Positions 1 through 64,000 of a stretch of DNA of 64,000 nt are shown here, in pieces. The stretch is from NCBI RefSeq assembly GCF_007829835.1, contig NZ_VIWP01000014.1, forward strand, positions 1 through 64,000, read 5' to 3'. The translations under genes and the position numbers were made by a program. Position 1 is the stretch's first letter. The number at the start of each line of letters is the position of its first letter. Under the pieces are notes generated by a model. The model searched no databases. It saw nothing but the letters and a program-made list of their open reading frames with translations, and was not told the DNA's origin. Source of the DNA: Neorhizobium alkalisoli. Its GTDB lineage: Bacteria > Pseudomonadota > Alphaproteobacteria > Rhizobiales > Rhizobiaceae.

Positions 1-320
1 CATTGAGATCGAAGGCGAAGTCGAGATCTTTTTCGGTCATCTCCAGAACCGAACCGCCATGGACGACGCCGGCGCAGTTGAACAGGATGTCGACCTGGCC
101 GATACGGGCGAAGAACGTCTCGACCGCTGTACCATCCAGCACGTCGAGGCGTGCCGTCTCGATGCCGGTCGCGCCGCTCAACGTTGCCAAAGCACCGTCA
201 TTGATATCGGTCGCCCAGACCTTGGCACCGGCTGCGGCGAATGCAAGTGCGCTTGCACGCCCGATACCCTGGCCAGCAGCCGTCACGACGACCGTTTTGC
301 CTCCCAGCTTACCTGTCATC
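1..320 (-). CDS. SDR family oxidoreductase, N-terminal part (3' end outside window)
   Basis: N-terminal 106 residues of a classical short-chain dehydrogenase/reductase; the C-terminal half with the catalytic Tyr-Lys lies beyond the window edge. The glycine-rich cofactor motif TAAGQGIG is at residues 13-20 and NCAG, the variant of the NNAG motif, at 81-84. An acidic residue after the second strand (ATDIN, about 36-40) suggests NAD(H) rather than NADP(H). The ATG at 318-320 follows a good ribosome site (GGGAGA). It lies downstream of the GlxA-type regulator on the same strand. Substrate unknown; the opening resembles DHRS6-like sugar or hydroxy-acid dehydrogenases, which is family similarity only. 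Confidence 0.88.
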
Positions 321-490
321 TCTTCTCCCTTTTTCAGTCCCGATGGAACACCTCATCCATCACCGCCTACCATTCCCCATCCTGACCCGTTTCGAAAGGC
401 CTTTGGAATGGAATATGGTACGCGACGCCGCTTTCGATCACCGGCAGCGATTTTCAGTGTTCCGCTAGGGCGCTGATGCGAAGGGATTTG

Positions 491-1516
491 TCAGGCCGTC
501 CAGCGAGTTCGTCTGTATTGCGAGGGCGTCACGCCATAAGCCCGCTTGAACGTGCGCGACAGATGCGGGGCGCTGTTGAGACCGATCTCCAGCGCCACTT
601 CGATCAGAGAGGCGCGCGAATTGGTGAGAAGCGCCTGCGCCTTCTTCATCCTGATCTTCGTATAGGCCTCTGCCGGCGTGATGCCGAGGTCCCTGTGGAA
701 CATGCGTTCCAGCTGTCTTCGCGAGACACCGGTTCTTGATGCCAGAGACTCGATCGCAACAGGCGTTTCCAGATCCTGCTCCATGATCAGCAGCGCTGCG
801 CGCAGCCGCGGATCGATATTCGAGGCGACACCTTCCGTGCTTTCCGCAAGCGGTTGCCTGGACTGCTGATCCGTGCCACGCCGCGCCCGGTCGATCTGCA
901 GCACGTCGAGAGCATTGCGCTCTGCTGCACTGTCGATATGCCGCCGCACCAGAAAGGCTGCCATATCCGCCGAACTCGCACCGCCGACACACGAGCCGCG
1001 GCCCTGGCCGAAATCGAAGAGACGGTCAGACCGGACCGGATTATCCGGAAACCTGTCGCGATATGCCTTGTAATGAAGCCAGCTGACGCAGGCCCGGTGT
1101 TTTGCCATCAATCCCGCCTCCGCCAGCACGAAGGTGCCGGTACAGAGACCAATCAGCGGCACATCCTTGCCGGCGGCCTCGCGCAAATAACGCGCCGTCT
1201 CGTCATCAACAGGATTGTCAGTCGACAGAAGACCACCGACCACGACGATATAGTCGAATTCCCGCGGCTCCAGAAAATCGGATGTGGGAGCAACACTGAC
1301 ACCGCAGCTGGAGCGAACCAGATGCCTGGTGCTGCCAAGCACATGCCAGTCCGCATGTACACGCCCGGAACGGTCGAGTTCGTCGCCTGCAAGCCTCAGC
1401 GTATCGACGAAAAGCCCGAAGGCCGACAGGGTGAAATTTCTCGAAAGCACGAAGCCGATCCGCAATCGCGCCGTCGGCTTTGCGGCATCCGTTCTTTTCG
1501 CATTGATCTTCGACAT
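491..1516 (-). CDS. GlxA-type transcriptional regulator (DJ-1/PfpI domain plus AraC HTH)
   Basis: A 341-residue regulator with two parts: an N-terminal DJ-1/PfpI-like ligand domain (about residues 18-190, nucleophile-elbow-like GLCTGTF) and a C-terminal AraC-type double helix-turn-helix (about 230-340, ending GVTPSQYRRTR). Such proteins usually activate catabolism of amino acids or quaternary amines. I chose the ATG at 1516; a GTG two codons upstream is possible. Upstream on the same strand is the polyamine-type ABC operon, separated by a terminator; downstream is an SDR gene that it may control. The effector cannot be deduced. Confidence 0.9.
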   Translation of the reverse strand: MSKINAKRTDAAKPTARLRIGFVLSRNFTLSAFGLFVDTLRLAGDELDRSGRVHADWHVLGSTRHLVRSSCGVSVAPTSDFLEPREFDYIVVVGGLLSTDNPVDDETARYLREAAGKDVPLIGLCTGTFVLAEAGLMAKHRACVSWLHYKAYRDRFPDNPVRSDRLFDFGQGRGSCVGGASSADMAAFLVRRHIDSAAERNALDVLQIDRARRGTDQQSRQPLAESTEGVASNIDPRLRAALLIMEQDLETPVAIESLASRTGVSRRQLERMFHRDLGITPAEAYTKIRMKKAQALLTNSRASLIEVALEIGLNSAPHLSRTFKRAYGVTPSQYRRTRWTA

Positions 1517-1634
1517 TGACACCGTCAGCCAGCAAATCGTTCAGCACAATTTTTCGAGATTGACGCTATTCTGCCGGCTTGTCCGTCGTCAACGCGACAT
1601 GGCTTGTGCCGCATTGGGGACATCCCATGAATCG

Positions 1635-1678
1635 AAAAGGCCGCGGATCATCCTCTTTTCCAGGAATAATCCGCAGCC
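1635..1678 (-). terminator. Rho-independent terminator of the polyamine-type ABC operon
   Basis: A 10-bp stem pairs 1639-1648 with 1669-1678 (one G-T pair) around a 20-nt loop and is followed on the minus strand by a T run (A at 1635-1638). It lies about 15 nt after the last permease gene and before the GlxA-type regulator, so it separates the two transcripts. Confidence 0.65.
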
Positions 1679-1692
1679 TTTCGCCCCGAATT

Positions 1693-2532
1693 CTAGGCAG
1701 CGGTGAGCTTGTCGACACCATAGATCGCGTTGACGATGCCGAGCGCAACGATAGCAATCAGCATCTGAACGGTAGCAATGGCTGCGATCGACGGGTCGAA
1801 CTGATTTTGCATGTAGCTCAGCATGACGACCGGCAGGCTGCTGCTACTGGCCCCGCCAAAGAAGAAAGAAAGAGGCAGGTTGTCGAGGGAAATCAGAACC
1901 GAGAACAGCGCCCCGGCAAAGATCCCGGGCTTAATCAGAGGCATAGTGATCTGGAAGAAGATCTGTGCCCTCGAAGCCCCGAGTACCGCTGCCGCTTCCT
2001 CGTAGTCGGCCGGAATGCCGCGATAGACGGCGAGCACCGTGCGGGAAATATAGGGGATGGCGACGACCGTATGGGTGATCAGCAAAGACAGGAATGACAC
2101 GCCCAGCGTCAGTGCCGACAGCATATAGAGCAGCGAGAAACCAAGCAGGATCGCCGGGACCGAGATCGGTGCAAGCATGACATTGGTAAAAACCTGCGCG
2201 GCATTGGTATTGGCGCGAACGGCCCAGATCGCGGCCGGAACACCGAGCACGGTCCCCGCCAGCGCCGACAGAAGCGCAATTTCGACGCTCACCAGCAGCG
2301 ACTGCATAAACGGACGATATTCGACGATCCGGTAATACCATTGCGTACTGAATCCGGGCATCGGAAACACGATGAAACTGGATGACGAGAAGGAAACCAG
2401 AACCACGATCGCGATCGGCAGCAGCAGGAAGGCGAAGAACAGAAGGACATAGGCCGCAAGCAGAACTTGCCCCCAGCCGGGGCCTTTTTGCCGACGTTCG
2501 ATCACTTGCGGAGTGGTGACGATGGTAGTCAT
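1693..2532 (-). CDS. ABC transporter permease, PotC-like
   Basis: A 279-residue inner-membrane permease of the binding-protein-dependent type. A first membrane helix lies at about residues 22-45, followed by roughly five more, with the EAA coupling loop around EEAAAVLGASRAQ. It matches the second permease (PotC/YdcV class) of polyamine/opine importers in length and layout. Its ATG overlaps the stop of the upstream permease (ATGA), so the two are translationally coupled. It is the last gene of a minus-strand operon ATPase-permease-permease. The terminator at 1635-1678 follows. Confidence 0.93.
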   Translation of the reverse strand: MTTIVTTPQVIERRQKGPGWGQVLLAAYVLLFFAFLLLPIAIVVLVSFSSSSFIVFPMPGFSTQWYYRIVEYRPFMQSLLVSVEIALLSALAGTVLGVPAAIWAVRANTNAAQVFTNVMLAPISVPAILLGFSLLYMLSALTLGVSFLSLLITHTVVAIPYISRTVLAVYRGIPADYEEAAAVLGASRAQIFFQITMPLIKPGIFAGALFSVLISLDNLPLSFFFGGASSSSLPVVMLSYMQNQFDPSIAAIATVQMLIAIVALGIVNAIYGVDKLTAA

Positions 2533-3413
2533 TTCACACCCTTTCGACGAAGGAAGCGGAGCTGGATGGTCATGCCAATCAGCGCAAAGAGCAGGAGGAC
2601 ATTACCCATGGCGGCGGCAAAACCGATGTTCTGCGTCAGGGTGAACTGCTGATAGATCAACAGCGAAAGCGTGGTGACCTTCCCGCCCCCCAATAGAAGC
2701 ATGGTCAGGAAGCTTCCATTGGTAAGGACGAAAACGAGGATGCAGCCCGTTGCAATCCCGTCAATGCTCAACGGGAAGGTCACTGTGAGGAAAGTGCGGA
2801 GCTTGCTGGCACCGAGGATCTGCGCCGACTCTTCGAGGCTCGGGTTGACGCCCTGCAGAACCGAGGTAATCGAAAGCACCATGAAGGGCACCAGCACATG
2901 GATGAGGCCGACATAGACCATCATCTCCGTATTGACCATATTCTCCGGCTTCTCGATCAGATCGGCGCCGAGAAGCATGGTGTTGACGAGCCCCTTGCGT
3001 GCGAAAAGAACGGTCCAGCCAAAGGTTCTCATGATGATGGAGGTCAACAGCGGAGCGATCAGCAGGAAAACGATCAGCGAATTCCATCGGCCCGCAAAAC
3101 GCACCATGAAATAGGAGACCGGATATCCGATCAGCAGGCATGCGACGGTCGTGATTGCCGAGACTTTTACCGTCTGCCAGACGACACCAAGATAATAGGG
3201 ATCGGTGAAGAGCACCGCATAGAAACGGAACATGTCCTCGGCAGGCAGGCTGCGGGCAATATTGGCTGCCAGCGGGATGATGAAGAAGGCCATCAGGAAA
3301 ATGAGGGCCGGCAGAGCCCAGAGGCCAGAGGAAATCTGAAACGGGCGCCCGCTTCTGCTGCGAAGCGTCGCTTCGCCCGCCTCGGCGATCGGAAGTGCGG
3401 CTGGCTGGCTCAC
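2529..3413 (-). CDS. ABC transporter permease, PotB-like
   Basis: Inner-membrane permease of about 294 residues, PotB/YdcU class, with about six membrane helices and the EAA-type loop EESAQILGASKLR. I chose the GTG at 3413 because it overlaps the TGA of the ATPase gene (GTGA), which implies translational coupling; an in-frame ATG 15 codons upstream lies inside the ATPase gene. The 3' end overlaps the next permease by ATGA. Together they form a heterodimeric channel for a small cationic or amide substrate. Confidence 0.92.
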   Translation of the reverse strand: MSQPAALPIAEAGEATLRSRSGRPFQISSGLWALPALIFLMAFFIIPLAANIARSLPAEDMFRFYAVLFTDPYYLGVVWQTVKVSAITTVACLLIGYPVSYFMVRFAGRWNSLIVFLLIAPLLTSIIMRTFGWTVLFARKGLVNTMLLGADLIEKPENMVNTEMMVYVGLIHVLVPFMVLSITSVLQGVNPSLEESAQILGASKLRTFLTVTFPLSIDGIATGCILVFVLTNGSFLTMLLLGGGKVTTLSLLIYQQFTLTQNIGFAAAMGNVLLLFALIGMTIQLRFLRRKGVK

Positions 3414-4495
3414 CGGACACCTCCATCGCTGAGCATGATGGCGTATTCGTCCGGCCATCCAAGCCCGATCGTTCCGTCATTCGCAGCGACCGTCTTCTCG
3501 CCGCTATAGACATAGATGGGCTTTTCCAGTCCCGGCAGGTCGAGTTCGTAGGCATAATAACTGCCACGAAACACGATGCCGCGGACATTGGCGCGCAGCT
3601 GGGTGGATTCGGGCGAGATCGCCAGCCGTTCAGGCCGGACGGCCACACGGATCGCACTCGAACCACGCAGGCTCGGCGGCCCGGCAACCTTGACGACCGG
3701 CGCATTCGGCAGAGTGAGCCGCACATTCCACATCCCAGCTTCCGCAGGACCAGCCAATGTCCCGTCAAAGATATTGGCAGTGCCGAGGAATTCGGACACG
3801 AACTGGCTCTGGGGACGTTCATAGATATCGATCGGGGTTCCGACCTGGACGATCTCGCCTTCCGCCATGACGGCAATGCGGTCGGACATCGTCAGCGCTT
3901 CTTCCTGATCATGGGTGACGATGATCGAGGTAATACCCAGCCGACGCTGGATCGCCCTGAGTTCGAACTGCATGCTTTCACGCAGGTTCCGGTCGAGAGC
4001 CCCGAGGGGCTCGTCGAGCAGCAGGACCTTCGGGTCCGTCACCAGCGAGCGCGCCAGCGCGACACGCTGCTGCTGGCCACCCGACATCTGGTGGATAGAA
4101 CGATCTTCGAAATTCGAAAGCCTGACGAGATCGAGCATTGCCCGCACTTTCTTCGTGCGTTCGGCAGCCGGCATTCCCCGGGTCTTCAGGCCATAGGCGA
4201 CGTTCTGACCTACCGTCATATGCGGAAAGAGGCTGTAATTTTGAAAAACCATGCCGAGGCCACGCCTGTTCGGCGGCAACTCGGTCACATCCACGCCACC
4301 GATCAGGACGCTGCCGGTATTCGGCATGCTGAAACCGGCGATGATGCGCAGAGTTGTCGTCTTGCCGCAGCCGGATGGGCCGAGAAGGGCAAGCATTTCG
4401 CCGGGCGCGACATGCAGCGACGTCGGCTTTAACGCAAGGGTCTGCCCATAACGTTTGGTGACGTTCTCCAGCGAAAGCGGAACTGATGCATTCAT
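3410..4495 (-). CDS. ABC transporter ATP-binding protein, PotA-like
   Basis: A 361-residue ATPase of the spermidine/putrescine/iron family. It shows the Walker A motif GPSGCGKTT (residues 39-47), signature MSGGQQQR, Walker B LLLDEP and switch histidine (VTHDQEEALTMSD). The C-terminal part, about 240-360, is the TOBE regulatory domain expected for the PotA/FbpC class. The ATG at 4495 follows GGAGAA. It is the first gene of the minus-strand transporter operon and lies 17 bp after the XRE-cupin regulator gene, so the regulator is probably cotranscribed. Confidence 0.94.
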   Translation of the reverse strand: MNASVPLSLENVTKRYGQTLALKPTSLHVAPGEMLALLGPSGCGKTTTLRIIAGFSMPNTGSVLIGGVDVTELPPNRRGLGMVFQNYSLFPHMTVGQNVAYGLKTRGMPAAERTKKVRAMLDLVRLSNFEDRSIHQMSGGQQQRVALARSLVTDPKVLLLDEPLGALDRNLRESMQFELRAIQRRLGITSIIVTHDQEEALTMSDRIAVMAEGEIVQVGTPIDIYERPQSQFVSEFLGTANIFDGTLAGPAEAGMWNVRLTLPNAPVVKVAGPPSLRGSSAIRVAVRPERLAISPESTQLRANVRGIVFRGSYYAYELDLPGLEKPIYVYSGEKTVAANDGTIGLGWPDEYAIMLSDGGVR

Positions 4496-4512
4496 GGCTG
4501 TTCTCCGAATTA

Positions 4513-5148
4513 TTATAATTGTTTGTCGATCGATATCGGCGCGATGATCCAGAAGACCTCGGCCGGCTCTTCGCCGGTATGGCGGAAAGCGTGCGGCACC
4601 GAGGCACCGAAGGCAAAGCTGTCGCCAGCGCGAAGATGCGCCTCCCGGCCGCCGACCTGCAGCACGATTTCTCCTTTCAGCACCATCCCGCCCTTTTCGG
4701 CCGGATAGGACAGGAGCCCTTCCCCGGATGAGCCGCCGCGATCGACATGCAGGATCATCAGCTGAAGATTATGGGCGCTCTTTGCGGAAAGAAGCTCCTT
4801 GTTGAGATATCCCAGCTGCAGCACCGGACGCTGCTCGGCCCGACGGACGAAATCCAGCTCCTCTGCGCCAGCGGCCACCGGCTCGAAGAAAACGCTGAGC
4901 GGCGCATCAAGCGCCTGGCAGATGGCCGAGAGAACCCTCACGGACGGGTTCGAAACATCGCGCTCCACCTGGCTCAACATTCCGATAGAAATTCCGGACC
5001 GCAGTGAGAGCTGCTTCAGCGAAAGGCTCTTTTCCTTCCGCAGCCGCCTGATCATGCCGCCCAGCGGACTGGCGTGAACAGCGTCCGGCCTGCCGCCGCG
5101 CCCCGCCTCCGGCGCATCCGGCTCCAGCTGCTCACCTGTCGCGTTCAT
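4513..5148 (-). CDS. XRE-family transcriptional regulator with C-terminal cupin
   Basis: About 211 residues: a Cro/C1-type helix-turn-helix at about 31-86 (SLKQLSLRSGISIGMLSQVER) and a cupin domain at about 140-205. This is the PuuR-like architecture typical of repressors of polyamine and other amine catabolism. Two adjacent ATG codons (5151 and 5148) are possible starts, just after GCGAAGG. It is followed at once by the ABC ATPase gene and is divergent from the binding-protein gene at 5510. It is therefore the likely local regulator of import and of the HyuAB genes; the ligand is probably the imported compound or an early product (inference). Confidence 0.91.
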   Translation of the reverse strand: MNATGEQLEPDAPEAGRGGRPDAVHASPLGGMIRRLRKEKSLSLKQLSLRSGISIGMLSQVERDVSNPSVRVLSAICQALDAPLSVFFEPVAAGAEELDFVRRAEQRPVLQLGYLNKELLSAKSAHNLQLMILHVDRGGSSGEGLLSYPAEKGGMVLKGEIVLQVGGREAHLRAGDSFAFGASVPHAFRHTGEEPAEVFWIIAPISIDKQL

Positions 5149-5509
5149 CATCCTTCGCCTCGCGCATTCGGGGATGCTACTGGTTTCAATATGCTGAGCG
5201 GTCAAAGCGGCAAACCTTAACGTCCCGGCTTCGTTTCGGACTGACGGCAGATGAACATGCCGCAGCTGATGATCGTTAAGCAGCCCCACTCCGCGGCGCA
5301 TTTTCCAGCGCCCCCGGATGTCGGGAGCATTTCTTCCCGGCTATCAACCGTCTTCCTGACTGATACCGTCGCCGCGTCTCGGGGTGCGGGCAAGTGAAAT
5401 CAGTTATGCGTGGAATTATGCTATAGCGAAACATAGCCTTTGCCTGCTCGCCGGGATTTGAGCGTTGCGAGCCCTTGGATCACCCAAACAACAATTGAGG
5501 GAACGGATA
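5149..5509. promoter_or_regulatory. Divergent control region between XRE-cupin regulator and binding-protein gene
   Basis: This 361-nt gene-free stretch must carry both divergent promoters. Two short inverted repeats are visible: CGGGA-N8-TCCCG (5322-5339) and GCTAT-N8-ATAGC (5420-5437). The second overlaps a CTATAG box (5421-5426) that could be the -10 element of the plus-strand promoter, so it would be a sensible operator for the XRE-cupin protein. GAGGGAA before 5510 is the ribosome site. Assignment is by position only. Confidence 0.4.
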
Positions 5510-6544
5510 ATGAGCAAGGCTACATGGATAAAGTCGCTTGCGGTTCTGCTGGGCGCGACGACAGCTGCAACATCGGCATCAAGTGCCGACCTGACCGTCG
5601 GAGCGTTCGGCGGACTTTGGGAAAAATCGCTCCGCACATGCGTGATCGAGCCCTTTGAAAAAGAGACCGGAAAGACAGTCGAGGTCGTGCTTGGAGCACC
5701 GATCCAGTGGCTGAACCAGATCGCGGCAAACCCTTCCAAGCCTCCGCTCGACATCATTTTCCCGCCGACGGAGCAGGCCTATGAAATGATCGACAAGGGC
5801 CTTGCCGACGCCTTCACCAAGGACAAGGTTTCGGTTCTTCCGGACCTCAATCCCGACCTCGTAGCCTTTGGGGAAGGCTATGGCGTCGTCTTCGATTATG
5901 GCGCCATGGGCGTCATCTATAACAGCAAGACCGTCAAGACGCCGATCAATACATGGGAAGACTTTCTCAAGGGTGCGGAGAACGGTGATTTCACGGCCTC
6001 CATACCCAGCATCAGCTATCCGAGCGCGCTGAGCTCAAGCCTCTGGAACATCGCCAAGACAAGCGGCGGTGACGAAAAGAATGCGCAGCCGGGTCTCGAC
6101 CGCGTCAAGAGCATGATGAAAGGCGGCGATCTCGAGTTCTGGAGCGATCCGAACCAGGTGCTGAATGCGCTCGCTTCCGGCGAAATCGATAGCGCCATGT
6201 ACTGGGATGGCCGGTCCTGGGCTTTCATTGTCGAAGGCAATCATCCCGACTTCAAATATGTGACCCCGAAGCCTGGCGGCCCGGCGGCTCTGACCTGGAT
6301 CCAGAAGGTCAAGAACAGCAGCGTTCTCGGCTGGAAATTCGTGGACATCGCCCTCGGTGCGGAAGGCCAGGGCTGCTTTGCCAGCAAGACCCGCTACGGC
6401 ATCGCCAACCTTAAGGCGAAATTCGATCCGGCCGTGGCACCGATGATCACCAAATATGCCGATCTCAGCATTCCGCCATACCGCGAGATCAACAAGGTTC
6501 GCGATTCCCTGGTCGAGGCCTGGAACAAGCAGATCGGGCGATAA
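5510..6544 (+). CDS. ABC transporter periplasmic binding protein, PotD/PotF-like
   Basis: A 344-residue exported solute-binding protein of the spermidine/putrescine class with a Sec signal peptide (basic start, hydrophobic core, likely cleavage near SASSA-DLTV, residue 26). The ATG at 5510 has a GAGGGAA ribosome site; in-frame sequence upstream lacks coding character. It supplies the binding component missing from the divergent ATPase/permease operon. It is followed after 182 nt with two hairpins by the HyuA gene, so transporter and enzymes are probably coregulated. Substrate specificity of this family cannot be told reliably from sequence. Confidence 0.93.
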   Translation: MSKATWIKSLAVLLGATTAATSASSADLTVGAFGGLWEKSLRTCVIEPFEKETGKTVEVVLGAPIQWLNQIAANPSKPPLDIIFPPTEQAYEMIDKGLADAFTKDKVSVLPDLNPDLVAFGEGYGVVFDYGAMGVIYNSKTVKTPINTWEDFLKGAENGDFTASIPSISYPSALSSSLWNIAKTSGGDEKNAQPGLDRVKSMMKGGDLEFWSDPNQVLNALASGEIDSAMYWDGRSWAFIVEGNHPDFKYVTPKPGGPAALTWIQKVKNSSVLGWKFVDIALGAEGQGCFASKTRYGIANLKAKFDPAVAPMITKYADLSIPPYREINKVRDSLVEAWNKQIGR

Positions 6545-6570
6545 GCCCTCCGGGCGGGCGCCAAGACGTC

Positions 6571-6590
6571 CGGCCCGATCGATCGGGCCG
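6571..6590. repeat. Perfect 20-bp palindrome between binding-protein and HyuA genes
   Basis: CGGCCCGATC is followed directly by its exact reverse complement. It lies 27 nt after the binding-protein stop codon. As RNA it would fold as a hairpin without a T run, so it may stabilise the 3' end of the binding-protein mRNA and lower expression of the enzymes downstream; as DNA it could be an operator. Confidence 0.5.
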
Positions 6591-6630
6591 AATGGCCTGC
6601 ACTTTCTCGTACCATTGCAGATGGCTGGTT

Positions 6631-6654
6631 CGTCGGGAAACGCATTTTCCGACG
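6631..6654. repeat. Stem-loop in the leader of the HyuA gene
   Basis: CGTCGGGAAA (6631-6640) pairs with TTTTCCGACG (6645-6654) with one G-U pair and a 4-nt loop. It is the second hairpin in the gap between binding-protein and HyuA genes, about 70 nt before the start codon. Confidence 0.4.
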
Positions 6655-6726
6655 CGAGGCGTCGTACATCCCGAAAATGCCAGAGGACAACCGTCCTGCG
6701 GTCTCTCTATGCCCGGAGAATCTATC

Positions 6727-8781
6727 ATGACATATCGTGTTGGTGTCGATATCGGCGGGTCCTTCACCGACTTCGCCCTGTTCGACGAAACGACAAAGTC
6801 CCTGAAATCGCTCAAGGTGTTTTCACGGCCGGACCAGCCGGGGAGCGAGATCCTCAACGGCATCAGGGAGGCCGGCGAGCGTTATGGCATCACGCCTGAC
6901 GAGATCGCCTATTTCACCCATGGCACGACGGTCGGGATCAACACCGTCATCCAGCGGCGTGGGCTCAAGCTTGCGCTTTTCACGACCGAAGGTTTTAGCG
7001 ACGTGCTCGAGATCGCACGGCTGAAGATCCCGGACATGTACAATCTCCTGTCGAGGCGCCCTGCCCCGCTGATCACCCGCGATCTCGTCTGGGGCGTGCC
7101 GGGACGTCTGAATTTCGATGGCTCAGAGCGGCAGCCTCTGGACGAAGAGGCTCTGATCACAGCACTCGCCGCGGCTCAGGCAGAAGGCGTGGACGGCATC
7201 GTCGTCTCCTTCCTTCACGCCTATCGCAATACGGCCCACGAGCGCCGCGCGGAAGAAATCATCGCCGCCCATGCTCGCGACCTTCCCGTATTTCTTTCCT
7301 CGACGACCTGGCCGATCATTCGCGAATACGAGCGCACCATAACCGCCGTCATCGGCGGTTATGTCCAGCCACGCGTTTCGCATTACCTCTCCTCGCTGCA
7401 GGAGGCCCTCAAATCGGTCGGCGTTGCGGCCGAACCTCATCTCACCAAGTCGAATGGCGGCATCATGACTGCCGAACAGGGCAAACGCGAATGCGTGCAG
7501 ATGATCCTGTCCGGCACGGCAGCAGGCGTGATCGGAGCAGCCTATGTTGCCGAAGTCGCGGGCATCGACAAATGCATGAGCCTCGACATCGGTGGCACGT
7601 CGGCAGACGTCGCGATCATCATCGATGGCCAGCCGCAATATGGCGTCGGCGAGCAGATCGGTGATTTCCAGATCTTCATCCCTTCCGTTTCGGTCGCATC
7701 GATCGGAGAGGGCGGCGGCTCGATCGCCTGGGTCGACAACCAGAATGTCTTGCGCGTTGGTCCCGAAAGCGCCGGCTCTCGCCCTGGCCCTGCCTGTTAC
7801 GGACGTGGCGGCACGCAGCCCACCATTACCGATGCATTCGTGGTTCTGAATCTGATCGGCCACGGCGACCTCGGCTACAATTCCGTCACCGTCGATCGGC
7901 AGAAGGCCATCGATGCCGTCGATACCCTTGCAAGGAAACTGAACCGTTCCGTGGAACAGACGGCGGAAGCGATCATCGATATTGCCGTGTCCGGCATGTA
8001 TACCGATGTCTCGGCGCTGGTTTCCCGTTTCGGTATCGACCCGCGGGAGTTCTCGCTGCTCGCCTTTGGCGGCGCCGGCCCGATGAATGCCTGCCACCTG
8101 GCACGCGAAATCCACTCCAGGGAAGTCGTCGTTCCGCCCACGCCCGGCGTTCTCTCCGCGCTCGGTGGACTGATTGCCGACCTGAAGAACGATTTCATCA
8201 AGACGATCTACAGCGACCTTTCGGCGGAAGCTGTACCGCTGGTTCGTGAAGCGTTTGCGGAACTGCGCACCGCCGCCGAACAATGGCTTTTCGTCGACCA
8301 GGGCTACCAAGGCGAGCCGCTCTTCACCTATTCCGCGGAGATGCGCTACCGAGGTCAGAGTTTCGAGATAGATACGGTATTCGATCCCTCGGTCCTGACT
8401 GGCGAGACAGATGTCGCACGGCAGCTTGCTGACACATTTCATGCCGAACACGCTCGCGTCTACGGGCATTCCGACCCGGCAGCGGCCGTACAGATCATCA
8501 GCCTTCGGCTGATCGTGGTTGGCACGGTCGAAAAGCCGGAAATGCCGCGCTTTCCTTTCGTATCTGCCGTCGCAGAGCCGGAACGTCAGGTCGAAGTCTA
8601 TCTAGGCGGCGCCTGGATCACCGCCGACATCTACCAACGCGCCAATCTCAAATCCGGGCACTCCCTCAAGGGGCCGGCCATCGTCACGCAGTCGGACACG
8701 ACAACCGTGCTCCTTCCCGGCTTTTCGGCCGTGATCGATGAATTCGCCAATATTCGTATCTTCGAGGAGGCAGAAGCATGA
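6727..8781 (+). CDS. Hydantoinase/oxoprolinase family protein, A subunit (first copy)
   Basis: A 684-residue actin-like ATPase subunit of the HyuA family (N-methylhydantoinase A, 5-oxoprolinase, caprolactamase, acetone/acetophenone carboxylase relatives). Visible are the N-terminal phosphate-binding motif GVDIGGSFTDFAL (residues 5-17), THGTTVGINTV, the second nucleotide site SLDIGGTSADVA and GPESAGSRPGPACYGRGG. The ATG at 6727 places the family N terminus exactly. The 3' end overlaps the B-subunit gene by ATGA. The family phosphorylates a carbonyl or amide oxygen with ATP so that the B subunit can open a ring or carboxylate; which of these occurs here is not decidable from sequence. It is closely similar to the copy at 14951. 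Confidence 0.93.
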   Translation: MTYRVGVDIGGSFTDFALFDETTKSLKSLKVFSRPDQPGSEILNGIREAGERYGITPDEIAYFTHGTTVGINTVIQRRGLKLALFTTEGFSDVLEIARLKIPDMYNLLSRRPAPLITRDLVWGVPGRLNFDGSERQPLDEEALITALAAAQAEGVDGIVVSFLHAYRNTAHERRAEEIIAAHARDLPVFLSSTTWPIIREYERTITAVIGGYVQPRVSHYLSSLQEALKSVGVAAEPHLTKSNGGIMTAEQGKRECVQMILSGTAAGVIGAAYVAEVAGIDKCMSLDIGGTSADVAIIIDGQPQYGVGEQIGDFQIFIPSVSVASIGEGGGSIAWVDNQNVLRVGPESAGSRPGPACYGRGGTQPTITDAFVVLNLIGHGDLGYNSVTVDRQKAIDAVDTLARKLNRSVEQTAEAIIDIAVSGMYTDVSALVSRFGIDPREFSLLAFGGAGPMNACHLAREIHSREVVVPPTPGVLSALGGLIADLKNDFIKTIYSDLSAEAVPLVREAFAELRTAAEQWLFVDQGYQGEPLFTYSAEMRYRGQSFEIDTVFDPSVLTGETDVARQLADTFHAEHARVYGHSDPAAAVQIISLRLIVVGTVEKPEMPRFPFVSAVAEPERQVEVYLGGAWITADIYQRANLKSGHSLKGPAIVTQSDTTTVLLPGFSAVIDEFANIRIFEEAEA

Positions 8782-10793
8782 CGATCGACAACGCAACTTC
8801 TCTGCGCGTGCTTGCCAACTATTGCGCAGCCGCAGCAGAAAGCATGGGCTGGACGCTGATGCGCACCGCCCACTCGACCTTCGTCAAGGAGACGGAGGAT
8901 TTCTCCTGCCAGGTGCTCAGCCCGGAAGGTCTGACGGTCGCTTCGCCACGCACCTTTGGCGCGACCTGGTATACGGGTTTGGACTATAGCGGCGTTCTGG
9001 GGCGCTTCGATTATCAGGAAGGCGACATCTGCGTCTGCTCCGACCCCTATTCCGGTTTCGTGGCGACGCATGCACCGGATCTGCACATGTGGAAACCCGT
9101 CTTCTGGAAGGGCGAGCTCATGTGTTTCGTCGGTAACCACATCCACAACACCGATGTCGGAGGCGCCGTGCCGGCGTCGCTGTCGCGTACTCTGACGGAA
9201 GTGCATCAGGAAGGTATCCGTATTCCTCCGATGCGACTGATGCGCGACGGCAAGATCAATCAGGACCTGATCGATATCATCAGCACCAATGTCCGGCTGC
9301 CGGAACAGAACTGGGGCGATCTCAATGCCCAGATCGCCTGTGTCGCGGTCGGTGAAGCAAAAGTCCACGACATCATCCGCCGCTTCGGTAAGGAAGGTTT
9401 TCGCGCCGGTCTCGGGCAGCTTCTCGATTATTCGGAAGCGCAGGCGCGCCGCGTCATTTCCGAGCTACCGGATGGCGAATATTTTTTCGCCGACTATGCC
9501 GACGAGGACCAGACGGGCGGTTATCCCGTGCGGATGGCCGTGACCCTGAAGATCCATGGGGACAGCCTCACCGTGGATTTCACCGGCTCGGACCCGCAGC
9601 TGGTCTCGTCGCTCAACATGCCGACTGGCGGCAATGAGCGACATGCGCTTGCCATGGTGGGTGTCATGTACGCGCTCTATTGCCTCGATCCGACTATCCT
9701 ACTCAATTCCGGTCTGGTGCGCCCCGTGAGGGCAATCCTGCCGGAAGGAACGGTGGTCAATGCCACCAGCCCGGCCGCCGTCGGCATGCGCAGCCTGATG
9801 TGCAATCTCGCCCAGACTTCCGTCATCGGCGCTTTCTGCCGGGTCGTGCCGGATCGGATGCCGGCCTCCCCGGGCAGCGGCCTTTCGATCATGAACGTCA
9901 AGACTTCGACCCGTAGCGGCCGGCCGGTCATGGCGTCGATCGGCCCTGTTGGCGGTGGCGCGGGCGGCGGCCCCAAAGCAGACGGCGTCGAGGGCTGCGG
10001 CGCGAACATGTCGTTCCTCAAGAACACGCCGGTCGAAATCAACGAGGCGGAGGTACCGATCTCCATCCACCGTTATGGCCTGGTGAAGGACTCGGGCGGC
10101 CCCGGCCGATATCGCGGCGGGCTGGCGCTTGAAATGCAGTTCCAGCTTTTCGCACCCCAATCGATGGTGACGGCCCGAAATCGCGACCGTTCCAACTTCT
10201 CTGCCTGGGGTCTGAAAGGAGGACAGGCAGGCGCCGTTTCCCGCTTCATCAGGAACCCGGGCACCGACAAAGCGATCGAGCTTGGCTCAATGGATATCGT
10301 GCATTGCGATCCCGGCGACGTGATCCTGATCCAGGGCCCCGGCGCCGGAGGTTACGGCCCGCCACATGAACGTGCGGTTGACGATGTGTTGTTCGACATC
10401 CGTCGCGGCTTCGTTTCCGCCGCCCATGCGCGGGAGCGTTATGGTATCGCGCTTGGACCCGATGGCAGGCTCGACGAGCCCGCGACGACAGCGCTCCGGG
10501 CAGCCATGGCGGCTGAAGCGCAGCCGGCCGAATTCGGTCATGGACCTTACCGGGTAGGCTACGAAAAGGTCTGGACGCGTGAGCGCTATCAGGCGCTGAC
10601 CGCCATTCTGGCGGCGCTTCCCGTCACTTGGCGATATTTCGTCAAACACCGCATTTTTGCAGCCATCGGCAAGACGGAGCCGGTCACCGGTGACGGCGCA
10701 GCAGACATCCATGCAGCTTATCGCAGAATCACCGCGGAATTCCCGGATCTACCCGATCTGGAACCCGGCCGATCCTCCATCGCGGCTGAATAA
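8778..10793 (+). CDS. Hydantoinase/oxoprolinase family protein, B subunit (first copy)
   Basis: A 671-residue HyuB family protein, partner of the A subunit just upstream (ATGA overlap). Family features include RTAHSTFVKETEDFS near the N terminus, the HAPD and NHIHNTDVGG metal-site-like segments, DLNAQIACVAVGEAKV, TGSDPQ and a glycine-rich GPGAGGYG near the end of the core. Length is normal for a separate B subunit. It probably forms a heteromer carrying the hydrolytic or carboxylating site. It is followed after 22 nt by the OYE gene, so the three are one operon. Confidence 0.93.
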   Translation: MTIDNATSLRVLANYCAAAAESMGWTLMRTAHSTFVKETEDFSCQVLSPEGLTVASPRTFGATWYTGLDYSGVLGRFDYQEGDICVCSDPYSGFVATHAPDLHMWKPVFWKGELMCFVGNHIHNTDVGGAVPASLSRTLTEVHQEGIRIPPMRLMRDGKINQDLIDIISTNVRLPEQNWGDLNAQIACVAVGEAKVHDIIRRFGKEGFRAGLGQLLDYSEAQARRVISELPDGEYFFADYADEDQTGGYPVRMAVTLKIHGDSLTVDFTGSDPQLVSSLNMPTGGNERHALAMVGVMYALYCLDPTILLNSGLVRPVRAILPEGTVVNATSPAAVGMRSLMCNLAQTSVIGAFCRVVPDRMPASPGSGLSIMNVKTSTRSGRPVMASIGPVGGGAGGGPKADGVEGCGANMSFLKNTPVEINEAEVPISIHRYGLVKDSGGPGRYRGGLALEMQFQLFAPQSMVTARNRDRSNFSAWGLKGGQAGAVSRFIRNPGTDKAIELGSMDIVHCDPGDVILIQGPGAGGYGPPHERAVDDVLFDIRRGFVSAAHARERYGIALGPDGRLDEPATTALRAAMAAEAQPAEFGHGPYRVGYEKVWTRERYQALTAILAALPVTWRYFVKHRIFAAIGKTEPVTGDGAADIHAAYRRITAEFPDLPDLEPGRSSIAAE

Positions 10794-10815
10794 CAGGGAT
10801 CAAGGAGATATTCCC

Positions 10816-12024
10816 GTGAACGATTTTCCCGACGCAAAAGCGGCGGCCCATTCGCCTGCCGATTTCTCGATGCTGTTCAGCCCTTTCAAGCTGCGCGACG
10901 TCATCTTTCCCAACCGCATCGTGCTTGCACCCATGCAGATGTACAAGACGACGCCGGACGGCAAATTCACCGACTGGCACTTCCAGCATCTCGCCCGTTT
11001 TGCAATCGGTGGCGCCGGCACTGTCATGACCGAGGGCCTGATCGTCGATCCGGTCGGCCGTAATACCTATGGTGACTGCGGTATCTGGAACGACGACCAG
11101 ATCGAGCCGCTGAAGAGGCTGGTAGATTTCCTTCATGCCAACGGCACGCTCGCAGCCTGCCAGCTGCACCATGCCGGCCCCAAATCGGCCCGCCAGAGAC
11201 CATGGGAAGGGTTGGGGCCGCTCGGTGACAAGGAAGCGGCTATGGGCGAAGCGCCCTGGCAGCCGGTCAGCTCCTGTGACGGGCGCTCCGTGACAGGTTG
11301 GCATCAGCCCCGGGCACTGACGCCGGACGAGATCGCGAAACTGGTTGAGGCCTATGGCGCAGCAGCACGCCGCTGCAACAGGGCAGGCTTCGACGTGCTC
11401 GACGTTCATGCCGCGCACGGCTATCTGCTGCATTCCTTCCTCTCGCCAGTCGCCAACACCCGCACGGACGAATATGGCGGCGATCTCGCCGGGCGGATGC
11501 GCATCGTCCTTGAAATCGCCGAGGTACTTCGCGCCAACTGGCCAAGCGGAAAACCCATCTTCTTCCGCATTTCCTGTGTCGACTGGCGCAAGGATCTCGA
11601 CACGCGGGAAGATGGCTGGACGATCGAAGACAGCGTGCTTCTGGCGCGGGAACTGAGCAGACGCGGGGTCGATCTGATCGATTGCTCTTCCGGCGGCATT
11701 CGGGCCGAAAATTCGCTGATGGATTATGCCAGGCAGCGCCGCAAACTCACTCGCGGACATCAGGTGCCCTATTCGGAGCAGATTCGTCGTGAGGCACCGA
11801 TACCGACCATGGCTGTCGGTGTGATCCTCGACGGGCCGCAGGCAGAGGCTATCCTGCGTGGAGGACAGGCGGACCTGATAGCCGTCGGCCGGGAGTTTCT
11901 GACCGATCCCCACTGGGGCCTGCATGCCGCACAACAACTCGGCGTGGACCCGCAATGGTCGCTCTGGCCGCCAAGCTATGGCTGGTGGCTGAGCCTGCGT
12001 GAAAAGATCGGCATCGAGGGCTGA
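10816..12024 (+). CDS. NADH:flavin oxidoreductase, old yellow enzyme family (first copy)
   Basis: A 402-residue FMN TIM-barrel ene-reductase. I chose GTG at 10816 because AAGGAGA lies 7 nt upstream; the barrel starts at MLFSPFKLRD. Visible are the substrate-binding H-H pair region (QLHHAGPKSA), VHAAHGYLLHSFLSP and phosphate-binding GVILDG/AVGREFL. The position that holds the flavin-tuning cysteine in YqjM-like enzymes (PMCxYS, as in the copy at 32729) reads PMQMYK here, so redox properties may differ. It is cotranscribed with HyuA/HyuB and presumably reduces a C=C bond in the same pathway. Confidence 0.92.
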   Translation: MNDFPDAKAAAHSPADFSMLFSPFKLRDVIFPNRIVLAPMQMYKTTPDGKFTDWHFQHLARFAIGGAGTVMTEGLIVDPVGRNTYGDCGIWNDDQIEPLKRLVDFLHANGTLAACQLHHAGPKSARQRPWEGLGPLGDKEAAMGEAPWQPVSSCDGRSVTGWHQPRALTPDEIAKLVEAYGAAARRCNRAGFDVLDVHAAHGYLLHSFLSPVANTRTDEYGGDLAGRMRIVLEIAEVLRANWPSGKPIFFRISCVDWRKDLDTREDGWTIEDSVLLARELSRRGVDLIDCSSGGIRAENSLMDYARQRRKLTRGHQVPYSEQIRREAPIPTMAVGVILDGPQAEAILRGGQADLIAVGREFLTDPHWGLHAAQQLGVDPQWSLWPPSYGWWLSLREKIGIEG

Positions 12025-12030
12025 TCAAAA

Positions 12031-12056
12031 GACATGGTGCCTGCGGGCACCATGTC
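12031..12056 (+). terminator. Hairpin after the first HyuAB-OYE operon
   Basis: A perfect 11-bp stem (12031-12041 with 12046-12056) with a TGCG tetraloop begins 6 nt after the OYE stop codon. There is no T run, so it is either a weak terminator or an mRNA 3'-end stabiliser. Confidence 0.5.
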
Positions 12057-12109
12057 CCGTCGCCAAGCTCTTCAGCGACTTCACCTCAGAATTCCGGATT
12101 TCGCGACCT

Positions 12110-12124
12110 TTAACCTGTCTTAAC
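12110..12124. promoter_or_regulatory. TTAAC-N5-TTAAC direct repeat upstream of HbpS-like gene
   Basis: Two TTAAC words start 10 bp apart (12110 and 12120), 110 bp before the HbpS-like gene. The same spacing recurs at 30392 and 35229 with the first word TTAGC. A 10-bp direct repeat is the usual target geometry for OmpR-type winged-helix proteins. Confidence 0.3.
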
Positions 12125-12233
12125 AAACGTCAGGCGCGCAAGCGGCTACAGTTTTCCTGCGCCTGAAGATGGGTACTGGAAAGCAATCACCTTTTGGCCA
12201 GTGTTTCAGAGAGGGCAGAGAGCGAGGCCGGGC

Positions 12234-12653
12234 ATGCCGAAATCGATGACAACACTGACCCTGGACGACGCCAAGAAGATGCTGGCCGGTGCAGAGGCAA
12301 AGGCGACCAGCCTGTCTGTGCCCTACAACATCGCCATCGTTGATGCAGGAGCGCATCTGATCGCATTCCTGCGCCAGGACGACGGGTTGATCGGCAGTAT
12401 CGATCTGGCGATCAAGAAGGCCGTAACGGCGAGACTGTTTGACAAGACGACCTACTATCTCGGCTCCCTCGCCCAGCCCGCCCAACCGCTGTTCGGCATC
12501 GAACAAAGCAATGAAGGCAATGTCGTCATCTTCGGCGGAGGCCTTCCGGTCATTCGCGACGGTCGCGTCATCGGTGCCGTCGGGGCGAGCGCCGGAACGA
12601 TCGAGCAGGACATCAGCGTCGCTCAGGCGGCGATATCAGCAATGGACGGCTAA
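12234..12653 (+). CDS. GlcG/HbpS family heme-binding-like protein
   Basis: A 139-residue small protein of the GlcG/HbpS (DUF336) family, with the typical opening TLDDAKKMLAGAEAKA, IAIVDAGAHLIAFLRQD and the glycine-rich GNVVIFGGGLPV. Members form oligomers and often sit in catabolic operons with HyuAB or diol-utilisation genes, but their biochemical role is poorly defined. The start is uncertain: ATG at 12234 or 12246, neither with a strong ribosome site. It precedes the zinc alcohol dehydrogenase by 44 nt on the same strand. Confidence 0.88.
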   Translation: MPKSMTTLTLDDAKKMLAGAEAKATSLSVPYNIAIVDAGAHLIAFLRQDDGLIGSIDLAIKKAVTARLFDKTTYYLGSLAQPAQPLFGIEQSNEGNVVIFGGGLPVIRDGRVIGAVGASAGTIEQDISVAQAAISAMDG

Positions 12654-12697
12654 TCGCCCTCTTATGTTTTACCCCAGAGCACGGAAAGGAACATCCC

Positions 12698-13753
12698 ATG
12701 AAAGCCGCACGCCTGCATGAGTATTTCAAACCGCTTGTCCTTGAGGATATTCCGGTTCCGGATCTCCAGCCCGACGAGATCCTCGTCAACGTCAAGGCAT
12801 GCGGGATGTGCCGTTCGGATGTCCAGCTGGTCGACAAATATTTCCAGAAATATGCGGATATCCCGCGGCCGATCACGGTGGGCCACGAAATCGCAGGTAT
12901 AATCCATACGATCGGCGATCTGGTCCCCTCCTCATCCGGTTTCAAGGAAGGCGACCATGTGGTCGTCGCGCCGGGATGGGGCGACGGCACCTGCCGCCAT
13001 TGCCAGATGGGGAATACGCAGATTTGCGCCAATGTCCGCTGGCCGGGATTTGGTCCCGTCGGTGGTTTCGCCGAATTCATTCCGGTACCGGCACGTTATC
13101 TGATCAAGGTGGACAAGAGCCTGAAGTTCGAGGAACTCGCTCCCCTTACCGATGCCGGCCTGACCACCTATCGCGGTGTGAAGAAGCTTCGCGACGCGGG
13201 CGCTCTCGGCCCTGACCGCATCATCGGCGTCTTCGGCATCGGCGGGCTTGGCGGTTACGCCGTACAATACGCAAAATTGCTCGGCGCCGGCGCCACGGTC
13301 ATTGCTTTCGCCAGAAGTGCCGAAAAGCTTGAAGTCGCCAAGGAATATGGCGCCGATTACATCGTCCCGATCAAGGGCAAGTCCTCCGAGGATATCGCCA
13401 AGGAACTGTCGAAACTGACGGGACGTGGTGATCTCGACGCAATCATCGACTGCGCCGGCGCTCCCGAGATGATGCAGCTGGCATTTTCCCTCCTGTCGAT
13501 CAGCGGGCACTATACCGATGTCGGGCTGGTAGGTGATCAGATCGACATTCCGCTGTTTCCCCGAGTTTCCCGCGAGCAGACGTTCCACGGATCATTCTGG
13601 GGCAACAACACCGATCTGATGGAGGTGATGGCGCTCGCGGCCCATGGCAAAGTCCGCCATACGATCAAGACTTTCGCATTCGAGGAGGTCAACGAACAGC
13701 TGGATCTGTTGCGAACCGGCGATATCGTCGGCCGTGCCGTGATGAAATTCTGA
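12698..13753 (+). CDS. Zinc-dependent medium-chain alcohol dehydrogenase
   Basis: A 351-residue NAD(P)-dependent MDR enzyme. Catalytic zinc ligands are C38 and H63-E64; the Rossmann motif is GVFGIGGLGG (177-186). The structural-zinc lobe has C99, C102 and C110 with normal spacing, but the first ligand position is D96 instead of Cys, comparable to the Glu found there in Sulfolobus solfataricus ADH. AAGGAA precedes the ATG. It probably oxidises an alcohol or reduces an aldehyde in the HyuAB pathway. A strong hairpin follows at 13788. Confidence 0.93.
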   Translation: MKAARLHEYFKPLVLEDIPVPDLQPDEILVNVKACGMCRSDVQLVDKYFQKYADIPRPITVGHEIAGIIHTIGDLVPSSSGFKEGDHVVVAPGWGDGTCRHCQMGNTQICANVRWPGFGPVGGFAEFIPVPARYLIKVDKSLKFEELAPLTDAGLTTYRGVKKLRDAGALGPDRIIGVFGIGGLGGYAVQYAKLLGAGATVIAFARSAEKLEVAKEYGADYIVPIKGKSSEDIAKELSKLTGRGDLDAIIDCAGAPEMMQLAFSLLSISGHYTDVGLVGDQIDIPLFPRVSREQTFHGSFWGNNTDLMEVMALAAHGKVRHTIKTFAFEEVNEQLDLLRTGDIVGRAVMKF

Positions 13754-13787
13754 CATCCCATCCGCAGGTCTCCTGCCGCCGAATTGC

Positions 13788-13821
13788 AACGAGATGTCCT
13801 TCCTGCGAAGGGCATCTCGTT
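13788..13821 (+). terminator. Strong stem-loop after the alcohol dehydrogenase gene
   Basis: A 15-bp stem (13788-13802 with 13807-13821, one G-U pair) with a CTGC loop lies 34 nt after the stop codon and is followed by CACGTTTG. It probably ends the HbpS-ADH transcript before the LysR gene. Confidence 0.6.
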
Positions 13822-13943
13822 CACGTTTGTGGAATCATGAATGCTTCGGTGCGCGGACACCTATCTCTTCCAGCCGCGCGATCTTTTGCGCTATTCGTAT
13901 GAAGAGCCGGCAAAGCAATTCCCAGTCGAAGGGTTCGTCCTCC

Positions 13944-14867
13944 ATGAATCTCGCATCCTGCCAATATCTCATAAAGATCGCTGAACACGGAAGCCTCTCG
14001 AATGCGGCCGTCGTTCTTGGTGTCACCCAGTCGGCTCTCAGCCGCGCCATTCGGGAAATGGAAACGGAGCTCGGGGTCTCGGTCTTTCATCGCGACGGCC
14101 GCGGGGTCAGTCTGACGGAAGATGGAAAGCTCGTGCTTGAGGCCGCGCAGTCGGTCAGCTCCGCCTTGATCGATCTCCGCTCAACCCTTGAAACCAACAA
14201 GGGCATGGTGGCGCGCGAGGTCAGGGTCGGGTTTCTTCCGTCGACGGCAAAACTTCTGTCCGTGCCCATGATGGCAAGGCTGCGCGAAGATTTCCCCGGC
14301 ACGCGGATGCAGATTTCCGAGGGAGCAACCGGCCATCTGGCGGAATGGCTGAACGACGGCCGGCTCGATCTTGCCATCACCAATGACAGCCCCGCCATCA
14401 AACGCTTTAATCCCGAGCCGGTTGTGACCCACCGCCTGCATCTCGCCGCCGCCCGCAGCGCGCCGCGCCTTCCGCGCGAAATCCCGTTTTCGGAACTGGC
14501 GAACTATCCGATCGTTCTCCAGACCCGAAACCATTCGACCCGCCGCGAGGTGGAACATATTGCCCATGATCAGAACGTCCGCATCAACATCACGGCCGAG
14601 TCCGACAGCCTCACGGCGATGACGCAGCTGATTTCGGCGGGTTTCGGTTATGGCCTCATTCCGCATTTTGCCGTCGATTATTCGACCATGCAGAGCAGTG
14701 TCGTGACCAATCCCGGCATTGAGCGAACGATATGCCTGGTAACCCCCCTCGCCGGTGCCCGCAGCCGTGGCCTGAGCCCGATGATCCGCAGCTTTCGCAA
14801 TGAAATCAGGGCCGTGTACCAGCGTTTCTCGGACGATCAGAGCCTGATGGTACCCACGGATATCTAA
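13944..14867 (+). CDS. LysR family transcriptional regulator
   Basis: A 307-residue LysR regulator. The N-terminal helix-turn-helix (ASCQYLIKIAEHGSLSNAAVVLGVTQSALSRAI) spans about residues 4-40 and the periplasmic-binding-like effector domain about 90-300. The ATG at 13944 gives the canonical LysR N terminus; GAAGG lies 10-14 nt upstream. It sits on the same strand between the alcohol dehydrogenase and the second HyuA gene, so it probably governs the second HyuAB module. The effector is unknown. Confidence 0.92.
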   Translation: MNLASCQYLIKIAEHGSLSNAAVVLGVTQSALSRAIREMETELGVSVFHRDGRGVSLTEDGKLVLEAAQSVSSALIDLRSTLETNKGMVAREVRVGFLPSTAKLLSVPMMARLREDFPGTRMQISEGATGHLAEWLNDGRLDLAITNDSPAIKRFNPEPVVTHRLHLAAARSAPRLPREIPFSELANYPIVLQTRNHSTRREVEHIAHDQNVRINITAESDSLTAMTQLISAGFGYGLIPHFAVDYSTMQSSVVTNPGIERTICLVTPLAGARSRGLSPMIRSFRNEIRAVYQRFSDDQSLMVPTDI

Positions 14868-14950
14868 ACACCCGCGAATACCTGTTATGAGAAGCCGTTC
14901 CGCTCCGCCTGTCCTATCAAATGCTGACACAGGTCATGCGGAGACAGGAA

Positions 14951-17017
14951 ATGGGCCAGCGAATAGGCGTCGACATTGGCGGATCCTTCACGGATTTCGC
15001 CATCCTCGACGAAGACACGAGAACCTTGAGGGCATTGAAGGTCTTTTCGAGACCTGACGAGCCGGGCGCGGAAATCGCTGCCGGCATCAGGCTTGCCGGT
15101 GAGCGTTACGGCATCAGCCCTGATCAGGTCACCTACTTCACCCATGGCACAACCGTCGGCGTCAACACCGTCATTCAGCGCAAGGGCGTCAAGCTCGCGC
15201 TGTTTACCACTGAAAACTTCAGCGACGTTCTCGAGCTCGGACGCCTTAAACTGCCGGCCATGTTCGATCTTTTGTCGCGACGCCCAGACCCGCTGGTAAC
15301 GCGGGATATGGTTTGGGGTCTCTCGGAACGGCTTCGTGCCGACGGCTCCGTGATGCGAGGGCTCGATCCTGAAAGCGTGGCGATCGCGACACGTGCGGCA
15401 CTGGCTGCGGGAGCTGAAGGTATCGTCATCGCCCTGCTGCATGCCTATCGCAACGCGGAACACGAACTGGAAGCCAAGCGCCTCGTCGCAGGTCTTGCCC
15501 CCGGCATTCCGGTCTTCACGAGCGCCGAAGTCTGGCCGATCATCCGCGAATACGAACGCACCACGACGGCCGTCATCGGTGGATATGTGCAGCCCCGCAT
15601 CGCACACTATCTCGGTTCGCTCCAGAACGCCCTGAAGGGTTTAGGCGTTCCGGCGGAGGCCAGGCTCACGAAATCGAATGGTGGCGTCATGAGCGCCGAA
15701 CAGGGCAAGACCGATTGCGTCCAGATGATCCTGTCGGGAACGGCCTCCGGTGTGATTGGTGCTGGCTTTGTCGCCAAGGCCTGCGAATTGCGTGAATGCA
15801 TGAGCCTTGATGTCGGCGGCACATCGGCAGACGTAGCCCTGATCGTCGATGGCGAGCCGCAATACGGCATGGGCGAGTATATCGGCGAACACCAGATCCA
15901 CGTTCCGTCGATCTCCGTCACCTCGATCGGTGAAGGGGGCGGATCGGTCGCCTGGGTGGACGAATATGGTGTTTTGAAAATTGGCCCGGAAAGCGCCGGC
16001 TCGACCCCGGGACCTGCCTGTTACGGCCGCGGCGGCCAAAAGCCGACGATCACCGATGCCTTCGCCGTCTGCGGCATCATCGGCCAGGCTGATCTCGGTT
16101 ATAATGCTGTGAAGGTCGATGTCGAGGCCGCGCGGCGTGCCGTCGCCACCCTGACAGGGCGGACGGGGCAGACGATCGAGGAAACCGCCGAAGCCATCAT
16201 CAAGGTGGCCGTTTCGGGCATGTACGCCAAGATCACCGGCCTCGTCACCCGCTTCGGCGTCGATCCCCGCACAACGGCAATGATGCCTTTCGGTGGCGCC
16301 GGTCCGATGATGGGTTGCCTTGTCGCCGAGGAAATGTCCATGCCCGAAACGGTGGTTCCAACCACGCCCGGCGTTCTCGCCGCTCTTGGCGGACTGGTCG
16401 CGGACCTGAAGAACGATTTCATCCGGACCGTCTTTGTCGATCTCGCCAAATCGGAAATCCCGAAAATCCAGCAGGTCTTCACCGAGCTGAAGGCCGCCGG
16501 CGAAAACTGGCTGCGCGATGACCAGGGTTATGACGGCGAAGGCCAGGTGACCTATTCGGCGGACATGCGATATCGCGGACAATCCCACGATATCGAAACG
16601 GTGTTGCCTGGAGCGGCAGTCTGGGCCGGTGATGTAGCCGCCTTGGAAAAGGCGTTCCACGACGCCCATGAGAAGGTCTATGGCCATGCCCAGCGCGAGG
16701 CACCGGTGCAGATGGTCAACCTGCGCCTCGTCATGGCGGGACGTACGCCGAAGCCGGAATTGCCGCATATCGACACCGGGTCGGGCACACCGATACCGTT
16801 GAAGGAAATCCGCTGCTGGATTTCGGGACGATGGATCCCTGTCCAGCTCTACGCCCGAAAAGACCTGCTCGCCGGCCAGTCCTTCGACGGCCCGGCGGTC
16901 ATCGCCCAGGATGACACGACGACCTTCGTTCCCGAGCACCACACAGTCAGGGTCGATGCTTTCGGCCATCTTCGCATCAAGAAGGAAAGCTCCGATGCTG
17001 CAGAAGACAACAATTAA
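14951..17017 (+). CDS. Hydantoinase/oxoprolinase family protein, A subunit (second copy)
   Basis: A 688-residue HyuA family ATPase subunit. It opens GVDIGGSFTDFAI and shows THGTTVGVNTV, SLDVGGTSADVA and GPESAGSTPGPACYGRGG. I chose the ATG at 14951 (GGAGACAGG just upstream), which aligns with the first copy. Long segments are nearly identical to the 6727 copy, for example the SRPD region, TTVG(I/V)NTVIQR and LLSRRP, so the two are recent paralogues rather than distant family members. It overlaps the next B-subunit gene by 23 bp. Both copies keep all visible nucleotide-binding motifs, so neither looks inactivated. Confidence 0.93.
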   Translation: MGQRIGVDIGGSFTDFAILDEDTRTLRALKVFSRPDEPGAEIAAGIRLAGERYGISPDQVTYFTHGTTVGVNTVIQRKGVKLALFTTENFSDVLELGRLKLPAMFDLLSRRPDPLVTRDMVWGLSERLRADGSVMRGLDPESVAIATRAALAAGAEGIVIALLHAYRNAEHELEAKRLVAGLAPGIPVFTSAEVWPIIREYERTTTAVIGGYVQPRIAHYLGSLQNALKGLGVPAEARLTKSNGGVMSAEQGKTDCVQMILSGTASGVIGAGFVAKACELRECMSLDVGGTSADVALIVDGEPQYGMGEYIGEHQIHVPSISVTSIGEGGGSVAWVDEYGVLKIGPESAGSTPGPACYGRGGQKPTITDAFAVCGIIGQADLGYNAVKVDVEAARRAVATLTGRTGQTIEETAEAIIKVAVSGMYAKITGLVTRFGVDPRTTAMMPFGGAGPMMGCLVAEEMSMPETVVPTTPGVLAALGGLVADLKNDFIRTVFVDLAKSEIPKIQQVFTELKAAGENWLRDDQGYDGEGQVTYSADMRYRGQSHDIETVLPGAAVWAGDVAALEKAFHDAHEKVYGHAQREAPVQMVNLRLVMAGRTPKPELPHIDTGSGTPIPLKEIRCWISGRWIPVQLYARKDLLAGQSFDGPAVIAQDDTTTFVPEHHTVRVDAFGHLRIKKESSDAAEDNN

Positions 17018-18995
17018 CCGGGCAATGCTTCAGGTCCTGGCCGACTACTGCTCGGCCACGACGGAAGCGATGGCGCACACACTCATGCGCACCGCCCATT
17101 CGAGCTTCGTCAAGGAGACCGAAGATTTTACGACGCAGCTCGTGACCGTTCAGGGCGAGACTTTCGCGTCACCAAAAGGGCTTGGCGCCACCTGGTTCAC
17201 CAATCTCGATTATGGTCCGGCTCTGCGTATGATCGACCATTACGAGGAAGGTGCGATCTACCTGACATCGGATCCTTATTCCGGTCACGTCGCCACTCAT
17301 GCGCCGGATGTCCATGCTTGGAAGCCGGTCTTCCACAATGGAGAACTCGTCTGTTTCGTGGCCTGCCACGTCCACAACACCGATGTCGGTGGCGCCGTAC
17401 CCGCCTCGCTTTCCCGTTCGCTCGTTGAGGTCCATCAGGAAGGCATTCGCATTCCGCCGATGAAGGTCTGGCAGAATGGCGAATTCGACCAGAATCTCCT
17501 CCGCATCATCGACACCAATGTCCGCATGCCGGAACAGAACTGGGGTGATCTCAACGCACAGATCGCCTGCCTCAATACCGGTGAGGCCAAGGTTCGCGAG
17601 ATGATCAAGCGGTTCGGCATCGACGTGATCATGGCCTGCCAGAGCGAATTGCTCGATTATGCCGAGGCGCAGGCGCGCAAGATCGTCTCTACCATTCCGG
17701 ACGGCGAATATTTCTTCGCCGACTATGCGGATGAAGACAGTGACGGCGGCGTTCCATGCCGCGTGGCTGTCACGCTGACGGTCAAGGGAACCGAGCTCAC
17801 GCTTGACTTCACGGGATCGGACCCTCAGCTCGGTTCTTCACTCAACATGCCGACGGGCGGCAATCCGCGGCATGCCCTCGTGACGATTGCGGTCGTGCTC
17901 GTGCTTTCGACGCTCGATCCGCATCTGGTGCTCAATGCCGGCACGACGCGGATGGTGCATGCTATCCTGCCGGAAGGGACGGTGATGAATGCGGTTGCAC
18001 CGGCCGCAGTCGGCATGCGCAGCCTTGTCGTCGCCGTTTCCCAGCTGGCGCTGCTTGGCGCCTTCCAGCAGGCATTGCCGGATCGTCTGGCAGCCTCTCC
18101 TGGCGGCGCGGCATCGCTGCTCAACGTCAAGACGATCGACCGCAGTGGTCGGCAGATCATGGCGTCAATCGGCCCGGTTAGCGGCGGCGGCGGCGGTAGC
18201 CCGCAGCGTGACGGCGTCGAAGGTTCGGGCGGCAACCGCTCCTTCCTGCGCAATACACCGGTCGAGATCAACGAAGTCGAGGTGCCGATCCATATCGAGC
18301 GGTATGGCCTGGTGCCGGATTCTGGTGGCGCCGGCAAATATCGTGGCGGCACTGCGATGCTCATGGAATTCCAGGTGTTTTCACCCAATTCCGTCGTCAC
18401 CGCGCGCAACCGCAATCGCACGCGCTTTGCATCCTGGGGTGTCCTTGGCGGCAAGGCGGGCATGACTTCGTCCTTCTTCCGCAACCCTGATGACGCGCGA
18501 CGCCAGGACCTGGGCAATATCGACGTGGTCCGCTGCAATCCCGGCGACGTCATCCGTATTACGGGACCTGGCGGCGGCGGCTACGGAAATCCGGCCGAAC
18601 GCCCCGTGCAATCGGTTCTGTCGGACCTGCATGCCGGCTTCATCAGCCGCAATGGCGCAGCCCATGACTACGGGGTGATCGTATCGGCCGAGGGCAACCT
18701 CGATGTCGCGGCAACCGAACTCGCGCGCGCTCGCTTCGGTATCGAATCGAAACGCTTCGAATTCGGCAAAGATCGCGAGAAATATGAGGCCGTCTGGACC
18801 GGTGAGCGCTACGATGCCTTGACCACCATACTTCTGACACTGCCGATCACATGGCGCTTCTACGTCAAGCACCGGATCTTCGAGGCGGTAACCGATGAGG
18901 TCGGGTCTGGTGGCGCTCGGGCGGTCTTTGATGCCTATAGCGCCATCGCCGCACGTCACCCGGAACTGCCTGCATCGGTTCCGCCGGCGAATTGA
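16995..18995 (+). CDS. Hydantoinase/oxoprolinase family protein, B subunit (second copy)
   Basis: A 666-residue HyuB family protein, partner of the A subunit it overlaps by 23 bp. The ATG at 16995 follows AAGGAAAG. It shows RTAHSSFVKETEDF, CHVHNTDVGGAVPASLS, DLNAQIACLNTGEAKV, TGSDPQLGSSLNMPTGGN and GPGGGGYG. It is strongly similar to the 8778 copy across its length. Divergence is greatest near the C terminus and in hydrophobic core stretches such as ALVTIAVVLVLSTL, which may reflect a changed substrate. A structured 207-nt gap follows before the ferredoxin gene. Confidence 0.93.
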   Translation: MLQKTTINRAMLQVLADYCSATTEAMAHTLMRTAHSSFVKETEDFTTQLVTVQGETFASPKGLGATWFTNLDYGPALRMIDHYEEGAIYLTSDPYSGHVATHAPDVHAWKPVFHNGELVCFVACHVHNTDVGGAVPASLSRSLVEVHQEGIRIPPMKVWQNGEFDQNLLRIIDTNVRMPEQNWGDLNAQIACLNTGEAKVREMIKRFGIDVIMACQSELLDYAEAQARKIVSTIPDGEYFFADYADEDSDGGVPCRVAVTLTVKGTELTLDFTGSDPQLGSSLNMPTGGNPRHALVTIAVVLVLSTLDPHLVLNAGTTRMVHAILPEGTVMNAVAPAAVGMRSLVVAVSQLALLGAFQQALPDRLAASPGGAASLLNVKTIDRSGRQIMASIGPVSGGGGGSPQRDGVEGSGGNRSFLRNTPVEINEVEVPIHIERYGLVPDSGGAGKYRGGTAMLMEFQVFSPNSVVTARNRNRTRFASWGVLGGKAGMTSSFFRNPDDARRQDLGNIDVVRCNPGDVIRITGPGGGGYGNPAERPVQSVLSDLHAGFISRNGAAHDYGVIVSAEGNLDVAATELARARFGIESKRFEFGKDREKYEAVWTGERYDALTTILLTLPITWRFYVKHRIFEAVTDEVGSGGARAVFDAYSAIAARHPELPASVPPAN

Positions 18996-19008
18996 TCCCA
19001 AAGGCAAG

Positions 19009-19044
19009 CTGCGCTCCGTAAACCCAGTGCCGTACGGGGCGCAG
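19009..19044 (+). terminator. Stem-loop after the second HyuB gene
   Basis: CTGCGCTCCGTA (19009-19020) pairs with TACGGGGCGCAG (19033-19044), 12 bp with one G-U, around a 12-nt loop, starting 13 nt after the HyuB stop. There is no long T run, so termination strength is uncertain. Confidence 0.45.
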
Positions 19045-19101
19045 TTCACGTTTGCCCACAGTGGTCGGCCACTATCAAGTGGACCGGCAATATCAAAAAT
19101 A

Positions 19102-19188
19102 GCGTTCGAATTTCGAGAAGTCAGCCGCCTAAAATCAGCACTTTTCGGCATCGCCTCACGCGGCTAGGCTTTTCGGCAATTCGAACGC
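19102..19188. repeat. Long-range perfect 11-bp inverted repeat in the ferredoxin leader
   Basis: GCGTTCGAATT (19102-19112) is repeated exactly inverted as AATTCGAACGC (19178-19188), 65 nt apart. The second arm ends 14 nt before the ferredoxin TTG start, so base pairing in the mRNA would cover the place where a ribosome site should be. Confidence 0.45.
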
Positions 19189-19202
19189 GAGACCCGTCTT
19201 CC

Positions 19203-19532
19203 TTGGCCTACGTCATCACCGAACCGTGCATCGACATTAAGGATGGGTCCTGCACCGTCGCCTGCCCCGTAGACTGCATCTATGAAGGGGGGCGGATGTT
19301 CTACATTCATCCCGATGAGTGCATCAATTGCGGTCTCTGTCTGTCCGTCTGTCCTGTCGATGCCGTCGTCTGGGATGAGGAAATTACCCCAGCCAGCCAG
19401 GCTTTCGTGGCGATCAATCGCGTGTTTTTCGGCGATGAGGTAACCGGTTGGGGATCGCCCGGCGGTCGTGATGAGAAATGGGTGTCCGACAAGGATCACC
19501 CTTTCGTGGCCACCTATGAAAAGGTGGCCTGA
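19203..19532 (+). CDS. 7Fe-8S (3Fe-4S/4Fe-4S) ferredoxin, FdxA-like
   Basis: A 109-residue ferredoxin. Cysteines at 9, 17, 21, 25, 40, 43, 46 and 50 match the seven-iron pattern: C9, C17 and C50 for 3Fe-4S; C21, C40, C43 and C46 for 4Fe-4S; C25 free. The core PVDCIYEGGRMFYIHPDEC and the tail with GSPGG and a D-D-P segment resemble actinobacterial FdxA/FdxC ferredoxins more than the usual rhizobial form. The only in-frame start is TTG at 19203, with no clear ribosome site. It may pass electrons to a partner of the HyuAB/OYE pathway. It is convergent with the amidohydrolase gene. Confidence 0.87.
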   Translation: MAYVITEPCIDIKDGSCTVACPVDCIYEGGRMFYIHPDECINCGLCLSVCPVDAVVWDEEITPASQAFVAINRVFFGDEVTGWGSPGGRDEKWVSDKDHPFVATYEKVA

Positions 19533-19565
19533 AACCGATACCGGGCCACATGTCTCGACCGAAAC

Positions 19566-20954
19566 CTATATTTCCCAGCCGGCGTAATAGTTCCGCGACG
19601 CCCCGGAAAGCAGGCGTGCGTGCTCGCGTTGCGTCCTTAGCCTCGGAAGATCGGCCCGAGCCTGAGCAAGCAGTTCCTGCCGGGCGGCGTCGAAATCGAT
19701 GCCCGTCAACTGACCATCCCGCAGCACCTCACGTCCGGCAACGAAAAGCACCTTCGGGTGTCGGCTGTCCATGCGGGTGAGAAGCACTTCAGCCTCATCG
19801 ACATCGTCGAAAAGGGCATCTGCGATCAGGGCCTGATAGTCGACGAGGACAAAATCCTCTCCGGTCGGCGCATTGACGACACGAGCGCCGGTCCGGATTG
19901 CGGCGTCGAAGACTTTTGCGGCCGTGACCCTGCGCGTCAGCCCCCGCTCGCCCTGCAGCAGATAGAGAAGCCGCATTTCACGCCAGAGATCCTGGTCATC
20001 GTCGAAACCGCTGCCATCAAGCCCGATCGCGAAATCCGGGCCGCGCTCCACGATGGCCGGAAGCGGCGCCACGCCGGAACGCAGGCGCAGGTTTGCCGCC
20101 GGGTTGCTGACGATCTGCACGCCGCGCTCCGCAAGCAACTCGCATTCGTCAGGCCGCAGTTGGACGCCATGGGCGACTGCCAGCCTTGGCGAGAGAAATC
20201 CGATTTCGTCGAGATAGCGCACCACACCTTGGCGAAAGCGGCGGTCCAGCCATTGGCGCTGCCTCGGGCTTTCCAGAAGATGCATATGGATGCGCCGGCC
20301 CGAGGCCGCGGAGGCTTCTGCAATCGCCTCCAGCAATGCATCGGAACACCATTGCGGTCCGACCGGACCATATTGCACATCGACGAGCGGGCTGTTGTTT
20401 GCCGCAGCCACAGCCTCCACCGCTTCAACCTGCACGGAAACGGGCGCATAGGCCGGGATACCCGGCGACAGAAGCGCCCACTGCTCCTCCGTCAGGAAAG
20501 GCTTCAGTCTTTCAGGGCCGCCGTCATAGGCCCATGGGTCAAAATTGAGGAGCGGACAGGACAGGGCCAGACGGATGCCGATATCGGCCGCCGCCCGCAT
20601 CACCGCCTGCGCTTCATCGACAAGACGCTCGATATTGAGCGAGTTGTGGCAATGCATGGTGGCGCCGGTACCGGTCTTCGCCAGACGCCCGAATGCGACG
20701 AGCGCTTCGAGATAGGCGTCGGTTCGCGGCCGAAGGCGCATGCCTGGGATCCACGTTTCCAGCGCATCGTCGACGATGCCGCAATCGAGCGTGCGGATCC
20801 CGTATCCATGGTCATGGGCATTGACGGGCGATGGCAGGATCATATCGCCCGGCTTTGCGGCCATCGCTTGGAATTGCGGCGGCAAATCCGTCGGCGCGCC
20901 AAAACGTGCGGCCGGCATATGACCGGGGCGGTTCAATAGACGGATGTCTGTCAT
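19566..20954 (-). CDS. Amidohydrolase family protein (cytosine deaminase/TRZ-ATZ-like)
   Basis: A 462-residue metal-dependent hydrolase. Metal and catalytic positions are visible: H47-x-H49 (NAHDH), HMHLLE at 223-228, AHGVQL with H262 and GLDGSGFDDD with D313, the pattern of the mononuclear deaminase/chlorohydrolase branch. It has no signal peptide and is therefore cytoplasmic. It begins 7 nt after the LysR gene on the same strand and is the last gene of the long minus-strand operon. It may deaminate or hydrolyse an N-heterocycle or guanidino compound. Family membership is firm; the substrate is unknown. Confidence 0.88.
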   Translation of the reverse strand: MTDIRLLNRPGHMPAARFGAPTDLPPQFQAMAAKPGDMILPSPVNAHDHGYGIRTLDCGIVDDALETWIPGMRLRPRTDAYLEALVAFGRLAKTGTGATMHCHNSLNIERLVDEAQAVMRAAADIGIRLALSCPLLNFDPWAYDGGPERLKPFLTEEQWALLSPGIPAYAPVSVQVEAVEAVAAANNSPLVDVQYGPVGPQWCSDALLEAIAEASAASGRRIHMHLLESPRQRQWLDRRFRQGVVRYLDEIGFLSPRLAVAHGVQLRPDECELLAERGVQIVSNPAANLRLRSGVAPLPAIVERGPDFAIGLDGSGFDDDQDLWREMRLLYLLQGERGLTRRVTAAKVFDAAIRTGARVVNAPTGEDFVLVDYQALIADALFDDVDEAEVLLTRMDSRHPKVLFVAGREVLRDGQLTGIDFDAARQELLAQARADLPRLRTQREHARLLSGASRNYYAGWEI

Positions 20955-20961
20955 GCCTGTC

Positions 20962-21885
20962 TCATCGGTTGACGATAGCCTTCAGGTTTTCGCCGAGTTT
21001 GCGCATTTCGGTCACCAGCAATTCGACCACAGCCTGGCTGGCATGGGTGAGATGCCTGTCTCGTGGCACGAAAACGCCGATGTCGACTGTGCTGAGCTTG
21101 AAGTCGCGGATCGGGATGGCGACGATTTCCCCGGACTGGATTTCCGGCCACAATCCCACAGGCGTGAAGAAGCCGATTCCGTCGCCCGACATGATCAGTG
21201 GCTTGAGCAAGATTGGATTGTTGGACGCAACGAGCGTCCGCCCGACCCTGTTGAGTGCCCCAAGCTCGACGGCGATCGCCGAACTGACGACTTCGCTATC
21301 CAGCGCCAGCAGCAGCTTGTATTGCGCGCATTCGGGAAGCGTCACGTATTTCGAGCGGGCCAAAGGGTGCGACGGTGCAACCATGGCCATGAAGGCCGTC
21401 TTGATCGAGCCTGCGAGCCTCAGGTCGGGCGGGGTCGCAAGATCGAATGTGATGCCGATATCGATGTCGCCACCGGCCATGAAATGGAAAATATTGTTAT
21501 AGGCCCCGGCCCGCACGCGAAAATCCACGGCCGGATGCAGTTTGTGGAAGCGTTTGATGAAATCGGGAAGAAAGGTGACGAGCATGCTGTCGAGCGCGGC
21601 GATATGCACCCGGCCGGTATTCTTGCCCTGAAGATCGCCGAGATTGGATTTCATCACCTCGAAATCCTGCAGCGTCTCGGTTGCGTGGCGCAGCACGATC
21701 TCGCCGGCCGATGTCAGCCGCAATCCATCCGGAAAACGGTCGAAGAGCGGCGTGCCCAGCTCGTCCTCGAGCTTCTTGATCTGGCGGCTGACGGCCGATG
21801 TCGCGACATGCAGCTCCTCGGACGCCCTGCGGATCGACCCGGAGCGGGCGACCTCCGTGAAGTATCTGAGAATGCTGGCATGCAT
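20962..21885 (-). CDS. LysR family transcriptional regulator
   Basis: A 307-residue LysR regulator with an N-terminal helix-turn-helix (residues 3-60; SIRRASEELHVATSAVSRQIKKLEDELG) and a substrate-binding-like effector domain (about 90-300). It lies 36 nt downstream of the crotonase gene and 7 nt upstream of the amidohydrolase gene on the same strand, so unlike most LysR genes it is embedded in the operon it probably controls rather than divergent from it. Confidence 0.92.
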   Translation of the reverse strand: MHASILRYFTEVARSGSIRRASEELHVATSAVSRQIKKLEDELGTPLFDRFPDGLRLTSAGEIVLRHATETLQDFEVMKSNLGDLQGKNTGRVHIAALDSMLVTFLPDFIKRFHKLHPAVDFRVRAGAYNNIFHFMAGGDIDIGITFDLATPPDLRLAGSIKTAFMAMVAPSHPLARSKYVTLPECAQYKLLLALDSEVVSSAIAVELGALNRVGRTLVASNNPILLKPLIMSGDGIGFFTPVGLWPEIQSGEIVAIPIRDFKLSTVDIGVFVPRDRHLTHASQAVVELLVTEMRKLGENLKAIVNR

Positions 21886-21921
21886 GGAAGAGCCCTCGCT
21901 GACCCGGCAGCTATACCATGC

Positions 21922-22698
21922 CTATCTGCCGCGCCAAACCGGTGCACGCTTCTCGACGAAGGCGGCGACACCTTCGAGAGAATCCTCGCTGTTCAATGCC
22001 TTGATGAGTGCAGATGTGCGCAGCGCCTGTGCTTCCGAAGGGTTGAGATGCGCCGTGCGCTGGACGGTCTGCTTGATTGCTCGCAGCGACAGCGGCGCAC
22101 AGGCAACGATATCCGCCACCCAGCGATCCACGGCAGCATCCAGCTCGTCCTGCGGCACGACTTCGTTGACGATGCCATATTCCGCCATCTTCGCCGCTCC
22201 AACCTGCCGGCCGGTCAGCATCATGCCCATGGCTTGATTGAAGGGGATCTTGCGCTGCAGAAGCACCATGCCGCCATCGAGCGGCAGGCGCCCGACACGT
22301 GCCTCGGGCAGACCGAAACGGGCATGCTCGGCAGCAATCACGATGTCGCAGCCGAGGACCATTTCAAACCCGCCACCCAGCGCATAACCATTGACGCGGG
22401 CGACGACCGGAACTGTCAGCGACGACCGGAAGGCAAGCCCACCAAAACCGTTGCTGCGCCCCTCGGCCCAATAATCCAGCCCCGACTTGCCACTGCCGCC
22501 CTTCATGTCGGCACCGGCCGAAAAAGCCTTCTCGCCGGCACCGGTCAGCACGACGCAACTGATATCGTCACGGCCTTCGATTTCGACCCAGATTTCCTCA
22601 AGCCGGTTTTCGGTGGCCGCATCGACGGCATTCATGCGCTCCGGACGGTTGATCGTCACGCGGGCAACGCGATCGGCAACCGAGAACTCAACGCTCAT
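21922..22698 (-). CDS. Enoyl-CoA hydratase/isomerase (crotonase) family protein
   Basis: A 258-residue crotonase-fold enzyme. The oxyanion-hole segments AFSAGADMKGG and NGYALGGGFEMVLGCD are intact, as is LPEARVG with the first active-site glutamate. The ATG overlaps the CoA-transferase stop (ATGA). Together with the CoA-transferase and the FAD oxidoreductase upstream it suggests that an acid is activated to a CoA thioester, then hydrated or isomerised. Which of the many crotonase reactions it performs is not clear from sequence. Confidence 0.92.
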   Translation of the reverse strand: MSVEFSVADRVARVTINRPERMNAVDAATENRLEEIWVEIEGRDDISCVVLTGAGEKAFSAGADMKGGSGKSGLDYWAEGRSNGFGGLAFRSSLTVPVVARVNGYALGGGFEMVLGCDIVIAAEHARFGLPEARVGRLPLDGGMVLLQRKIPFNQAMGMMLTGRQVGAAKMAEYGIVNEVVPQDELDAAVDRWVADIVACAPLSLRAIKQTVQRTAHLNPSEAQALRTSALIKALNSEDSLEGVAAFVEKRAPVWRGR

Positions 22699-23852
22699 GC
22701 GGCATCTCCATGCAGCTTGCCGAGTGAGCCGAGGATCTCGTCATTGTGCTGCCCGAGTTTTGGCGGCGAGATGCGCACCGCAACCGGTGCGGCAGACATA
22801 TCGATTGGCGAACCGATCAACCGGACAGGCCCCGCCTGCGTTTCACCCGCCTCGAGGATCATTCGGTTGATGATCGTCTGCTCATCCCGAAGAGCCTCGG
22901 CCATGGAGCGAACCGGCGCGCAGAGGATATCGACGCCTTCGAGCCGTTCCAGCCAGTGGGCCGTGCTGTTTTTGGCAAAGTTCTCGCGGAAGACTGCCTG
23001 CAATTCGGGGCGCCGCGCCATCTGAGCGTCGAAATCCTTGTAATGCGGATATTGCGACAGATCCTCGATCTCCAGTGCCTGGCAGATATCCTGCAACGGA
23101 TTGACCTTGAAAGCGCCCACCATGACGATGGCGCCATCCGTCGTCTGGAAAACCCCGGTGAGCGGGAAGGCACCCCAGTTGAGGTTCTTCTGCCGCATCA
23201 GATGCGTCGTGCCTTCTTGCATCTGCATGGCGAGCATGGAGCTGTAAAGGCTGACGGAGACCTGCTGCCCCTCGCCCGTCTTGTCACGTTGCAGGAGAGC
23301 AAGCAGCACGCCCTGAACCAGATGCATGCCGGCCGTATAGTCGGCCAGCGGCGTGGCATAGATCGAGGTCGGGTGCGTCTCGTCGGACTTACGCAGCATC
23401 ACGCCGGTCAGTGCCTGGGCCAGAATATCCTGCCCACCCTTGTGCTGATAGGGGCCGGTCAGGCCAAAACCGGTGCCGACCGCATAGATCAGCCGCTTGT
23501 TGATCTTCTTCAAATCCTCATAACCGAAGCCCATCCGCTCCATGACGCCGGGGCGGAAATTGTTGACGACGACATCGGCCGTTTCCAGCAGCGCCGCAAC
23601 AGTGTCCCTCGCCTCACCCTGCTTGAGGTCCAGTGCAAGGCTCTTCTTGTTGCGGTTGAGAGAGCAGAAAACCGGGTTGTTCAGGCCATCCGGGTCTGCC
23701 CCCAGCGACCAGCGCGACAGGTCGCCGGTCTTGACCTTCTCGACCTTGATGACTTCGGCACCGTAATCGGCCAGAACCTGGGTGCAGGACGGCCCGAGCA
23801 TCACCTGGGTGAAATCGATAACCCGAATGCCGTCGAGGGGTAGTTTGGTCAT
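22695..23852 (-). CDS. Family III CoA-transferase (CaiB/BaiF type)
   Basis: A 385-residue formyl-CoA-transferase-like enzyme. The N-terminal LDGIRVIDFTQVMLGPSCTQVLADYGAEVIKVE and the NNFRPGVMERMG segment are diagnostic; D171 (ATPLADYTAG) is the expected aspartyl nucleophile. It overlaps both neighbours by ATGA, so FAD oxidoreductase, CoA-transferase and crotonase are translationally coupled. It moves CoA from a donor such as succinyl-CoA to a carboxylic acid; the acceptor is unknown. Confidence 0.93.
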   Translation of the reverse strand: MTKLPLDGIRVIDFTQVMLGPSCTQVLADYGAEVIKVEKVKTGDLSRWSLGADPDGLNNPVFCSLNRNKKSLALDLKQGEARDTVAALLETADVVVNNFRPGVMERMGFGYEDLKKINKRLIYAVGTGFGLTGPYQHKGGQDILAQALTGVMLRKSDETHPTSIYATPLADYTAGMHLVQGVLLALLQRDKTGEGQQVSVSLYSSMLAMQMQEGTTHLMRQKNLNWGAFPLTGVFQTTDGAIVMVGAFKVNPLQDICQALEIEDLSQYPHYKDFDAQMARRPELQAVFRENFAKNSTAHWLERLEGVDILCAPVRSMAEALRDEQTIINRMILEAGETQAGPVRLIGSPIDMSAAPVAVRISPPKLGQHNDEILGSLGKLHGDAA

Positions 23853-25207
23853 TCCGCTGCCTCCAGATAGGTCGCATTTTCTGAGGGCACGTCGCCCGGA
23901 TCGGCGCCCTGCGCACGCATCTGTTTCTGAATTGCCTTGATATCGGCTTTTTTGACCGAGACGCCCGCATTGAGGGCAATCGTTGCCGCCACGCCAGCGG
24001 CCTCGCCCATCGCCATGCAGGGCGGGATTTCACGGCTGGATTTTTGCGCCTGCGGAGTTGCCGAATAATGCCGTCCGGCGACGATCAGCTGATCGACCTC
24101 CTTGGGCAGCATCGAGCGATAGGGCGTATAATAATCGCGGCCGCGGCAGACGGTGTCGGCGAAGTGGCGCCGCCCCATCACGTCGTCCTTCATCACCACA
24201 TACTCGCCTTCCAGCTGGCGGGTCTGGCGCACGCCGGTCTGCGGCGCGAAGTCGACGACATAGGCGTTTTCGAAACCCGGCAGCTTTTCTCGGGCGAAAT
24301 CGAGCAGGCTGGCAATGCGCCGGCGGCCTTCGATTTCGGCTTCCGTCAGATCCTCCACCTTGAGACCGCTCAGCTTCGGCATATGCGGGCAGTTAAGCCA
24401 TACGACGCCCGGAAGCGGGGTTTTCAACCACCAGAAAGACCAGCATCCGCCGATCAGCCGCTTGGCTTCGTGATCGAGGCGCTTGAACGCTTCCGGCTCC
24501 TGCTGCTCGAAACGCTCGGCAGCCTCCGTATCAACGCCGCCCCAGCGCGAAACCGTCGTCAGGATGAAATTGGATTCGATATGCGATGCGCCGGCACTTG
24601 CAGCCACGTCCAGATCGCCAGTCGTGTCGATGACAACATCGCCCATGATGGCCTGCATGCCGTCCTTTGTCTGGCAGATGACCCCCTTGATCGCGCCATC
24701 CTCGACGATCGCGGAGGAAAACCAGCTATGCGTCCTCAGCTTGACGCGGCTCTCGCCGATCATGTCATAGGCGGCGCGCTTGAAACCGTCGGGATCGAAG
24801 GCGGCCGAAAAGCAGATCGGGTGCGGCATCGACTGCGTGTGGAAATCGAAGAGACCCCAGCGCGCCCAGCGCTGCCAGGCTTCAGGCGTCTCGCGGAACT
24901 CGATCAGCTGATCGCGATCGGTCGGCGTGACGCACAGGTCCCAGCGCTTCATCCGCTCGATCATTTCCATGCAGATGCCGCGGACGGTGATCTCCAGCTG
25001 GTTGATCATGTCGTCGAGCACCAACACCATGCCGCCGCTCGCAAGGCCGCCGACATAGGGATAGCGCTCGAGCAGCGTCACGCTGGCGCCATTGCGGGCT
25101 GCCGAAACCGCCGCCGAGATGCCGGCTGGACCTCCACCGACGACGATCACGTCCGAACGATCGACGACACGGATCTCCCGCGCAGGCTGATGAATAACCT
25201 GGGTCAT
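23849..25207 (-). CDS. FAD-dependent oxidoreductase
   Basis: A 452-residue flavoprotein of the FAD_oxidored/fumarate-reductase-like class. It has the Rossmann motif VVGGGPAGISAA (residues 22-33), acidic E47 for the ribose, the DTTGDLDVAASAGAS segment and a C-terminal FAD closure (GRHYSATPQ, AMGEAAGVAAT). The ATG at 25207 follows GGGGAGACAA; longer upstream reading is out-of-frame permease sequence. It lies 71 nt after the permease gene. It probably oxidises the imported compound before CoA activation. Confidence 0.9.
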   Translation of the reverse strand: MTQVIHQPAREIRVVDRSDVIVVGGGPAGISAAVSAARNGASVTLLERYPYVGGLASGGMVLVLDDMINQLEITVRGICMEMIERMKRWDLCVTPTDRDQLIEFRETPEAWQRWARWGLFDFHTQSMPHPICFSAAFDPDGFKRAAYDMIGESRVKLRTHSWFSSAIVEDGAIKGVICQTKDGMQAIMGDVVIDTTGDLDVAASAGASHIESNFILTTVSRWGGVDTEAAERFEQQEPEAFKRLDHEAKRLIGGCWSFWWLKTPLPGVVWLNCPHMPKLSGLKVEDLTEAEIEGRRRIASLLDFAREKLPGFENAYVVDFAPQTGVRQTRQLEGEYVVMKDDVMGRRHFADTVCRGRDYYTPYRSMLPKEVDQLIVAGRHYSATPQAQKSSREIPPCMAMGEAAGVAATIALNAGVSVKKADIKAIQKQMRAQGADPGDVPSENATYLEAAE

Positions 25208-25278
25208 TTGTCTCCCCTTGATGTCTACGGTTTTTGCCTGAAGCGCGTCGCGTTTCAGATCCTTGTTTTGCGTATGCG

Positions 25279-26112
25279 CTAATGTTGCCCCGCGGGTTTC
25301 CAGCGCACGACCTTGGTTTCGACGACCGAAACGATGAAGAACAGCACCACCGCCAGCAGCGCGGCGATCACCACGGTTGCGTAGAGAAGCGGCGAGCGGA
25401 AATTGTAGGTCGCCTCGATGATGAGGGCGCCGAGCCCAAAACTCGATCCGATCCATTCCGCAACGATCGCACCCATGACGCTGCTGGTGGCGGCAATCTT
25501 CAGCGCCGCGAACAGGAACGGCAGGGAACTCGGAATGCGCACTTTCCAGAGGATTTCCGACTGGCTTGCAGAGAGAACCCGCATCAGGTCCAGCATGGCC
25601 GGCGGTGCGGAGCGCAGCCCCTGCACCATGTTGACCAGGGTCGGGAAGAAACAGATCAGGCCGGCGATGATGATTTTGGGCGTTATCCCGTTGCCGAAGA
25701 TCAGCACCAGGATCGGCGCAAGCGCGATGATCGGGATCGCCTTGACGAACACCGCGATCGGATAAAACGCCTTTTCGGCGACCTTGCTGTGCACGAACCA
25801 GATGGCGAGCAGGATGGCAACGAGATTGCCGAAGATGAAGCCGAGCACGGCTTCCAGCAACGTCGGCAGAAAGTTGCGCATCAGGGTCGCGGCATTGTCC
25901 CGGAGGGCGAAGACCACGTCGATCGGGCTCGGAGCCATGAAGGTCGGGATCTTGAAGATCCAGACAACCAGCTGCCAGAGAAGGATACATCCGACTGCCG
26001 CGGCAATCGCCGGAATATTCCTTGAAAACACGCCCACCGTTGCATCGATCAGCGCGATCTTGCGCGGGACGGAACCCATGTCGCGCCGCCCTGTCTGTAT
26101 CACATCGCTCAT
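25279..26112 (-). CDS. ABC transporter permease, SsuC/TauC/ThiX-like
   Basis: A 277-residue inner-membrane permease of the nitrate/sulfonate/taurine class with about six membrane helices and the coupling loop VLSASQSEILWKVRIPSSLP. I chose the ATG at 26112 because it overlaps the ATPase stop (ATGA) and has GGAGG 7 nt upstream; another ATG at 26118 lies too close to that site. It works with the ATPase and the NMT1-like binding protein upstream in the same operon. Confidence 0.92.
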   Translation of the reverse strand: MSDVIQTGRRDMGSVPRKIALIDATVGVFSRNIPAIAAAVGCILLWQLVVWIFKIPTFMAPSPIDVVFALRDNAATLMRNFLPTLLEAVLGFIFGNLVAILLAIWFVHSKVAEKAFYPIAVFVKAIPIIALAPILVLIFGNGITPKIIIAGLICFFPTLVNMVQGLRSAPPAMLDLMRVLSASQSEILWKVRIPSSLPFLFAALKIAATSSVMGAIVAEWIGSSFGLGALIIEATYNFRSPLLYATVVIAALLAVVLFFIVSVVETKVVRWKPAGQH

Positions 26113-26930
26113 AGGCATTCCTCCAGGAGCGAGCGCAAATGCGCCGTGACCTTGATGAATTCCACCGTATCGCGCATCGCAAGCGAACGCGGATAAGGAA
26201 GGTCCACCTTCATGAATTCCTTCACGCGGCCGGGATGGGCCTGCAGCATCAGGACGTACTGGCCGAGGAAAGCCGCTTCCGGAATGGAATGGGTGACGAA
26301 CAGGATCGTCGTTCCCGTTTCCTGCCACAGCCGCAAAAGCTCCTCGTTCAGCTTGTCGCGGGTAATTTCGTCCAGTGCGCCAAAGGGCTCGTCCATCAGA
26401 AGAATGCGCGGCCGGGTGACCAGCGCACGCGCAATTGCCACGCGCTGACGCATGCCGCCGGAAAGCTCATGCGGCAGGGCGTTTTCGCGTCCCTTGAGGC
26501 CGACCATTTCAAGCAGCTTGTAAGGGTCGGCATAGGAGGACTTGTCGTGTTTCCCGACTTCTAGCGGCAGGCGCACATTGTCGATGACGCTGCGCCAGGG
26601 AAGAAGGGTCGCATCCTGGAAAACGAAGGCAAAATCGCGTGCCTCTCGAGCCTGCTGCGGCCCGCGCCCGAGAACCGAGACCGAGCCACCACTGATATGG
26701 ACGAGATCGGCGACGCAGCGCAGAAGGGTTGACTTGCCACAGCCCGATGGTCCGAGCATGGTGACGAAGGCCCCTTCCGGAATATCGACTGTGACATCCG
26801 AAAGGGCGGTAAACTCGTTACCCTTGCCGCCGAAGCGGATATCGAGATGGCTGACCGCAACCGCCAGACCCGAACCGTCTGGCAGAGAGGCGGGCCGTTT
26901 GGCGGATGCGGCTCCCATCATCACGCTCAC
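26109..26930 (-). CDS. ABC transporter ATP-binding protein, SsuB/TauB-like
   Basis: ATPase of about 273 residues with Walker A GPSGCGKSTLL, Q-loop FVFQDATLLPW, signature LSGGMRQR, Walker B ILLMDEPFGALD and switch His (VTHSIPEA). This is the nitrate/sulfonate/taurine/pyrimidine class. The start is GTG at 26930, overlapping the binding-protein stop (GTGA), or ATG at 26921. It is the second gene of the operon that starts at 27961. Confidence 0.92.
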   Translation of the reverse strand: MSVMMGAASAKRPASLPDGSGLAVAVSHLDIRFGGKGNEFTALSDVTVDIPEGAFVTMLGPSGCGKSTLLRCVADLVHISGGSVSVLGRGPQQAREARDFAFVFQDATLLPWRSVIDNVRLPLEVGKHDKSSYADPYKLLEMVGLKGRENALPHELSGGMRQRVAIARALVTRPRILLMDEPFGALDEITRDKLNEELLRLWQETGTTILFVTHSIPEAAFLGQYVLMLQAHPGRVKEFMKVDLPYPRSLAMRDTVEFIKVTAHLRSLLEECL

Positions 26931-27961
26931 CCGACCTGTTTGCGGATTGCCGCGGTTGCCTCGAGGATGGACATGGTGGCGACGTCATCAACCGTCGGCA
27001 CCGTTCCGGCAAACTGCTTGAGATCGGCATAGGCCTTGATCTGCGCGGCCCAGTTTTCCTTGCTCATCGCGCCCCAGCCGGTTTCCTTGGTGCTGTCGCC
27101 GAAGGAGAAATCGATGACCGAACGCACGGCCTTGAGTTCGCTTGCCTTGTCCAGATTGGGATAGGCTTCGACAAGCATATCGACCGCTTCTTCGGGATTG
27201 TCGCGAACGTAACCCCAGCCCTTGGCGGCAGCCGTGGTGAAGCGAACCAGCACATCGCTGTGCTTATCGAGCTGCTGATCGGTCGTGTAATAGACATTGG
27301 CGTAAAGCTGCAGGCCGGCATCCCAGAGCATCATGTCGACGCGATCGTCACCGAGCACCGCAAGCGCATTGGTGTTGGTCACCCAGCCCGACACCGCATC
27401 GGCCTGGCCGGTGAGCAGCTGGTTCATGTCGGATCCCATGTTGACGATCTTCACCTGGCTTTCGGCAATGCCGTTCTTTGCCAGGAGAGCCTTGAGAAGA
27501 ACGACGGAGGTCGGCGGCGTCGCGATCGTCTTGCCGATCATGTCCTGCGGCGTCTTGATCGGCTTGGCCTGTTTCGAGAAATAGGTGAAAGGATGCTTGC
27601 GGTAGCCCGCGAGGAAAGCCTTGACCGGAACGCCGGCGGAACGCGCCAGCATGATCGACGGGCTCGAGGAGAGCTGGCCGATGGTCGACTGCCCGGCTGC
27701 GACACCGGCGACACCATCGACATTCGGTCCGCCCGGGACGATGGTCAGCGTGACGCCCTGCTCCTTGAAAAATCCCTTTTTCATGGCGGCGACTTCGCCA
27801 ATCACGCCGTTGGAGGCGAGCCAGCCGAGCTGCATGCGCACCTCGGCTTCATCACTTGCATGGCCGGCACGGATGCCGATGAAGTTCTGCGTTGCGGCGA
27901 CGCCACCGAGAATGGCGGCATTGGTCAAGAATTTCCGACGATTTGTGGTGAAAGACGTCAT
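26927..27961 (-). CDS. ABC transporter binding protein, NMT1/THI5-like, Tat-exported
   Basis: A 344-residue solute-binding protein. The N terminus carries a twin-arginine signal (NRRKFLTNAAILGG, residues 7-20) with a likely cleavage near GHASDEA. The mature part has the SsuA/NMT1 fold (GLAxxGVIGEVAAMKKGFFKEQGV, PGGPNVDGVAGVAAGQ). The ATG at 27961 follows GGGGAC. It is the first gene of an eight-gene minus-strand operon (binding protein, ATPase, permease, FAD enzyme, CoA-transferase, crotonase, LysR, amidohydrolase). Family members bind aromatic sulfonates, pyrimidines and related compounds, but the ligand here is unknown. Confidence 0.92.
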   Translation of the reverse strand: MTSFTTNRRKFLTNAAILGGVAATQNFIGIRAGHASDEAEVRMQLGWLASNGVIGEVAAMKKGFFKEQGVTLTIVPGGPNVDGVAGVAAGQSTIGQLSSSPSIMLARSAGVPVKAFLAGYRKHPFTYFSKQAKPIKTPQDMIGKTIATPPTSVVLLKALLAKNGIAESQVKIVNMGSDMNQLLTGQADAVSGWVTNTNALAVLGDDRVDMMLWDAGLQLYANVYYTTDQQLDKHSDVLVRFTTAAAKGWGYVRDNPEEAVDMLVEAYPNLDKASELKAVRSVIDFSFGDSTKETGWGAMSKENWAAQIKAYADLKQFAGTVPTVDDVATMSILEATAAIRKQVG

Positions 27962-28077
27962 GGCAATGTCCCCTATCGGCGTTCGGCGCTTTGCGATCCG
28001 CGCACTTTCATGGTCCGATGGAAGGGATGATGGGCGAGTTTGGCGTTCGCATAAAGAACAAAATTTCGCATTTCGCG

Positions 28078-28092
28078 TTGCCGAAACGGCAA
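28078..28092. promoter_or_regulatory. Inverted repeat upstream of the NMT1-type operon
   Basis: TTGCCG-AAA-CGGCAA is a perfect 6-bp inverted repeat 117 bp upstream of the first gene at 27961, in the 255-nt gap that must hold the operon promoter. It is a candidate operator for the operon's own LysR protein, by position only. Confidence 0.35.
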
Positions 28093-28216
28093 TGCTCATT
28101 CTGCGGATCTGCTTGGCTAAGCGAGAGGCACAATGCCGTAAAAACAGGCGTCAAAAGGACCGAATCCAGGAGCGAATTTGCCCCTGGATTGAGCCAATGC
28201 CCAGTGGCGTGATCAC

Positions 28217-29740
28217 CTATGAATCAGCAACCGTCTGACTTGCAAAAACCAGGGGGCGGTCCGGCCTGCATTTGACTTCGGGCAAAAGCTCCAGTGCGAC
28301 AAGCCTCTGGTGCATGAGCGAATGCTCTCCGCATTCGGCGAGCTTGATGGCCGCATAGGTGCGGGTCATTCCGGACAGTCTGAGCTGGGCCGGCCCGACG
28401 CCTGGCTGCAGGACGAGGAGAGACTTGTCCACGAGATTGCCGATCGCCCCGACGATTTCACCATCCTCCGCATCGTCTCCTCCCAGCACGGCGAGAGCCG
28501 CGGTGATGGAAAATTCGCCCGAGAAGATGGAAAGCCGGCGCAACGCCATGCGGTCCATTTCCGACAATCCTCCATAACTCCAGTCCAGCATGGCCTGGAC
28601 GGTCCGGTGGCGGGGATGGGCATAACGGCTTCCGCGCCAGGACAGGGCGAGCTGATTATCCAGCAGCTCCAGAACACGATCGAGGCCGTAGGAACCGATA
28701 CGGCTGGCAGCAAGCTCGATCGCCAGCGGATTGCCATCCAGCCGACGGCATATTGCCGCGACGATCGAAGCCCGATCGTCATCAAGCGGATGATGACACC
28801 CTCCATCCATGGAGCGCTGCATGAACAACTGCACGGAAGGCCATACCATTGCCTGCCTGGCTGTAAGCCTTCCCGTCTGTGGCGGCACGCCCAAAGGCCG
28901 GAGAATATAAACGGCCTCTCCTGGAAGGCGGAACGCCTCCCGGCTCGTGGCTAGCACATGAACCGCCGATGTCTGCCTCAGGATTTTCCCGATAACGTCT
29001 GCGGCGTCATCGATGACATGTTCGCAGTTGTCGAGAATGAGCAGGCTTCGGTGGTGCGAGAGAAAGGCAAGCACCGTATTCAGCGCATTCTGTTCGGCCG
29101 ACAGGCCGAGACGTGCCGCGATTTCTTCGAGGACCGTTGCACCATCATCGGCCGAACTGAGATCGACGAAGGCAATCGTCTCGAAATTCTCCAGCGCATG
29201 TGCGGCTAGGATGACCAGCGTGGTCTTGCCCACTCCGCCCGCACCGATGACAGTAACGAAGCGACGGTCCTCGACCATTTGCAGGAGAGATGCCAGATTC
29301 TCTTCCCGGCCGAACGCATCGTCCAGCCTCGCCGGCAGACTGCCCTTGCTCGGGTTATTACCCTGAAAAACGAAGGCGCTCGAATCCGGCTCGATCGTCT
29401 GGGCCAGATCCTGCCACTCGGCATCGGCGACGAAACAATACCCGCGCCCAGCAACGCTCACAATGTATCGTTCGTCATTCTCGCCATCCCGTAACTCGCG
29501 GCGCAGATGCGCCATCTGGACGCGTACATTCGAATCTTCGACATTAAGACCAGGCCAGGCAAGCGCCATCAGTTCGCGGCGGGAAAGCACTTCACCCTGG
29601 CGTTCGACAAGAGCTACGAGCATGTCGAACGCGCGGCTTCCAACCGCAACAATCTGGTCATTCCTCGTCAGAGTCCTTGCGATTGGATGAAGGCGATAGG
29701 ATCCAAAAGCAAAGACGCCACTTCTCCTGATGCCGCCCAT
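28217..29740 (-). CDS. Winged-helix DNA-binding/STAND ATPase transcriptional regulator
   Basis: A 507-residue regulator. Residues 9-107 form an OmpR-type winged helix (RAFDMLVALVERQGEVLSR, VSVAGRGYCFVAD). A STAND/NB-ARC-like ATPase follows with Walker A GAGGVGKTT (166-174), Walker B LLILDN (233-238) and the GxP motif DGNPLAIELAASR (335-347). Relatives I know are often about 900 residues with a TPR-like sensor; this one stops soon after the ATPase helical domain, so it is a short form. ATG at 29740 is the chosen start. It is divergent from the ABM/hydrolase/AKR/OYE set, which it may activate. Confidence 0.88.
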   Translation of the reverse strand: MGGIRRSGVFAFGSYRLHPIARTLTRNDQIVAVGSRAFDMLVALVERQGEVLSRRELMALAWPGLNVEDSNVRVQMAHLRRELRDGENDERYIVSVAGRGYCFVADAEWQDLAQTIEPDSSAFVFQGNNPSKGSLPARLDDAFGREENLASLLQMVEDRRFVTVIGAGGVGKTTLVILAAHALENFETIAFVDLSSADDGATVLEEIAARLGLSAEQNALNTVLAFLSHHRSLLILDNCEHVIDDAADVIGKILRQTSAVHVLATSREAFRLPGEAVYILRPLGVPPQTGRLTARQAMVWPSVQLFMQRSMDGGCHHPLDDDRASIVAAICRRLDGNPLAIELAASRIGSYGLDRVLELLDNQLALSWRGSRYAHPRHRTVQAMLDWSYGGLSEMDRMALRRLSIFSGEFSITAALAVLGGDDAEDGEIVGAIGNLVDKSLLVLQPGVGPAQLRLSGMTRTYAAIKLAECGEHSLMHQRLVALELLPEVKCRPDRPLVFASQTVADS

Positions 29741-29925
29741 CGTCTTTGACCTTCGCTGGAAACGCTGGGACGGGTCGTCTCTGCGTTCGTTGCTGTACAA
29801 ATAAATACTACAGAAAACTGTCAGGACCGGCTGGTTAAATGCGGTAAATATTTCGGGGACGCGATCGCGGCCAGATTTCCGAGTGCCGCGTTCACGGGCA
29901 AAAGGGCCAGCGCAAATAAGCTTCA

Positions 29926-29949
29926 CGCGTTTAGATGCGATTTAACGCG
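29926..29949. promoter_or_regulatory. Palindromic element in the divergent regulator/ABM promoter region
   Basis: CGCGTT (29926-29931) and AACGCG (29944-29949) form an inverted repeat, and TTAG-N7-TTAAC (29931-29946) lies inside it. It sits 66 bp before the ABM gene and 186 bp before the divergent winged-helix regulator, the expected position for an operator shared by both. Confidence 0.4.
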
Positions 29950-30014
29950 CAAGATCAAAGCACGCGCTATAGACTTTCTTCACCCATGGCAGCGCGAAAT
30001 CTGGAGAAAGAGAA

Positions 30015-30317
30015 ATGACCGGACCTGTCAAAGTATTCGCAATTCTGACGGCCCTTGAAGGCAAGGCTGCGGATCTGGAGGCACTTCTGCGGAGCATGGC
30101 AGAGCCTTCCCGCGCCGAAGAAGGAAATCTGCGTTACGATCTCTGGCAGGAAGCTGACAATCCCAGCCGCTTCGTCCTCGACGAACTTTACCGGGATGTT
30201 GATGCGGCTGCGGCGCATCGGACAAGTCCGCATTATCAGCGCTACCTCTCTGCAATAGGCGATCTTGCCGTCCGTATGCCAATCGTGGTCAAGAGCGTTG
30301 ACGTCGCTCAGCCTTAG
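30015..30317 (+). CDS. Antibiotic biosynthesis monooxygenase (ABM) domain protein, YgiN-like
   Basis: A 100-residue single-domain ABM protein (ferredoxin-like alpha/beta barrel, usually a dimer). It shows the typical pattern of FAILTALEGKAADLEALLRS, RYDLWQEADNPSRFVLDELY and HRTSPHYQRYL. Members are quinol monooxygenases or cofactor-free oxygenases, or have stress roles. GGAGAAAGAGAA precedes the ATG. It is the first plus-strand gene divergent from the winged-helix ATPase regulator. Confidence 0.9.
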   Translation: MTGPVKVFAILTALEGKAADLEALLRSMAEPSRAEEGNLRYDLWQEADNPSRFVLDELYRDVDAAAAHRTSPHYQRYLSAIGDLAVRMPIVVKSVDVAQP

Positions 30318-30391
30318 GACAAGCGCCCCCAGACAACCCGAGGTCATTGCGTCCGGCGGCTGCATCGAAGTGTCGGTATATTTCCCGGGAA

Positions 30392-30406
30392 TTAGCGAGG
30401 ATTAAC
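30392..30406. promoter_or_regulatory. TTAGC-N5-TTAAC direct repeat upstream of the exported hydrolase
   Basis: TTAGC at 30392 and TTAAC at 30402 are 10 bp apart, 85 bp before the hydrolase start. The word CGAGG between them and the trailing CG match the site at 35229 (TTAGC-AAGGT-TTAAC) closely, suggesting one regulator for both. Confidence 0.35.
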
Positions 30407-30490
30407 TCGTCCCGCCTCTCCGCGTCATGCAGAATTTTCCCGATCGAAACGGACGGACGACCTTCCGCCTGACACCCGGAGAGACAGCCA

Positions 30491-31465
30491 ATGCGACGCC
30501 TTCTCGCTTCCCTTCTGCTTGCAACTTCAATGGCCTGGGCAGCCGTGCCGCCTGCGATGGCTGCAAAGACACATACATCCGTTGCAAAGCTCCCGGTCGT
30601 TGTCGTCAGCTACAAGACTGTCGATGTCGACGGAGTGAAAGTGTTCTATCGGGAAGCCGGCCCGGCCAATGGACCGGTTCTGCTTCTCCTGCATGGCTTT
30701 CCGACGTCATCCCATATGTTTCGCCAACTCATGCCCCTGCTTGCAGACAAGTACAGAGTGATCGCGCCTGACTATCCGGGTTTCGGGCAGAGCGATGCAC
30801 CGGATCACACGAAATTCGATTATACATTCGCCCGATATGCCGAACTGGTCGATGGGCTGCTCGGCAAGATCGGCTCACGCCGCTACGCGATGTATGTGAT
30901 GGATTACGGCGCACCCGTCGGATACCGGCTGGCACTGAAGCATCCGGAACGCGTGACCGGCCTGATCATCCAGAACGGCAATGCCTATGAGGAAGGGCTT
31001 CGCGAATTCTGGGATCCGATCAAGGCTTACTGGGCCGATGGTTCGAGCGAACATCGCAACGCGCTGCTCAACCTCGTGACACCAGAAATTACCAAGTTCC
31101 AGTACACGGACGGCGTCAAGGATCTCACGCGCATCAGCCCAGACAACTGGGTCCAGGATCAGGCCTTGCTTGATCGCCCTGGCAATAGCGACATCCAGAT
31201 GGATCTCTTTTACGACTACCGGACGAATGTCCCTCTTTATCCCCAGTTTCAGCAGTTCTTCCGCGACCGCAAGCCGCCGACGCTGATCGTCTGGGGCAAG
31301 AATGACAAGATCTTTCCGGCAGAGGGCGCGCATCCCTATCTTCGCGATCTACCGAATGCGGAGCTGCACCTGCTGGATACCGGTCACTTCGCGCTCGAAG
31401 ACAAGCTCGACACAATGGCCCCGCTCATTCGCAGTTTTCTGGATCGAAAGGTCGCCAAGCGTTGA
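30491..31465 (+). CDS. Exported alpha/beta hydrolase, epoxide hydrolase/haloalkane dehalogenase-like
   Basis: A 324-residue alpha/beta-hydrolase with a Sec signal peptide (about residues 1-25, cleavage near AMA-AKT). The oxyanion motif HGFP is at 68-71, the nucleophile elbow VMDYGAPVG puts an Asp (D138) at the nucleophile position, and the catalytic His is H299 (DTGHFALED). An aspartate nucleophile points to epoxide hydrolysis or dehalogenation rather than an esterase. GGAGAGA precedes the ATG. It is probably periplasmic and would act on the substrate before uptake (inference). Confidence 0.9.
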
Positions 31466-31495
31466 GGCAGATCGCCTCGACGCGCCAACGGGTTG

Positions 31496-31531
31496 CCGGA
31501 GGCGTTGCCATACCGCCCGAGACGCCTCCGG
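31496..31531 (+). terminator. Hairpin between exported hydrolase and aldo-keto reductase genes
   Basis: CCGGAGGCGT (31496-31505) pairs perfectly with ACGCCTCCGG (31522-31531) around a 16-nt loop, 30 nt after the hydrolase stop codon. There is no T run; it is a possible weak terminator or mRNA processing structure. Confidence 0.4.
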
Positions 31532-31589
31532 ACTTCGGTCTCGCCGGTCATTTTCCGTCATCGTCCATGTGCATAGGAAAGATTTCGCC

Positions 31590-32603
31590 ATGAAGGTCAG
31601 GGAAGCTCTGTTGAATGGTCCTCTTGGCTTCGGGACTGCGCCTTTGGGAAACATGTTCCGCAATATCCCGGAAGAAGAAGCCGCGGAAACTGCTGCGGCG
31701 GCCTGGGACGCAGGCACGAGACTTTTCGATACAGCCCCTTTCTATGGAGCTGGTTTGGCCGAAATCCGCCTCGGCAAGGAGCTCGTGAAACATCCGCGGG
31801 ATGAATATGTGCTCAGCACCAAGGTCGGCCGGATCATCCTGGATGAAATCCTCGATGGCCCGCAGGAATTCGGAGAGAAGGGCACCCTGTTCCAGTACGG
31901 CCGCAAGAACCGGGTGGTCCATGACTATACGGCCGACGGCGCGAAACGGTCGATCGAAGATAGCCTCAAGAGAATGGGCCTCGACCGCATCGACTTCGTC
32001 TGGATCCATGACATTGCCGCGGATTTTCACGGTGACGCCTGGATCGACATGTTCGAGACCGCACACAAAGGGGCTATGCCGGCGCTTGACGCGCTTCGCG
32101 ATCAGGGCGTGATCAAGGGTTGGGGCATCGGCGTCAATCGCGTCGAGGCGGTGGAACTGCTTCTTGGCCTCTCCGACGTGCGTCCCGATGGAACGCTTCT
32201 CGCCGGCCGCTACTCATTGCTCGATCACGAACTGGCCTTGCAGCGCCTGATGCCGATGGCACAGGAAAAGGGCGTCGATCTTGTCATCGGAGGGCCTTAC
32301 AGCTCGGGAATTCTCGCCGGCGGCCAGACGTTCGAATATGCCGACGCTTCGCCGGAAATCATCGCCAAGGTCGACAAGATCAAGAATCTCGCCGCCAGAT
32401 ATGATGTGCCGATAAAGGCAGCAGCGTTGCAATTCGTGCTGGCCCATCCGGCAACCGCCGCTGTCATTCCAGGTGCAAGCCGGCCGGACCGGATCAAGGG
32501 TGATCACGAGGCCCTCGCCGCCCCCATCCCCGATGACTTCTGGAGGGAGTTAAGGGCGGAAAAGCTGGTTTCCGCCGCGGCTCCGCTTCCGATCGATCGC
32601 TGA
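31590..32603 (+). CDS. Aldo/keto reductase, D-threo-aldose dehydrogenase-like
   Basis: A 337-residue TIM-barrel NAD(P)-dependent oxidoreductase. The catalytic tetrad is visible as D47 (FDTAPFYG), Y52, K78 (STKVG) and the His of WIHD. The C-terminal cofactor segment is VIPGASRPDRIKGD. Layout and the FDTAPFYGAGLAE motif match the D-threo-aldose 1-dehydrogenase / pyridoxal 4-dehydrogenase branch. The ATG at 31590 follows AGGAAAG; no signal peptide, so cytoplasmic. It lies between the exported hydrolase and the OYE gene on the same strand. Confidence 0.92.
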   Translation: MKVREALLNGPLGFGTAPLGNMFRNIPEEEAAETAAAAWDAGTRLFDTAPFYGAGLAEIRLGKELVKHPRDEYVLSTKVGRIILDEILDGPQEFGEKGTLFQYGRKNRVVHDYTADGAKRSIEDSLKRMGLDRIDFVWIHDIAADFHGDAWIDMFETAHKGAMPALDALRDQGVIKGWGIGVNRVEAVELLLGLSDVRPDGTLLAGRYSLLDHELALQRLMPMAQEKGVDLVIGGPYSSGILAGGQTFEYADASPEIIAKVDKIKNLAARYDVPIKAAALQFVLAHPATAAVIPGASRPDRIKGDHEALAAPIPDDFWRELRAEKLVSAAAPLPIDR

Positions 32604-32728
32604 CGTGCCGATTGCATCGAACAACAACGAATAACAGCATCGCCACCGGTTCGTGGCGGGCCGACGATTAACGATCATCGAAATCGGAGCCTCATGCATT
32701 GCGCTGGGGCGTGTCGGGAGGTCAGACG

Positions 32729-33868
32729 ATGTCGACAGCCGCTCTCTTCGAACCAATTACGGTCCGCGACCTTAACCTTTCAAATCGCATCGTGATTGCC
32801 CCTATGTGCCAATATTCGGCCGAGGAAGGCTGCATGAGCGACTGGCATCTGATCCATCTCGGCAAGCTGGCCTTGTCCGGCGCCGCGCTCCTGACCATAG
32901 AGGCAACGGCTGTTGTTCCGGAAGGGCGGATAACCTATGCGGATCTGGGCCTTTGGAACGAGCAGACGTATACGGCAATGGGCCTCGTTCTTGAGAGCAT
33001 CCGTCGCTGGACCGATATTCCGATCGGCATCCAGCTGAGCCATGCGGGGCGAAAGGCATCCACCGAAGTGCCCTGGAAAGGCGGCAGGCAATTTGCCCCG
33101 ACGGATGGCCTCGGCTGGCCAACATTTGCCCCTTCGCCGCTGCCCTATGCGGATGGCCAGTCTGAACCGCGGGCACTCGACAGGGATGGCCTCTCACGCG
33201 TGCGACAGGGGTTCGTTTCGGCGGCAGTGCGCGCCGTCAAGCTCGGCATAGACCTGATCCAGATCCACGCCGCGCACGGATATCTTCTGCACCAGTTCCT
33301 CTCGCCCTTGAGCAACCACAGAACCGACGAATATGGCGGCTCGCTCGCCAACCGAATGCGGTTTCCGCTGGAAGTCTTCGATGCTGTTCGCGAAGCGGTG
33401 CCGGGCAAGGTGCCGGTGTCCGTGCGCCTGTCCGCCACGGACTGGGTTGCGGGAGGCTGGGATATCGAACAATCCCAGGAATTTGCCGTGAAACTCCAGG
33501 ATCGCGGCTGCGATGCCCTGCATGTGACGAGCGGAGGATTGCATCCCGCGCAGAGAATTGCCGCTCGCCCGGGTTATCAGGTTCCATTCGCGCGATCGGT
33601 AAAGCAGGCAGTGACGATTCCGGTCGTGGCAGTCGGGCTGATCACCGGATTTGACCAGGCAGAGGCGATCATCAGCACCGGTGATGCCGACATGATCGCA
33701 CTGGCGCGCACTATCCTGTATGATCCCAACTGGCCATGGCATGCCGCAGCGCATCTTGGAGGCAGGGTGAAAGTTCCCCCGCAATATATGCGCTCGCAAC
33801 CAAGCAGACATCGCGATCTCTTCGCAACCGACCTGAACGGCGCAAGCAATCCGTCGAAACGGCCCTGA
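32729..33868 (+). CDS. NADH:flavin oxidoreductase, old yellow enzyme family, YqjM-like (second copy)
   Basis: A 379-residue FMN-dependent ene-reductase of the YqjM/XenA class. It keeps the flavin-tuning Cys motif (PMCQYSAEEG, near residue 27), the H-A-G-R-K substrate segment (QLSHAGRKAS), HAAHGYLLHQFLSP and EYGGSLANR. ATG at 32729 has GGGAGG upstream. It differs from the 10816 copy, which lacks the Cys, so the two probably have different electron-poor alkenes as substrates. Typical substrates are enones or nitro compounds; the real one is not known. Confidence 0.93.
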   Translation: MSTAALFEPITVRDLNLSNRIVIAPMCQYSAEEGCMSDWHLIHLGKLALSGAALLTIEATAVVPEGRITYADLGLWNEQTYTAMGLVLESIRRWTDIPIGIQLSHAGRKASTEVPWKGGRQFAPTDGLGWPTFAPSPLPYADGQSEPRALDRDGLSRVRQGFVSAAVRAVKLGIDLIQIHAAHGYLLHQFLSPLSNHRTDEYGGSLANRMRFPLEVFDAVREAVPGKVPVSVRLSATDWVAGGWDIEQSQEFAVKLQDRGCDALHVTSGGLHPAQRIAARPGYQVPFARSVKQAVTIPVVAVGLITGFDQAEAIISTGDADMIALARTILYDPNWPWHAAAHLGGRVKVPPQYMRSQPSRHRDLFATDLNGASNPSKRP

Positions 33869-33890
33869 AACCTGCACTGAATTAGCTTCA

Positions 33891-33952
33891 GCCGTCCGGT
33901 TGCTACAATCTAATCACCGCATTTAACGCCAATTAATTCGCACCCGGACGGC
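33891..33952. repeat. Nine-bp inverted repeat flanking an A/T-rich promoter-like segment
   Basis: GCCGTCCGG (33891-33899) and CCGGACGGC (33944-33952) are exact inverted copies 44 nt apart. Between them lies an A/T-rich stretch with TTTAAC (33922-33927) and AATTAATT. It starts 23 nt after the OYE stop and ends 52 nt before the next gene, so it could be a terminator for one gene or an operator/promoter loop for the next. Confidence 0.4.
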
Positions 33953-34004
33953 CGGGGGATCATCATGGTGACATCGCCATCTTTGATCGATGAAGGAGCA
34001 TCCC

Positions 34005-34760
34005 ATGTTGCGAACGATTGGAATGACCGCCGCCACTCTCCTGCTGCTGGCCAGCAGCACTACCGTCTCCTTGGCCGCCGAGCTCAAGGCGAAGACGGCG
34101 GTGCTTGTTCACGGCGCCTTTGCGGACGGCACCTCCTGGCACAAGGTCATACCCTTGCTGGAAAATGCCGGACTTCATGTGGTTGCCGTGCAGAACCCGA
34201 CCGAGTCATTGGCCGGCGATGTGGCCTTTACCAAGCGGGCGATAAAAGATGCCGAGGGGCCTGTCGTCCTCGTCGGCCATTCCTGGGGCGGCGTGGTAAT
34301 CACCGAAGCCGGAACCGATGACAAGGTCAAATCGCTCGTCTATGTCGCCGCCTACGCGCCGGACAAGGGGCAATCCGCAATCGACATCACATCCAAATAC
34401 CCGCAGCCCAAAGGGCGCGATTCCTTCATCAAGGATGAGGACGGATTTCTGAAGATCAGTGACGAAGGCATCGACAAATATTTCGCAGCTGGCCTGACGC
34501 CGGAAGAAAAGAGGGTCATCGCCGTCGTGCAGGGCGGCTTCCATGCCAGCGCGCCGGCGACGCCCGTCAGCCATGCGGCCTGGCACGACAAACCTTCGTT
34601 CATGGTTGTCGCGACCGAAGACAATATCATTCCGCCGGCCCTGCAGAAGGACCAGGTAAAGAACGCCAAGGCGGACTCAATCGAGGTCCCGTCGGGTCAC
34701 GTGGCGATGTTGACCTATCCCAACGAGGTCGCGGCGCTGATCATCAAGGCCGCGCAATAG
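34005..34760 (+). CDS. Exported alpha/beta hydrolase (serine hydrolase)
   Basis: A 251-residue alpha/beta hydrolase with a signal peptide of about 25 residues (cleavage near SLAA-ELK). HGAF at 36-39 is the oxyanion region, GHSWGG gives nucleophile S93, and SGHVAML gives the catalytic H232. This is the short salicylate/pyrethroid-esterase-like class. ATG at 34005 with AAGGAG 6 nt upstream. Unlike the hydrolase at 30491 it uses Ser, so it is an esterase-type enzyme acting in the periplasm. Confidence 0.91.
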   Translation: MLRTIGMTAATLLLLASSTTVSLAAELKAKTAVLVHGAFADGTSWHKVIPLLENAGLHVVAVQNPTESLAGDVAFTKRAIKDAEGPVVLVGHSWGGVVITEAGTDDKVKSLVYVAAYAPDKGQSAIDITSKYPQPKGRDSFIKDEDGFLKISDEGIDKYFAAGLTPEEKRVIAVVQGGFHASAPATPVSHAAWHDKPSFMVVATEDNIIPPALQKDQVKNAKADSIEVPSGHVAMLTYPNEVAALIIKAAQ

Positions 34761-34787
34761 ATCGCGTCGAGCGGAAGGTTGGACCTC

Positions 34788-35192
34788 ATGGAGCCTTTCA
34801 CAAGATCAGGACGACCGCGCAGGACAGCGGTCGTCTTTGGTGGGGATTGCGGCCGCGGAGCGGAGATCGCCAGACGTCTCGGCACGCAGCATGATCTCAA
34901 TATCGTTGTTCCCTTCATCCCCTTCGATCGCAAGCGTTCCTGCGCAAACGAGGTCGTGGCCGAAATCGAGGCACAGGGGGGATGCGCCATGGCGCTGCTG
35001 GCAGATATCAACAATCCGGCCCATGTGGAGGCGCTGTTCAAGACGGCGACCGCCGCTTTCGGCAAGGTCGATATTGTCGTGTATGCGCAATCAATCCCGG
35101 ACGCCGTCCATGCAAAACCGGGCAGATTATCCGGCCTCGAGATTACGGCTGATCTTGCTGGTCCCGAGATCCTCGATATGCGTCGGCCTTAG
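34788..35192 (+). pseudogene. Truncated short-chain dehydrogenase (N-terminal half only)
   Basis: A 134-residue reading frame matching only the cofactor half of a 3-oxoacyl-reductase-like SDR: VVFGGDCGRGAEIARRLG replaces the TGGxxGIG region, and VAEIEAQGG, LLADINNPAHVEALF and AFGKVDIVVYAQS (for VNNAG) follow. It stops before the catalytic Ser-Tyr-Lys, so it cannot be a normal SDR enzyme. AAGG and an ATG at 34788 precede it. It is either a decaying gene or a retained NAD(P)-binding fragment. It lies directly after the exported esterase. Confidence 0.6.
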
Positions 35193-35228
35193 GTCAGCCG
35201 AAACTCGGGCCACAGCCCTTCGCGATTT

Positions 35229-35243
35229 TTAGCAAGGTTTAAC
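35229..35243. promoter_or_regulatory. TTAGC-N5-TTAAC direct repeat upstream of the MFS gene
   Basis: TTAGC (35229) and TTAAC (35239) are 10 bp apart, 135 bp before the MFS start. Of 18 positions with the 30392 site (TTAGC, AGG, TTAAC and trailing CG included), nearly all agree, which is unlikely for unrelated promoters. Confidence 0.35.
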
Positions 35244-35377
35244 ACGCACCGCCTTCTCGAAGGACTAGCGTTGCTCGTCAGTGTGCGGAGTCGAGTCCGG
35301 ACAGCGGCGTGCTGGCGGTTCACGGGCATTTTCTGACAAGCAGACAGGAACTCAATGTCGCAAGATGGAGTGAGGAC

Positions 35378-36619
35378 ATGCTGAACAAAGCTTTCGAGGC
35401 TCAATGCGCCGCCGTCGAAATCCATTGCACGAACCCCGTCGAACGCTCTCATCGCGCCTTTACCCTCTTCTCGCTTGCACTGGGAAGCTTTTGCATCGGC
35501 ACTTCCGAATTTGCCAGCATGGGCATTCTGCAGCTGTTTTCGGCCAGCCTCGGCATCGACATCCCGACGGCAACCAACGCCATCACCGCCTATGCATTCG
35601 GCGTCGTGATCGGCGCACCACTGGTCACGATCGCGGCCGCTCGCCTGAACCGTCGGACGCTGCTCCTGCTGCTGATGGCGCTCTTCGTCTGCGGCAACAT
35701 CCTGTCCGCCTTCGCGGCCAATCTCGGAATGTTCGCCATCGCCCGCTTTATCAGCGGCATGCCGCAGGGTGCCTATTTTGGCGCTGGGGCGGTGGTCGCG
35801 AGCTATATCGTCGGCCCCGGGCATGGCGGCAAGGCCTTTGCGATCGTCATGGGCGGATTGACTGTCGCCACAATTTTCGGATCACCCCTCGCGACCTTTC
35901 TCGGCCAGAATCTGGGATGGCGAAACACCTATCTTGCCGTGGCGGCACTGGGCTTCCTCGCCTGCATCGCGCTGTGGCTCTGGGTGCCGAAAACCAATGC
36001 CCTCGATGGCGGCCCGGTGATACAGGAACTCGCATCGCTGAAGAAACCGGCCGTCTGGGTGATGATGCTCGTGGCAGCGCTGGGAGTTGCAAGCATCTTC
36101 GCAGTCTACACGTTCATCGGCCCGTTCGTCACCGAAGTGGCTGCCATTGCCGAGAACTGGATCCCAATCGCACTGGCGCTGTTCGGCCTTGGCATGACGG
36201 CCGGTAATATCGTCGGCGGACGCATCGCCGATGCCCATCCTTCGCGGGGGATTATTGTCGGATTTGGAAGCGCAATCATCGTCCTTGCAATCGTCGCCGC
36301 ATTCGGCACCAATGTCTTCGTTCTCATGATCGGACTATTCGGCATCGGCGCAACGATGATGACCGCCATTCCCACCATTCAGGTACGACTGACCGGACTT
36401 GCTCCGGAAGCTCCAAGCCTCATGGGGGCCATGAACCTGGCGGCATTAAATGTCGCAAACGCCATCGGCGCCTGGGCCGGAGGCCTGACTATCGCGCATG
36501 GTCTTGGATTGCTCTCTGCCGTCTTGGCCGGAATGTGCCTGACCATGCTCGGACTTGTGCTTTTCACACTGACCATCTCCGCAGGTTCTTACAGAAATAT
36601 CGGCTACAAGAGCGCATAG
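35378..36619 (+). CDS. MFS transporter, DHA1 (drug/sugar efflux-like) family
   Basis: A 413-residue inner-membrane protein with about 12 hydrophobic segments. The loop 2-3 basic motif is RLNRRTLL, and the N-terminal helix contains GSFCIGTSEFASMGIL, characteristic of the arabinose-efflux/NepI/NimT branch. ATG at 35378 follows GGAGTGAGG. It is convergent with an AraC regulator that resembles NimR, and E. coli pairs nimT (MFS) with nimR (AraC), so the two may form an exporter/regulator pair here. The exported compound is unknown. Confidence 0.91.
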   Translation: MLNKAFEAQCAAVEIHCTNPVERSHRAFTLFSLALGSFCIGTSEFASMGILQLFSASLGIDIPTATNAITAYAFGVVIGAPLVTIAAARLNRRTLLLLLMALFVCGNILSAFAANLGMFAIARFISGMPQGAYFGAGAVVASYIVGPGHGGKAFAIVMGGLTVATIFGSPLATFLGQNLGWRNTYLAVAALGFLACIALWLWVPKTNALDGGPVIQELASLKKPAVWVMMLVAALGVASIFAVYTFIGPFVTEVAAIAENWIPIALALFGLGMTAGNIVGGRIADAHPSRGIIVGFGSAIIVLAIVAAFGTNVFVLMIGLFGIGATMMTAIPTIQVRLTGLAPEAPSLMGAMNLAALNVANAIGAWAGGLTIAHGLGLLSAVLAGMCLTMLGLVLFTLTISAGSYRNIGYKSA

Positions 36620-36644
36620 TGGAACGGAGATCCTGCCTTCAGCC

Positions 36645-37475
36645 TCAATGTCGCGAGGTGACGCCGGTAGGGTTCATGCCCGTTACGCGGCGGAAGATGG
36701 CGGCGAAGGCGCTTGGGCTGTCGTATCCAACCTCCCAGGCGACCAGTTGCACCGGCGTTCCCCGTTCGAGCCTCGGAATGGCGGCGGCAATCCGGCAGGC
36801 CTGTCGCCAGGCGTTGAAGTTCATGCCTGTTTCCTCGCGAAACAGCCGCTCCAGCGTGCGGCCGCTGGCACCGGCCGCCTTGCCCCATTCTTCCAGCGTC
36901 CGTCGATCGGCAGGCTGCTCGGCAAGCGCGTCGCAGATGAGTTTCAGGCGCCGATCCCTGGGGGCCGGCACCCGCGGAGAGACGATGTCTCGCAATGGTT
37001 CCGCCCGCGCAATCTCGTCGAATGTCAGTGCTGCAAGATGCGGATAGATACAGCGGTCGCCGCTGCCATCATAGATCTCCAATAGCCGCGGCAGGATCCC
37101 GGCCAGCAGCGGGGAGAGATCGAACGCCGCCGCCTGCCTTGAAAACCGGCTGGCGATATCGGAACGGATATAGAGCGAGCGAAACACCGCGTCCTCCAGC
37201 GCCGCAACGCTGTGGCCGATCCCGCTGGGCAACCAGGCGGCATGTCCAGGCTGCAAGGTCCAGCGCCGATCCCGGGTCACGACTTCGACAACCGTTGTCG
37301 TGGCACAGACCAGCTGGGCACGGGCATGGCTGTGCATCTTACCCTGCCGGCTGGCCGGAAAATGTGCCTCATGCGCGAAAACCGGATCTTCCGAACTGTG
37401 CAATTCGTTCAGGCTGCGGAGCATCGGCCGCGCCGAAACGGCTGAAAGCTTTACAATCTGCTCTATCCTATCCAT
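36645..37475 (-). CDS. AraC family transcriptional regulator, NimR-like
   Basis: A 276-residue regulator: an N-terminal cupin-like sensor (about 35-110; HSHARAQLVCATTTVVEV, WLPSGIGHS) and a C-terminal AraC double helix-turn-helix (about 175-275; GRTLERLFREETGMNFNAWRQ, VGYDSPSAFAAIFRRVTGMNP). The ATG at 37475 overlaps the end of a 34-codon reading frame. It ends 25 bp from the MFS stop, tail to tail. It probably controls the MFS gene in response to a small toxic or aromatic compound. Confidence 0.92.
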   Translation of the reverse strand: MDRIEQIVKLSAVSARPMLRSLNELHSSEDPVFAHEAHFPASRQGKMHSHARAQLVCATTTVVEVVTRDRRWTLQPGHAAWLPSGIGHSVAALEDAVFRSLYIRSDIASRFSRQAAAFDLSPLLAGILPRLLEIYDGSGDRCIYPHLAALTFDEIARAEPLRDIVSPRVPAPRDRRLKLICDALAEQPADRRTLEEWGKAAGASGRTLERLFREETGMNFNAWRQACRIAAAIPRLERGTPVQLVAWEVGYDSPSAFAAIFRRVTGMNPTGVTSRH

Positions 37476-37572
37476 TGGCTTTCCCCTCTGCCAGTTTCCC
37501 GAACATGGTCAGCACGCCAGCAGAAAAGCCTCTCGCAACCTGCAGGATGAGCCATGTTTGTGATTGCGGCAT
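37468..37572 (-). CDS. Small ORF (34 aa) between MocR and AraC genes
   Basis: A 34-codon frame starting with ATG at 37572, opening MPQSQTWLILQVARGF and ending KLAEGKANG. An excellent ribosome site (TAGGAG, 7 nt spacing) is formed by the MocR stop region itself, and its own stop overlaps the AraC start codon by 8 bp. The middle is hydrophobic and amphipathic. It could be a leader peptide that couples AraC translation to MocR, or a small membrane-associated protein. I do not recognise a family. Confidence 0.4.
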   Translation of the reverse strand: MPQSQTWLILQVARGFSAGVLTMFGKLAEGKANG

Positions 37573-37581
37573 GCTTCGCTC

Positions 37582-38994
37582 CTAGCTGAGGTTGCGGGCA
37601 AGGAAGCTGTAGAAGCGCGCATCGTCGGCACGCGCCACGTTGAGCCTGATGCCCGATGCGGCGGGATTGCCCTTGTCTAGGCAGAACACGCTTCCCGGAG
37701 CGATAAAAATGCTTTCCTGGGCCCCGCGCCGGGCGATCTCGATATCGCCGATCTTCGGCGGCATAAGCAGGTAGAGGTAATAACCGCCGCCATTGCCGGC
37801 AAACACGTCATATCCCTCGTGTCTCAGCGTCTGCAGAACCCGGGCGGCCGCGCCGTCGATCCGGTTGGACAGCCGCTTGAGATGTCGGTCGTAATGCCCT
37901 TCCACCAGAAGCCGGTGGATCAGCCGCTCCACATGGCCCGAACTGTTGACGGTCGTCAGCATCTTCAATTCGGCCAGCGCGCCGATCTGCTGCCTGTTGC
38001 CGACGATGTAGCCGGCGCGCAGACTGGCCGAGAGCGTTTTCGAAAATGTGCCAACCGACATGACGCGATTGAGCTGGTCGAGCGTCACCAGCCGGCTCGG
38101 TACGCTCGGCGCCAGATCGGTGAACGGATCATCCTCGACGATCGTCACATTGTGGACGGCAGCGGCGTTCAGAAGCGCATGTGCCACCGGCAGGCTGGTC
38201 GAGCTGCCAGTCGGGTTGTGACCGATCGACTGGGTGAAGAACAGCCGCGGCCGCTCCGCGGAAGCCTTTGCGATGAAATCGTCGACGTCAGGTCCTTCCG
38301 GTGTGCGGCGAACACCGAGCACACGCACCTGCGCCAGTTTCAGCTTGGCAAACAGCGGATAATAACCCGGTTCGTCGACCAAAACGATATCGCCGGGTGA
38401 GAGAAATGCTCGGACAATCAGGTCGAGCGCGTGGTTTGCGCCGAAGGTCAGCAGGATTTCCTCTTCCGATGCCTTCAGATGCTGGGCCGCAAGGCGCCTT
38501 GCGATCGCGGCCCTCAGAGCCGGAAACCCCAGCGCCGAGCCATAGGCATCCGTGCCGACCGTGTAATCGCGGCCGAAAAAACCGAGATGGCGCTTGATCT
38601 CCGATTCTTCCGTCCAAGATGGCGGTGGCCGGCCATCACCGACGCGGATTTCAAAATTCTCCTCGAGCTGGGCACTCAGAAGCGAGGCGATATCGACCGC
38701 CTCGGCCACATGCCGCGGCCGTACGCTGCGGTCGGCATCGGCGGGCAGGCGCACTTCGAAACCCGCGCCCGGCCGAGACGCGGCATAACCGGACGCCACC
38801 AGCCGGTCATAGACCTCGATGATCGTATTCTTGGAAACGCCGTGCAGCTCGGCGGCCTTGCGGATCGACATCAGCCGGGTTCCCGCAGGCGGTTCGCCGC
38901 GCAGGATTTCCTCGCAAAATCGGGCCGTCAGCTTTTCCACCAAGGTGCCGGATCGCCTGAGATTGTCTTCTGTCCCCGCCAACCACGCCTCCAT
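37582..38994 (-). CDS. MocR-type regulator (GntR winged helix fused to PLP aminotransferase fold)
   Basis: A 470-residue MocR/PdxR-class protein: a GntR helix-turn-helix at about 20-85 (SIRKAAELHGVSKNTIIEVYDRL) and a fold-type I aminotransferase domain at about 140-470. The PLP pocket shows GPxG-like FGANHALDLI, HNPTG (for the cofactor phosphate and substrate), EDDPFTDL with the pyridine-binding Asp and the Schiff-base lysine in GTFSKTLSASLRAGY. ATG at 38994 is preferred. It is divergent from the HMG-CoA reductase operon with an inverted repeat between them, so it is the likely regulator of that operon. Confidence 0.93.
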   Translation of the reverse strand: MEAWLAGTEDNLRRSGTLVEKLTARFCEEILRGEPPAGTRLMSIRKAAELHGVSKNTIIEVYDRLVASGYAASRPGAGFEVRLPADADRSVRPRHVAEAVDIASLLSAQLEENFEIRVGDGRPPPSWTEESEIKRHLGFFGRDYTVGTDAYGSALGFPALRAAIARRLAAQHLKASEEEILLTFGANHALDLIVRAFLSPGDIVLVDEPGYYPLFAKLKLAQVRVLGVRRTPEGPDVDDFIAKASAERPRLFFTQSIGHNPTGSSTSLPVAHALLNAAAVHNVTIVEDDPFTDLAPSVPSRLVTLDQLNRVMSVGTFSKTLSASLRAGYIVGNRQQIGALAELKMLTTVNSSGHVERLIHRLLVEGHYDRHLKRLSNRIDGAAARVLQTLRHEGYDVFAGNGGGYYLYLLMPPKIGDIEIARRGAQESIFIAPGSVFCLDKGNPAASGIRLNVARADDARFYSFLARNLS

Positions 38995-38998
38995 AATG

Positions 38999-39033
38999 GG
39001 TACAGTTTGGTGACAATTTTTCAAATCTGTACC
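38999..39033. promoter_or_regulatory. Inverted-repeat operator between MocR and HMG-CoA reductase genes
   Basis: GGTACAG (38999-39005) and CTGTACC (39027-39033) are perfect inverted copies; including the next bases the arms read GGTACAGTTTG and GGTACAGATTT on opposite strands, centres 28 bp (about 2.7 turns) apart. The element begins 5 bp upstream of the MocR ATG and ends 62 bp before the HMG-CoA reductase start, covering the position expected for both promoters. It is the natural candidate MocR binding site. Confidence 0.55.
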
Positions 39034-39094
39034 TGTTAATCAGTATCAAAAATGCGGATCACTGCGCAAGAGGAAGAATTCATGGGAGGCATTC

Positions 39095-40411
39095 TTGGCC
39101 GCAAATCAGGAAAACGGAGCGCGCTCCGTCAATTCCCGTCTGGAGAACCTGCGCAATCTGGCGCCGGTCGAGCGTCTGGCGCGTGTTGCCGAAGCCACGG
39201 CCCTCGGTGATGCCGATCGGCAGGTTTTCGAACGTGGCGGACTGCCGCTGACACTTGCAAACGGCATGATCGAGAACGTCATCGGCACGTTCGAACTGCC
39301 GATCGGCATCGCCACCAATTTCACGGTCAACGGCAAGGATTACCTCGTGCCGATGGCCGTCGAGGAACCTTCGGTCGTCGCCGCTGCCTCCTATATGGCG
39401 CGGCTTGCCCGCGTGGGCGGCGGCTTCATCACCTCCAGCACCGGCCCGGTCATGCGGGCACAGATCCAGGTGCTTAATATCACCGATCCACATGGTGCCC
39501 GCGCCCGTATCCTTGCCGAACGTGACGCGATCATCGCGGCCGCCAATGCCAAGGACAAGGTACTGATCGGGCTCGGCGGCGGCTGCAAGGATGTCGAGGT
39601 GCATGTCTTCGACGACACGCCGATCGGGCCGATGATGATCGCCCATCTGATCGTCGATGTGCGCGATGCGATGGGCGCCAATACGGTCAACACCATGGCC
39701 GAAACGGTGGCGCCTCTCATCGAAAAAATCACGGGTGGCGTGGTGCGCCTGCGCATCCTCTCTAATTTTGCCGATCTTCGCCTCGCGCGCGCCATGGTGC
39801 GATTGTCGCCGGAAACGCTGAAGACCTCGGAATACGAGGGCGAGAGGATCGCCCGCGGCATCGTCGAGGCCTGCGCCTTCGCGATTGTCGATCCCTACCG
39901 TGCCGCCACGCACAACAAAGGCATCATGAACGGCATCGACCCGGTCGTCGTCGCCACCGGCAATGACTGGCGCGCAATCGAGGCCGGCGCACATGCCTGG
40001 GCGGCCCGCAACGGCCGTTATACCTCGCTGACGAAATGGGAAATCGACACGAGCGGCCATCTGGTCGGCACGCTGGAGCTGCCGATGGCGCTCGGCCTCG
40101 TTGGCGGTGCGACAAAGACCCATCCGGCGGCTCAGGCAGCCTTGAAAATCCTCGGCGTCACCTCGGCGCAGGAACTGGCCGAGGTCACCACCGCTGTTGG
40201 CCTGGCACAGAACATGGCGGCACTGCGGGCGCTCGCGACCGAAGGCATTCAGCGCGGCCACATGGCGCTGCATGCCCGCAATATCGCAATCGTTGCCGGC
40301 GCGGTCGGTGACGAGATCGAGACGGTCGCGGCCGAACTCGCCGCCCATCATGATGTTCGCGTGGATCGGGCCAAGGAACTGCTGGAGACGATGCGCGCCG
40401 GCAAGGCGTGA
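39095..40411 (+). CDS. mvaA: Hydroxymethylglutaryl-CoA reductase, class II (degradative)
   Basis: A 438-residue enzyme interconverting mevalonate and HMG-CoA. All four catalytic residues known from the Pseudomonas mevalonii enzyme (E83, K267, D283, H381) are present at a constant offset of eight: E91, K275, D291 and H389. D154, in the place of Asp146 there, indicates NAD(H) use, hence the oxidative direction. ENVIG (60-64), [10 protein letters not shown] (191-200) and [16 protein letters not shown] (325-340) are family motifs. There is no membrane anchor. Start is TTG at 39095 with GGGAGG 5 nt upstream; the ATG at 39082 is out of frame. It heads the plus-strand operon divergent from MocR. Confidence 0.94.
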
Positions 40412-40528
40412 AGCTCGACTAGGTCACGGCGCCGTGTTCCGCGCGGCGCCAGGGATAGCTTTTCATCTGCGGGATTTACTGCTTTATCAAAGAGATAGTT
40501 CAGCAGACCCACATTCTGGGAGGAGCAG

Positions 40529-41770
40529 ATGGTAGATTTGAACGAATTCAGCAACTGGCCCGCGAGCCGGCCCGGCCCGCTTTCGGGCGTCAAAATTCTC
40601 GACATCACGCGCGTGGTGGCCGGACCATTCTGCTCGATGATGATGGCCGATCTCGGCGCCACCGTCATCAAGGTCGAACATCCCGACGAGCCGGATTACG
40701 CCCGCACCTTCCCGCCCTTCGTCAATTCGGACGAAGAGCAGCTCAGCGCATTTTTCGCCCAGTTTAATCGCAACAAGCTGGCCGTCACCCTCAACCTCAA
40801 GACACCGGAGGGGAAGGCGCTGCTGCACAAGCTGGTCGCCAAGGTGGATATTCTCGTCGAGAATTTCCGCCCCGGCACGATGGAAAAGCTCGGCCTCGGT
40901 TATGAGGCGCTGCGCGAGATCAATCCGAAACTGGTCTATACCGCGATCAGCGGCTTTGGCCGCACCGGCCCGAATGCCTCGAAGCCGGCCTATGACAATA
41001 CCGGCCAGGCGGCGGGCGGCCTCTGGTCGATGAACGGTTATCCCGACCGGCCGCCGGTCAGGGTCGGCACGATCATCGGCGATCTCGCTGCCTCGCTTTA
41101 TGCAGCGATCGGCACGGTCGCAGCGCTGCGCGAGGCCGAACGCACCGGCAAGGGCCAGGTGGTCGACGTTTCGCAGCAGGATTCGGTACTGACGCTCACC
41201 GAAAACGCCGTCGTGCGCTACACCGCCCAGAAGGAAGTCGCAGCCCCGCTCGGCAACGACCATCCTTTCGTGCGGCCCTATGGCCAGTTTCCCTGCAAGG
41301 ACGGTTACGTCTTTTTCGGCGGTTACACCGACAAATTCTGGGCGATCACCTGCGCGATGTTCGGCGAGCCCGACATGGCGAAGGACCCGGCCATCGACAC
41401 GATGGAAAAGCGCTTCGACCCCGTCACCGCCCAGACCAGGGTAACCCCGCTGCTCGAACGCTGGTTCTCCGCCTATACAAAGGCCGAACTCGAAGACATG
41501 GCCGGCGACAAGGTGCCGCTCAGCGCGATCAAGACGATTGCCGAAGTGGTCGAGGACCCGCATATCGCCGCCCGCAACATGATCGTCAACGTGCCGATCG
41601 CCGGCAAACTGATCGGCATGTTCGGCTCTCCGATCAAGCTGTCGGGACAGGAACAGGTGCCGCATGAAAAGGCGCCAGCCCCCGGCGAACACAATGCGCT
41701 CGTCTTCGAAAAGCTCGTCGGCATCGACGCGCATGAACTCGAAAAGCTCAAGTCGGCGGGAGCGATCTGA
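40529..41770 (+). CDS. Family III CoA-transferase (CaiB/BaiF type), HMG operon
   Basis: A 413-residue formyl-CoA-transferase-like enzyme. It opens SGVKILDITRVVAGPFCSMMMADLGATVIKVE, has the ENFRPGTMEKLGLGYE segment, and D185 (GTIIGDLAASL) is the expected nucleophile. ATG follows GGGAGGAGC. The stop codon shares one base with the next start (TGATG). In this operon a plausible role is charging free 3-hydroxy-3-methylglutarate or 3-methylglutaconate with CoA from succinyl-CoA, comparable to human SUGCT. That role is inferred from context; the family alone does not give the acceptor. A 117-nt gap separates it from mvaA and holds a 12-bp palindrome at 40427-40438. Confidence 0.92.
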   Translation: MVDLNEFSNWPASRPGPLSGVKILDITRVVAGPFCSMMMADLGATVIKVEHPDEPDYARTFPPFVNSDEEQLSAFFAQFNRNKLAVTLNLKTPEGKALLHKLVAKVDILVENFRPGTMEKLGLGYEALREINPKLVYTAISGFGRTGPNASKPAYDNTGQAAGGLWSMNGYPDRPPVRVGTIIGDLAASLYAAIGTVAALREAERTGKGQVVDVSQQDSVLTLTENAVVRYTAQKEVAAPLGNDHPFVRPYGQFPCKDGYVFFGGYTDKFWAITCAMFGEPDMAKDPAIDTMEKRFDPVTAQTRVTPLLERWFSAYTKAELEDMAGDKVPLSAIKTIAEVVEDPHIAARNMIVNVPIAGKLIGMFGSPIKLSGQEQVPHEKAPAPGEHNALVFEKLVGIDAHELEKLKSAGAI

Positions 41771-42528
41771 TGGCGATCGATTACCATAAGGACGGCACCG
41801 TCGCGACCATCCGCCTCAACCGGCCGGACAAGCTGAATGCGCTGTCGCTTGCCATGTACGACGATCTCGGTCGCGCCTTTGCCGAGGCAAATGAAGATGA
41901 TGGCGTGCATGCCGTCGTGCTGGCCGGTGCCGGCGACCGCGCCTTCTGCGTCGGCGCGGATCTCACCGAATCCATTCCGGCGCTGGCCGAAGGCCGTTTT
42001 GACATTTCTCACTGGGATCCGGCACATCTGAAGGTCGAGGGCTTTTATAAGCCCGTCATCGGCGCCATCCGAGGCCTGTGCATCGGCGGTGGTTTCGAGA
42101 TCATGCTGGCGACCGATATCCGCATTGCAGCGAAGGACGCGCAGTTTCAGCTGCCGGAGGCGGGCCACGGTTTCGTGCCGGCCGGTGGCACGCTGGTGCG
42201 GCTGGTGCGGCAGATCGGTTATGCCCATGCGATGGAGATCATGCTGACCACCGCGCGTTTTACGGCAGCCGACATGCTCGCCCGTGGCGTCGTCAATCGC
42301 GTGGTCGAAGCAGAAGAAGTCGAGCCTACAGCGCAGGAGATCGCCGCCCGCATCGCGAAACTCAGCCCGAGCGCGGTGCAAACGATCAAGGAAGCAGCGC
42401 TGACGCTGCAGCACCTGCCGCTGAAGGAGGCCTTTCATCAGGAAGCGGCTCTCGGCCAGCGCACCTTTACCAGCGAAGATGCAAGACGCGGCCTCGCCGC
42501 CTTTGCCGAACGGGGAAAAGCGAAGTGA
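41770..42528 (+). CDS. Enoyl-CoA hydratase (crotonase) family protein, HMG operon
   Basis: A 252-residue crotonase. FCVGADLTE and RGLCIGGGFEIMLATD form the oxyanion hole; FQLPEAGHGFVPAGG carries the first catalytic Glu. It overlaps the CoA-transferase stop by one base and its own stop is overlapped by the HMG-CoA lyase GTG, so three genes are coupled. Next to HMG-CoA lyase the obvious candidate reaction is hydration of 3-methylglutaconyl-CoA to HMG-CoA, but this is inference; other crotonase reactions are possible. Confidence 0.92.
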   Translation: MAIDYHKDGTVATIRLNRPDKLNALSLAMYDDLGRAFAEANEDDGVHAVVLAGAGDRAFCVGADLTESIPALAEGRFDISHWDPAHLKVEGFYKPVIGAIRGLCIGGGFEIMLATDIRIAAKDAQFQLPEAGHGFVPAGGTLVRLVRQIGYAHAMEIMLTTARFTAADMLARGVVNRVVEAEEVEPTAQEIAARIAKLSPSAVQTIKEAALTLQHLPLKEAFHQEAALGQRTFTSEDARRGLAAFAERGKAK

Positions 42529-43433
42529 CTTTCCGCCCCTTCCCCGATGTGACGATCGTCGAAGTCGGCCCGCGCGACGGGCTGCAGAACGAAAAACGCA
42601 TTGTCCCCACGGAAGAAAAACTGGCGTTGATCGAGCTCCTCAAGGGCGCCCGCCTGCCGCGGCTGGAGATCACCGCCTTCGTTTCCCCGAAATGGGTGCC
42701 GCAGATGGCCGATCACGAGGAAATCCTGCGCCGGACGCCGGCAGCGGACGGGCTGATCCGCTCGGTCCTCGTGCCGAACGAACGCGGCGCGCTTGCGGCG
42801 ATTGCGATCGGCGTCGAGGAACTGGCGATCTTTACCAGCGCCTCCGAAACATTCGCTGAAAAGAATATCAACTGCTCCATCGCCGAAAGCCTGGAGCGGT
42901 TCGAGCCGGTGGCCGCGCTTGCCCGCGAGCACGGCATCAGGTTGCGTGGCTACGTCTCGTGCACGGTCGAATGCCCCTATGAGGGGCCGATCAGACCGCA
43001 GGCGGCGACCGGGGTCGCAAATGCGCTGGCCGATCTCGGCTGTGTCGAGATTTCGCTTGCCGACACGATCGGCCGGGCGACGCCTGAGAGCGTCGACGCC
43101 ATGCTTTCGGCCGTCAAGGCGAGCCTTACGGCCGAAAAGCTGGCCTGCCATTTCCACGATACGTTCGGCCATGCGCTCGACAATGTCGATGTCGCGCTCG
43201 GCCACGGCATCCGCGTCTTCGACAGCGCGATCAGCGGCCTCGGCGGCTGCCCATATGCGCCGGGCGCGGCCGGAAATCTCAGCACCTTGCCGCTTGTAAA
43301 ACACCTTGAGGAGAAGGGGTTTTCGACCGGCATCGATATCGAACGACTGCTGCAGGCGGAGGAGTTTGCAGCCGGTCTTCGGCAGGGGAATACGGAAATC
43401 CAGGCCGGCGACGGGAGGCGTGTGTCCGGCTGA
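42525..43433 (+). CDS. mvaB: Hydroxymethylglutaryl-CoA lyase
   Basis: A 302-residue DRE-TIM metallolyase that splits HMG-CoA into acetoacetate and acetyl-CoA. Visible are VGPRDGLQNE (14-23, with R17 and D18), ADTIGRATP, the metal ligands in HFHDTFG (H209, H211) and the family signature SGLGGCPYAPGAAGN with the catalytic loop C242. The start is GTG at 42525, overlapping the crotonase TGA, which gives the family N terminus directly. Length is normal. Together with mvaA it makes a complete mevalonate-to-acetoacetate route. Confidence 0.94.
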   Translation: MTFRPFPDVTIVEVGPRDGLQNEKRIVPTEEKLALIELLKGARLPRLEITAFVSPKWVPQMADHEEILRRTPAADGLIRSVLVPNERGALAAIAIGVEELAIFTSASETFAEKNINCSIAESLERFEPVAALAREHGIRLRGYVSCTVECPYEGPIRPQAATGVANALADLGCVEISLADTIGRATPESVDAMLSAVKASLTAEKLACHFHDTFGHALDNVDVALGHGIRVFDSAISGLGGCPYAPGAAGNLSTLPLVKHLEEKGFSTGIDIERLLQAEEFAAGLRQGNTEIQAGDGRRVSG

Positions 43434-43461
43434 CGACAGCAACACCAAAGGGAGGAACAGC

Positions 43462-44694
43462 ATGCGCAGCAAAATTCGGAACAAACTTCTTGGCAGTGCG
43501 GTCTTCCTGGCCGGACTCATCGCTTCATCCGCGACATTCGCGGAAGATGCAAAGATCAGCGACGATGTCGTCCGCATCGGCCTGATCGAGGACATGAGCG
43601 GCGTATATGCCGACATTACCGGCCCCGGCGCGGTCACCGCCGCCAAGATGGCCGTGGAGGAATTTGGCGGCACGGTTCTCGGCAAGAAGATCGAGATCGT
43701 TTCCGCCGACCACCAGAACAAGGCCGATATCGGCGGCGCCATCGCCCGCAAATGGTTCGACGAGGAAAAGGTCGATGCCATTCTCGACGTCGCTTCGTCC
43801 TCGCCGGCACTGGCGGCACTCGAGGTCGCCAAGCAGAAGAACAAGCTGATTGTGCTGAGCTCCCCCGGCTCGCTGCGCATCACAAACGAAGTCTGCGGCC
43901 CCTATGTCATGCACTGGGCCTACGATACCTATGCGATCGCCCACACGACCGGCCAGGCGCTGGTCGATAAGGGCCTCGACAAATGGTATTTCGTCACCGC
44001 CGATTATGCCTTTGGCCACGGGCTGGAAAAGGAAACCGGCGATCTTGTTCAAGCCCGCGGCGGCAAGGTTCTCGGCAGTACCCGCCTGCCGATCGGCACG
44101 ACCGATTTCGCCTCGGCACTGCTGACCGCGCAAGGCTCGGGTGCCAGCGTAGTGGCGCTTGCCAATGCCGGCTCCGACACGATTAATTCCGTCAAGCAGG
44201 CGGCCCAGTTCGGTCTCACCCAGGCCGGCCAGAAGCTCGCGACGCTCGGCGGCTTCATCAACGACATCCACGGCCTCGGGCTCGAAGAGGCACAGGGGCT
44301 GACGATCGTCGAAGCAAGCTACTGGGATCTCGACGAAAAGACCCGCGAATGGTCGAAGCGTTTCTTCGCCGAGCGCAAGGCCATGCCGAACATGCTGCAG
44401 ACCGGCACCTATTCCTCCGTCCTGCATTACCTGAAGGCGGTCAAGGAAGCCGGCACCGACGACACGGAAAAGGTGGCCGCAAAAATGCGCGAACTGCCGG
44501 TCAACGACGTCTTTTATCACAACGGCAAGATCCGCGAAGATGGCCGCATGATGCATGACATGTATCTGTTCGAGGTGAAGAAGCCGTCGGAATCCAAGGC
44601 GCCCTGGGATTATTACAAGCTTCTCGCCACGGTGCCGGGTGACAAGGCGTTTCAGCCGCTGTCGAAATCCACCTGCTCTCTTGTGAAGAAGTAA
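43462..44694 (+). CDS. Liv-type ABC transporter binding protein, HMG operon
   Basis: A 410-residue periplasmic binding protein of the branched-chain amino acid/amide class with a Sec signal peptide (about 28 residues, cleavage near TFA-EDA). ATG follows GGGAGGAAC. It is a paralogue of the binding protein at 45835 (shared EIV-ADHQNK, HWAYDT, TADYAFG, KKPSESK-PWDYY), roughly half identical by eye. No permease or ATPase follows directly, so it probably docks on the Liv transporter encoded at 47037-50668. As part of the mvaAB operon it may bring in a mevalonate-related organic acid. Confidence 0.92.
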   Translation: MRSKIRNKLLGSAVFLAGLIASSATFAEDAKISDDVVRIGLIEDMSGVYADITGPGAVTAAKMAVEEFGGTVLGKKIEIVSADHQNKADIGGAIARKWFDEEKVDAILDVASSSPALAALEVAKQKNKLIVLSSPGSLRITNEVCGPYVMHWAYDTYAIAHTTGQALVDKGLDKWYFVTADYAFGHGLEKETGDLVQARGGKVLGSTRLPIGTTDFASALLTAQGSGASVVALANAGSDTINSVKQAAQFGLTQAGQKLATLGGFINDIHGLGLEEAQGLTIVEASYWDLDEKTREWSKRFFAERKAMPNMLQTGTYSSVLHYLKAVKEAGTDDTEKVAAKMRELPVNDVFYHNGKIREDGRMMHDMYLFEVKKPSESKAPWDYYKLLATVPGDKAFQPLSKSTCSLVKK

Positions 44695-44709
44695 AGCCGG
44701 ATGAGGAGG

Positions 44710-45633
44710 TCAGCTTCCCAGAAACGCATCCCGGTTGTCGTCCACGACCGCGGCAATGTAGTCGGCGACCGCGCGCACGCGCGGAACCCGGCTCATGTCG
44801 CGGTGGCGGACAAGGAAATAATGCCGGGTCAGCTGCACATCTTTGGCAAGCACGACCTCAAGCTCAGGCTGACGGCGAGCAATGAAATGCGGCAGGATGC
44901 AGAGCCCCTGCCCCTGCAAAGTCGCCGTCAGCTGCGCCGAAATGCTGGAACTCTGGAACCGCGGTTTTATGCCCGGATGCACATCGCCGAGATAGTCGAG
45001 CCCCGGCGCAAAAATCATGTCCTGGATATAACCGATGAACGGATGGAGGAGCAGGTCGTCCCGCTTCCTCACCGCCGGGCTAACCGCCAGGTAAGCCCGC
45101 GTGCCATAGATATTGAGCCGGTAATCGGTGATCTTCTCGATCTCGTAAGGCCCGCCCTTAGGCGGATCGAGCGAGATGGCGATATCGGCCTCCTTGCGCG
45201 ACAGCGACATGATCTGCTGGATCGTCACCAGTTCCAGCGACAGGTTGGGATGCTGGATGGTGAAATCACCGATCTGGTGCGCGAGGAAGAAGTTGGCGAT
45301 GCCTTCCGGCGCACTGAGCCGGACGACGCCCTGATGGGCGGCATTGCCCGAGGCGATATCCATCTGCAGGCGGTCGGCCTCGCTTTCCATCCGTTCGGCA
45401 GCGTCGATGAACCGCTGGCCGATGACGGTCAGCACGTAACCGCGCGGATTGCGCTCGAACAGCTTGACCTTGAGCGCGAATTCCAGCCGGTCGATACGGC
45501 GCGAGACGGTGGCATGGCTGGTGCGCAGGTGCCGGGCGGCGACCGAAAGCTGGCCGGTGCGGGCGACCGCCAGGAAATATTGCAGGTCGTCCCAGGTAAA
45601 ACCGGGATGGCCGAAACCGGGATTGCTGGTCAT
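44710..45633 (-). CDS. LysR family transcriptional regulator
   Basis: A 307-residue LysR regulator with a helix-turn-helix at about 15-60 (GQLSVAARHLRTSHATVSRRIDRLEFALKVKLFER) and an effector-binding domain from about 95. It is divergent from the Liv operon that begins at 45835 and convergent with the binding-protein gene ending at 44694. The 201-nt divergent region holds a CTGTTCA-N4-TGAACAG inverted repeat, so it probably regulates that Liv/GMC operon and itself. Confidence 0.93.
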   Translation of the reverse strand: MTSNPGFGHPGFTWDDLQYFLAVARTGQLSVAARHLRTSHATVSRRIDRLEFALKVKLFERNPRGYVLTVIGQRFIDAAERMESEADRLQMDIASGNAAHQGVVRLSAPEGIANFFLAHQIGDFTIQHPNLSLELVTIQQIMSLSRKEADIAISLDPPKGGPYEIEKITDYRLNIYGTRAYLAVSPAVRKRDDLLLHPFIGYIQDMIFAPGLDYLGDVHPGIKPRFQSSSISAQLTATLQGQGLCILPHFIARRQPELEVVLAKDVQLTRHYFLVRHRDMSRVPRVRAVADYIAAVVDDNRDAFLGS

Positions 45634-45660
45634 GCCGTCGCGCCGCCCAATCCTGTGTTT

Positions 45661-45788
45661 CTGTTCAAAAATGAACAGATGCTGTTTGCAATTAACAATG
45701 CGGCGCTTCTTGCGTCAACGGCCGTTTTACTGAACCATGCGGGCTGGAAAGGCTGCTTTGAGGAGGGCAGCCTGCCAATTTTGAACAG
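45661..45788. promoter_or_regulatory. LysR-type operator region of the Liv/GMC operon
   Basis: CTGTTCA-AAAA-TGAACAG (45661-45678) is a perfect inverted repeat 28 bp from the LysR start. The half-site TGAACAG recurs at 45782-45788, 47 bp before the Liv binding-protein gene. A strong dyad near the regulator plus a half-site near the target promoter is the usual recognition/activation arrangement of LysR proteins. Confidence 0.5.
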
Positions 45789-45834
45789 ACTTCGCGCCCG
45801 TTAGGGCATTCAGTCATCTCTGGGAGGAGATCTT

Positions 45835-47037
45835 ATGCGAAAGACGTTTCTGACGTCGCTGGCAGTCTTGCTGGCGAGTGGCACTGCATTTGCTCAAAGT
45901 GCATCTGACGGCAAAGTAAAGATCGGCATTCTGAACGATCAATCCGGCGTCTACGCCGATTTCGGCGGCAAGTCGTCGGTCGAGGCCGCCAAGATGGCGG
46001 TCGAGGATTTTGGCGGCAAGGTGCTGGGCGTACCGGTCGAGATCGTTGACGCCGACCATCAGAACAAGCCGGACGTCGCCTCCAACATTGCCCGCCAGTG
46101 GTATGACACCCAGCAGGTCGATGCGATCATGGACCTGACCACCTCATCCGTCGGCCTCGCCGTCCAGGCGCTGTCGGGTGAAAAGAAGAAGATCACCATC
46201 AATACCGGTGCGGCAACGACCGACCTGACCGGCAAGGCCTGCACGCCCTACGGCTTCCACTGGGCCTATGACACCCATGCGCTGGCTGTCGGCACCGGCG
46301 GGGCGCTCGTCAAGCAGGGCGGCGACAGCTGGTTCTTCCTGACCGCCGACTATGCCTTCGGTTATTCGCTGGAACAGCAGACTGGCGACTACGTCAAGGC
46401 CAATGGCGGCAAAGTGTTAGGCTCGGTGCGCCACCCGCTCTCCAGCCAGGACTTTTCGTCCTTCCTGCTGCAGGCACAGTCTTCCGGCGCCAAGGTGATC
46501 GGCCTTGCCAATGCCGGCCTCGACACCGCCAATTCGATCAAGCAGGCGGCCGAATTCGGCATCGTCCAGGGCGGCCAGAAGCTGGCGGCGCTGCTCTTCA
46601 CGCTGGCCGAAGTCAACGGTCTCGGGCTTGAAGCAGCCCAAGGCCTGACCTTGACCGAAGGCTATTACTGGAACCTCGACGACAAGAGCCGAGAGTTCGG
46701 CAAGAAATTCTTCGCCCGCACCAAGAAGATGCCGAACATGATTCATGCCGGCACCTATTCCGCCGTAACTCAATATCTGAAAGCCGTTCAGAAGGCCGGC
46801 AGCGACGACAGCGATGCGGTCGCCAAGGCGCTGCACGAAATGCCGGTCGATGACTTTTTCGGCCGCGGCGGCACCGTCGGCGCCAATGGAAGGATGATCC
46901 ACGACATGTATCTTCTGCAAGTGAAGAAGCCGAGCGAAAGCAAGGAACCCTGGGACTATTACAACGTGCTTGCCACCATTCCCGGCAAGGAAGCCTATCT
47001 CGATCCGGCCAAGGCCGGCTGCCCGCTGGTGAAATAA
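45835..47037 (+). CDS. Liv-type ABC transporter binding protein
   Basis: A 400-residue exported binding protein with a signal peptide of about 21 residues (cleavage near AFA-QSA). Its fold is the branched-chain amino acid/amide type (VKIGILNDQSGVYADFGGKSSVEAAKMAVEDFGG). GGGAGGAGA precedes the ATG. It is the first gene of the operon with both ATPases and both permeases (last base of its stop shared with the ATPase start, TAATG). It is a paralogue of the 43462 protein, so one membrane complex may serve two ligands. Confidence 0.93.
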   Translation: MRKTFLTSLAVLLASGTAFAQSASDGKVKIGILNDQSGVYADFGGKSSVEAAKMAVEDFGGKVLGVPVEIVDADHQNKPDVASNIARQWYDTQQVDAIMDLTTSSVGLAVQALSGEKKKITINTGAATTDLTGKACTPYGFHWAYDTHALAVGTGGALVKQGGDSWFFLTADYAFGYSLEQQTGDYVKANGGKVLGSVRHPLSSQDFSSFLLQAQSSGAKVIGLANAGLDTANSIKQAAEFGIVQGGQKLAALLFTLAEVNGLGLEAAQGLTLTEGYYWNLDDKSREFGKKFFARTKKMPNMIHAGTYSAVTQYLKAVQKAGSDDSDAVAKALHEMPVDDFFGRGGTVGANGRMIHDMYLLQVKKPSESKEPWDYYNVLATIPGKEAYLDPAKAGCPLVK

Positions 47038-47819
47038 TGGCAGTCCTTGCAAAGGAACTGCACGAGGAGCCGCGGGTGGTCTTGTCCGCCCGCGGTCTCT
47101 CCAAAAGCTTTGGCGCCTTCGCGGCTGTCAACAATGTCGATCTCGATATCAGGCATGCCCGTGTTCATGCACTGATCGGCCCGAACGGTGCCGGCAAGAC
47201 CACGGTGTTCAATCTCCTCACCAAATTCCTGCAGCCGACTGCGGGTTCTATTACCTTGCTCGGGACGGATATTACCAAAACGCCGGCCGACAAGGTGGCG
47301 CGCATGGGCCTCGTCCGTTCTTTCCAGATCTCGGCAGTCTTTCCCTATCTCTCGGTGCTCGACAATGTCCGTGTCGCGCTGCAGCGGCCGGGCGGGCTTT
47401 CGACCCAGTTCTGGCTGCCCATGTCCTCGCTCGACCGGCTGAACGAGCAGGCCGACGAGCTGATCGAGACGGTCGGCCTTAAACGCGAGCGCAATGCAAT
47501 CGCAGCCGACCTTTCCTACGGCCGCAAACGCGTGCTGGAAATCGCAACGACGCTGGCGCTCGATCCAAAGGTACTTCTGCTCGACGAACCGATGGCCGGC
47601 ATGGGACAGGAGGATATCGGCACCGTTTCCAACATCATCCGCGATGTCGCAAAGACCCGCGCGGTGCTGATGGTGGAACACAATCTCTCGGTCGTCTCCG
47701 ACATCTGCCACCAGGTCACAGTTCTGCAGCGCGGCGAGATCCTGGCCGAGGGAGATTATGCGACGGTCGCACAGGATGAGCGCGTGCGGCTCGCCTATAT
47801 GGGCACGGAGGACGCTTGA
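47037..47819 (+). CDS. Liv-type ABC transporter ATP-binding protein, LivG-like
   Basis: A 260-residue ATPase: Walker A GPNGAGKTT, signature LSYGRKR (the LivG form), Walker B LLLDEPMAGM and switch His (VEHNLSVV). The C-terminal tail RVRLAYMGTEDA is typical of LivG. Its start overlaps the binding-protein stop by one base and it abuts the LivF-like gene directly. It couples ATP hydrolysis to the LivH/LivM permease pair downstream. Confidence 0.94.
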   Translation: MAVLAKELHEEPRVVLSARGLSKSFGAFAAVNNVDLDIRHARVHALIGPNGAGKTTVFNLLTKFLQPTAGSITLLGTDITKTPADKVARMGLVRSFQISAVFPYLSVLDNVRVALQRPGGLSTQFWLPMSSLDRLNEQADELIETVGLKRERNAIAADLSYGRKRVLEIATTLALDPKVLLLDEPMAGMGQEDIGTVSNIIRDVAKTRAVLMVEHNLSVVSDICHQVTVLQRGEILAEGDYATVAQDERVRLAYMGTEDA

Positions 47820-48524
47820 ATGGCCGCACCCCTGCTGCAGGTTTCCAATCTCAATGCCTGGTATGGCGAAAGCCATATACTGCACGGCGTCGACATGACC
47901 GTGCGTGAAGGCGAAACGATCACCATTCTCGGCCGCAATGGCGTCGGCAAGACGACGACGCTGCGCACAATCATGGGCATCATCCGCGAGCGCAAGGGCG
48001 AAATCCGTTTCAACGGCCGTGACATGGCAGGCGTGCCGCTGCATCGCACCGCCCATGTGGGCCTCGGCTTCGTACCGGAAGAGCGCGGCATCTTTTCGAC
48101 CCTGACGGTCGAGGAAAACCTGATGCTGCCGCCGGTCGTGGCCGAGGGTGGCATGCCGGTTGCCGAGATCTACGAGCTTTTCCCGAACCTCTATGAGCGC
48201 CGCGGCAGCCCCGGCACAAAACTGTCCGGCGGCGAACAGCAGATGCTGGCCATCGCCCGCATCCTGCGCACCGGCGTCAAACTGCTGATCCTCGATGAAC
48301 CAACCGAGGGGCTCGCCCCCGTCATCGTTCAGCGCATCGGCGAAATCTTAAAGACGCTGAAGGAACGCGGCATGACGGTGCTGATGGTCGAGCAGAACTT
48401 TCGCTTCGCCAGCCGCATCGCCGATCGTTTTTACCTGATGGACCACGGCAAGATGGTCGCAGACTTCCCGGTCGGCGAACTGCCGGAGCGCATGGACACG
48501 CTGCATAAGGTTCTGGGGGTGTGA
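47820..48524 (+). CDS. Liv-type ABC transporter ATP-binding protein, LivF-like
   Basis: A 234-residue ATPase of the short LivF class: Walker A GRNGVGKTT, VPEERGIFSTLTVEENL, signature LSGGEQQM, Walker B LILDEPTEGLAP and MVEQNFRFA. Its ATG follows the LivG stop without a gap. A 126-bp palindromic repeat element separates it from the permease genes, so expression of ATPases and permeases may be uneven. Confidence 0.94.
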   Translation: MAAPLLQVSNLNAWYGESHILHGVDMTVREGETITILGRNGVGKTTTLRTIMGIIRERKGEIRFNGRDMAGVPLHRTAHVGLGFVPEERGIFSTLTVEENLMLPPVVAEGGMPVAEIYELFPNLYERRGSPGTKLSGGEQQMLAIARILRTGVKLLILDEPTEGLAPVIVQRIGEILKTLKERGMTVLMVEQNFRFASRIADRFYLMDHGKMVADFPVGELPERMDTLHKVLGV

Positions 48525-48586
48525 TGATGGGCAGGATTTCAGGATCGATTGCAGCCATCAATTCCACGCTGACGGGTGCGGTCTTT

Positions 48587-48712
48587 GCCCCTCACCCTAA
48601 CCCTCTCCCCGCAAGCGGGGAGAGGGGACGTGCCTCGCTTGAGGCAAAAGAGTGCGGCAGATGCCCTTCTCCCCGCACGCGGGGAGAAGGTGGCGGCAGC
48701 CGGATGAGGGGC
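48587..48712. repeat. RIME-like rhizobial palindromic repeat element
   Basis: A 126-bp element bounded by GCCCCTCA (48587-48594) and its inverse TGAGGGGC (48705-48712). It holds two strong hairpins: CCTCTCCCC/GGGGAGAGG (48602-48625) and CCTTCTCCCC/GGGGAGAAGG (48665-48690). This composition is that of the common rhizobial intergenic mosaic elements (RIME type), an identification from memory. It lies between the LivF and LivH genes of one operon and could attenuate or process the mRNA. Confidence 0.75.
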
Positions 48713-48753
48713 AAATCATACCATCTTGCGTCTCTGCCAAGGAGCCTCACCCC

Positions 48754-49641
48754 ATGACGATGATCTTCGGCATCCCGCTTCAGGCCTTTCTCGGCCAGCT
48801 GCTGATCGGCCTGATCAACGGCTCCTTCTACGCGCTGCTCAGCCTCGGCCTCGCCGTCATCTTCGGCCTGCTGCGCGTCATCAACTTCGCCCATGGCGCG
48901 CAATATATGCTCGGTGCCTTCGTCGCGATGCTGATGCTGCAATATTTCGGCATCAACTACTGGTTCGCGCTGTTTCTGGCGCCGATCGTGGTCGGCCTGT
49001 TCGGCGCCGTCACAGAACGTTTTCTCCTGTCGCGGCTCTATAAGCTCGACCACCTTTACGGCCTGCTCTTCACCTTCGGCCTGGCGCTCACCATCGAAGG
49101 CACGTTCCGCTATCTCTACGGCTCCTCCGGCCAGCCCTATGCGCCGCCGCAGCAGCTGACCGGCGCCACCAATCTCGGCTTCATGTTCCTGCCGATCTAT
49201 CGCGGCTGGGTCGTGATCGTGTCGCTGATTGCCTGTATCGGCACCTGGCTTCTGATCGAAAAGACCAAACTCGGCGCCTATCTGCGCGCCGCGACCGAAA
49301 ACGCCACGCTGGTTCAGGCCTTCGGTGTCAACGTGCCGGTTCTCCTGACGCTCACCTACGCACTCGGCGCCGGCCTTGCGGCCTTCGCCGGTGTGCTGGC
49401 TGCCCCCGTCTATCAGGTCTCGCCGCTGATGGGCTCCAACATCATCATCGTCGTTTTCGCGGTCGTCGTGGTCGGCGGCATGGGCTCGATCATGGGGGCG
49501 ATCGTCACCGGCTACATGCTGGGCATTGCCGAAGGCATGACCAAGGTCTTTTACCCGGAAGCCTCCAACATCGTCATCTTCGTGATCATGGCGATCGTGC
49601 TTCTCATCCGCCCGGCCGGACTTTTCGGCCGGGACGTTTAA
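48754..49641 (+). CDS. Liv-type ABC transporter permease, LivH-like
   Basis: A 295-residue inner-membrane permease with about eight hydrophobic segments. It opens FLGQLLIGLINGSFYALLSLGLAVIFGLLRVINFAHG, the hallmark of LivH, and ends with LLIRPAGLFGR. ATG at 48754 with AAGGAG 9 nt upstream. It forms the channel with the LivM-like protein that follows after 13 nt. Confidence 0.93.
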   Translation: MTMIFGIPLQAFLGQLLIGLINGSFYALLSLGLAVIFGLLRVINFAHGAQYMLGAFVAMLMLQYFGINYWFALFLAPIVVGLFGAVTERFLLSRLYKLDHLYGLLFTFGLALTIEGTFRYLYGSSGQPYAPPQQLTGATNLGFMFLPIYRGWVVIVSLIACIGTWLLIEKTKLGAYLRAATENATLVQAFGVNVPVLLTLTYALGAGLAAFAGVLAAPVYQVSPLMGSNIIIVVFAVVVVGGMGSIMGAIVTGYMLGIAEGMTKVFYPEASNIVIFVIMAIVLLIRPAGLFGRDV

Positions 49642-49654
49642 GCGAGGTGGCAAA

Positions 49655-50668
49655 ATGAGCGACGTGATCCACAATTCCTCCGCCACCTCTACCGCGAGCG
49701 GCCGCACCGAACGGTCGGCGACCGCATCGAAAACCTATGCGGCCTTCCTTGTGATCGGCCTTCTGCTGTTGCTGATCGCGCCGGCTTTCCTCTATCCGAT
49801 CTTCCTGATGAAGCTTCTGTGCTTCGCCCTCTTTGCCTGCGCCTTCAATCTTCTGCTCGGTTATACCGGCCTCCTCTCCTTCGGCCACGCGACCTTTTTC
49901 GGTGGCGCAGCCTATTTCACAGCGCATGTGGTTAAGGAATGGGGTTTTCCCCCTGAGATCGGCATTCTGGTGGGAGCCGCGGGAGCGGCCTTCCTCGGCC
50001 TGATCATGGGCTTCTTCGCCATCCGCCGGCAGGGCATTTATTTCGCAATGATCACGCTCGCACTGTCGCAGATGTTCTTCTTCTTCTGCCTGCAGGCATC
50101 GTTCACCCATGGCGAGGACGGCATCCAGTCCGTACCCCGCGGCCATCTCTTCGGTTTCATCGATCTCGCGAACACGACCAACATGTATTACTTCGTGCTC
50201 GGCGTGTTCCTGATCGGCATGATCGTCATCTGGCGTTTCATCAACTCGCCTTTCGGCATGATCCTGAAATCGATCCGCGAGAACGAGCAGCGCGCCATTT
50301 CGCTCGGCTATTCCGTTGCCCGCTACAAGCTCGGCGCCTTCGTCATGTCGGCGGCCTTGGCAGGACTTGCCGGCGGCACTAAGGCGCTGGTCTTCCAGTT
50401 CGCGACGCTGACCGATGTCGGCTGGCAGATGTCTGGCGAGGTGATCCTGATGACCTTGCTCGGCGGCATCGGCACGCTGATCGGCCCGATCTTCGGCGCT
50501 GGGCTTGTCGTGACCTTGCAGAACTATCTAGCGACCTCGCAATTCCCGGTGACGATAATCACCGGCGTGGTCTTCATGATCTGCGTTCTGCTCTTCCGGC
50601 GCGGCATCATCGGCGAATTCTACGCCTCGCGCCTCGGCCGCAAACTTGGTTTCGAGCATCGGCGCTGA
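49655..50668 (+). CDS. Liv-type ABC transporter permease, LivM-like
   Basis: A 337-residue inner-membrane permease, LivM class. A charged cytoplasmic N terminus of about 25 residues precedes several helices; the motif LLLGYTGLLSFGHATFFGGAAYF and the EAA-like SIRENEQRAISLGYSVARYKL loop are typical. GAGGTGGC precedes the ATG. It is followed after 12 nt by the GMC oxidoreductase gene, so transport and oxidation are in one transcript. Confidence 0.93.
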   Translation: MSDVIHNSSATSTASGRTERSATASKTYAAFLVIGLLLLLIAPAFLYPIFLMKLLCFALFACAFNLLLGYTGLLSFGHATFFGGAAYFTAHVVKEWGFPPEIGILVGAAGAAFLGLIMGFFAIRRQGIYFAMITLALSQMFFFFCLQASFTHGEDGIQSVPRGHLFGFIDLANTTNMYYFVLGVFLIGMIVIWRFINSPFGMILKSIRENEQRAISLGYSVARYKLGAFVMSAALAGLAGGTKALVFQFATLTDVGWQMSGEVILMTLLGGIGTLIGPIFGAGLVVTLQNYLATSQFPVTIITGVVFMICVLLFRRGIIGEFYASRLGRKLGFEHRR

Positions 50669-50680
50669 TCGGCTGAAATC

Positions 50681-52276
50681 ATGGAAACCTATGACTATAT
50701 CATCATCGGTGCCGGCAGCGCCGGCTGCGTGCTGGCCAACCGCCTCTCGGCCGACGCCCGCAACCGTGTCCTGCTGCTGGAAGCCGGCGGCAATGACAAT
50801 TACCACTGGGTGCATATCCCCGTCGGTTATCTCTATTGCATCAACAACCCGCGCACCGACTGGTGTTTTACAACGGAAAACGAAGCAGGCCTCAACGGCC
50901 GCTCCCTCTCCTACCCGCGCGGAAAACTACTCGGCGGCTGCTCCTCGATAAACGGCATGATCTACATGCGCGGCCAGGCGCGAGATTACGATCTCTGGCG
51001 GCAGATGGGCTGCACCGGCTGGGGCTGGGACGACGTTCTGCCGCTCTTCCGCAAGAGCCAGGATTTTTACAAGGGCGCCGACGAGATGCATGGCGAAGGC
51101 GGCGAATGGCGGGTGGAAAAATCCCGCGTCCGCTGGGCCGTGCTCGACGCCTTCCAGAAAGCCGCGGAAGAGGCCGGCATCCCCGTCACACCGGATTTCA
51201 ACCGCGGCGACAATGAAGGCTCCGGTTATTTCGACGTCAACCAGCGCTCCGGCATCCGCTGGAACACCTCGAAAGCGTTCTTGCGCCCTGCAATGAAGCG
51301 CCCCAATCTGAACGTCCTTACCAAGGCCCATGTCCGCCGGCTGATCGTTGAGGGCGGTGAGGTGAAGGGCGTCGAATTCCAGCATGACGGCGTGGCAAAA
51401 ACCGCCCATGCTCGACGCGAAACGGTCCTCTCCGCCGGCGCGATCGGCACACCGCATGTTCTCGAGCTGTCGGGCATCGGCCGCGGTGACGTGCTGTCGG
51501 ACGCCGGTATCGATGTGGTGAAGGAGGTAAAGGCCGTTGGCGAAAACCTGCAGGATCATCTGCAACTACGCCTCGTTTACAAGGTGACCGGCGTGCCGAC
51601 CTTGAACGAAAAGGCCTCCCGCCTGCTCGGCAAGGCGGCGATCGGGCTCGAATATGCCCTGAAACGCTCAGGCCCGATGTCGATGGCGCCAAGCCAGCTC
51701 GGCATTTTCACCCGCTCCGGCGCCGACAAGGAAACCGCCGATCTCGAATATCACGTCCAGCCCGTCTCTCTCGACAGGTTCGGCGAGCCGGTCCATTCCT
51801 TCCCGGCCATGACGGCAAGCGTCTGCAATCTGCGCCCGGAAAGCCGCGGCTCAGTGCACCTGAAAGGACCGGATTTCGCCGCAGCCCCCGCAATTCGCCC
51901 GAACTATCTTTCCTCGGCCGCCGATCGCGACGTGGCGGTACGCTCGATCAGGCTCACCCGTCAAATCGTCCGCCAGCCGGCCTTTGCGCGCTATCACCCG
52001 GAGGAATACAAGCCCGGCCCGGCCTATGAGACCGATGCAGATCTCGAAAGAGCAGCTGGCGAGATCGGCACGACGATCTTTCATCCGGTCGGCACGGCCC
52101 GCATGGGGGCCGACCCCGACAGTGTCGTCGATCCGCGGCTAAAGCTACGGGCGCTCGGAAAACTGCGCATCGCCGATGCCTCGATCATGCCGAACATCAC
52201 CTCCGGCAACACCAATTCGCCGACGATCATGATCGCCGAAAAGGCGGCCGAAATGATCCTCGCCGACAACCGCTAA
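50681..52276 (+). CDS. GMC family oxidoreductase, choline-dehydrogenase-like (first copy)
   Basis: A 531-residue FAD alcohol dehydrogenase/oxidase. The ADP-binding motif [16 protein letters not shown] is at 8-23, LLEAGG follows, the GMC signature is [20 protein letters not shown] and the C-terminal active-site pair lies in [10 protein letters not shown] (His) and SGNTNSPT (Asn). No signal peptide. It is closely related to the GMC protein at 55269. It overlaps the codon before the next gene and is cotranscribed with the Liv transporter, so it probably oxidises an alcohol group of the imported compound. Confidence 0.93.
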
Positions 52277-52296
52277 TGACAGGAAGGAAAAACGAG

Positions 52297-53193
52297 ATGA
52301 CCAGGATCGCTTTTATCGGGCTTGGAAACATGGGCGGGCCGATGGCCGCCAATCTCGTCAAAGCCGGCCATCAGGTGAGCGGCTTCGATCTATCGGAGGA
52401 GTCGGTAAAGGCCGCAGCCGAGACCGGCGTTACTCCTGCGGCGACACTTGCGGCCGCGGTACATGATAAGGCTTGCGTAATCACCATGCTGCCGAAAGGA
52501 GAACATGTCGCCTCCGTCTGGACTGCCCTTGCCGGGCTCGTATCTCCCGGCACATTGCTGATCGACTGCTCGACCATTGATGTCGAAAGCGCCAGACAGG
52601 CCCATGGCCTCGCGGCCCGCGGCGATTGCCCTTCGCTGGACGCCCCTGTCTCCGGCGGCACGACGGGTGCTGCCGCCGCCACGTTGACCTTCATGGTCGG
52701 CGGATCGGACGAGGCTTTTGCCGCGGGACAGCCGATCCTCGAAGCGATGGGCAGGAAGATCGTCCATTGCGGCGCCGATGGTGCCGGCCAAGCCGCGAAG
52801 ATCTGCAACAACATGATCCTCGGCATTTCGATGATCGGCGTCAGCGAAGCCTTCGTGCTCGCCGAAAAGCTCGGCCTGTCGCACCAGGCCCTTTACGACG
52901 TTGCCTCGACCTCGTCGGGCCAATGCTGGTCGCTCACCACCTATTGCCCGGTCCCCGGCCCGGTCCCAACCTCCCCCGCCAACAATGACTACCGCCCCGG
53001 CTTCGCAGCGGCGCTGATGTCGAAGGATTTGAAACTTTCTCAGGACGCGGCAAGGCAGTCCGGCGCCGTAACGCCGATTGGGGCTTTGGCGTCGGATCTA
53101 TATGCCGAATTTGAAAATAATGGTCATGGCTTGGAAGATTTTTCGGCGATCGTGCGGATGCTGCGAGATAGGCCTGGACGTAATTTTTCATAG
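52297..53193 (+). CDS. NAD(P)-dependent beta-hydroxyacid dehydrogenase, 3-hydroxyisobutyrate dehydrogenase-like
   Basis: A 298-residue enzyme of the 3-hydroxyisobutyrate/tartronate-semialdehyde reductase family. The cofactor motif GLGNMGGPMAANL is at residues 8-20, the substrate motif DAPVSGG at 115-121 and the catalytic lysine is K168 (GQAAKICNNM). ATG at 52297 follows GGAAGGAAA. It is the last gene of the Liv/GMC operon. It oxidises a beta-hydroxy acid or reduces a semialdehyde; 3-hydroxyisobutyrate from valine breakdown would fit the family, but the context also allows another branched hydroxy acid. Confidence 0.92.
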   Translation: MTRIAFIGLGNMGGPMAANLVKAGHQVSGFDLSEESVKAAAETGVTPAATLAAAVHDKACVITMLPKGEHVASVWTALAGLVSPGTLLIDCSTIDVESARQAHGLAARGDCPSLDAPVSGGTTGAAAATLTFMVGGSDEAFAAGQPILEAMGRKIVHCGADGAGQAAKICNNMILGISMIGVSEAFVLAEKLGLSHQALYDVASTSSGQCWSLTTYCPVPGPVPTSPANNDYRPGFAAALMSKDLKLSQDAARQSGAVTPIGALASDLYAEFENNGHGLEDFSAIVRMLRDRPGRNFS

Positions 53194-53336
53194 ACTGACT
53201 AATTAAGTAGAATGACCTCGTCGATCATGCATCGACATATTCCACGGCATCGATTCAGAAACGCCCAGATCTCAACCTCGAATCTTGGATGTCTGCGACA
53301 TTTCGCCCGCAAGCCAAATTGCCCTTCATGAATGAA

Positions 53337-53378
53337 TGTATGGATGATATGAAAGTGTATGGATATAAATCCATACAC
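53337..53378. promoter_or_regulatory. MocR operator: one direct and one inverted TGTATGGAT repeat
   Basis: TGTATGGAT occurs at 53337-53345 and 53356-53364 (19 bp apart, same strand), and its inverse ATCCATACA at 53369-53377. The last two form a perfect 10-bp dyad GTGTATGGAT-ATAA-ATCCATACAC (53355-53378), ending 14 bp before the MocR start at 53393. MocR-family operators commonly combine direct and inverted copies, so this is probably an autoregulatory site. Confidence 0.6.
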
Positions 53379-53392
53379 TATTGGTTGGGCTT

Positions 53393-54769
53393 ATGTGGAA
53401 AGCGCGCATTATCGGCGGCGGCCGTCTGAAATACATCGGCTTGGCGGATGCTCTGGAACAGGACATCCAGACGGGTATCATTGCTGCGGGCGACCGTTTG
53501 CCACCGCAGCGTTCCATTGCCGAGGCGCTTGGCGTTGACCTGACAACGGTGACAAGGGGCTTCAATGAAGCTCACCGCCGCGGACTTATTGAAGCGCAGA
53601 TCGGCAGGGGTACTTTTGTGAGGGATTATTCGAGCGCACGCAGCTCGAAGATTCGTCCTGCAGCACTAGATCTCAGCATGAACATTCCATGCCAACCGGC
53701 CAGCGTCGATTTTCAGCAATTGCTGCCAAAAGGGATTGCCGCAGTGCTTGCCAACGGCAAGGGGCTGATGAACCTGCATTACCAGGATAGTGCGGGTGCA
53801 GAACCGGACAGGCAGGCGGCGACCCAGTGGCTCAAGCAACGGATCGAGAATGCAGATTTCGATCGTATCGTTGTTGCGGCTGGTGCCCAGAGCGCGCTTT
53901 TTTCCATTTGTGAACTTTTGCTGTCTCGGGGTGACGTCATTGCCGCCGGCGAATTTACCTATCCCGGCCTGAAGGCCGTCGCGGCTCAAATGCGCGTGGA
54001 GATTGATCCGATCGCCATGGATGATGAGGGATTGCTACCCGACGATTTCGAGCGCAGCTGCCGGATCAGGCCACCAAAGCTTCTGTACGTCATTCCAAAT
54101 ATCGACAACCCGACGGCTACGACCATGCCCGAACCGCGACGTGCGGCTCTTGTGGAAATTGCGCGGCGCTACGGCGTAGCGATCGTGGAAGATGATCCTT
54201 ACGGTCTCCTGCTTGAGGCGCCGGGCCGCGCCTTTGCGGATCTCATGCCGGAGGCAACCTGGCATATTTCGACACTTTCCAAGTGTGCGACGCCGGCCTT
54301 GCGGGTGGCCTATATCCTCGTGCCCAAGGCAGCGGATGCCCTGCAACTCGCATCCGTTACCAGAGCCATGATGCTGATGGCGCCTCCGCTTATGTCAGCA
54401 CTCGCAAGCAGCTGGATCATGGATGGGACACTGGCGGCAATAACAGCGGCCATCAGACGCGAGGCGCGGGCGCGGCAGATGCTTGCATCGTCGCTGCTCA
54501 GCACCTTCGATCGTTCCGCCAACATGTCTGGCCACCACTTGTGGCTTCGGTTGCCCAGCGGCCAGCGTGCTGACGATCTGGTCGAGGCTGCGCTGCGCAG
54601 GGGCGTACTCATCGTTCCAAGCTCTGCCTTTGCCGTCGGGAAATTTACGACAGAAGCGGTCAGAATTTCCCTTGGAGTCGCGTCCGACCGCAGTGAACTC
54701 GAGGACGGGTTGAACCAGCTTGCCAGCCTTGTCGCCCAGCCGGCAACGCTTGCCCGGGCGATCGTCTAG
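53393..54769 (+). CDS. MocR-type regulator (GntR winged helix fused to PLP aminotransferase fold), second
   Basis: A 458-residue MocR-class protein. The GntR winged helix is at about 10-75 (DRLPPQRSIAEALGVDLTTVTRGFNEAHRRGLIE) and the aminotransferase domain at about 110-450. AAGAQSALFSI, IDNPTATTMP (in place of HNPTG), VEDDPYGLLL and TLSKCATPALRVAY (Schiff-base lysine) line the PLP site. ATG at 53393 is used; TTG codons just upstream are less likely. It stands alone, with its operator immediately upstream and no gene divergent, so besides itself its targets may be the neighbouring GMC/Liv operons. Confidence 0.92.
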   Translation: MWKARIIGGGRLKYIGLADALEQDIQTGIIAAGDRLPPQRSIAEALGVDLTTVTRGFNEAHRRGLIEAQIGRGTFVRDYSSARSSKIRPAALDLSMNIPCQPASVDFQQLLPKGIAAVLANGKGLMNLHYQDSAGAEPDRQAATQWLKQRIENADFDRIVVAAGAQSALFSICELLLSRGDVIAAGEFTYPGLKAVAAQMRVEIDPIAMDDEGLLPDDFERSCRIRPPKLLYVIPNIDNPTATTMPEPRRAALVEIARRYGVAIVEDDPYGLLLEAPGRAFADLMPEATWHISTLSKCATPALRVAYILVPKAADALQLASVTRAMMLMAPPLMSALASSWIMDGTLAAITAAIRREARARQMLASSLLSTFDRSANMSGHHLWLRLPSGQRADDLVEAALRRGVLIVPSSAFAVGKFTTEAVRISLGVASDRSELEDGLNQLASLVAQPATLARAIV

Positions 54770-54867
54770 ACAAGCTGTCCGGAACCATTGGGCAAATCTG
54801 CTTACGCCGCATGGCGGGATTTTTTTGATCGAAGTGAGCTTCGTCAATGACGTGAAGAAAAAATGAA

Positions 54868-54907
54868 GCTGCAGAAGCAGCGGTTTTGCGGTCGCGCTTC
54901 GCGCGAC
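54868..54907. terminator. Two adjacent small hairpins after the MocR gene
   Basis: GCTGC-AGAA-GCAGC (54868-54881) is followed on the plus strand by GGTTTT; on the minus strand the same stem is followed by TTCATTTTTT, a better terminator. GTCGCGC-TTC-GCGCGAC (54891-54907) follows. They probably end plus-strand MocR transcription and possibly a minus-strand transcript from the GMC gene at 55269. Confidence 0.4.
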
Positions 54908-54941
54908 GGATAGTGTCAAACAATAGCCTGGAATATTCAAA

Positions 54942-55058
54942 ATGAACGATTGGGTAGATTGGTTTCCTTTAGTCTTCTTTCCTCTCAAGGCCATCGTGTT
55001 GGGCGTTGGCATGTTTTTCGCCATCAAGTGGCATCGCGACCAAGAGAAGAAGAAATAA
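54942..55058 (+). CDS. Small membrane protein (38 aa)
   Basis: A complete 38-codon gene, ATG to TAA. It opens MNDWVDWFPLVFFPLK, continues through a hydrophobic helix (about residues 9-28, ending MFFAIKW) and ends in a basic tail HRDQEKKK. One membrane span with an aromatic-rich N terminus and positively charged cytoplasmic end is a coherent small membrane protein design, unlikely by chance. The ribosome site is weak (TGGA). It stands alone between the MocR gene and the convergent GMC gene. Function unknown. Confidence 0.6.
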   Translation: MNDWVDWFPLVFFPLKAIVLGVGMFFAIKWHRDQEKKK

Positions 55059-55268
55059 CGAAACGAGCGGACTGCAATCGCCCGCCGAACGCATCCTTTG
55101 ATGCCTCAGATTGGTGGGCCGTATCCGGCGTTGTGCAACAGTACCTAGAATGAGGAATGTGGCGGTGTCGGCAGGCGATCAGCAAACTCTGAATAGGCGT
55201 AAGGCCGGATCTAAGAGCCCGAAAGCTGATTTGGCGAAACTATGCCGAACGCGTCTCCATCGTGCCAA

Positions 55269-56870
55269 TCACTTCCGCAGCATCATCTCCGCCCCCTTCA
55301 TGGCGATCATCGCAGTGGGCGTGTTGGTATTGCCGGAGGTGATCGACGGCATGACCGAAGCATCGATAACCCGGAGGCCGTCAATGCCGAATATGCGCAA
55401 TTCATTGTCGACGACAGCCATTCTGTCGCCTGCAAGGCCCATTTTCGCCGTGCCGACCGGATGGAATATCGTCGTGCCGATATCGCCGGCGGCACGTGAC
55501 AGCGATGCCTCGTCGTCACCAACCGTGCTGCCCGGAACGATTTCATTCGGTGTGTAGGCCGAAAGCGCGGCCTGCTGCATCAGCCGCCTGGTCACTCGGA
55601 TCGCATCGGCTGCGACCTGCCTGTCCGCATCCGTGTCGAGATAACAGGGAGCGATGACCGGCTTTTCATGCATGTCCCGCGATTTCAGCCGGACATAACC
55701 ACGCGATTCAGGCCGCAGATTGCAGGCGCTGACCGTGATCGCCGGAAAGCGATGCAACGGATCGCCGAACTTATCGAGCGAGAGCGGCTGGACGTGGAAT
55801 TGGAGGTTGGCGCGCTCCTGATGAGGATCAGACCGAGTGAAAATCCCGAGCTGTGACGGCGCCATGGTCAGCGGGCCTCTGCGGCACAGGGCATAATCCA
55901 CACCCATCATGCCGCGGCGAAACAGGTTGTAATAGGTCTCGTTGAGCGTCCTTGCGCCGTCGATCGTGTAGATCATTCGCTGCTGGAGATGATCCTGGAG
56001 ATTGCGGCCGATGCCCGGCCGATCCGCCAGAACCTCGATCCCCGCATCCTGCAGCCACTCCCCGGGACCGATGCCGGAGCGATGGAGAACCTGAACGCTG
56101 CCGATGGCGCCCGCCGAGAGCACGACTTCGCGGCGCGCCCTGATCGTCACCGACTTGCCGTCCAGCAGGCAGGATATGCCCTGCGCCCGGCCATCCTTGA
56201 GGATCACCTTGTCGACCTGCAGATTGGTGCGCAGTTCCAGATTCTTCCGGTGCAAGGCAGGCTTCAAAAAACCTCTGGCCGAGGACCAGCGGCGGCCGCG
56301 CTTCTGGTTGACGTGGAAATAGCCGCTTCCCTCGTTATTGCCGATATTGAAGTCGGCGATCTTGTGGATACCCATCTCTTCCGCCGCATCCCGCACGGCA
56401 TCCAGGATCGGCCATGAGATGCGCGGCTCCTCGATCCGCCAGCCGCCGCCGGCACCGTGGAGCTCCGTATCGCCGAGAAAGTGATCCTCCAGCTTTCGAA
56501 AGACGGGAAGGACATCGCTCCAACCCCAGCCATCGAGACCCAGCTGGCGCCAGTGATCGTAATCCTGGACCTGGCCACGCATCGAAATCATCGCATTGAT
56601 GGCCGATGAGCCGCCGATGACTTTTCCGCGCGGATAGGCGAGGCTGCGACCGTTCAGGCCGGGCTCGTCCACCGTCCTGAACATCCAGTCCGAACGGGGA
56701 TTGCCGATGGCGAAAAGATAGCCGACAGGGATGTGGAACCAGATCCAGTTGTCCTTGCCGCCGGCTTCGAGAACGAGCACGCGGTTTGCCGGGTTTTCCG
56801 ACAGACGATTGGCGAGGATGCAGCCTGCAGTGCCGGCGCCCACGACGATATAATCGAATTCTTCTTCCAT
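55269..56870 (-). CDS. GMC family oxidoreductase, choline-dehydrogenase-like (second copy)
   Basis: A 533-residue FAD oxidoreductase paralogous to the protein at 50681. VVGAGTAGCILANRLS is the ADP site, PRGKVIGGSSAINAMISMRG the GMC signature, FHPVGTAKMG and SGNTNTPT the active-site pair. The start at 56870 matches the paralogue; an ATG at 56906 with AAGGG upstream would add 12 residues and cannot be excluded. It lies 79 nt downstream of the crotonase gene on the same strand and probably forms an operon with it. Confidence 0.92.
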   Translation of the reverse strand: MEEEFDYIVVGAGTAGCILANRLSENPANRVLVLEAGGKDNWIWFHIPVGYLFAIGNPRSDWMFRTVDEPGLNGRSLAYPRGKVIGGSSAINAMISMRGQVQDYDHWRQLGLDGWGWSDVLPVFRKLEDHFLGDTELHGAGGGWRIEEPRISWPILDAVRDAAEEMGIHKIADFNIGNNEGSGYFHVNQKRGRRWSSARGFLKPALHRKNLELRTNLQVDKVILKDGRAQGISCLLDGKSVTIRARREVVLSAGAIGSVQVLHRSGIGPGEWLQDAGIEVLADRPGIGRNLQDHLQQRMIYTIDGARTLNETYYNLFRRGMMGVDYALCRRGPLTMAPSQLGIFTRSDPHQERANLQFHVQPLSLDKFGDPLHRFPAITVSACNLRPESRGYVRLKSRDMHEKPVIAPCYLDTDADRQVAADAIRVTRRLMQQAALSAYTPNEIVPGSTVGDDEASLSRAAGDIGTTIFHPVGTAKMGLAGDRMAVVDNELRIFGIDGLRVIDASVMPSITSGNTNTPTAMIAMKGAEMMLRK

Positions 56871-56949
56871 CACGTCCGACTTGCCGCATTCATCAAAATG
56901 GAGCATCCGCAACCCTTGCGGACCACCCGGCTGGCGAGAGTTTTTTTGC

Positions 56950-57723
56950 TCAGCGCCCGGTAAAATTCGGCTTGCGCTTTTCGACGAAGGCGCGCTGCGC
57001 CTCGCGGGCATCTTCCGTCGTGGACAGTCCAACAGTGACCGTCTGCTCGAAACGATATCCGTCCCGCACCGGCATGTCCGCGACCGTGTTGAAGGCGTGT
57101 TTGACGCGCTTGACCGCAATCGGGCTCTTGGCCGCAATCTCCTCGGCAATCTGCATCGCCTCGGCCATGAGACGGTCCTTCGATACACAGGCTTCGATCA
57201 CGCCAAGGCGGTAGAGTTCGGAGGCTGGGAGCTTGCGCCCGGTAAAATACATGGTGCGCGCCTTGGAGCGACCGAAATGCTCCATCAGGAAGCGTGCCCC
57301 ACCGGCCAGACCGACATCGAGTTCCGGCATGACGAAATAGGCATCCTCCGATGCAAGCATGATGTCGCAGGAGAGCATGAGCGCAAAACCCGCGCCGATC
57401 GCCGGACCGTTCACGGCGGCGATGACGGGTTTTTCGCAATCGCTGACGGCATAGAAGAATTCCCGCGTCAGGCGGTTGTGGCGGATATAGTCGCCGGGTT
57501 CATGCACCAGATCCACGCGTTCCTTCACGTCGGCGCCCGCTGAAAACACCTTGCCGGCGCCGGTCAGGATGACGGCGCGCACATCCTCGCGATCGCTGAC
57601 ATGGTCGAAGACGCGGATGAACTCTTCCCGGCTCAGCCGGTTCTGCGCGTTGACCGGCGGACGATCGAAGGTCACGGTCGCAATGTTGCGCTCCACCTTC
57701 AGGGTCAAGGTTTCAAATTCCAT
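56950..57723 (-). CDS. Enoyl-CoA hydratase (crotonase) family protein
   Basis: A 257-residue crotonase with intact oxyanion segments (FSAGADVKERVD, NGPAIGAGFALMLSCD) and MPELDVGLAGG with the catalytic Glu. AGGAGG 8 nt before the ATG at 57723. It is divergent from a pair of hot-dog dehydratase-like genes starting at 57937; the 213-nt gap between them holds their promoters. It is cotranscribed with the second GMC gene and presumably acts on a CoA ester in the same pathway. Confidence 0.92.
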   Translation of the reverse strand: MEFETLTLKVERNIATVTFDRPPVNAQNRLSREEFIRVFDHVSDREDVRAVILTGAGKVFSAGADVKERVDLVHEPGDYIRHNRLTREFFYAVSDCEKPVIAAVNGPAIGAGFALMLSCDIMLASEDAYFVMPELDVGLAGGARFLMEHFGRSKARTMYFTGRKLPASELYRLGVIEACVSKDRLMAEAMQIAEEIAAKSPIAVKRVKHAFNTVADMPVRDGYRFEQTVTVGLSTTEDAREAQRAFVEKRKPNFTGR

Positions 57724-57936
57724 CAGATGTCCTCCTCAATTCTGAGCGGACGATAGAGGAGCTTTCGGCGAGCCGACACATACGCCGATGGAGAAGCTTG
57801 TTTGCGCCAACTGCAAAACGTTGATGGTTCTCCGCCCTGGCTTTCCGCAACCGGCAAAGGTGATGTTCAATTCCCGCGGCTTATCGGTCGGCGGTCAGCT
57901 GCTATCCAGACATATCGCAAAACAAGGAGGATTTCC

Positions 57937-58392
57937 GTGACCACCGGAAGATATGTCAGCGATCTCGACGAGGGGGATGTCTTGGGCCCCGTCGAATATA
58001 CGATCAGCCGTTTCGTCATACGCGAATATGCCCATGCTGTTGAGCTGCACGAGGACTGCTTTCAGCATAAGAACGGGCAGATCGCGCCGCCCACCATGGT
58101 GCATCTCGACAAGCTGCGTCTCTACAAACATGCCTGCCCGGCAGGCACCGGACCGCATGCGCGCGTGCATGTCGAATATGACGCGACCATACATGCGCCG
58201 GTTCCGGCAGAGGCCAGACTGAAGATCGAAGGCCGTGTTTCGTCGCGTTATCTGAAGCGCGGCCGCGACTATGTGCATATGGAGATCGAAATGCGCCTGG
58301 CGGAGACCAATGCCCTGCTCGTCTCCTACCGCGATACGGTCATCCTTTCCTACAAGGGTGAAGAGAAGGAAGGAAATCGCGCCAATGGCTGA
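57937..58392 (+). CDS. FAS1-like/MaoC-type hot-dog dehydratase domain protein, subunit 1
   Basis: A 151-residue single hot-dog protein resembling the N-terminal half of MaoC-like (R)-hydratases (DLDEGDVLGPVEYTISRFVIREYA at the start, then APPTMVH and a strand-rich C-terminal half). GTG at 57937 is chosen because AAGGAGG lies 6 nt upstream. The catalytic Asp/His pair of true hydratases is not obvious, so it may be the non-catalytic partner of the next protein, which it overlaps by 8 bp and equals in length. Confidence 0.85.
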   Translation: MTTGRYVSDLDEGDVLGPVEYTISRFVIREYAHAVELHEDCFQHKNGQIAPPTMVHLDKLRLYKHACPAGTGPHARVHVEYDATIHAPVPAEARLKIEGRVSSRYLKRGRDYVHMEIEMRLAETNALLVSYRDTVILSYKGEEKEGNRANG

Positions 58393-58840
58393 CACGACCA
58401 AAAGCTTCGAACCGGGGCAGGAATTTACCAGCCGGATGCGCATGATGACGCGCGAAAGAATGCGCTGGTATGTCGATGCCCAGCCGACCGTCGCACTCGA
58501 TACCGGCCGCATCGAGCGCCAGGAACCGACGATCCACGATGATGACGACTATGCCCGTTCCCAGGGCTTGCCCGGCATCATCGCCGATGGCATGGTTTCC
58601 ACGAACTGGATCATGGGCCTGCTGATCGATACCTTTGGCGACCATGTCGCCCGCGGCGGTTCTCTTCGCACCCGCTATATCAAGCCGGTCTACGAAGACG
58701 ACAAGCTCACGTCACATGCCCGCGTAACTTCCGCCGAGAAGGCAGACGGCAAGACCGCCTACAAGCTCGAAGTCTGGTGCTCGAATGGCAATGGCGACCC
58801 GGTGACCGTTGGCGAAGCAACGGTCGTCGTTCCGAACTGA
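58385..58840 (+). CDS. MaoC-type hot-dog dehydratase domain protein, subunit 2
   Basis: A 151-residue hot-dog fold protein: EFTSRMRMMTRERMRWYVDAQ, a short loop with HDDDDYARSQGLPGIIADGMVSTNWIMGLL (the hydratase-like helix with D and H near residues 52-70) and GGSLRTRYIKPVYEDD. ATG at 58385 follows GAAGGAAATCGC and overlaps the partner gene. Together the pair would form a heterodimer equivalent to a double-hot-dog enoyl-CoA hydratase or 3-hydroxyacyl dehydratase. A strong terminator follows at 58857. Confidence 0.87.
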   Translation: MADTTKSFEPGQEFTSRMRMMTRERMRWYVDAQPTVALDTGRIERQEPTIHDDDDYARSQGLPGIIADGMVSTNWIMGLLIDTFGDHVARGGSLRTRYIKPVYEDDKLTSHARVTSAEKADGKTAYKLEVWCSNGNGDPVTVGEATVVVPN

Positions 58841-58856
58841 CGCCTTCATGGCAATG

Positions 58857-58894
58857 AAAAGCCCGGCTCCTTGAAAAGGGAGCCGGGCTTTTTT
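58857..58894. terminator. Bidirectional rho-independent terminator
   Basis: AGCCCGGCTCC (58860-58870) pairs perfectly with GGAGCCGGGCT (58879-58889), 11 bp with an 8-nt loop; a run of T follows on the plus strand (58889-58894) and A at 58857-58860 gives a T run on the minus strand. It lies between the convergent hot-dog pair and the Liv operon and should end both. Confidence 0.88.
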
Positions 58895-58923
58895 GGTTGT
58901 CGCGTTTGAGGCAGATCGCAGCC

Positions 58924-59622
58924 TCAGTGCCCCAGATAACTCGCGGCGACGGCATCGGACGACAGCAGTTCGGCAGCCGGTCCTTCGAGCGCGCAACGTC
59001 CGGTCTCAAGCACATAGGCCCTTTCACCGACCGCTTCCGCGAGCGAAAGGTTCTGCTCCACGAGAAGAATACTGACGCCCTGTGCCCGGATCGAGATCAG
59101 TGCCGTCGCGACCTGTTCGATGGCGACAGGCGACAGGCCCTGCGTCGGCTCGTCCAGAAGGAGGAGCGAGGGACGGGCCATCATCGCACGCGCAAGAGCC
59201 AGAAGCTGCTGCTCGCCGCCGGACATCAGGCCGGCATTCTGGTTCCTGCGCTCCGCCAACCGCGGAAAGAGATCGAAGGCCTTCTGCAGATCCGGGCCTT
59301 TCGGCTCGCCATGGATCCAGCTGCCGAGCCTGAGATTTTCCAGCACGGTCATGTCCGGAAAGACCTGCCGCCCCTCGGGCACTTGCACGATGCCGGCGCG
59401 CACGCGGTCCGCCGGGCTCGCACCCGTCATGTCCTTGCCGTCGAAGACAATTTTCCCGTGTCGGCAGGGCAGAAGGCCTGAAATGGCGCGGCAAAGGGTC
59501 GATTTGCCGGCGCCGTTCGGCCCCAGCACGACGACGGAACCCGCTTCCTCGACCTTGATGCTGATATCGTGCAGCACTTCCAGCCGATCGTAACCGGCGG
59601 CCAGATTTTCAATGCTCAACAT
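58924..59622 (-). CDS. Liv-type ABC transporter ATP-binding protein, LivF-like (second system)
   Basis: A 232-residue LivF-class ATPase: Walker A GPNGAGKST, QVPEGRQVFPDMTVLENL, signature MSGGEQQL, Walker B LLLDEPTQGLSP and LVEQNLSLA. It overlaps the LivG-like gene by 14 bp and is the last gene of the minus-strand Liv operon, ahead of the bidirectional terminator. Confidence 0.94.
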   Translation of the reverse strand: MLSIENLAAGYDRLEVLHDISIKVEEAGSVVVLGPNGAGKSTLCRAISGLLPCRHGKIVFDGKDMTGASPADRVRAGIVQVPEGRQVFPDMTVLENLRLGSWIHGEPKGPDLQKAFDLFPRLAERRNQNAGLMSGGEQQLLALARAMMARPSLLLLDEPTQGLSPVAIEQVATALISIRAQGVSILLVEQNLSLAEAVGERAYVLETGRCALEGPAAELLSSDAVAASYLGH

Positions 59623-60325
59623 GTTTCAGTCCCCTGCCGAGATAGGCGTCGATCACGGTCGGATTGTTCTGGCATTCGGCCGGTGTTCCCTCGAACAGCA
59701 AACGTCCCTGCACGAAGACGCTGACGCGCGAGGCAAGCTCCATCAAAAACCGCATATTGTGCTCGACGAGCAGCACGGTCAGCCCCTGGCCATGGAAATG
59801 CCGGATGACCTCCGCCATTTTCGTAATCTCGTCGGGTGCCAGACCAACGGCCGGCTCGTCCAGAAGCAGGAGTTTTGGCCGCAAGCCGAGCGCAAGCGCC
59901 AACGACAGACGGCGCAGTACCGCGTAGGGAAGTTCGCCAGCGACGCGGTCGAGCACATCGCCAAGCGCCAGCGCCTCGATCAGATCGTCGGCATTGGCAT
60001 CGCCAGCACCGGCCACATGGGCAATGCGCAGGTTTTCGCGTGCCGTCAGTCCCATGAAGACACGGGTCTGCTGAAAAGTGCGGACAATGCCATATTGCAC
60101 GGCGCTTGCCATCGGCCAGGGCCCGTTCTGACGACCATTGAATTCCATCGATCCTTCGCTCGGCTTGACCAGTCCGGAGAGGATGTTGATGAGCGTGGTC
60201 TTTCCCGCACCGTTCGGCCCGATCAGGCCATGGATCGTACCTTCCTCGACCGACATGGTGATGTCACTCAAGGCGGTGATCCCGCCAAAACGTTGGGTAA
60301 TCGCATTTATGGAAAGAAGGCTCAT
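59609..60325 (-). CDS. Liv-type ABC transporter ATP-binding protein, LivG-like (second system)
   Basis: A 238-residue LivG-class ATPase: Walker A GPNGAGKTT, FQQTRVFMGLTARENLRIA, signature region LPYAVLRRLSLA (a divergent form of LSxGxxR), Walker B LLLDEPAVGLAP and switch VEHNMRFLM. The ATG overlaps the LivM stop (ATGA). The altered signature line, lacking the usual SGGQ, is worth noting but is seen in some LivG proteins. Confidence 0.92.
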   Translation of the reverse strand: MSLLSINAITQRFGGITALSDITMSVEEGTIHGLIGPNGAGKTTLINILSGLVKPSEGSMEFNGRQNGPWPMASAVQYGIVRTFQQTRVFMGLTARENLRIAHVAGAGDANADDLIEALALGDVLDRVAGELPYAVLRRLSLALALGLRPKLLLLDEPAVGLAPDEITKMAEVIRHFHGQGLTVLLVEHNMRFLMELASRVSVFVQGRLLFEGTPAECQNNPTVIDAYLGRGLKHVEH

Positions 60326-61311
60326 CGCGCTTCGGCCTCCTTTGATATCACGACGCGTCCTGACCGGCTCATCCGTTTGGCGGCAGCCAGCAGGAAGCCG
60401 GCTATTCCCTTCGGTGCGAAGAGAATGAAGAAGAGCAGGATCAGACCGTAGATGAACACGGCATAGGTGCTTGCACCGCGCAGGATTTCGGGAAGAGCGA
60501 CGATGAGGACGGCACCAAGCACCGGCCCCCAGAGCGTTCCCATGCCGCCAACCACGACATACACGACCGTCTGGAACCCTGTTGCCATGACCGAGAAATC
60601 GTCAGGACCGACGAAGTTCGAAATGGCGGCAAACAGCGATCCCGCCGCGCCGGCAAAAACGGCGCTGAAGCTGAAGGCGCAAAGGCGCGCCATGCCGATC
60701 CGAATGCCGAGCGACTGTGCCAGGACGACATCCTCCCGCACGGCAAGGCATGCGGCACCGATCGAGCTTCTGAGGAAGAGCATCGAGGCACCGTAAGCGA
60801 CGGCCAGCACGAGGAGCGCGATGACGAGATTGTTGCGCTGTGGCGCATCCGCGAAACCCGGCAGCGAAGGCAGGCCCGGAATGCCGATGAAGCCGCCGAC
60901 GCCGCCCGTGATCGGTTCCAGCACGAGAAAGAGCTGGTAACCGACAAGGCCGATACCGAGCGTCAACACGGCAAAATAGATGCCACGCGTGCGGAAGGCG
61001 ACCAGGGCTATGACCGTTCCCATCACGCCGCTGATCACGGCGCTGGCAACCAAAGCCGGCCAATAACCCCAGCCTGAATTTGTCGTCAGATAGGCCGTCG
61101 TATACGCGCCGACACCGTAGAGAAAACCATGCGCCAGCGAGAGATAACCAGTGAGGCCGAGCAGCACGTCATAGGAGACGGCCAGGATGGACATCAGCAC
61201 GATGATTGTCGCGACATAGAGCAGATAGTCGTTGGCGAAGGGAATGCCGATGACGGCGAGCAGCACGACGATGGCCGGAATGACCCAGCGGAAGGTGATT
61301 TCCTGTTTCAT
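60322..61311 (-). CDS. Liv-type ABC transporter permease, LivM-like (second system)
   Basis: A 329-residue inner-membrane permease, LivM class, with about nine hydrophobic stretches, LGLTGYLSLAHGFLYGVGAY and the coupling loop AVREDVVLAQSLGIRIGMARL. ATGA overlaps on both sides tie it to LivH upstream and LivG downstream. The C-terminal tail after the last helix is basic. Confidence 0.93.
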   Translation of the reverse strand: MKQEITFRWVIPAIVVLLAVIGIPFANDYLLYVATIIVLMSILAVSYDVLLGLTGYLSLAHGFLYGVGAYTTAYLTTNSGWGYWPALVASAVISGVMGTVIALVAFRTRGIYFAVLTLGIGLVGYQLFLVLEPITGGVGGFIGIPGLPSLPGFADAPQRNNLVIALLVLAVAYGASMLFLRSSIGAACLAVREDVVLAQSLGIRIGMARLCAFSFSAVFAGAAGSLFAAISNFVGPDDFSVMATGFQTVVYVVVGGMGTLWGPVLGAVLIVALPEILRGASTYAVFIYGLILLFFILFAPKGIAGFLLAAAKRMSRSGRVVISKEAEAR

Positions 61312-62177
61312 CGCAGAACCTCCGCGCGTCCGAACAGACCGTTGGGCCGAACGATAAGAACGATGACGAGAACCGCGAACGTGCCGATATCCTGCAGCTG
61401 GCTCGAAATATAGGCCGAGACGAGGATTTCGAGAATGCCGAGTACGAAGCCGCCGACAATCGCGCCCCAGAGGTTGCCGACACCGCCGATGACGAGAATG
61501 ACAAAGGCTTTCAGTACCGGGTTAAGACCCATGGTCGGATAGATCGGAAAACTTGCGCCGAGCAGCGAGCCGGCAAAACCGCCGATCAATGCGCCGATCG
61601 CAAAGGTGGCGATGCGGATCCAGATCAGGTCGATGCCCATCAGCTGCGCCGCCATCTTGTTCTGCGACATGGCGCGGATGGCGAGGCCAAGGCGCGAGCG
61701 GTGCAGCACCACCCAGACGAAAAGCCAGCAGGCGATCGTCGCCGCGAAGATCAGCATCTGGTAATAACCGATGCTGAAATAGGCGGTGCGCAAAACGCCG
61801 GGAAGCGGCGACAGGGTCGTATGCGGCTCGGCACCCCAGATCAGGGTCGCGACCTGCTGCAGGACGGTCGACATGGCGAGCGCCGAGATCATCAGACTGA
61901 GATTGCCGCCGGTATCGATCCGCCGGTAACCGACCTGATCGAGCAAGATGCCGACGATTACGACGGCAAGGCTGGCGATCGGAACCGCCACCCAGAAATT
62001 CATGCCATAGGCCACGAGCACATAGGTGAAGCTCGCACCGAGCATATACAGCTCGCCATGGGGAAAGTTCGGGATCTGCAAGACCCCGAAGACGAGGGTC
62101 AGGCCGAGCGCGATGAGAGCATAGCTGCTGCCAAGCGCAAGGCCGTTGACCAGTTGCTGTGGAAGAAGTTCGAGCAT
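61308..62177 (-). CDS. Liv-type ABC transporter permease, LivH-like (second system)
   Basis: A 289-residue inner-membrane permease, LivH class: QQLVNGLALGSSYALIALGLTLVFGVLQIPNFPHGELYMLGA at the N terminus and VLIVRPNGLFGR at the end. FPHG replaces the usual FAHG. It begins 4 nt after the binding-protein stop codon and overlaps LivM by ATGA. With LivM it forms the membrane channel. Confidence 0.93.
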   Translation of the reverse strand: MLELLPQQLVNGLALGSSYALIALGLTLVFGVLQIPNFPHGELYMLGASFTYVLVAYGMNFWVAVPIASLAVVIVGILLDQVGYRRIDTGGNLSLMISALAMSTVLQQVATLIWGAEPHTTLSPLPGVLRTAYFSIGYYQMLIFAATIACWLFVWVVLHRSRLGLAIRAMSQNKMAAQLMGIDLIWIRIATFAIGALIGGFAGSLLGASFPIYPTMGLNPVLKAFVILVIGGVGNLWGAIVGGFVLGILEILVSAYISSQLQDIGTFAVLVIVLIVRPNGLFGRAEVLR

Positions 62178-62181
62178 TTTC

Positions 62182-63369
62182 TCAGTTCTTCGTGGTCATT
62201 TCGATTTTGTCGCCGGGCGGGTTCTGCCAGCTTTCACCCTTCCACACCTGGCAGGCGCTGGGCGGGTTTGCCTGGCCATCCTTGAAGAGGAGACCGTTTT
62301 CATAAGGCTGGTACTGGATGATGAGGTTGGGGACATCCGTCACCTTCATCTCCGTCAGGGCCTTGGCGACATCGGGTGCCTTGATGCTGCCGGCCTTCTG
62401 CATGGCCGTCGTCAGGATCCAAAAGGCGTCATTGCTGAAGGAGGCGTTTTCACCCGGATCCTCGCCGTACTTCTTCTTGAACTCTTCCTGCAGCTTCAAG
62501 GCATTCGGAACATTGAGCCGGACATAATCGGCCATCATGCGCGGGATGCAGTTCGTCACGCCGTCCATCTGCGCCGACGGAATATTCTTCATCACCGTCG
62601 AAGGCGGCGCGCCCATTTCCCAGACGATCTGGCCCTTGAAGCCGAGGGCTTCGGCCTGTTTGGTGATCAGCGCGCCCTCGCCCGGATAACCGCGCAGAAC
62701 CAGCGCATCCGGCATGGAGGCCCGCAGATTGGTCAGCTGTGCCGAGAAATCGGTGTCGCCGATCTGGAAATGTTCAAGACCCGTGACCTTCACGCCCGCC
62801 TTTTCGATGGATTCACCCATGCGCTTTTCGGACATGACGAAGCCCTGATGGCTGCGATCGGTCATGACGGCAACGCTCTTGACCTTGTTTTCGGTCAGAT
62901 AGTTGAGAACCGCATTGTTGTAGGTATCGGCGCTGGCCTGAACGCGAAAACTGTTCTTGCCGTTGACGACGCCATCGGCGATCGACCCGTCGATGATCTG
63001 CAGGAGGTCGGTCTGCTTGTCGATGATCGGCTTGACCGCAGGCGCGACGGCGCTGGCGAGCGGGCCGAATATGAAATGCACATCATCCGTCATCAGCTTG
63101 CGCAGGGCCGCGACGCCCTTGGTCGCCTGGGCCTGGTCGTCGCCGGTCGCAATCGAAAGCGTGTATTTCGTTCCGCCGACGTCGAGACCGCCCTTCTCGT
63201 TCGTCTGCTCGGCGCGCAGCTTCAGGGTCTGGCTCATGACTAGACCGTAGAACGAGGCCGGGCCGGTCACCGGATGCAGCTCGCCCAGGGTCAGGTTTTC
63301 GGCAAAGCTGCCAACGGCGCTGGCAGACAGGAATGTCGCTGCCGTCAGCAGGGTCTTCATCATTTTCAT
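62182..63369 (-). CDS. Liv-type ABC transporter binding protein (second system)
   Basis: A 395-residue periplasmic binding protein, branched-chain amino acid/amide class, with a signal peptide of about 23 residues (cleavage near SFA-ENL). GGAGGAGG precedes the ATG at 63369. It is only distantly related to the two binding proteins at 43462 and 45835. It is the first transporter gene in the operon SDR, LivJ, LivH, LivM, LivG, LivF; the ligand is unknown. Confidence 0.93.
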   Translation of the reverse strand: MKMMKTLLTAATFLSASAVGSFAENLTLGELHPVTGPASFYGLVMSQTLKLRAEQTNEKGGLDVGGTKYTLSIATGDDQAQATKGVAALRKLMTDDVHFIFGPLASAVAPAVKPIIDKQTDLLQIIDGSIADGVVNGKNSFRVQASADTYNNAVLNYLTENKVKSVAVMTDRSHQGFVMSEKRMGESIEKAGVKVTGLEHFQIGDTDFSAQLTNLRASMPDALVLRGYPGEGALITKQAEALGFKGQIVWEMGAPPSTVMKNIPSAQMDGVTNCIPRMMADYVRLNVPNALKLQEEFKKKYGEDPGENASFSNDAFWILTTAMQKAGSIKAPDVAKALTEMKVTDVPNLIIQYQPYENGLLFKDGQANPPSACQVWKGESWQNPPGDKIEMTTKN

Positions 63370-63414
63370 GTTTTCCTCCTCCAGGAAATAGTTCGGGTAA
63401 TCAGGCCTGTCTTG

Positions 63415-63999
63415 TTAGCGTGTCCTCGGCTCCGCGATCCCGGCGGATGCGCCGCAATCCAGAACGAGCGTCTGTCCGGTAATGCAGCGCGCTTCCTGCG
63501 ATACGAGGAAGACTGCCGAATCGGTAAAGTCCTGTGGCGTCGGCATGCGGCGCAGGGGAAGATTGTCCGCCATCGCGGCTATGCGCGCGTCGACATTGTC
63601 CGTGGTGCGCGAAAGCTGGTCGCGCAGCAGCGGCGTGTCGATGCCGACAGGCGCAAGCGCGTTGACGCGCACGCCCGCAGGCCCGAACTCCAGCGACAGG
63701 CTTTTCACAAGACCGGTGATCGCATGTTTCGTCGCGGTATAGGCGCTGCGCCCCGGGCGACCGAGCACGGCTTGCAGCGAGCTGGTGAACAGCAGCGCCG
63801 GCTTTTCGCTTCTGCTGAGGCTTCGAAGCGCCGCCTGGGCCGAAAAGATCGCACCGATCAGGTTGATCTGGATCGCCCTTTCGATCTTTTCAGGCGCGAT
63901 TTCGAGAAGATTGCCGCTGAATGCAACGCCCGCATTGGCATGGAAGATATCGACCGGGCCGCCGAAAAAGGCTTCCGCCTCGTCGATCAGCGTCTCGCA
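63415..63999 (-). CDS. SDR family oxidoreductase, C-terminal part (5' end outside window)
   Basis: About 194 residues of a short-chain dehydrogenase whose start lies beyond the window. The reading continues through the window edge. Visible are the HANAG variant of NNAG, the catalytic Ser in LLFTSSLQA, Tyr and Lys in SAYTATKHA, and the C-terminal GQTLVLDCGASAG. It ends 45 nt before the Liv binding-protein gene on the same strand and is probably the first or an early gene of that operon, supplying an NAD(P)-dependent alcohol/ketone step. Confidence 0.92.
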   Translation of the reverse strand, partial: CETLIDEAEAFFGGPVDIFHANAGVAFSGNLLEIAPEKIERAIQINLIGAIFSAQAALRSLSRSEKPALLFTSSLQAVLGRPGRSAYTATKHAITGLVKSLSLEFGPAGVRVNALAPVGIDTPLLRDQLSRTTDNVDARIAAMADNLPLRRMPTPQDFTDSAVFLVSQEARCITGQTLVLDCGASAGIAEPRTR

Positions 64000-64000
64000 T

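What the first reader, a model, noticed from the sequence alone, without database searches (positions are those of the whole stretch)
39095..44694. Compact operon that could funnel mevalonate, HMG and methylglutaconate to acetoacetate
Class II HMG-CoA reductase (E91, K275, D291, H389 all at a constant +8 offset from the Pseudomonas mevalonii enzyme) and HMG-CoA lyase together make the known mevalonate degradation route. Between them are a family III CoA-transferase and a crotonase not needed for mevalonate itself, all tightly coupled, plus a dedicated binding protein. My inference is that three inputs converge on HMG-CoA: mevalonate through the reductase, free 3-hydroxy-3-methylglutarate through the CoA-transferase, and 3-methylglutaconate through CoA-transferase plus hydratase. 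I know of no characterised operon of this exact composition.
Basis: partly seen in the sequence, partly recalled or inferred. Interest (0 to 1): 0.72.

Follow-up and report, generated by a model that had tools for sequence, protein, structure and literature searches.

The report
Mevalonate-degrading operon with extra intake branch
A rhizobia-like bacterium carries a mevalonate-breakdown operon with two extra enzymes that, in the relatives examined, sit beside the mevalonate enzyme and probably turn a mevalonate-derived acid, perhaps the acyl group of fungal iron-carriers (siderophores), into mevalonate for food.

Summary
The genes are as described: class II HMG-CoA reductase (HMGR), family III CoA-transferase (CoAT), crotonase, HMG-CoA lyase, binding protein, beside a divergent MocR regulator. 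CoAT and crotonase form a recurrent module. Of 16 CoAT loci found without using HMGR, 16 have HMGR within 7 kb and 16 a hydratase (15 crotonase, one an unrelated hot-dog pair). CoAT and crotonase co-evolve; HMGR does not, and in a same-genus genome a distant HMGR stands in. The lyase is nearby in 14 of 16.

I therefore favour entry upstream: anhydromevalonate -> anhydromevalonyl-CoA -> mevalonyl-CoA -> mevalonate -> HMGR -> lyase, the reverse of fungal SidI/SidH. 10 of 22 CoAT loci carry an amide hydrolase, and several a peptide-type transporter and a flavin/Fe-S reductase. In one same-genus genome a hydroxamate-siderophore uptake operon with an esterase adjoins. This suggests fungal siderophore acyl groups as the source. 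The window genome has similar genes, but on another contig.

The parts
37582..39024 (-). MocR-type (GntR-aminotransferase) regulator, divergent from the operon
   Evidence: Pfam Aminotran_1_2 + GntR; a MocR homologue lies beside HMGR in 30 of the 37 loci L001-L037, most of them without CoAT; a GAF/PucR-type regulator lies beside HMGR instead in 8 CoAT loci
39095..40411 (+). class II (degradative) HMG-CoA reductase, TTG start after GGGAGG
   Evidence: TIGR00532 above cut-off; aligned to 1qax, query residues 11-434; E91/K275/D291/H389 present
40529..41770 (+). family III CoA-transferase (CoAT)
   Evidence: PF02515 415.9 bits; D156, presumed catalytic Asp, invariant in the 14 aligned sequences; below the cut-offs of all 7 NCBIfam models it matched
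41770..42528 (+). crotonase-type enoyl-CoA hydratase
   Evidence: PF00378; E110 and E130, presumed catalytic Glu pair, invariant in 17 of 17; pairwise identities track CoAT, r = 0.92
42525..43433 (+). HMG-CoA lyase, GTG start overlapping the crotonase stop
   Evidence: NF004283 above cut-off; GLGGCPYAPGA loop at residue 238; aligns to lyase chains 1ydn and 2cw6
43462..44694 (+). periplasmic binding protein SBP1 (Peripla_BP_6) that often accompanies CoAT-crotonase in relatives
   Evidence: PF13458; its family (SBP1/SBP2 type) in 10 CoAT loci besides the window, and in 3 of 47 CoAT-less HMGR stretches (2 of 45 distinct loci)
44710..45633 (-). LysR regulator between the two transport units; role in this system uncertain
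   Evidence: PF00126/PF03466; no orthologue seen next to CoAT in the 22 CoAT loci, only weak matches
45835..50668 (+). separate branched-chain-type ABC operon (SBP2, two ATPases, two permeases); could supply the membrane part for SBP1, but this is a guess
   Evidence: ORFs; Pfam of SBP2, one ATPase and one permease; not recurrent as a unit next to CoAT

Best explanation
It is a mevalonate catabolic operon extended by a CoA-transferase/hydratase module that makes mevalonate from its dehydrated form. Proposed steps: (1) anhydromevalonate (5-hydroxy-3-methylpent-2-enoate), most likely released from fungal hydroxamate siderophores (fusarinines, coprogens) by esterase and amide-hydrolase steps whose likely genes lie elsewhere in this genome, is taken up or formed inside; (2) CoAT moves CoA onto it; (3) the crotonase hydrates anhydromevalonyl-CoA to mevalonyl-CoA; (4) CoAT passes that CoA to the next anhydromevalonate, freeing mevalonate (the CaiB/CaiD carnitine logic, recalled); (5) HMGR oxidises mevalonate with CoA and 2 NAD+ to HMG-CoA; (6) the lyase gives acetyl-CoA and acetoacetate. 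It is the fungal SidI/SidH acyl pathway run backwards. Shown: gene identities, presence of the residues taken as catalytic, strict linkage CoAT + hydratase + HMGR, co-evolution of CoAT with crotonase, HMGR exchange, amide-hydrolase/transporter/reductase neighbours in a part of the loci. Inferred: the substrate, steps 1-4, and the siderophore source; steps 5-6 follow from the known families.
For: Linkage: family sample, CoAT in 12 of 297 genomes, HMGR in 41 of 297, all 12 inside the 41 (own genome left out, hypergeometric P 7e-11, not corrected for kinship). Loci found without HMGR: HMGR 16 of 16, hydratase 16 of 16, lyase 14 of 16. 29 of 35 HMGR genomes lack CoAT, so CoAT is not needed for mevalonate itself. 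Exchange: the CoAT tree groups window+L106+L107 (98/95), while the HMGR tree puts L107 across a 100/100 branch in the other clade; r of pairwise identities CoAT-crotonase 0.92, HMGR-CoAT 0.45. Hydratase swap: a hot-dog pair instead of crotonase in two Pseudomonas loci and G785. Amide side: amide-hydrolase genes near CoAT in 10 of 22 loci: M20 amidohydrolase in 7, amidase in 2, HyuAB upstream of and on the strand of CoAT-crotonase in Rhodococcus. Reductase (PNPOx-FNR-2Fe2S) in 9 of 21 CoAT genomes against 0 of 29 HMGR-only genomes. Siderophore: FhuBCD + TonB receptor + esterase directly downstream of the lyase in G335, same genus. SidI/SidH make anhydromevalonyl-CoA from mevalonate (PMC3709128, passages).
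Against: No substrate is measured. A FhuB gene lies within 30 kb of CoAT in only 3 of 21 genomes (0 of 29 controls near HMGR, Fisher P 0.07). In the window genome the Fhu/esterase set and the amidase/reductase set lie on contig C1, the operon on C14. 12 of 22 CoAT loci show no amide hydrolase in the stretches read. The reductase was picked because it lay beside CoAT, so its contrast is after the fact. The crotonase profile ranks SidH 40th among PDB chains, behind 5jbw/5jbx (LiuC by recall; 30th-31st). TctABC/TRAP transporters in some CoAT loci would also suit dicarboxylates such as HMG, though they occur in HMGR-only loci too. Linked HMGR may reflect shared regulation of two parallel routes. 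CoAT searches used strict E-values, so diverged CoAT loci without HMGR would be missed.
Confidence: 0.5

Rival explanations
1. One reading: CoAT activates free 3-hydroxy-3-methylglutarate and 3-methylglutaconate with succinyl-CoA; the crotonase hydrates 3-methylglutaconyl-CoA to HMG-CoA; three inputs converge on HMG-CoA lyase. 3-Methylglutaconate could come from ferrichrome A (its acyl group, recalled), HMG from plant HMG-glycosides (recalled).
For: Lyase is nearby in 14 of 16 independently found CoAT loci. The CoAT profile matches the chain deposited as succinate-hydroxymethylglutarate CoA-transferase well (9br6, 268.4 bits, 4th of 35). 5jbw/5jbx (LiuC by recall) are among the crotonase matches and rank above SidH. 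Dicarboxylate-type transporters occur in some loci.
Against: Does not explain why HMGR is present in 16 of 16 loci and is kept by exchange. CoAT scores 283.6 against a cut-off of 750 for the NCBIfam succinate-glutarate CoA-transferase model.
Confidence: 0.25
2. Dual-use module: the same CoAT and hydratase handle both anhydromevalonate (to mevalonate) and 3-methylglutaconate (to HMG-CoA), serving mixed fungal hydroxamate siderophores.
For: Both acids carry the same 3-methyl-2-enoate end (chemistry, recalled); HMGR and lyase are both usually present; amide hydrolases recur.
Against: No evidence for either activity; one main substrate is the simpler reading of a strict HMGR link.
Confidence: 0.15
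3. CoAT and crotonase act on an unrelated acid (for example a short branched acyl group from peptides or plant conjugates) and only share a transporter or regulator with mevalonate breakdown.
For: Transporters and regulators around the core vary widely; the crotonase matches many models, none above cut-off in the 25 of 73 shown.
Against: Physical linkage persists across the window's own family, other Alphaproteobacteria, Pseudomonas, Variovorax, Peristeroidobacter and Rhodococcus, with different transporters and two unrelated regulator types.
Confidence: 0.1

Closest known systems
Pseudomonas mevalonii mevalonate degradation (mvaA/mvaB; recalled)
   Same: Class II HMGR plus HMG-CoA lyase; HMGR aligns to 1qax almost end to end
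   Different: CoAT and crotonase lie between HMGR and lyase, and SBP1 follows
Fungal SidI/SidH/SidF anhydromevalonyl branch of fusarinine synthesis (PMC3709128, passages seen)
   Same: Same proposed intermediates mevalonyl-CoA and anhydromevalonyl-CoA; SidH (7oeq) is also matched by the crotonase profile
   Different: Opposite direction; CoA-transferase instead of a ligase; SidH is only the 40th closest PDB chain
CaiB/CaiD carnitine system (recalled)
   Same: Adjacent family III CoA-transferase and crotonase hydratase; same shuttle logic proposed
   Different: CoAT is far below the L-carnitine CoA-transferase cut-off (133.6 against 413)
SUGCT / succinate-hydroxymethylglutarate CoA-transferase
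   Same: Same family; 9br6 matched with 268.4 bits
   Different: Below the NCBIfam SucGlutTfsCaiB cut-off; YfdE, a formyl-CoA-transferase chain and a CaiB/BaiF chain match slightly better
Siderophore use as a carbon source (Pseudomonas FC1 on ferrichrome A; Mesorhizobium loti LU on deferrioxamine B)
   Same: Soil/rhizobial bacteria degrading hydroxamate siderophores for carbon (PMC10866069 passages; PMC5805875 whole text)
   Different: What I read reports hydrolysis of peptide/amide bonds to simpler hydroxamates; no pathway for the acyl group is given there

Membership tests
Degradative (class II) HMG-CoA reductase | Family model above curated cut-off | tested here: met
   TIGR00532 442.5 bits against 259.95
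Degradative (class II) HMG-CoA reductase | Catalytic Glu/Lys/Asp/His | tested here: met
   E91, K275, D291, H389 present, aligned with 1qax; catalytic assignment recalled
Degradative (class II) HMG-CoA reductase | NAD-dependent oxidation of mevalonate | not testable with these tools
   Needs an enzyme assay
HMG-CoA lyase | Family model above cut-off and Cys loop | tested here: met
   NF004283 392.6 against 246; GLGGCPYAPGA at residue 238; role of the loop recalled
Family III CoA-transferase | PF02515 and catalytic Asp | tested here: met
   415.9 bits; D156 invariant in 14 of 14; catalytic assignment recalled
Succinate-glutarate/HMG CoA-transferase (SUGCT type) | NF052585 above curated cut-off | tested here: not met
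   283.6 bits against 750
Succinyl-CoA:mesaconate CoA-transferase | NF041294 above curated cut-off | tested here: not met
   309.2 bits against 700
Crotonase hydratase | PF00378 with two catalytic Glu | tested here: met
   205.4 bits; E110 and E130 invariant in 17 of 17; catalytic assignment recalled
3-Methylglutaconyl-CoA hydratase (AUH/LiuC) | Closest relationship to AUH/LiuC among crotonases | tested here: inconclusive
   Profile ranks 5jbw/5jbx (deposited as 3-hydroxybutyryl-CoA dehydratase; LiuC by recall) 30th-31st; AUH not seen by name in the 60 of 176 matches shown
Mevalonyl-CoA hydratase (SidH) | Closest relationship to SidH among crotonases | tested here: inconclusive
   7oeq 151.3 bits, 40th; many generic hydratases score higher
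Mevalonate degradation operon | HMGR and HMG-CoA lyase together on one strand | tested here: met
   39095-43433, same strand; co-transcription not tested
Siderophore acyl-group catabolic cluster (proposed) | Hydroxamate siderophore uptake and hydrolysis genes in the same locus | tested here: inconclusive
   Present in L107/G335; absent from the window, homologues on contig C1 of G000

The most novel reading that the evidence does not exclude
A bacterial pathway, undescribed in what I searched, that eats the anhydromevalonyl groups of fungal hydroxamate siderophores (fusarinines, coprogens) by running the fungal SidI/SidH route backwards with an ATP-free CoA-transferase/hydratase shuttle into mevalonate, HMG-CoA and acetoacetate; in some rhizobia-like genomes it is physically joined to Fhu-type siderophore uptake, an esterase and an amide hydrolase, so that a fungal competitor's siderophore becomes both iron and carbon.
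Probability: 0.42. Interest if true: 0.78.

Novelty: new variant of a known kind. Interest (0 to 1): 0.6.

Why it matters
Mevalonate breakdown is known from P. mevalonii (recalled), but for CoA-transferase/hydratase pairs fixed beside HMGR I found no explanation in the ten paper searches made. If they feed anhydromevalonate, the cluster is a marker for bacteria that consume fungal siderophores and gives a direct genetic test of what happens to fungal siderophore carbon in the rhizosphere. It would also supply enzymes (mevalonyl-CoA-forming hydratase, CoA-transferase) of use in mevalonate chemistry.

Tried and rejected
Tried without gain: paper searches for HMG (meglutol) breakdown, mevalonate catabolism with lyase and operon (no paper), lyase + CoA-transferase + Pseudomonas, P. 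mevalonii and SUGCT structure gave nothing on this gene set in the rows listed. PDB profile searches with crotonase and CoAT orthologues did not single out a substrate. Considered and dropped: itaconate/mesaconate route (CoAT below the mesaconate CoA-transferase cut-off, and the lyase passes the HMG-CoA lyase model); carnitine route; the ABC operon 45835-50668 as part of the system (not recurrent next to CoAT). Fhu proximity alone is weak (3 of 21 against 0 of 29, P 0.07); contig breaks could hide proximity in either set.

Counts and what was left out: L084's CoAT is split by a frame change, so that locus was left out of the pairwise-identity and tree sets; the three hot-dog loci lack crotonase and also fall outside them. 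L109 gave no ORF in my first caller and was re-read. The 47 control stretches are 45 distinct loci (L001 = L143, L006 = L152) and L017/L020 are 97% alike; L006/L152 lie in a genome (G590) that has CoAT elsewhere. The 29 family controls are the 40 HMGR+ genomes other than the own, less the 11 with CoAT. CoAT thresholds (1e-130, 1e-110, 1e-100) were chosen by me. Flanks beyond about 10 kb were fetched for some CoAT genomes only. M20 was not looked for in a 3.3-kb unfetched gap of G616. A weak FecCD-like match (29%) 15-17 kb from CoAT in G539 was not counted.
Full report
WHAT IS THERE. HMGR runs 39095-40411 (TTG start behind GGGAGG), CoAT 40529-41770, crotonase 41770-42528, HMG-CoA lyase 42525-43433 (GTG) and a Peripla_BP_6 binding protein (SBP1) 43462-44694. 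HMGR passes the degradative-reductase model (442.5 bits against 259.95) and the lyase its model (392.6 against 246). CoAT carries D156 in the expected place, invariant in 14 of 14 aligned sequences, and the crotonase E110 and E130, invariant in 17 of 17. That these are catalytic is recalled knowledge of the families. The unit is tight from CoAT to lyase, but 117 bp separate HMGR from CoAT. A MocR-type regulator (37582-39024) diverges from HMGR. Downstream of SBP1 lie a LysR gene on the other strand and a separate ABC operon.

IS THE GENE SET MORE THAN CHANCE. I looked for CoAT orthologues without reference to HMGR (counts include the own genome): 2 of 289 class genomes, 12 of 297 family genomes, 5 of 398 phylum genomes, 3 of them already in the family set, and 2 plasmid records. 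Without the own genome this gives 16 loci (L084, L085, L106-L117, L140, L141). HMGR is within 7 kb of CoAT in 16 of 16, a hydratase beside CoAT or within about 2 kb in 16 of 16, and a lyase in the same stretch in 14 of 16, missing in L117 and L140. Six more CoAT loci (L025, L027, L034, L060, L068, L118) were reached through HMGR and are biased by that; with them the counts are HMGR 22 of 22, hydratase 22 of 22 (19 crotonase, 3 hot-dog), lyase 17 of 22. In the family sample HMGR occurs in 41 of 297 genomes and all 12 CoAT genomes lie among them; leaving out the own genome, the hypergeometric chance is 7e-11, without correction for kinship. The reverse does not hold: 29 of 35 HMGR genomes lack CoAT at E 1e-100, so mevalonate itself does not need it.

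THE MODULE IS MOBILE RELATIVE TO HMGR. Over 19 loci (window included), pairwise identities of CoAT and crotonase correlate at r = 0.92, HMGR and CoAT at 0.45; 43 of 171 locus pairs have CoAT at 75% or more and HMGR at 62% or less, against 1 in the reverse direction. The CoAT tree groups the window with L106 and L107 (98/95), while the HMGR tree puts L107, from the same genus, across a 100/100 branch with the other HMGRs. In L107 a GAF/PucR-type regulator (domain type by Pfam on its homologue in L060) and that distant HMGR lie directly upstream of CoAT-crotonase-lyase. So an HMGR is kept even when its lineage is exchanged. In L025, L027 and L141 no crotonase is found in the stretch and a hot-dog protein (FAS1_DH_region) with a 131-residue partner accompanies CoAT: the hydration step is apparently kept with an unrelated enzyme.

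WHERE DOES THE MODULE FEED IN. A CoAT/hydratase pair that makes HMG-CoA from HMG or 3-methylglutaconate needs only the lyase. The data show HMGR as the more constant neighbour; but a lyase also serves leucine breakdown (recalled) and can be supplied from elsewhere, so its absence from a locus says little. The simplest reading (inference) is that the module's product is mevalonate. The acid that a CoA-transferase and an enoyl-CoA hydratase turn into mevalonate is anhydromevalonate. Fungi make anhydromevalonyl-CoA from mevalonate with SidI and SidH for fusarinine- and coprogen-type siderophores (PMC3709128, passages). The bacterial module would run this backwards, with CoAT recycling CoA from mevalonyl-CoA to the next anhydromevalonate.

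NEIGHBOURS OF COAT LOCI. Recurrent families were compared between CoAT loci (24 stretches: 22 loci, the window and one second stretch of L084's record) and 47 CoAT-less HMGR stretches, 45 of them distinct. A peptide-type binding protein (SBP_bac_5), an M20 amidohydrolase (TIGR01891 188.2 bits, cut-off 153.75) and a Dpp permease lie beside CoAT-crotonase in L107 and L109-L113 at 73% identity or more, and binding protein plus M20 near G352's locus (L171): 7 of 22 loci. The families of these genes have no member in the 47 control stretches at 45% identity. In Rhizobium sp. CC-CFT758 a similar transporter (61-72%) is followed by amidase-signature gene pieces, in G409 an amidase relative (65%) lies behind MocR, and in Rhodococcus pseudokoreensis HyuA/HyuB genes lie directly upstream of, and on the same strand as, CoAT-crotonase; they match caprolactamase models best, below cut-off. 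So 10 of 22 loci have an amide-hydrolase gene of one of three unrelated kinds, and 12 show none in what was read. A PNPOx-FNR-2Fe2S fusion is found in 9 of 21 CoAT genomes and 0 of 29 HMGR-only family genomes (Fisher P 1e-4; within the family 8 of 12 against 0 of 29), within 17 kb of CoAT in seven of those genomes (positions) and near it in CC-CFT758. This gene was chosen because it lay beside CoAT, and kinship is not corrected. Sugar-type ABC genes with a strictosidine-synthase/SMP-30-like domain, and TRAP/Tct transporters, occur in HMGR-only loci too and so say little about CoAT.

SIDEROPHORE LINK. In G335 (L107), a genome of the window's genus, the lyase gene is followed by a convergent operon: FhuB-type fused permease (728 bits, cut-off 554), FhuD- and FhuC-like genes (below their cut-offs), a PF00756 esterase and a TonB siderophore receptor (TIGR01783 293.6, cut-off 223.5). 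FhuB homologues lie within 30 kb of CoAT in 3 of 21 CoAT genomes (G335, G532, G486; 12 of 21 have FhuB; the G486 cluster also has the esterase) and within 30 kb of HMGR in 0 of 29 controls, 11 of which have FhuB; this contrast alone is weak (P 0.07). The window genome has a Fhu/esterase set at C1:174-181 kb (esterase 72%, FhuB 76% to G335's; the FhuB match spans one TGA that I did not examine) and a peptide-SBP/amidase/reductase set at C1:550-559 kb, the amidase 87-90% and reductase 79% identical to those beside the CC-CFT758 operon. So likely parts are in the cell but not in the window. Use of hydroxamate siderophores as carbon is reported for soil and rhizobial bacteria (PMC10866069, passages; PMC5805875, whole text).

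LITERATURE. Ten full-text searches listed no paper whose title or abstract start describes a bacterial CoA-transferase/hydratase beside degradative HMGR or anhydromevalonate breakdown. Only listed rows were seen, and subscription journals are mostly not held, so this is not proof of absence.

VERDICT. Confidence: functional module with HMGR about 0.95; entry upstream of HMGR about 0.6; anhydromevalonate as substrate about 0.5, from fungal siderophores about 0.42.

Noticed in passing
window 6592-10793 and 14921-18995: Two hydantoinase/oxoprolinase A/B-like gene pairs (Pfam for both A genes and the first B gene; the second B gene by tblastn only), near a second, distant CoA-transferase III (22695-23852, -) and crotonase (21922-22698, -).
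   Followed up: partly
window 50681-53193: GMC oxidoreductase and a 3-hydroxyisobutyrate-dehydrogenase-like gene behind the SBP2 ABC operon; a second GMC oxidoreductase (55269-57188, -) and another crotonase (56950-57723, -) follow.
   Followed up: no
L084 15221-16458: In Rhizobium sp. CC-CFT758 the CoAT gene is split by a frame change and is not annotated; it is unclear whether this is decay or a sequencing error.
   Followed up: no
L106 4205-6319, L108, L114-L116: ABC permease fused to a strictosidine-synthase/SMP-30-like domain in a sugar-type transporter operon beside HMGR; possibly a lactonase for mevalonolactone. Some HMGR-only loci (L142, L143, L146) have more distant versions (57%).
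   Followed up: partly
L087 9229-11846: In the haloarchaeon Salinigranum marinum degradative HMGR overlaps an AtuA-family (acyclic terpene utilisation) gene by 4 bp; Halalkalicoccus shows the same two annotations under its HMGR match.
   Followed up: no
G486 C4:18810, C3:56124, C1:1876633: Three copies of the PNPOx-FNR-2Fe2S fusion in one genome; function unknown, possibly hydroxamate or ferric-siderophore reduction.
   Followed up: no
window 44710-50668: SBP1 (operon) and SBP2 (own ABC operon) fall in one family on either side of a LysR gene; SBP1 may borrow the SBP2 permease.
   Followed up: no
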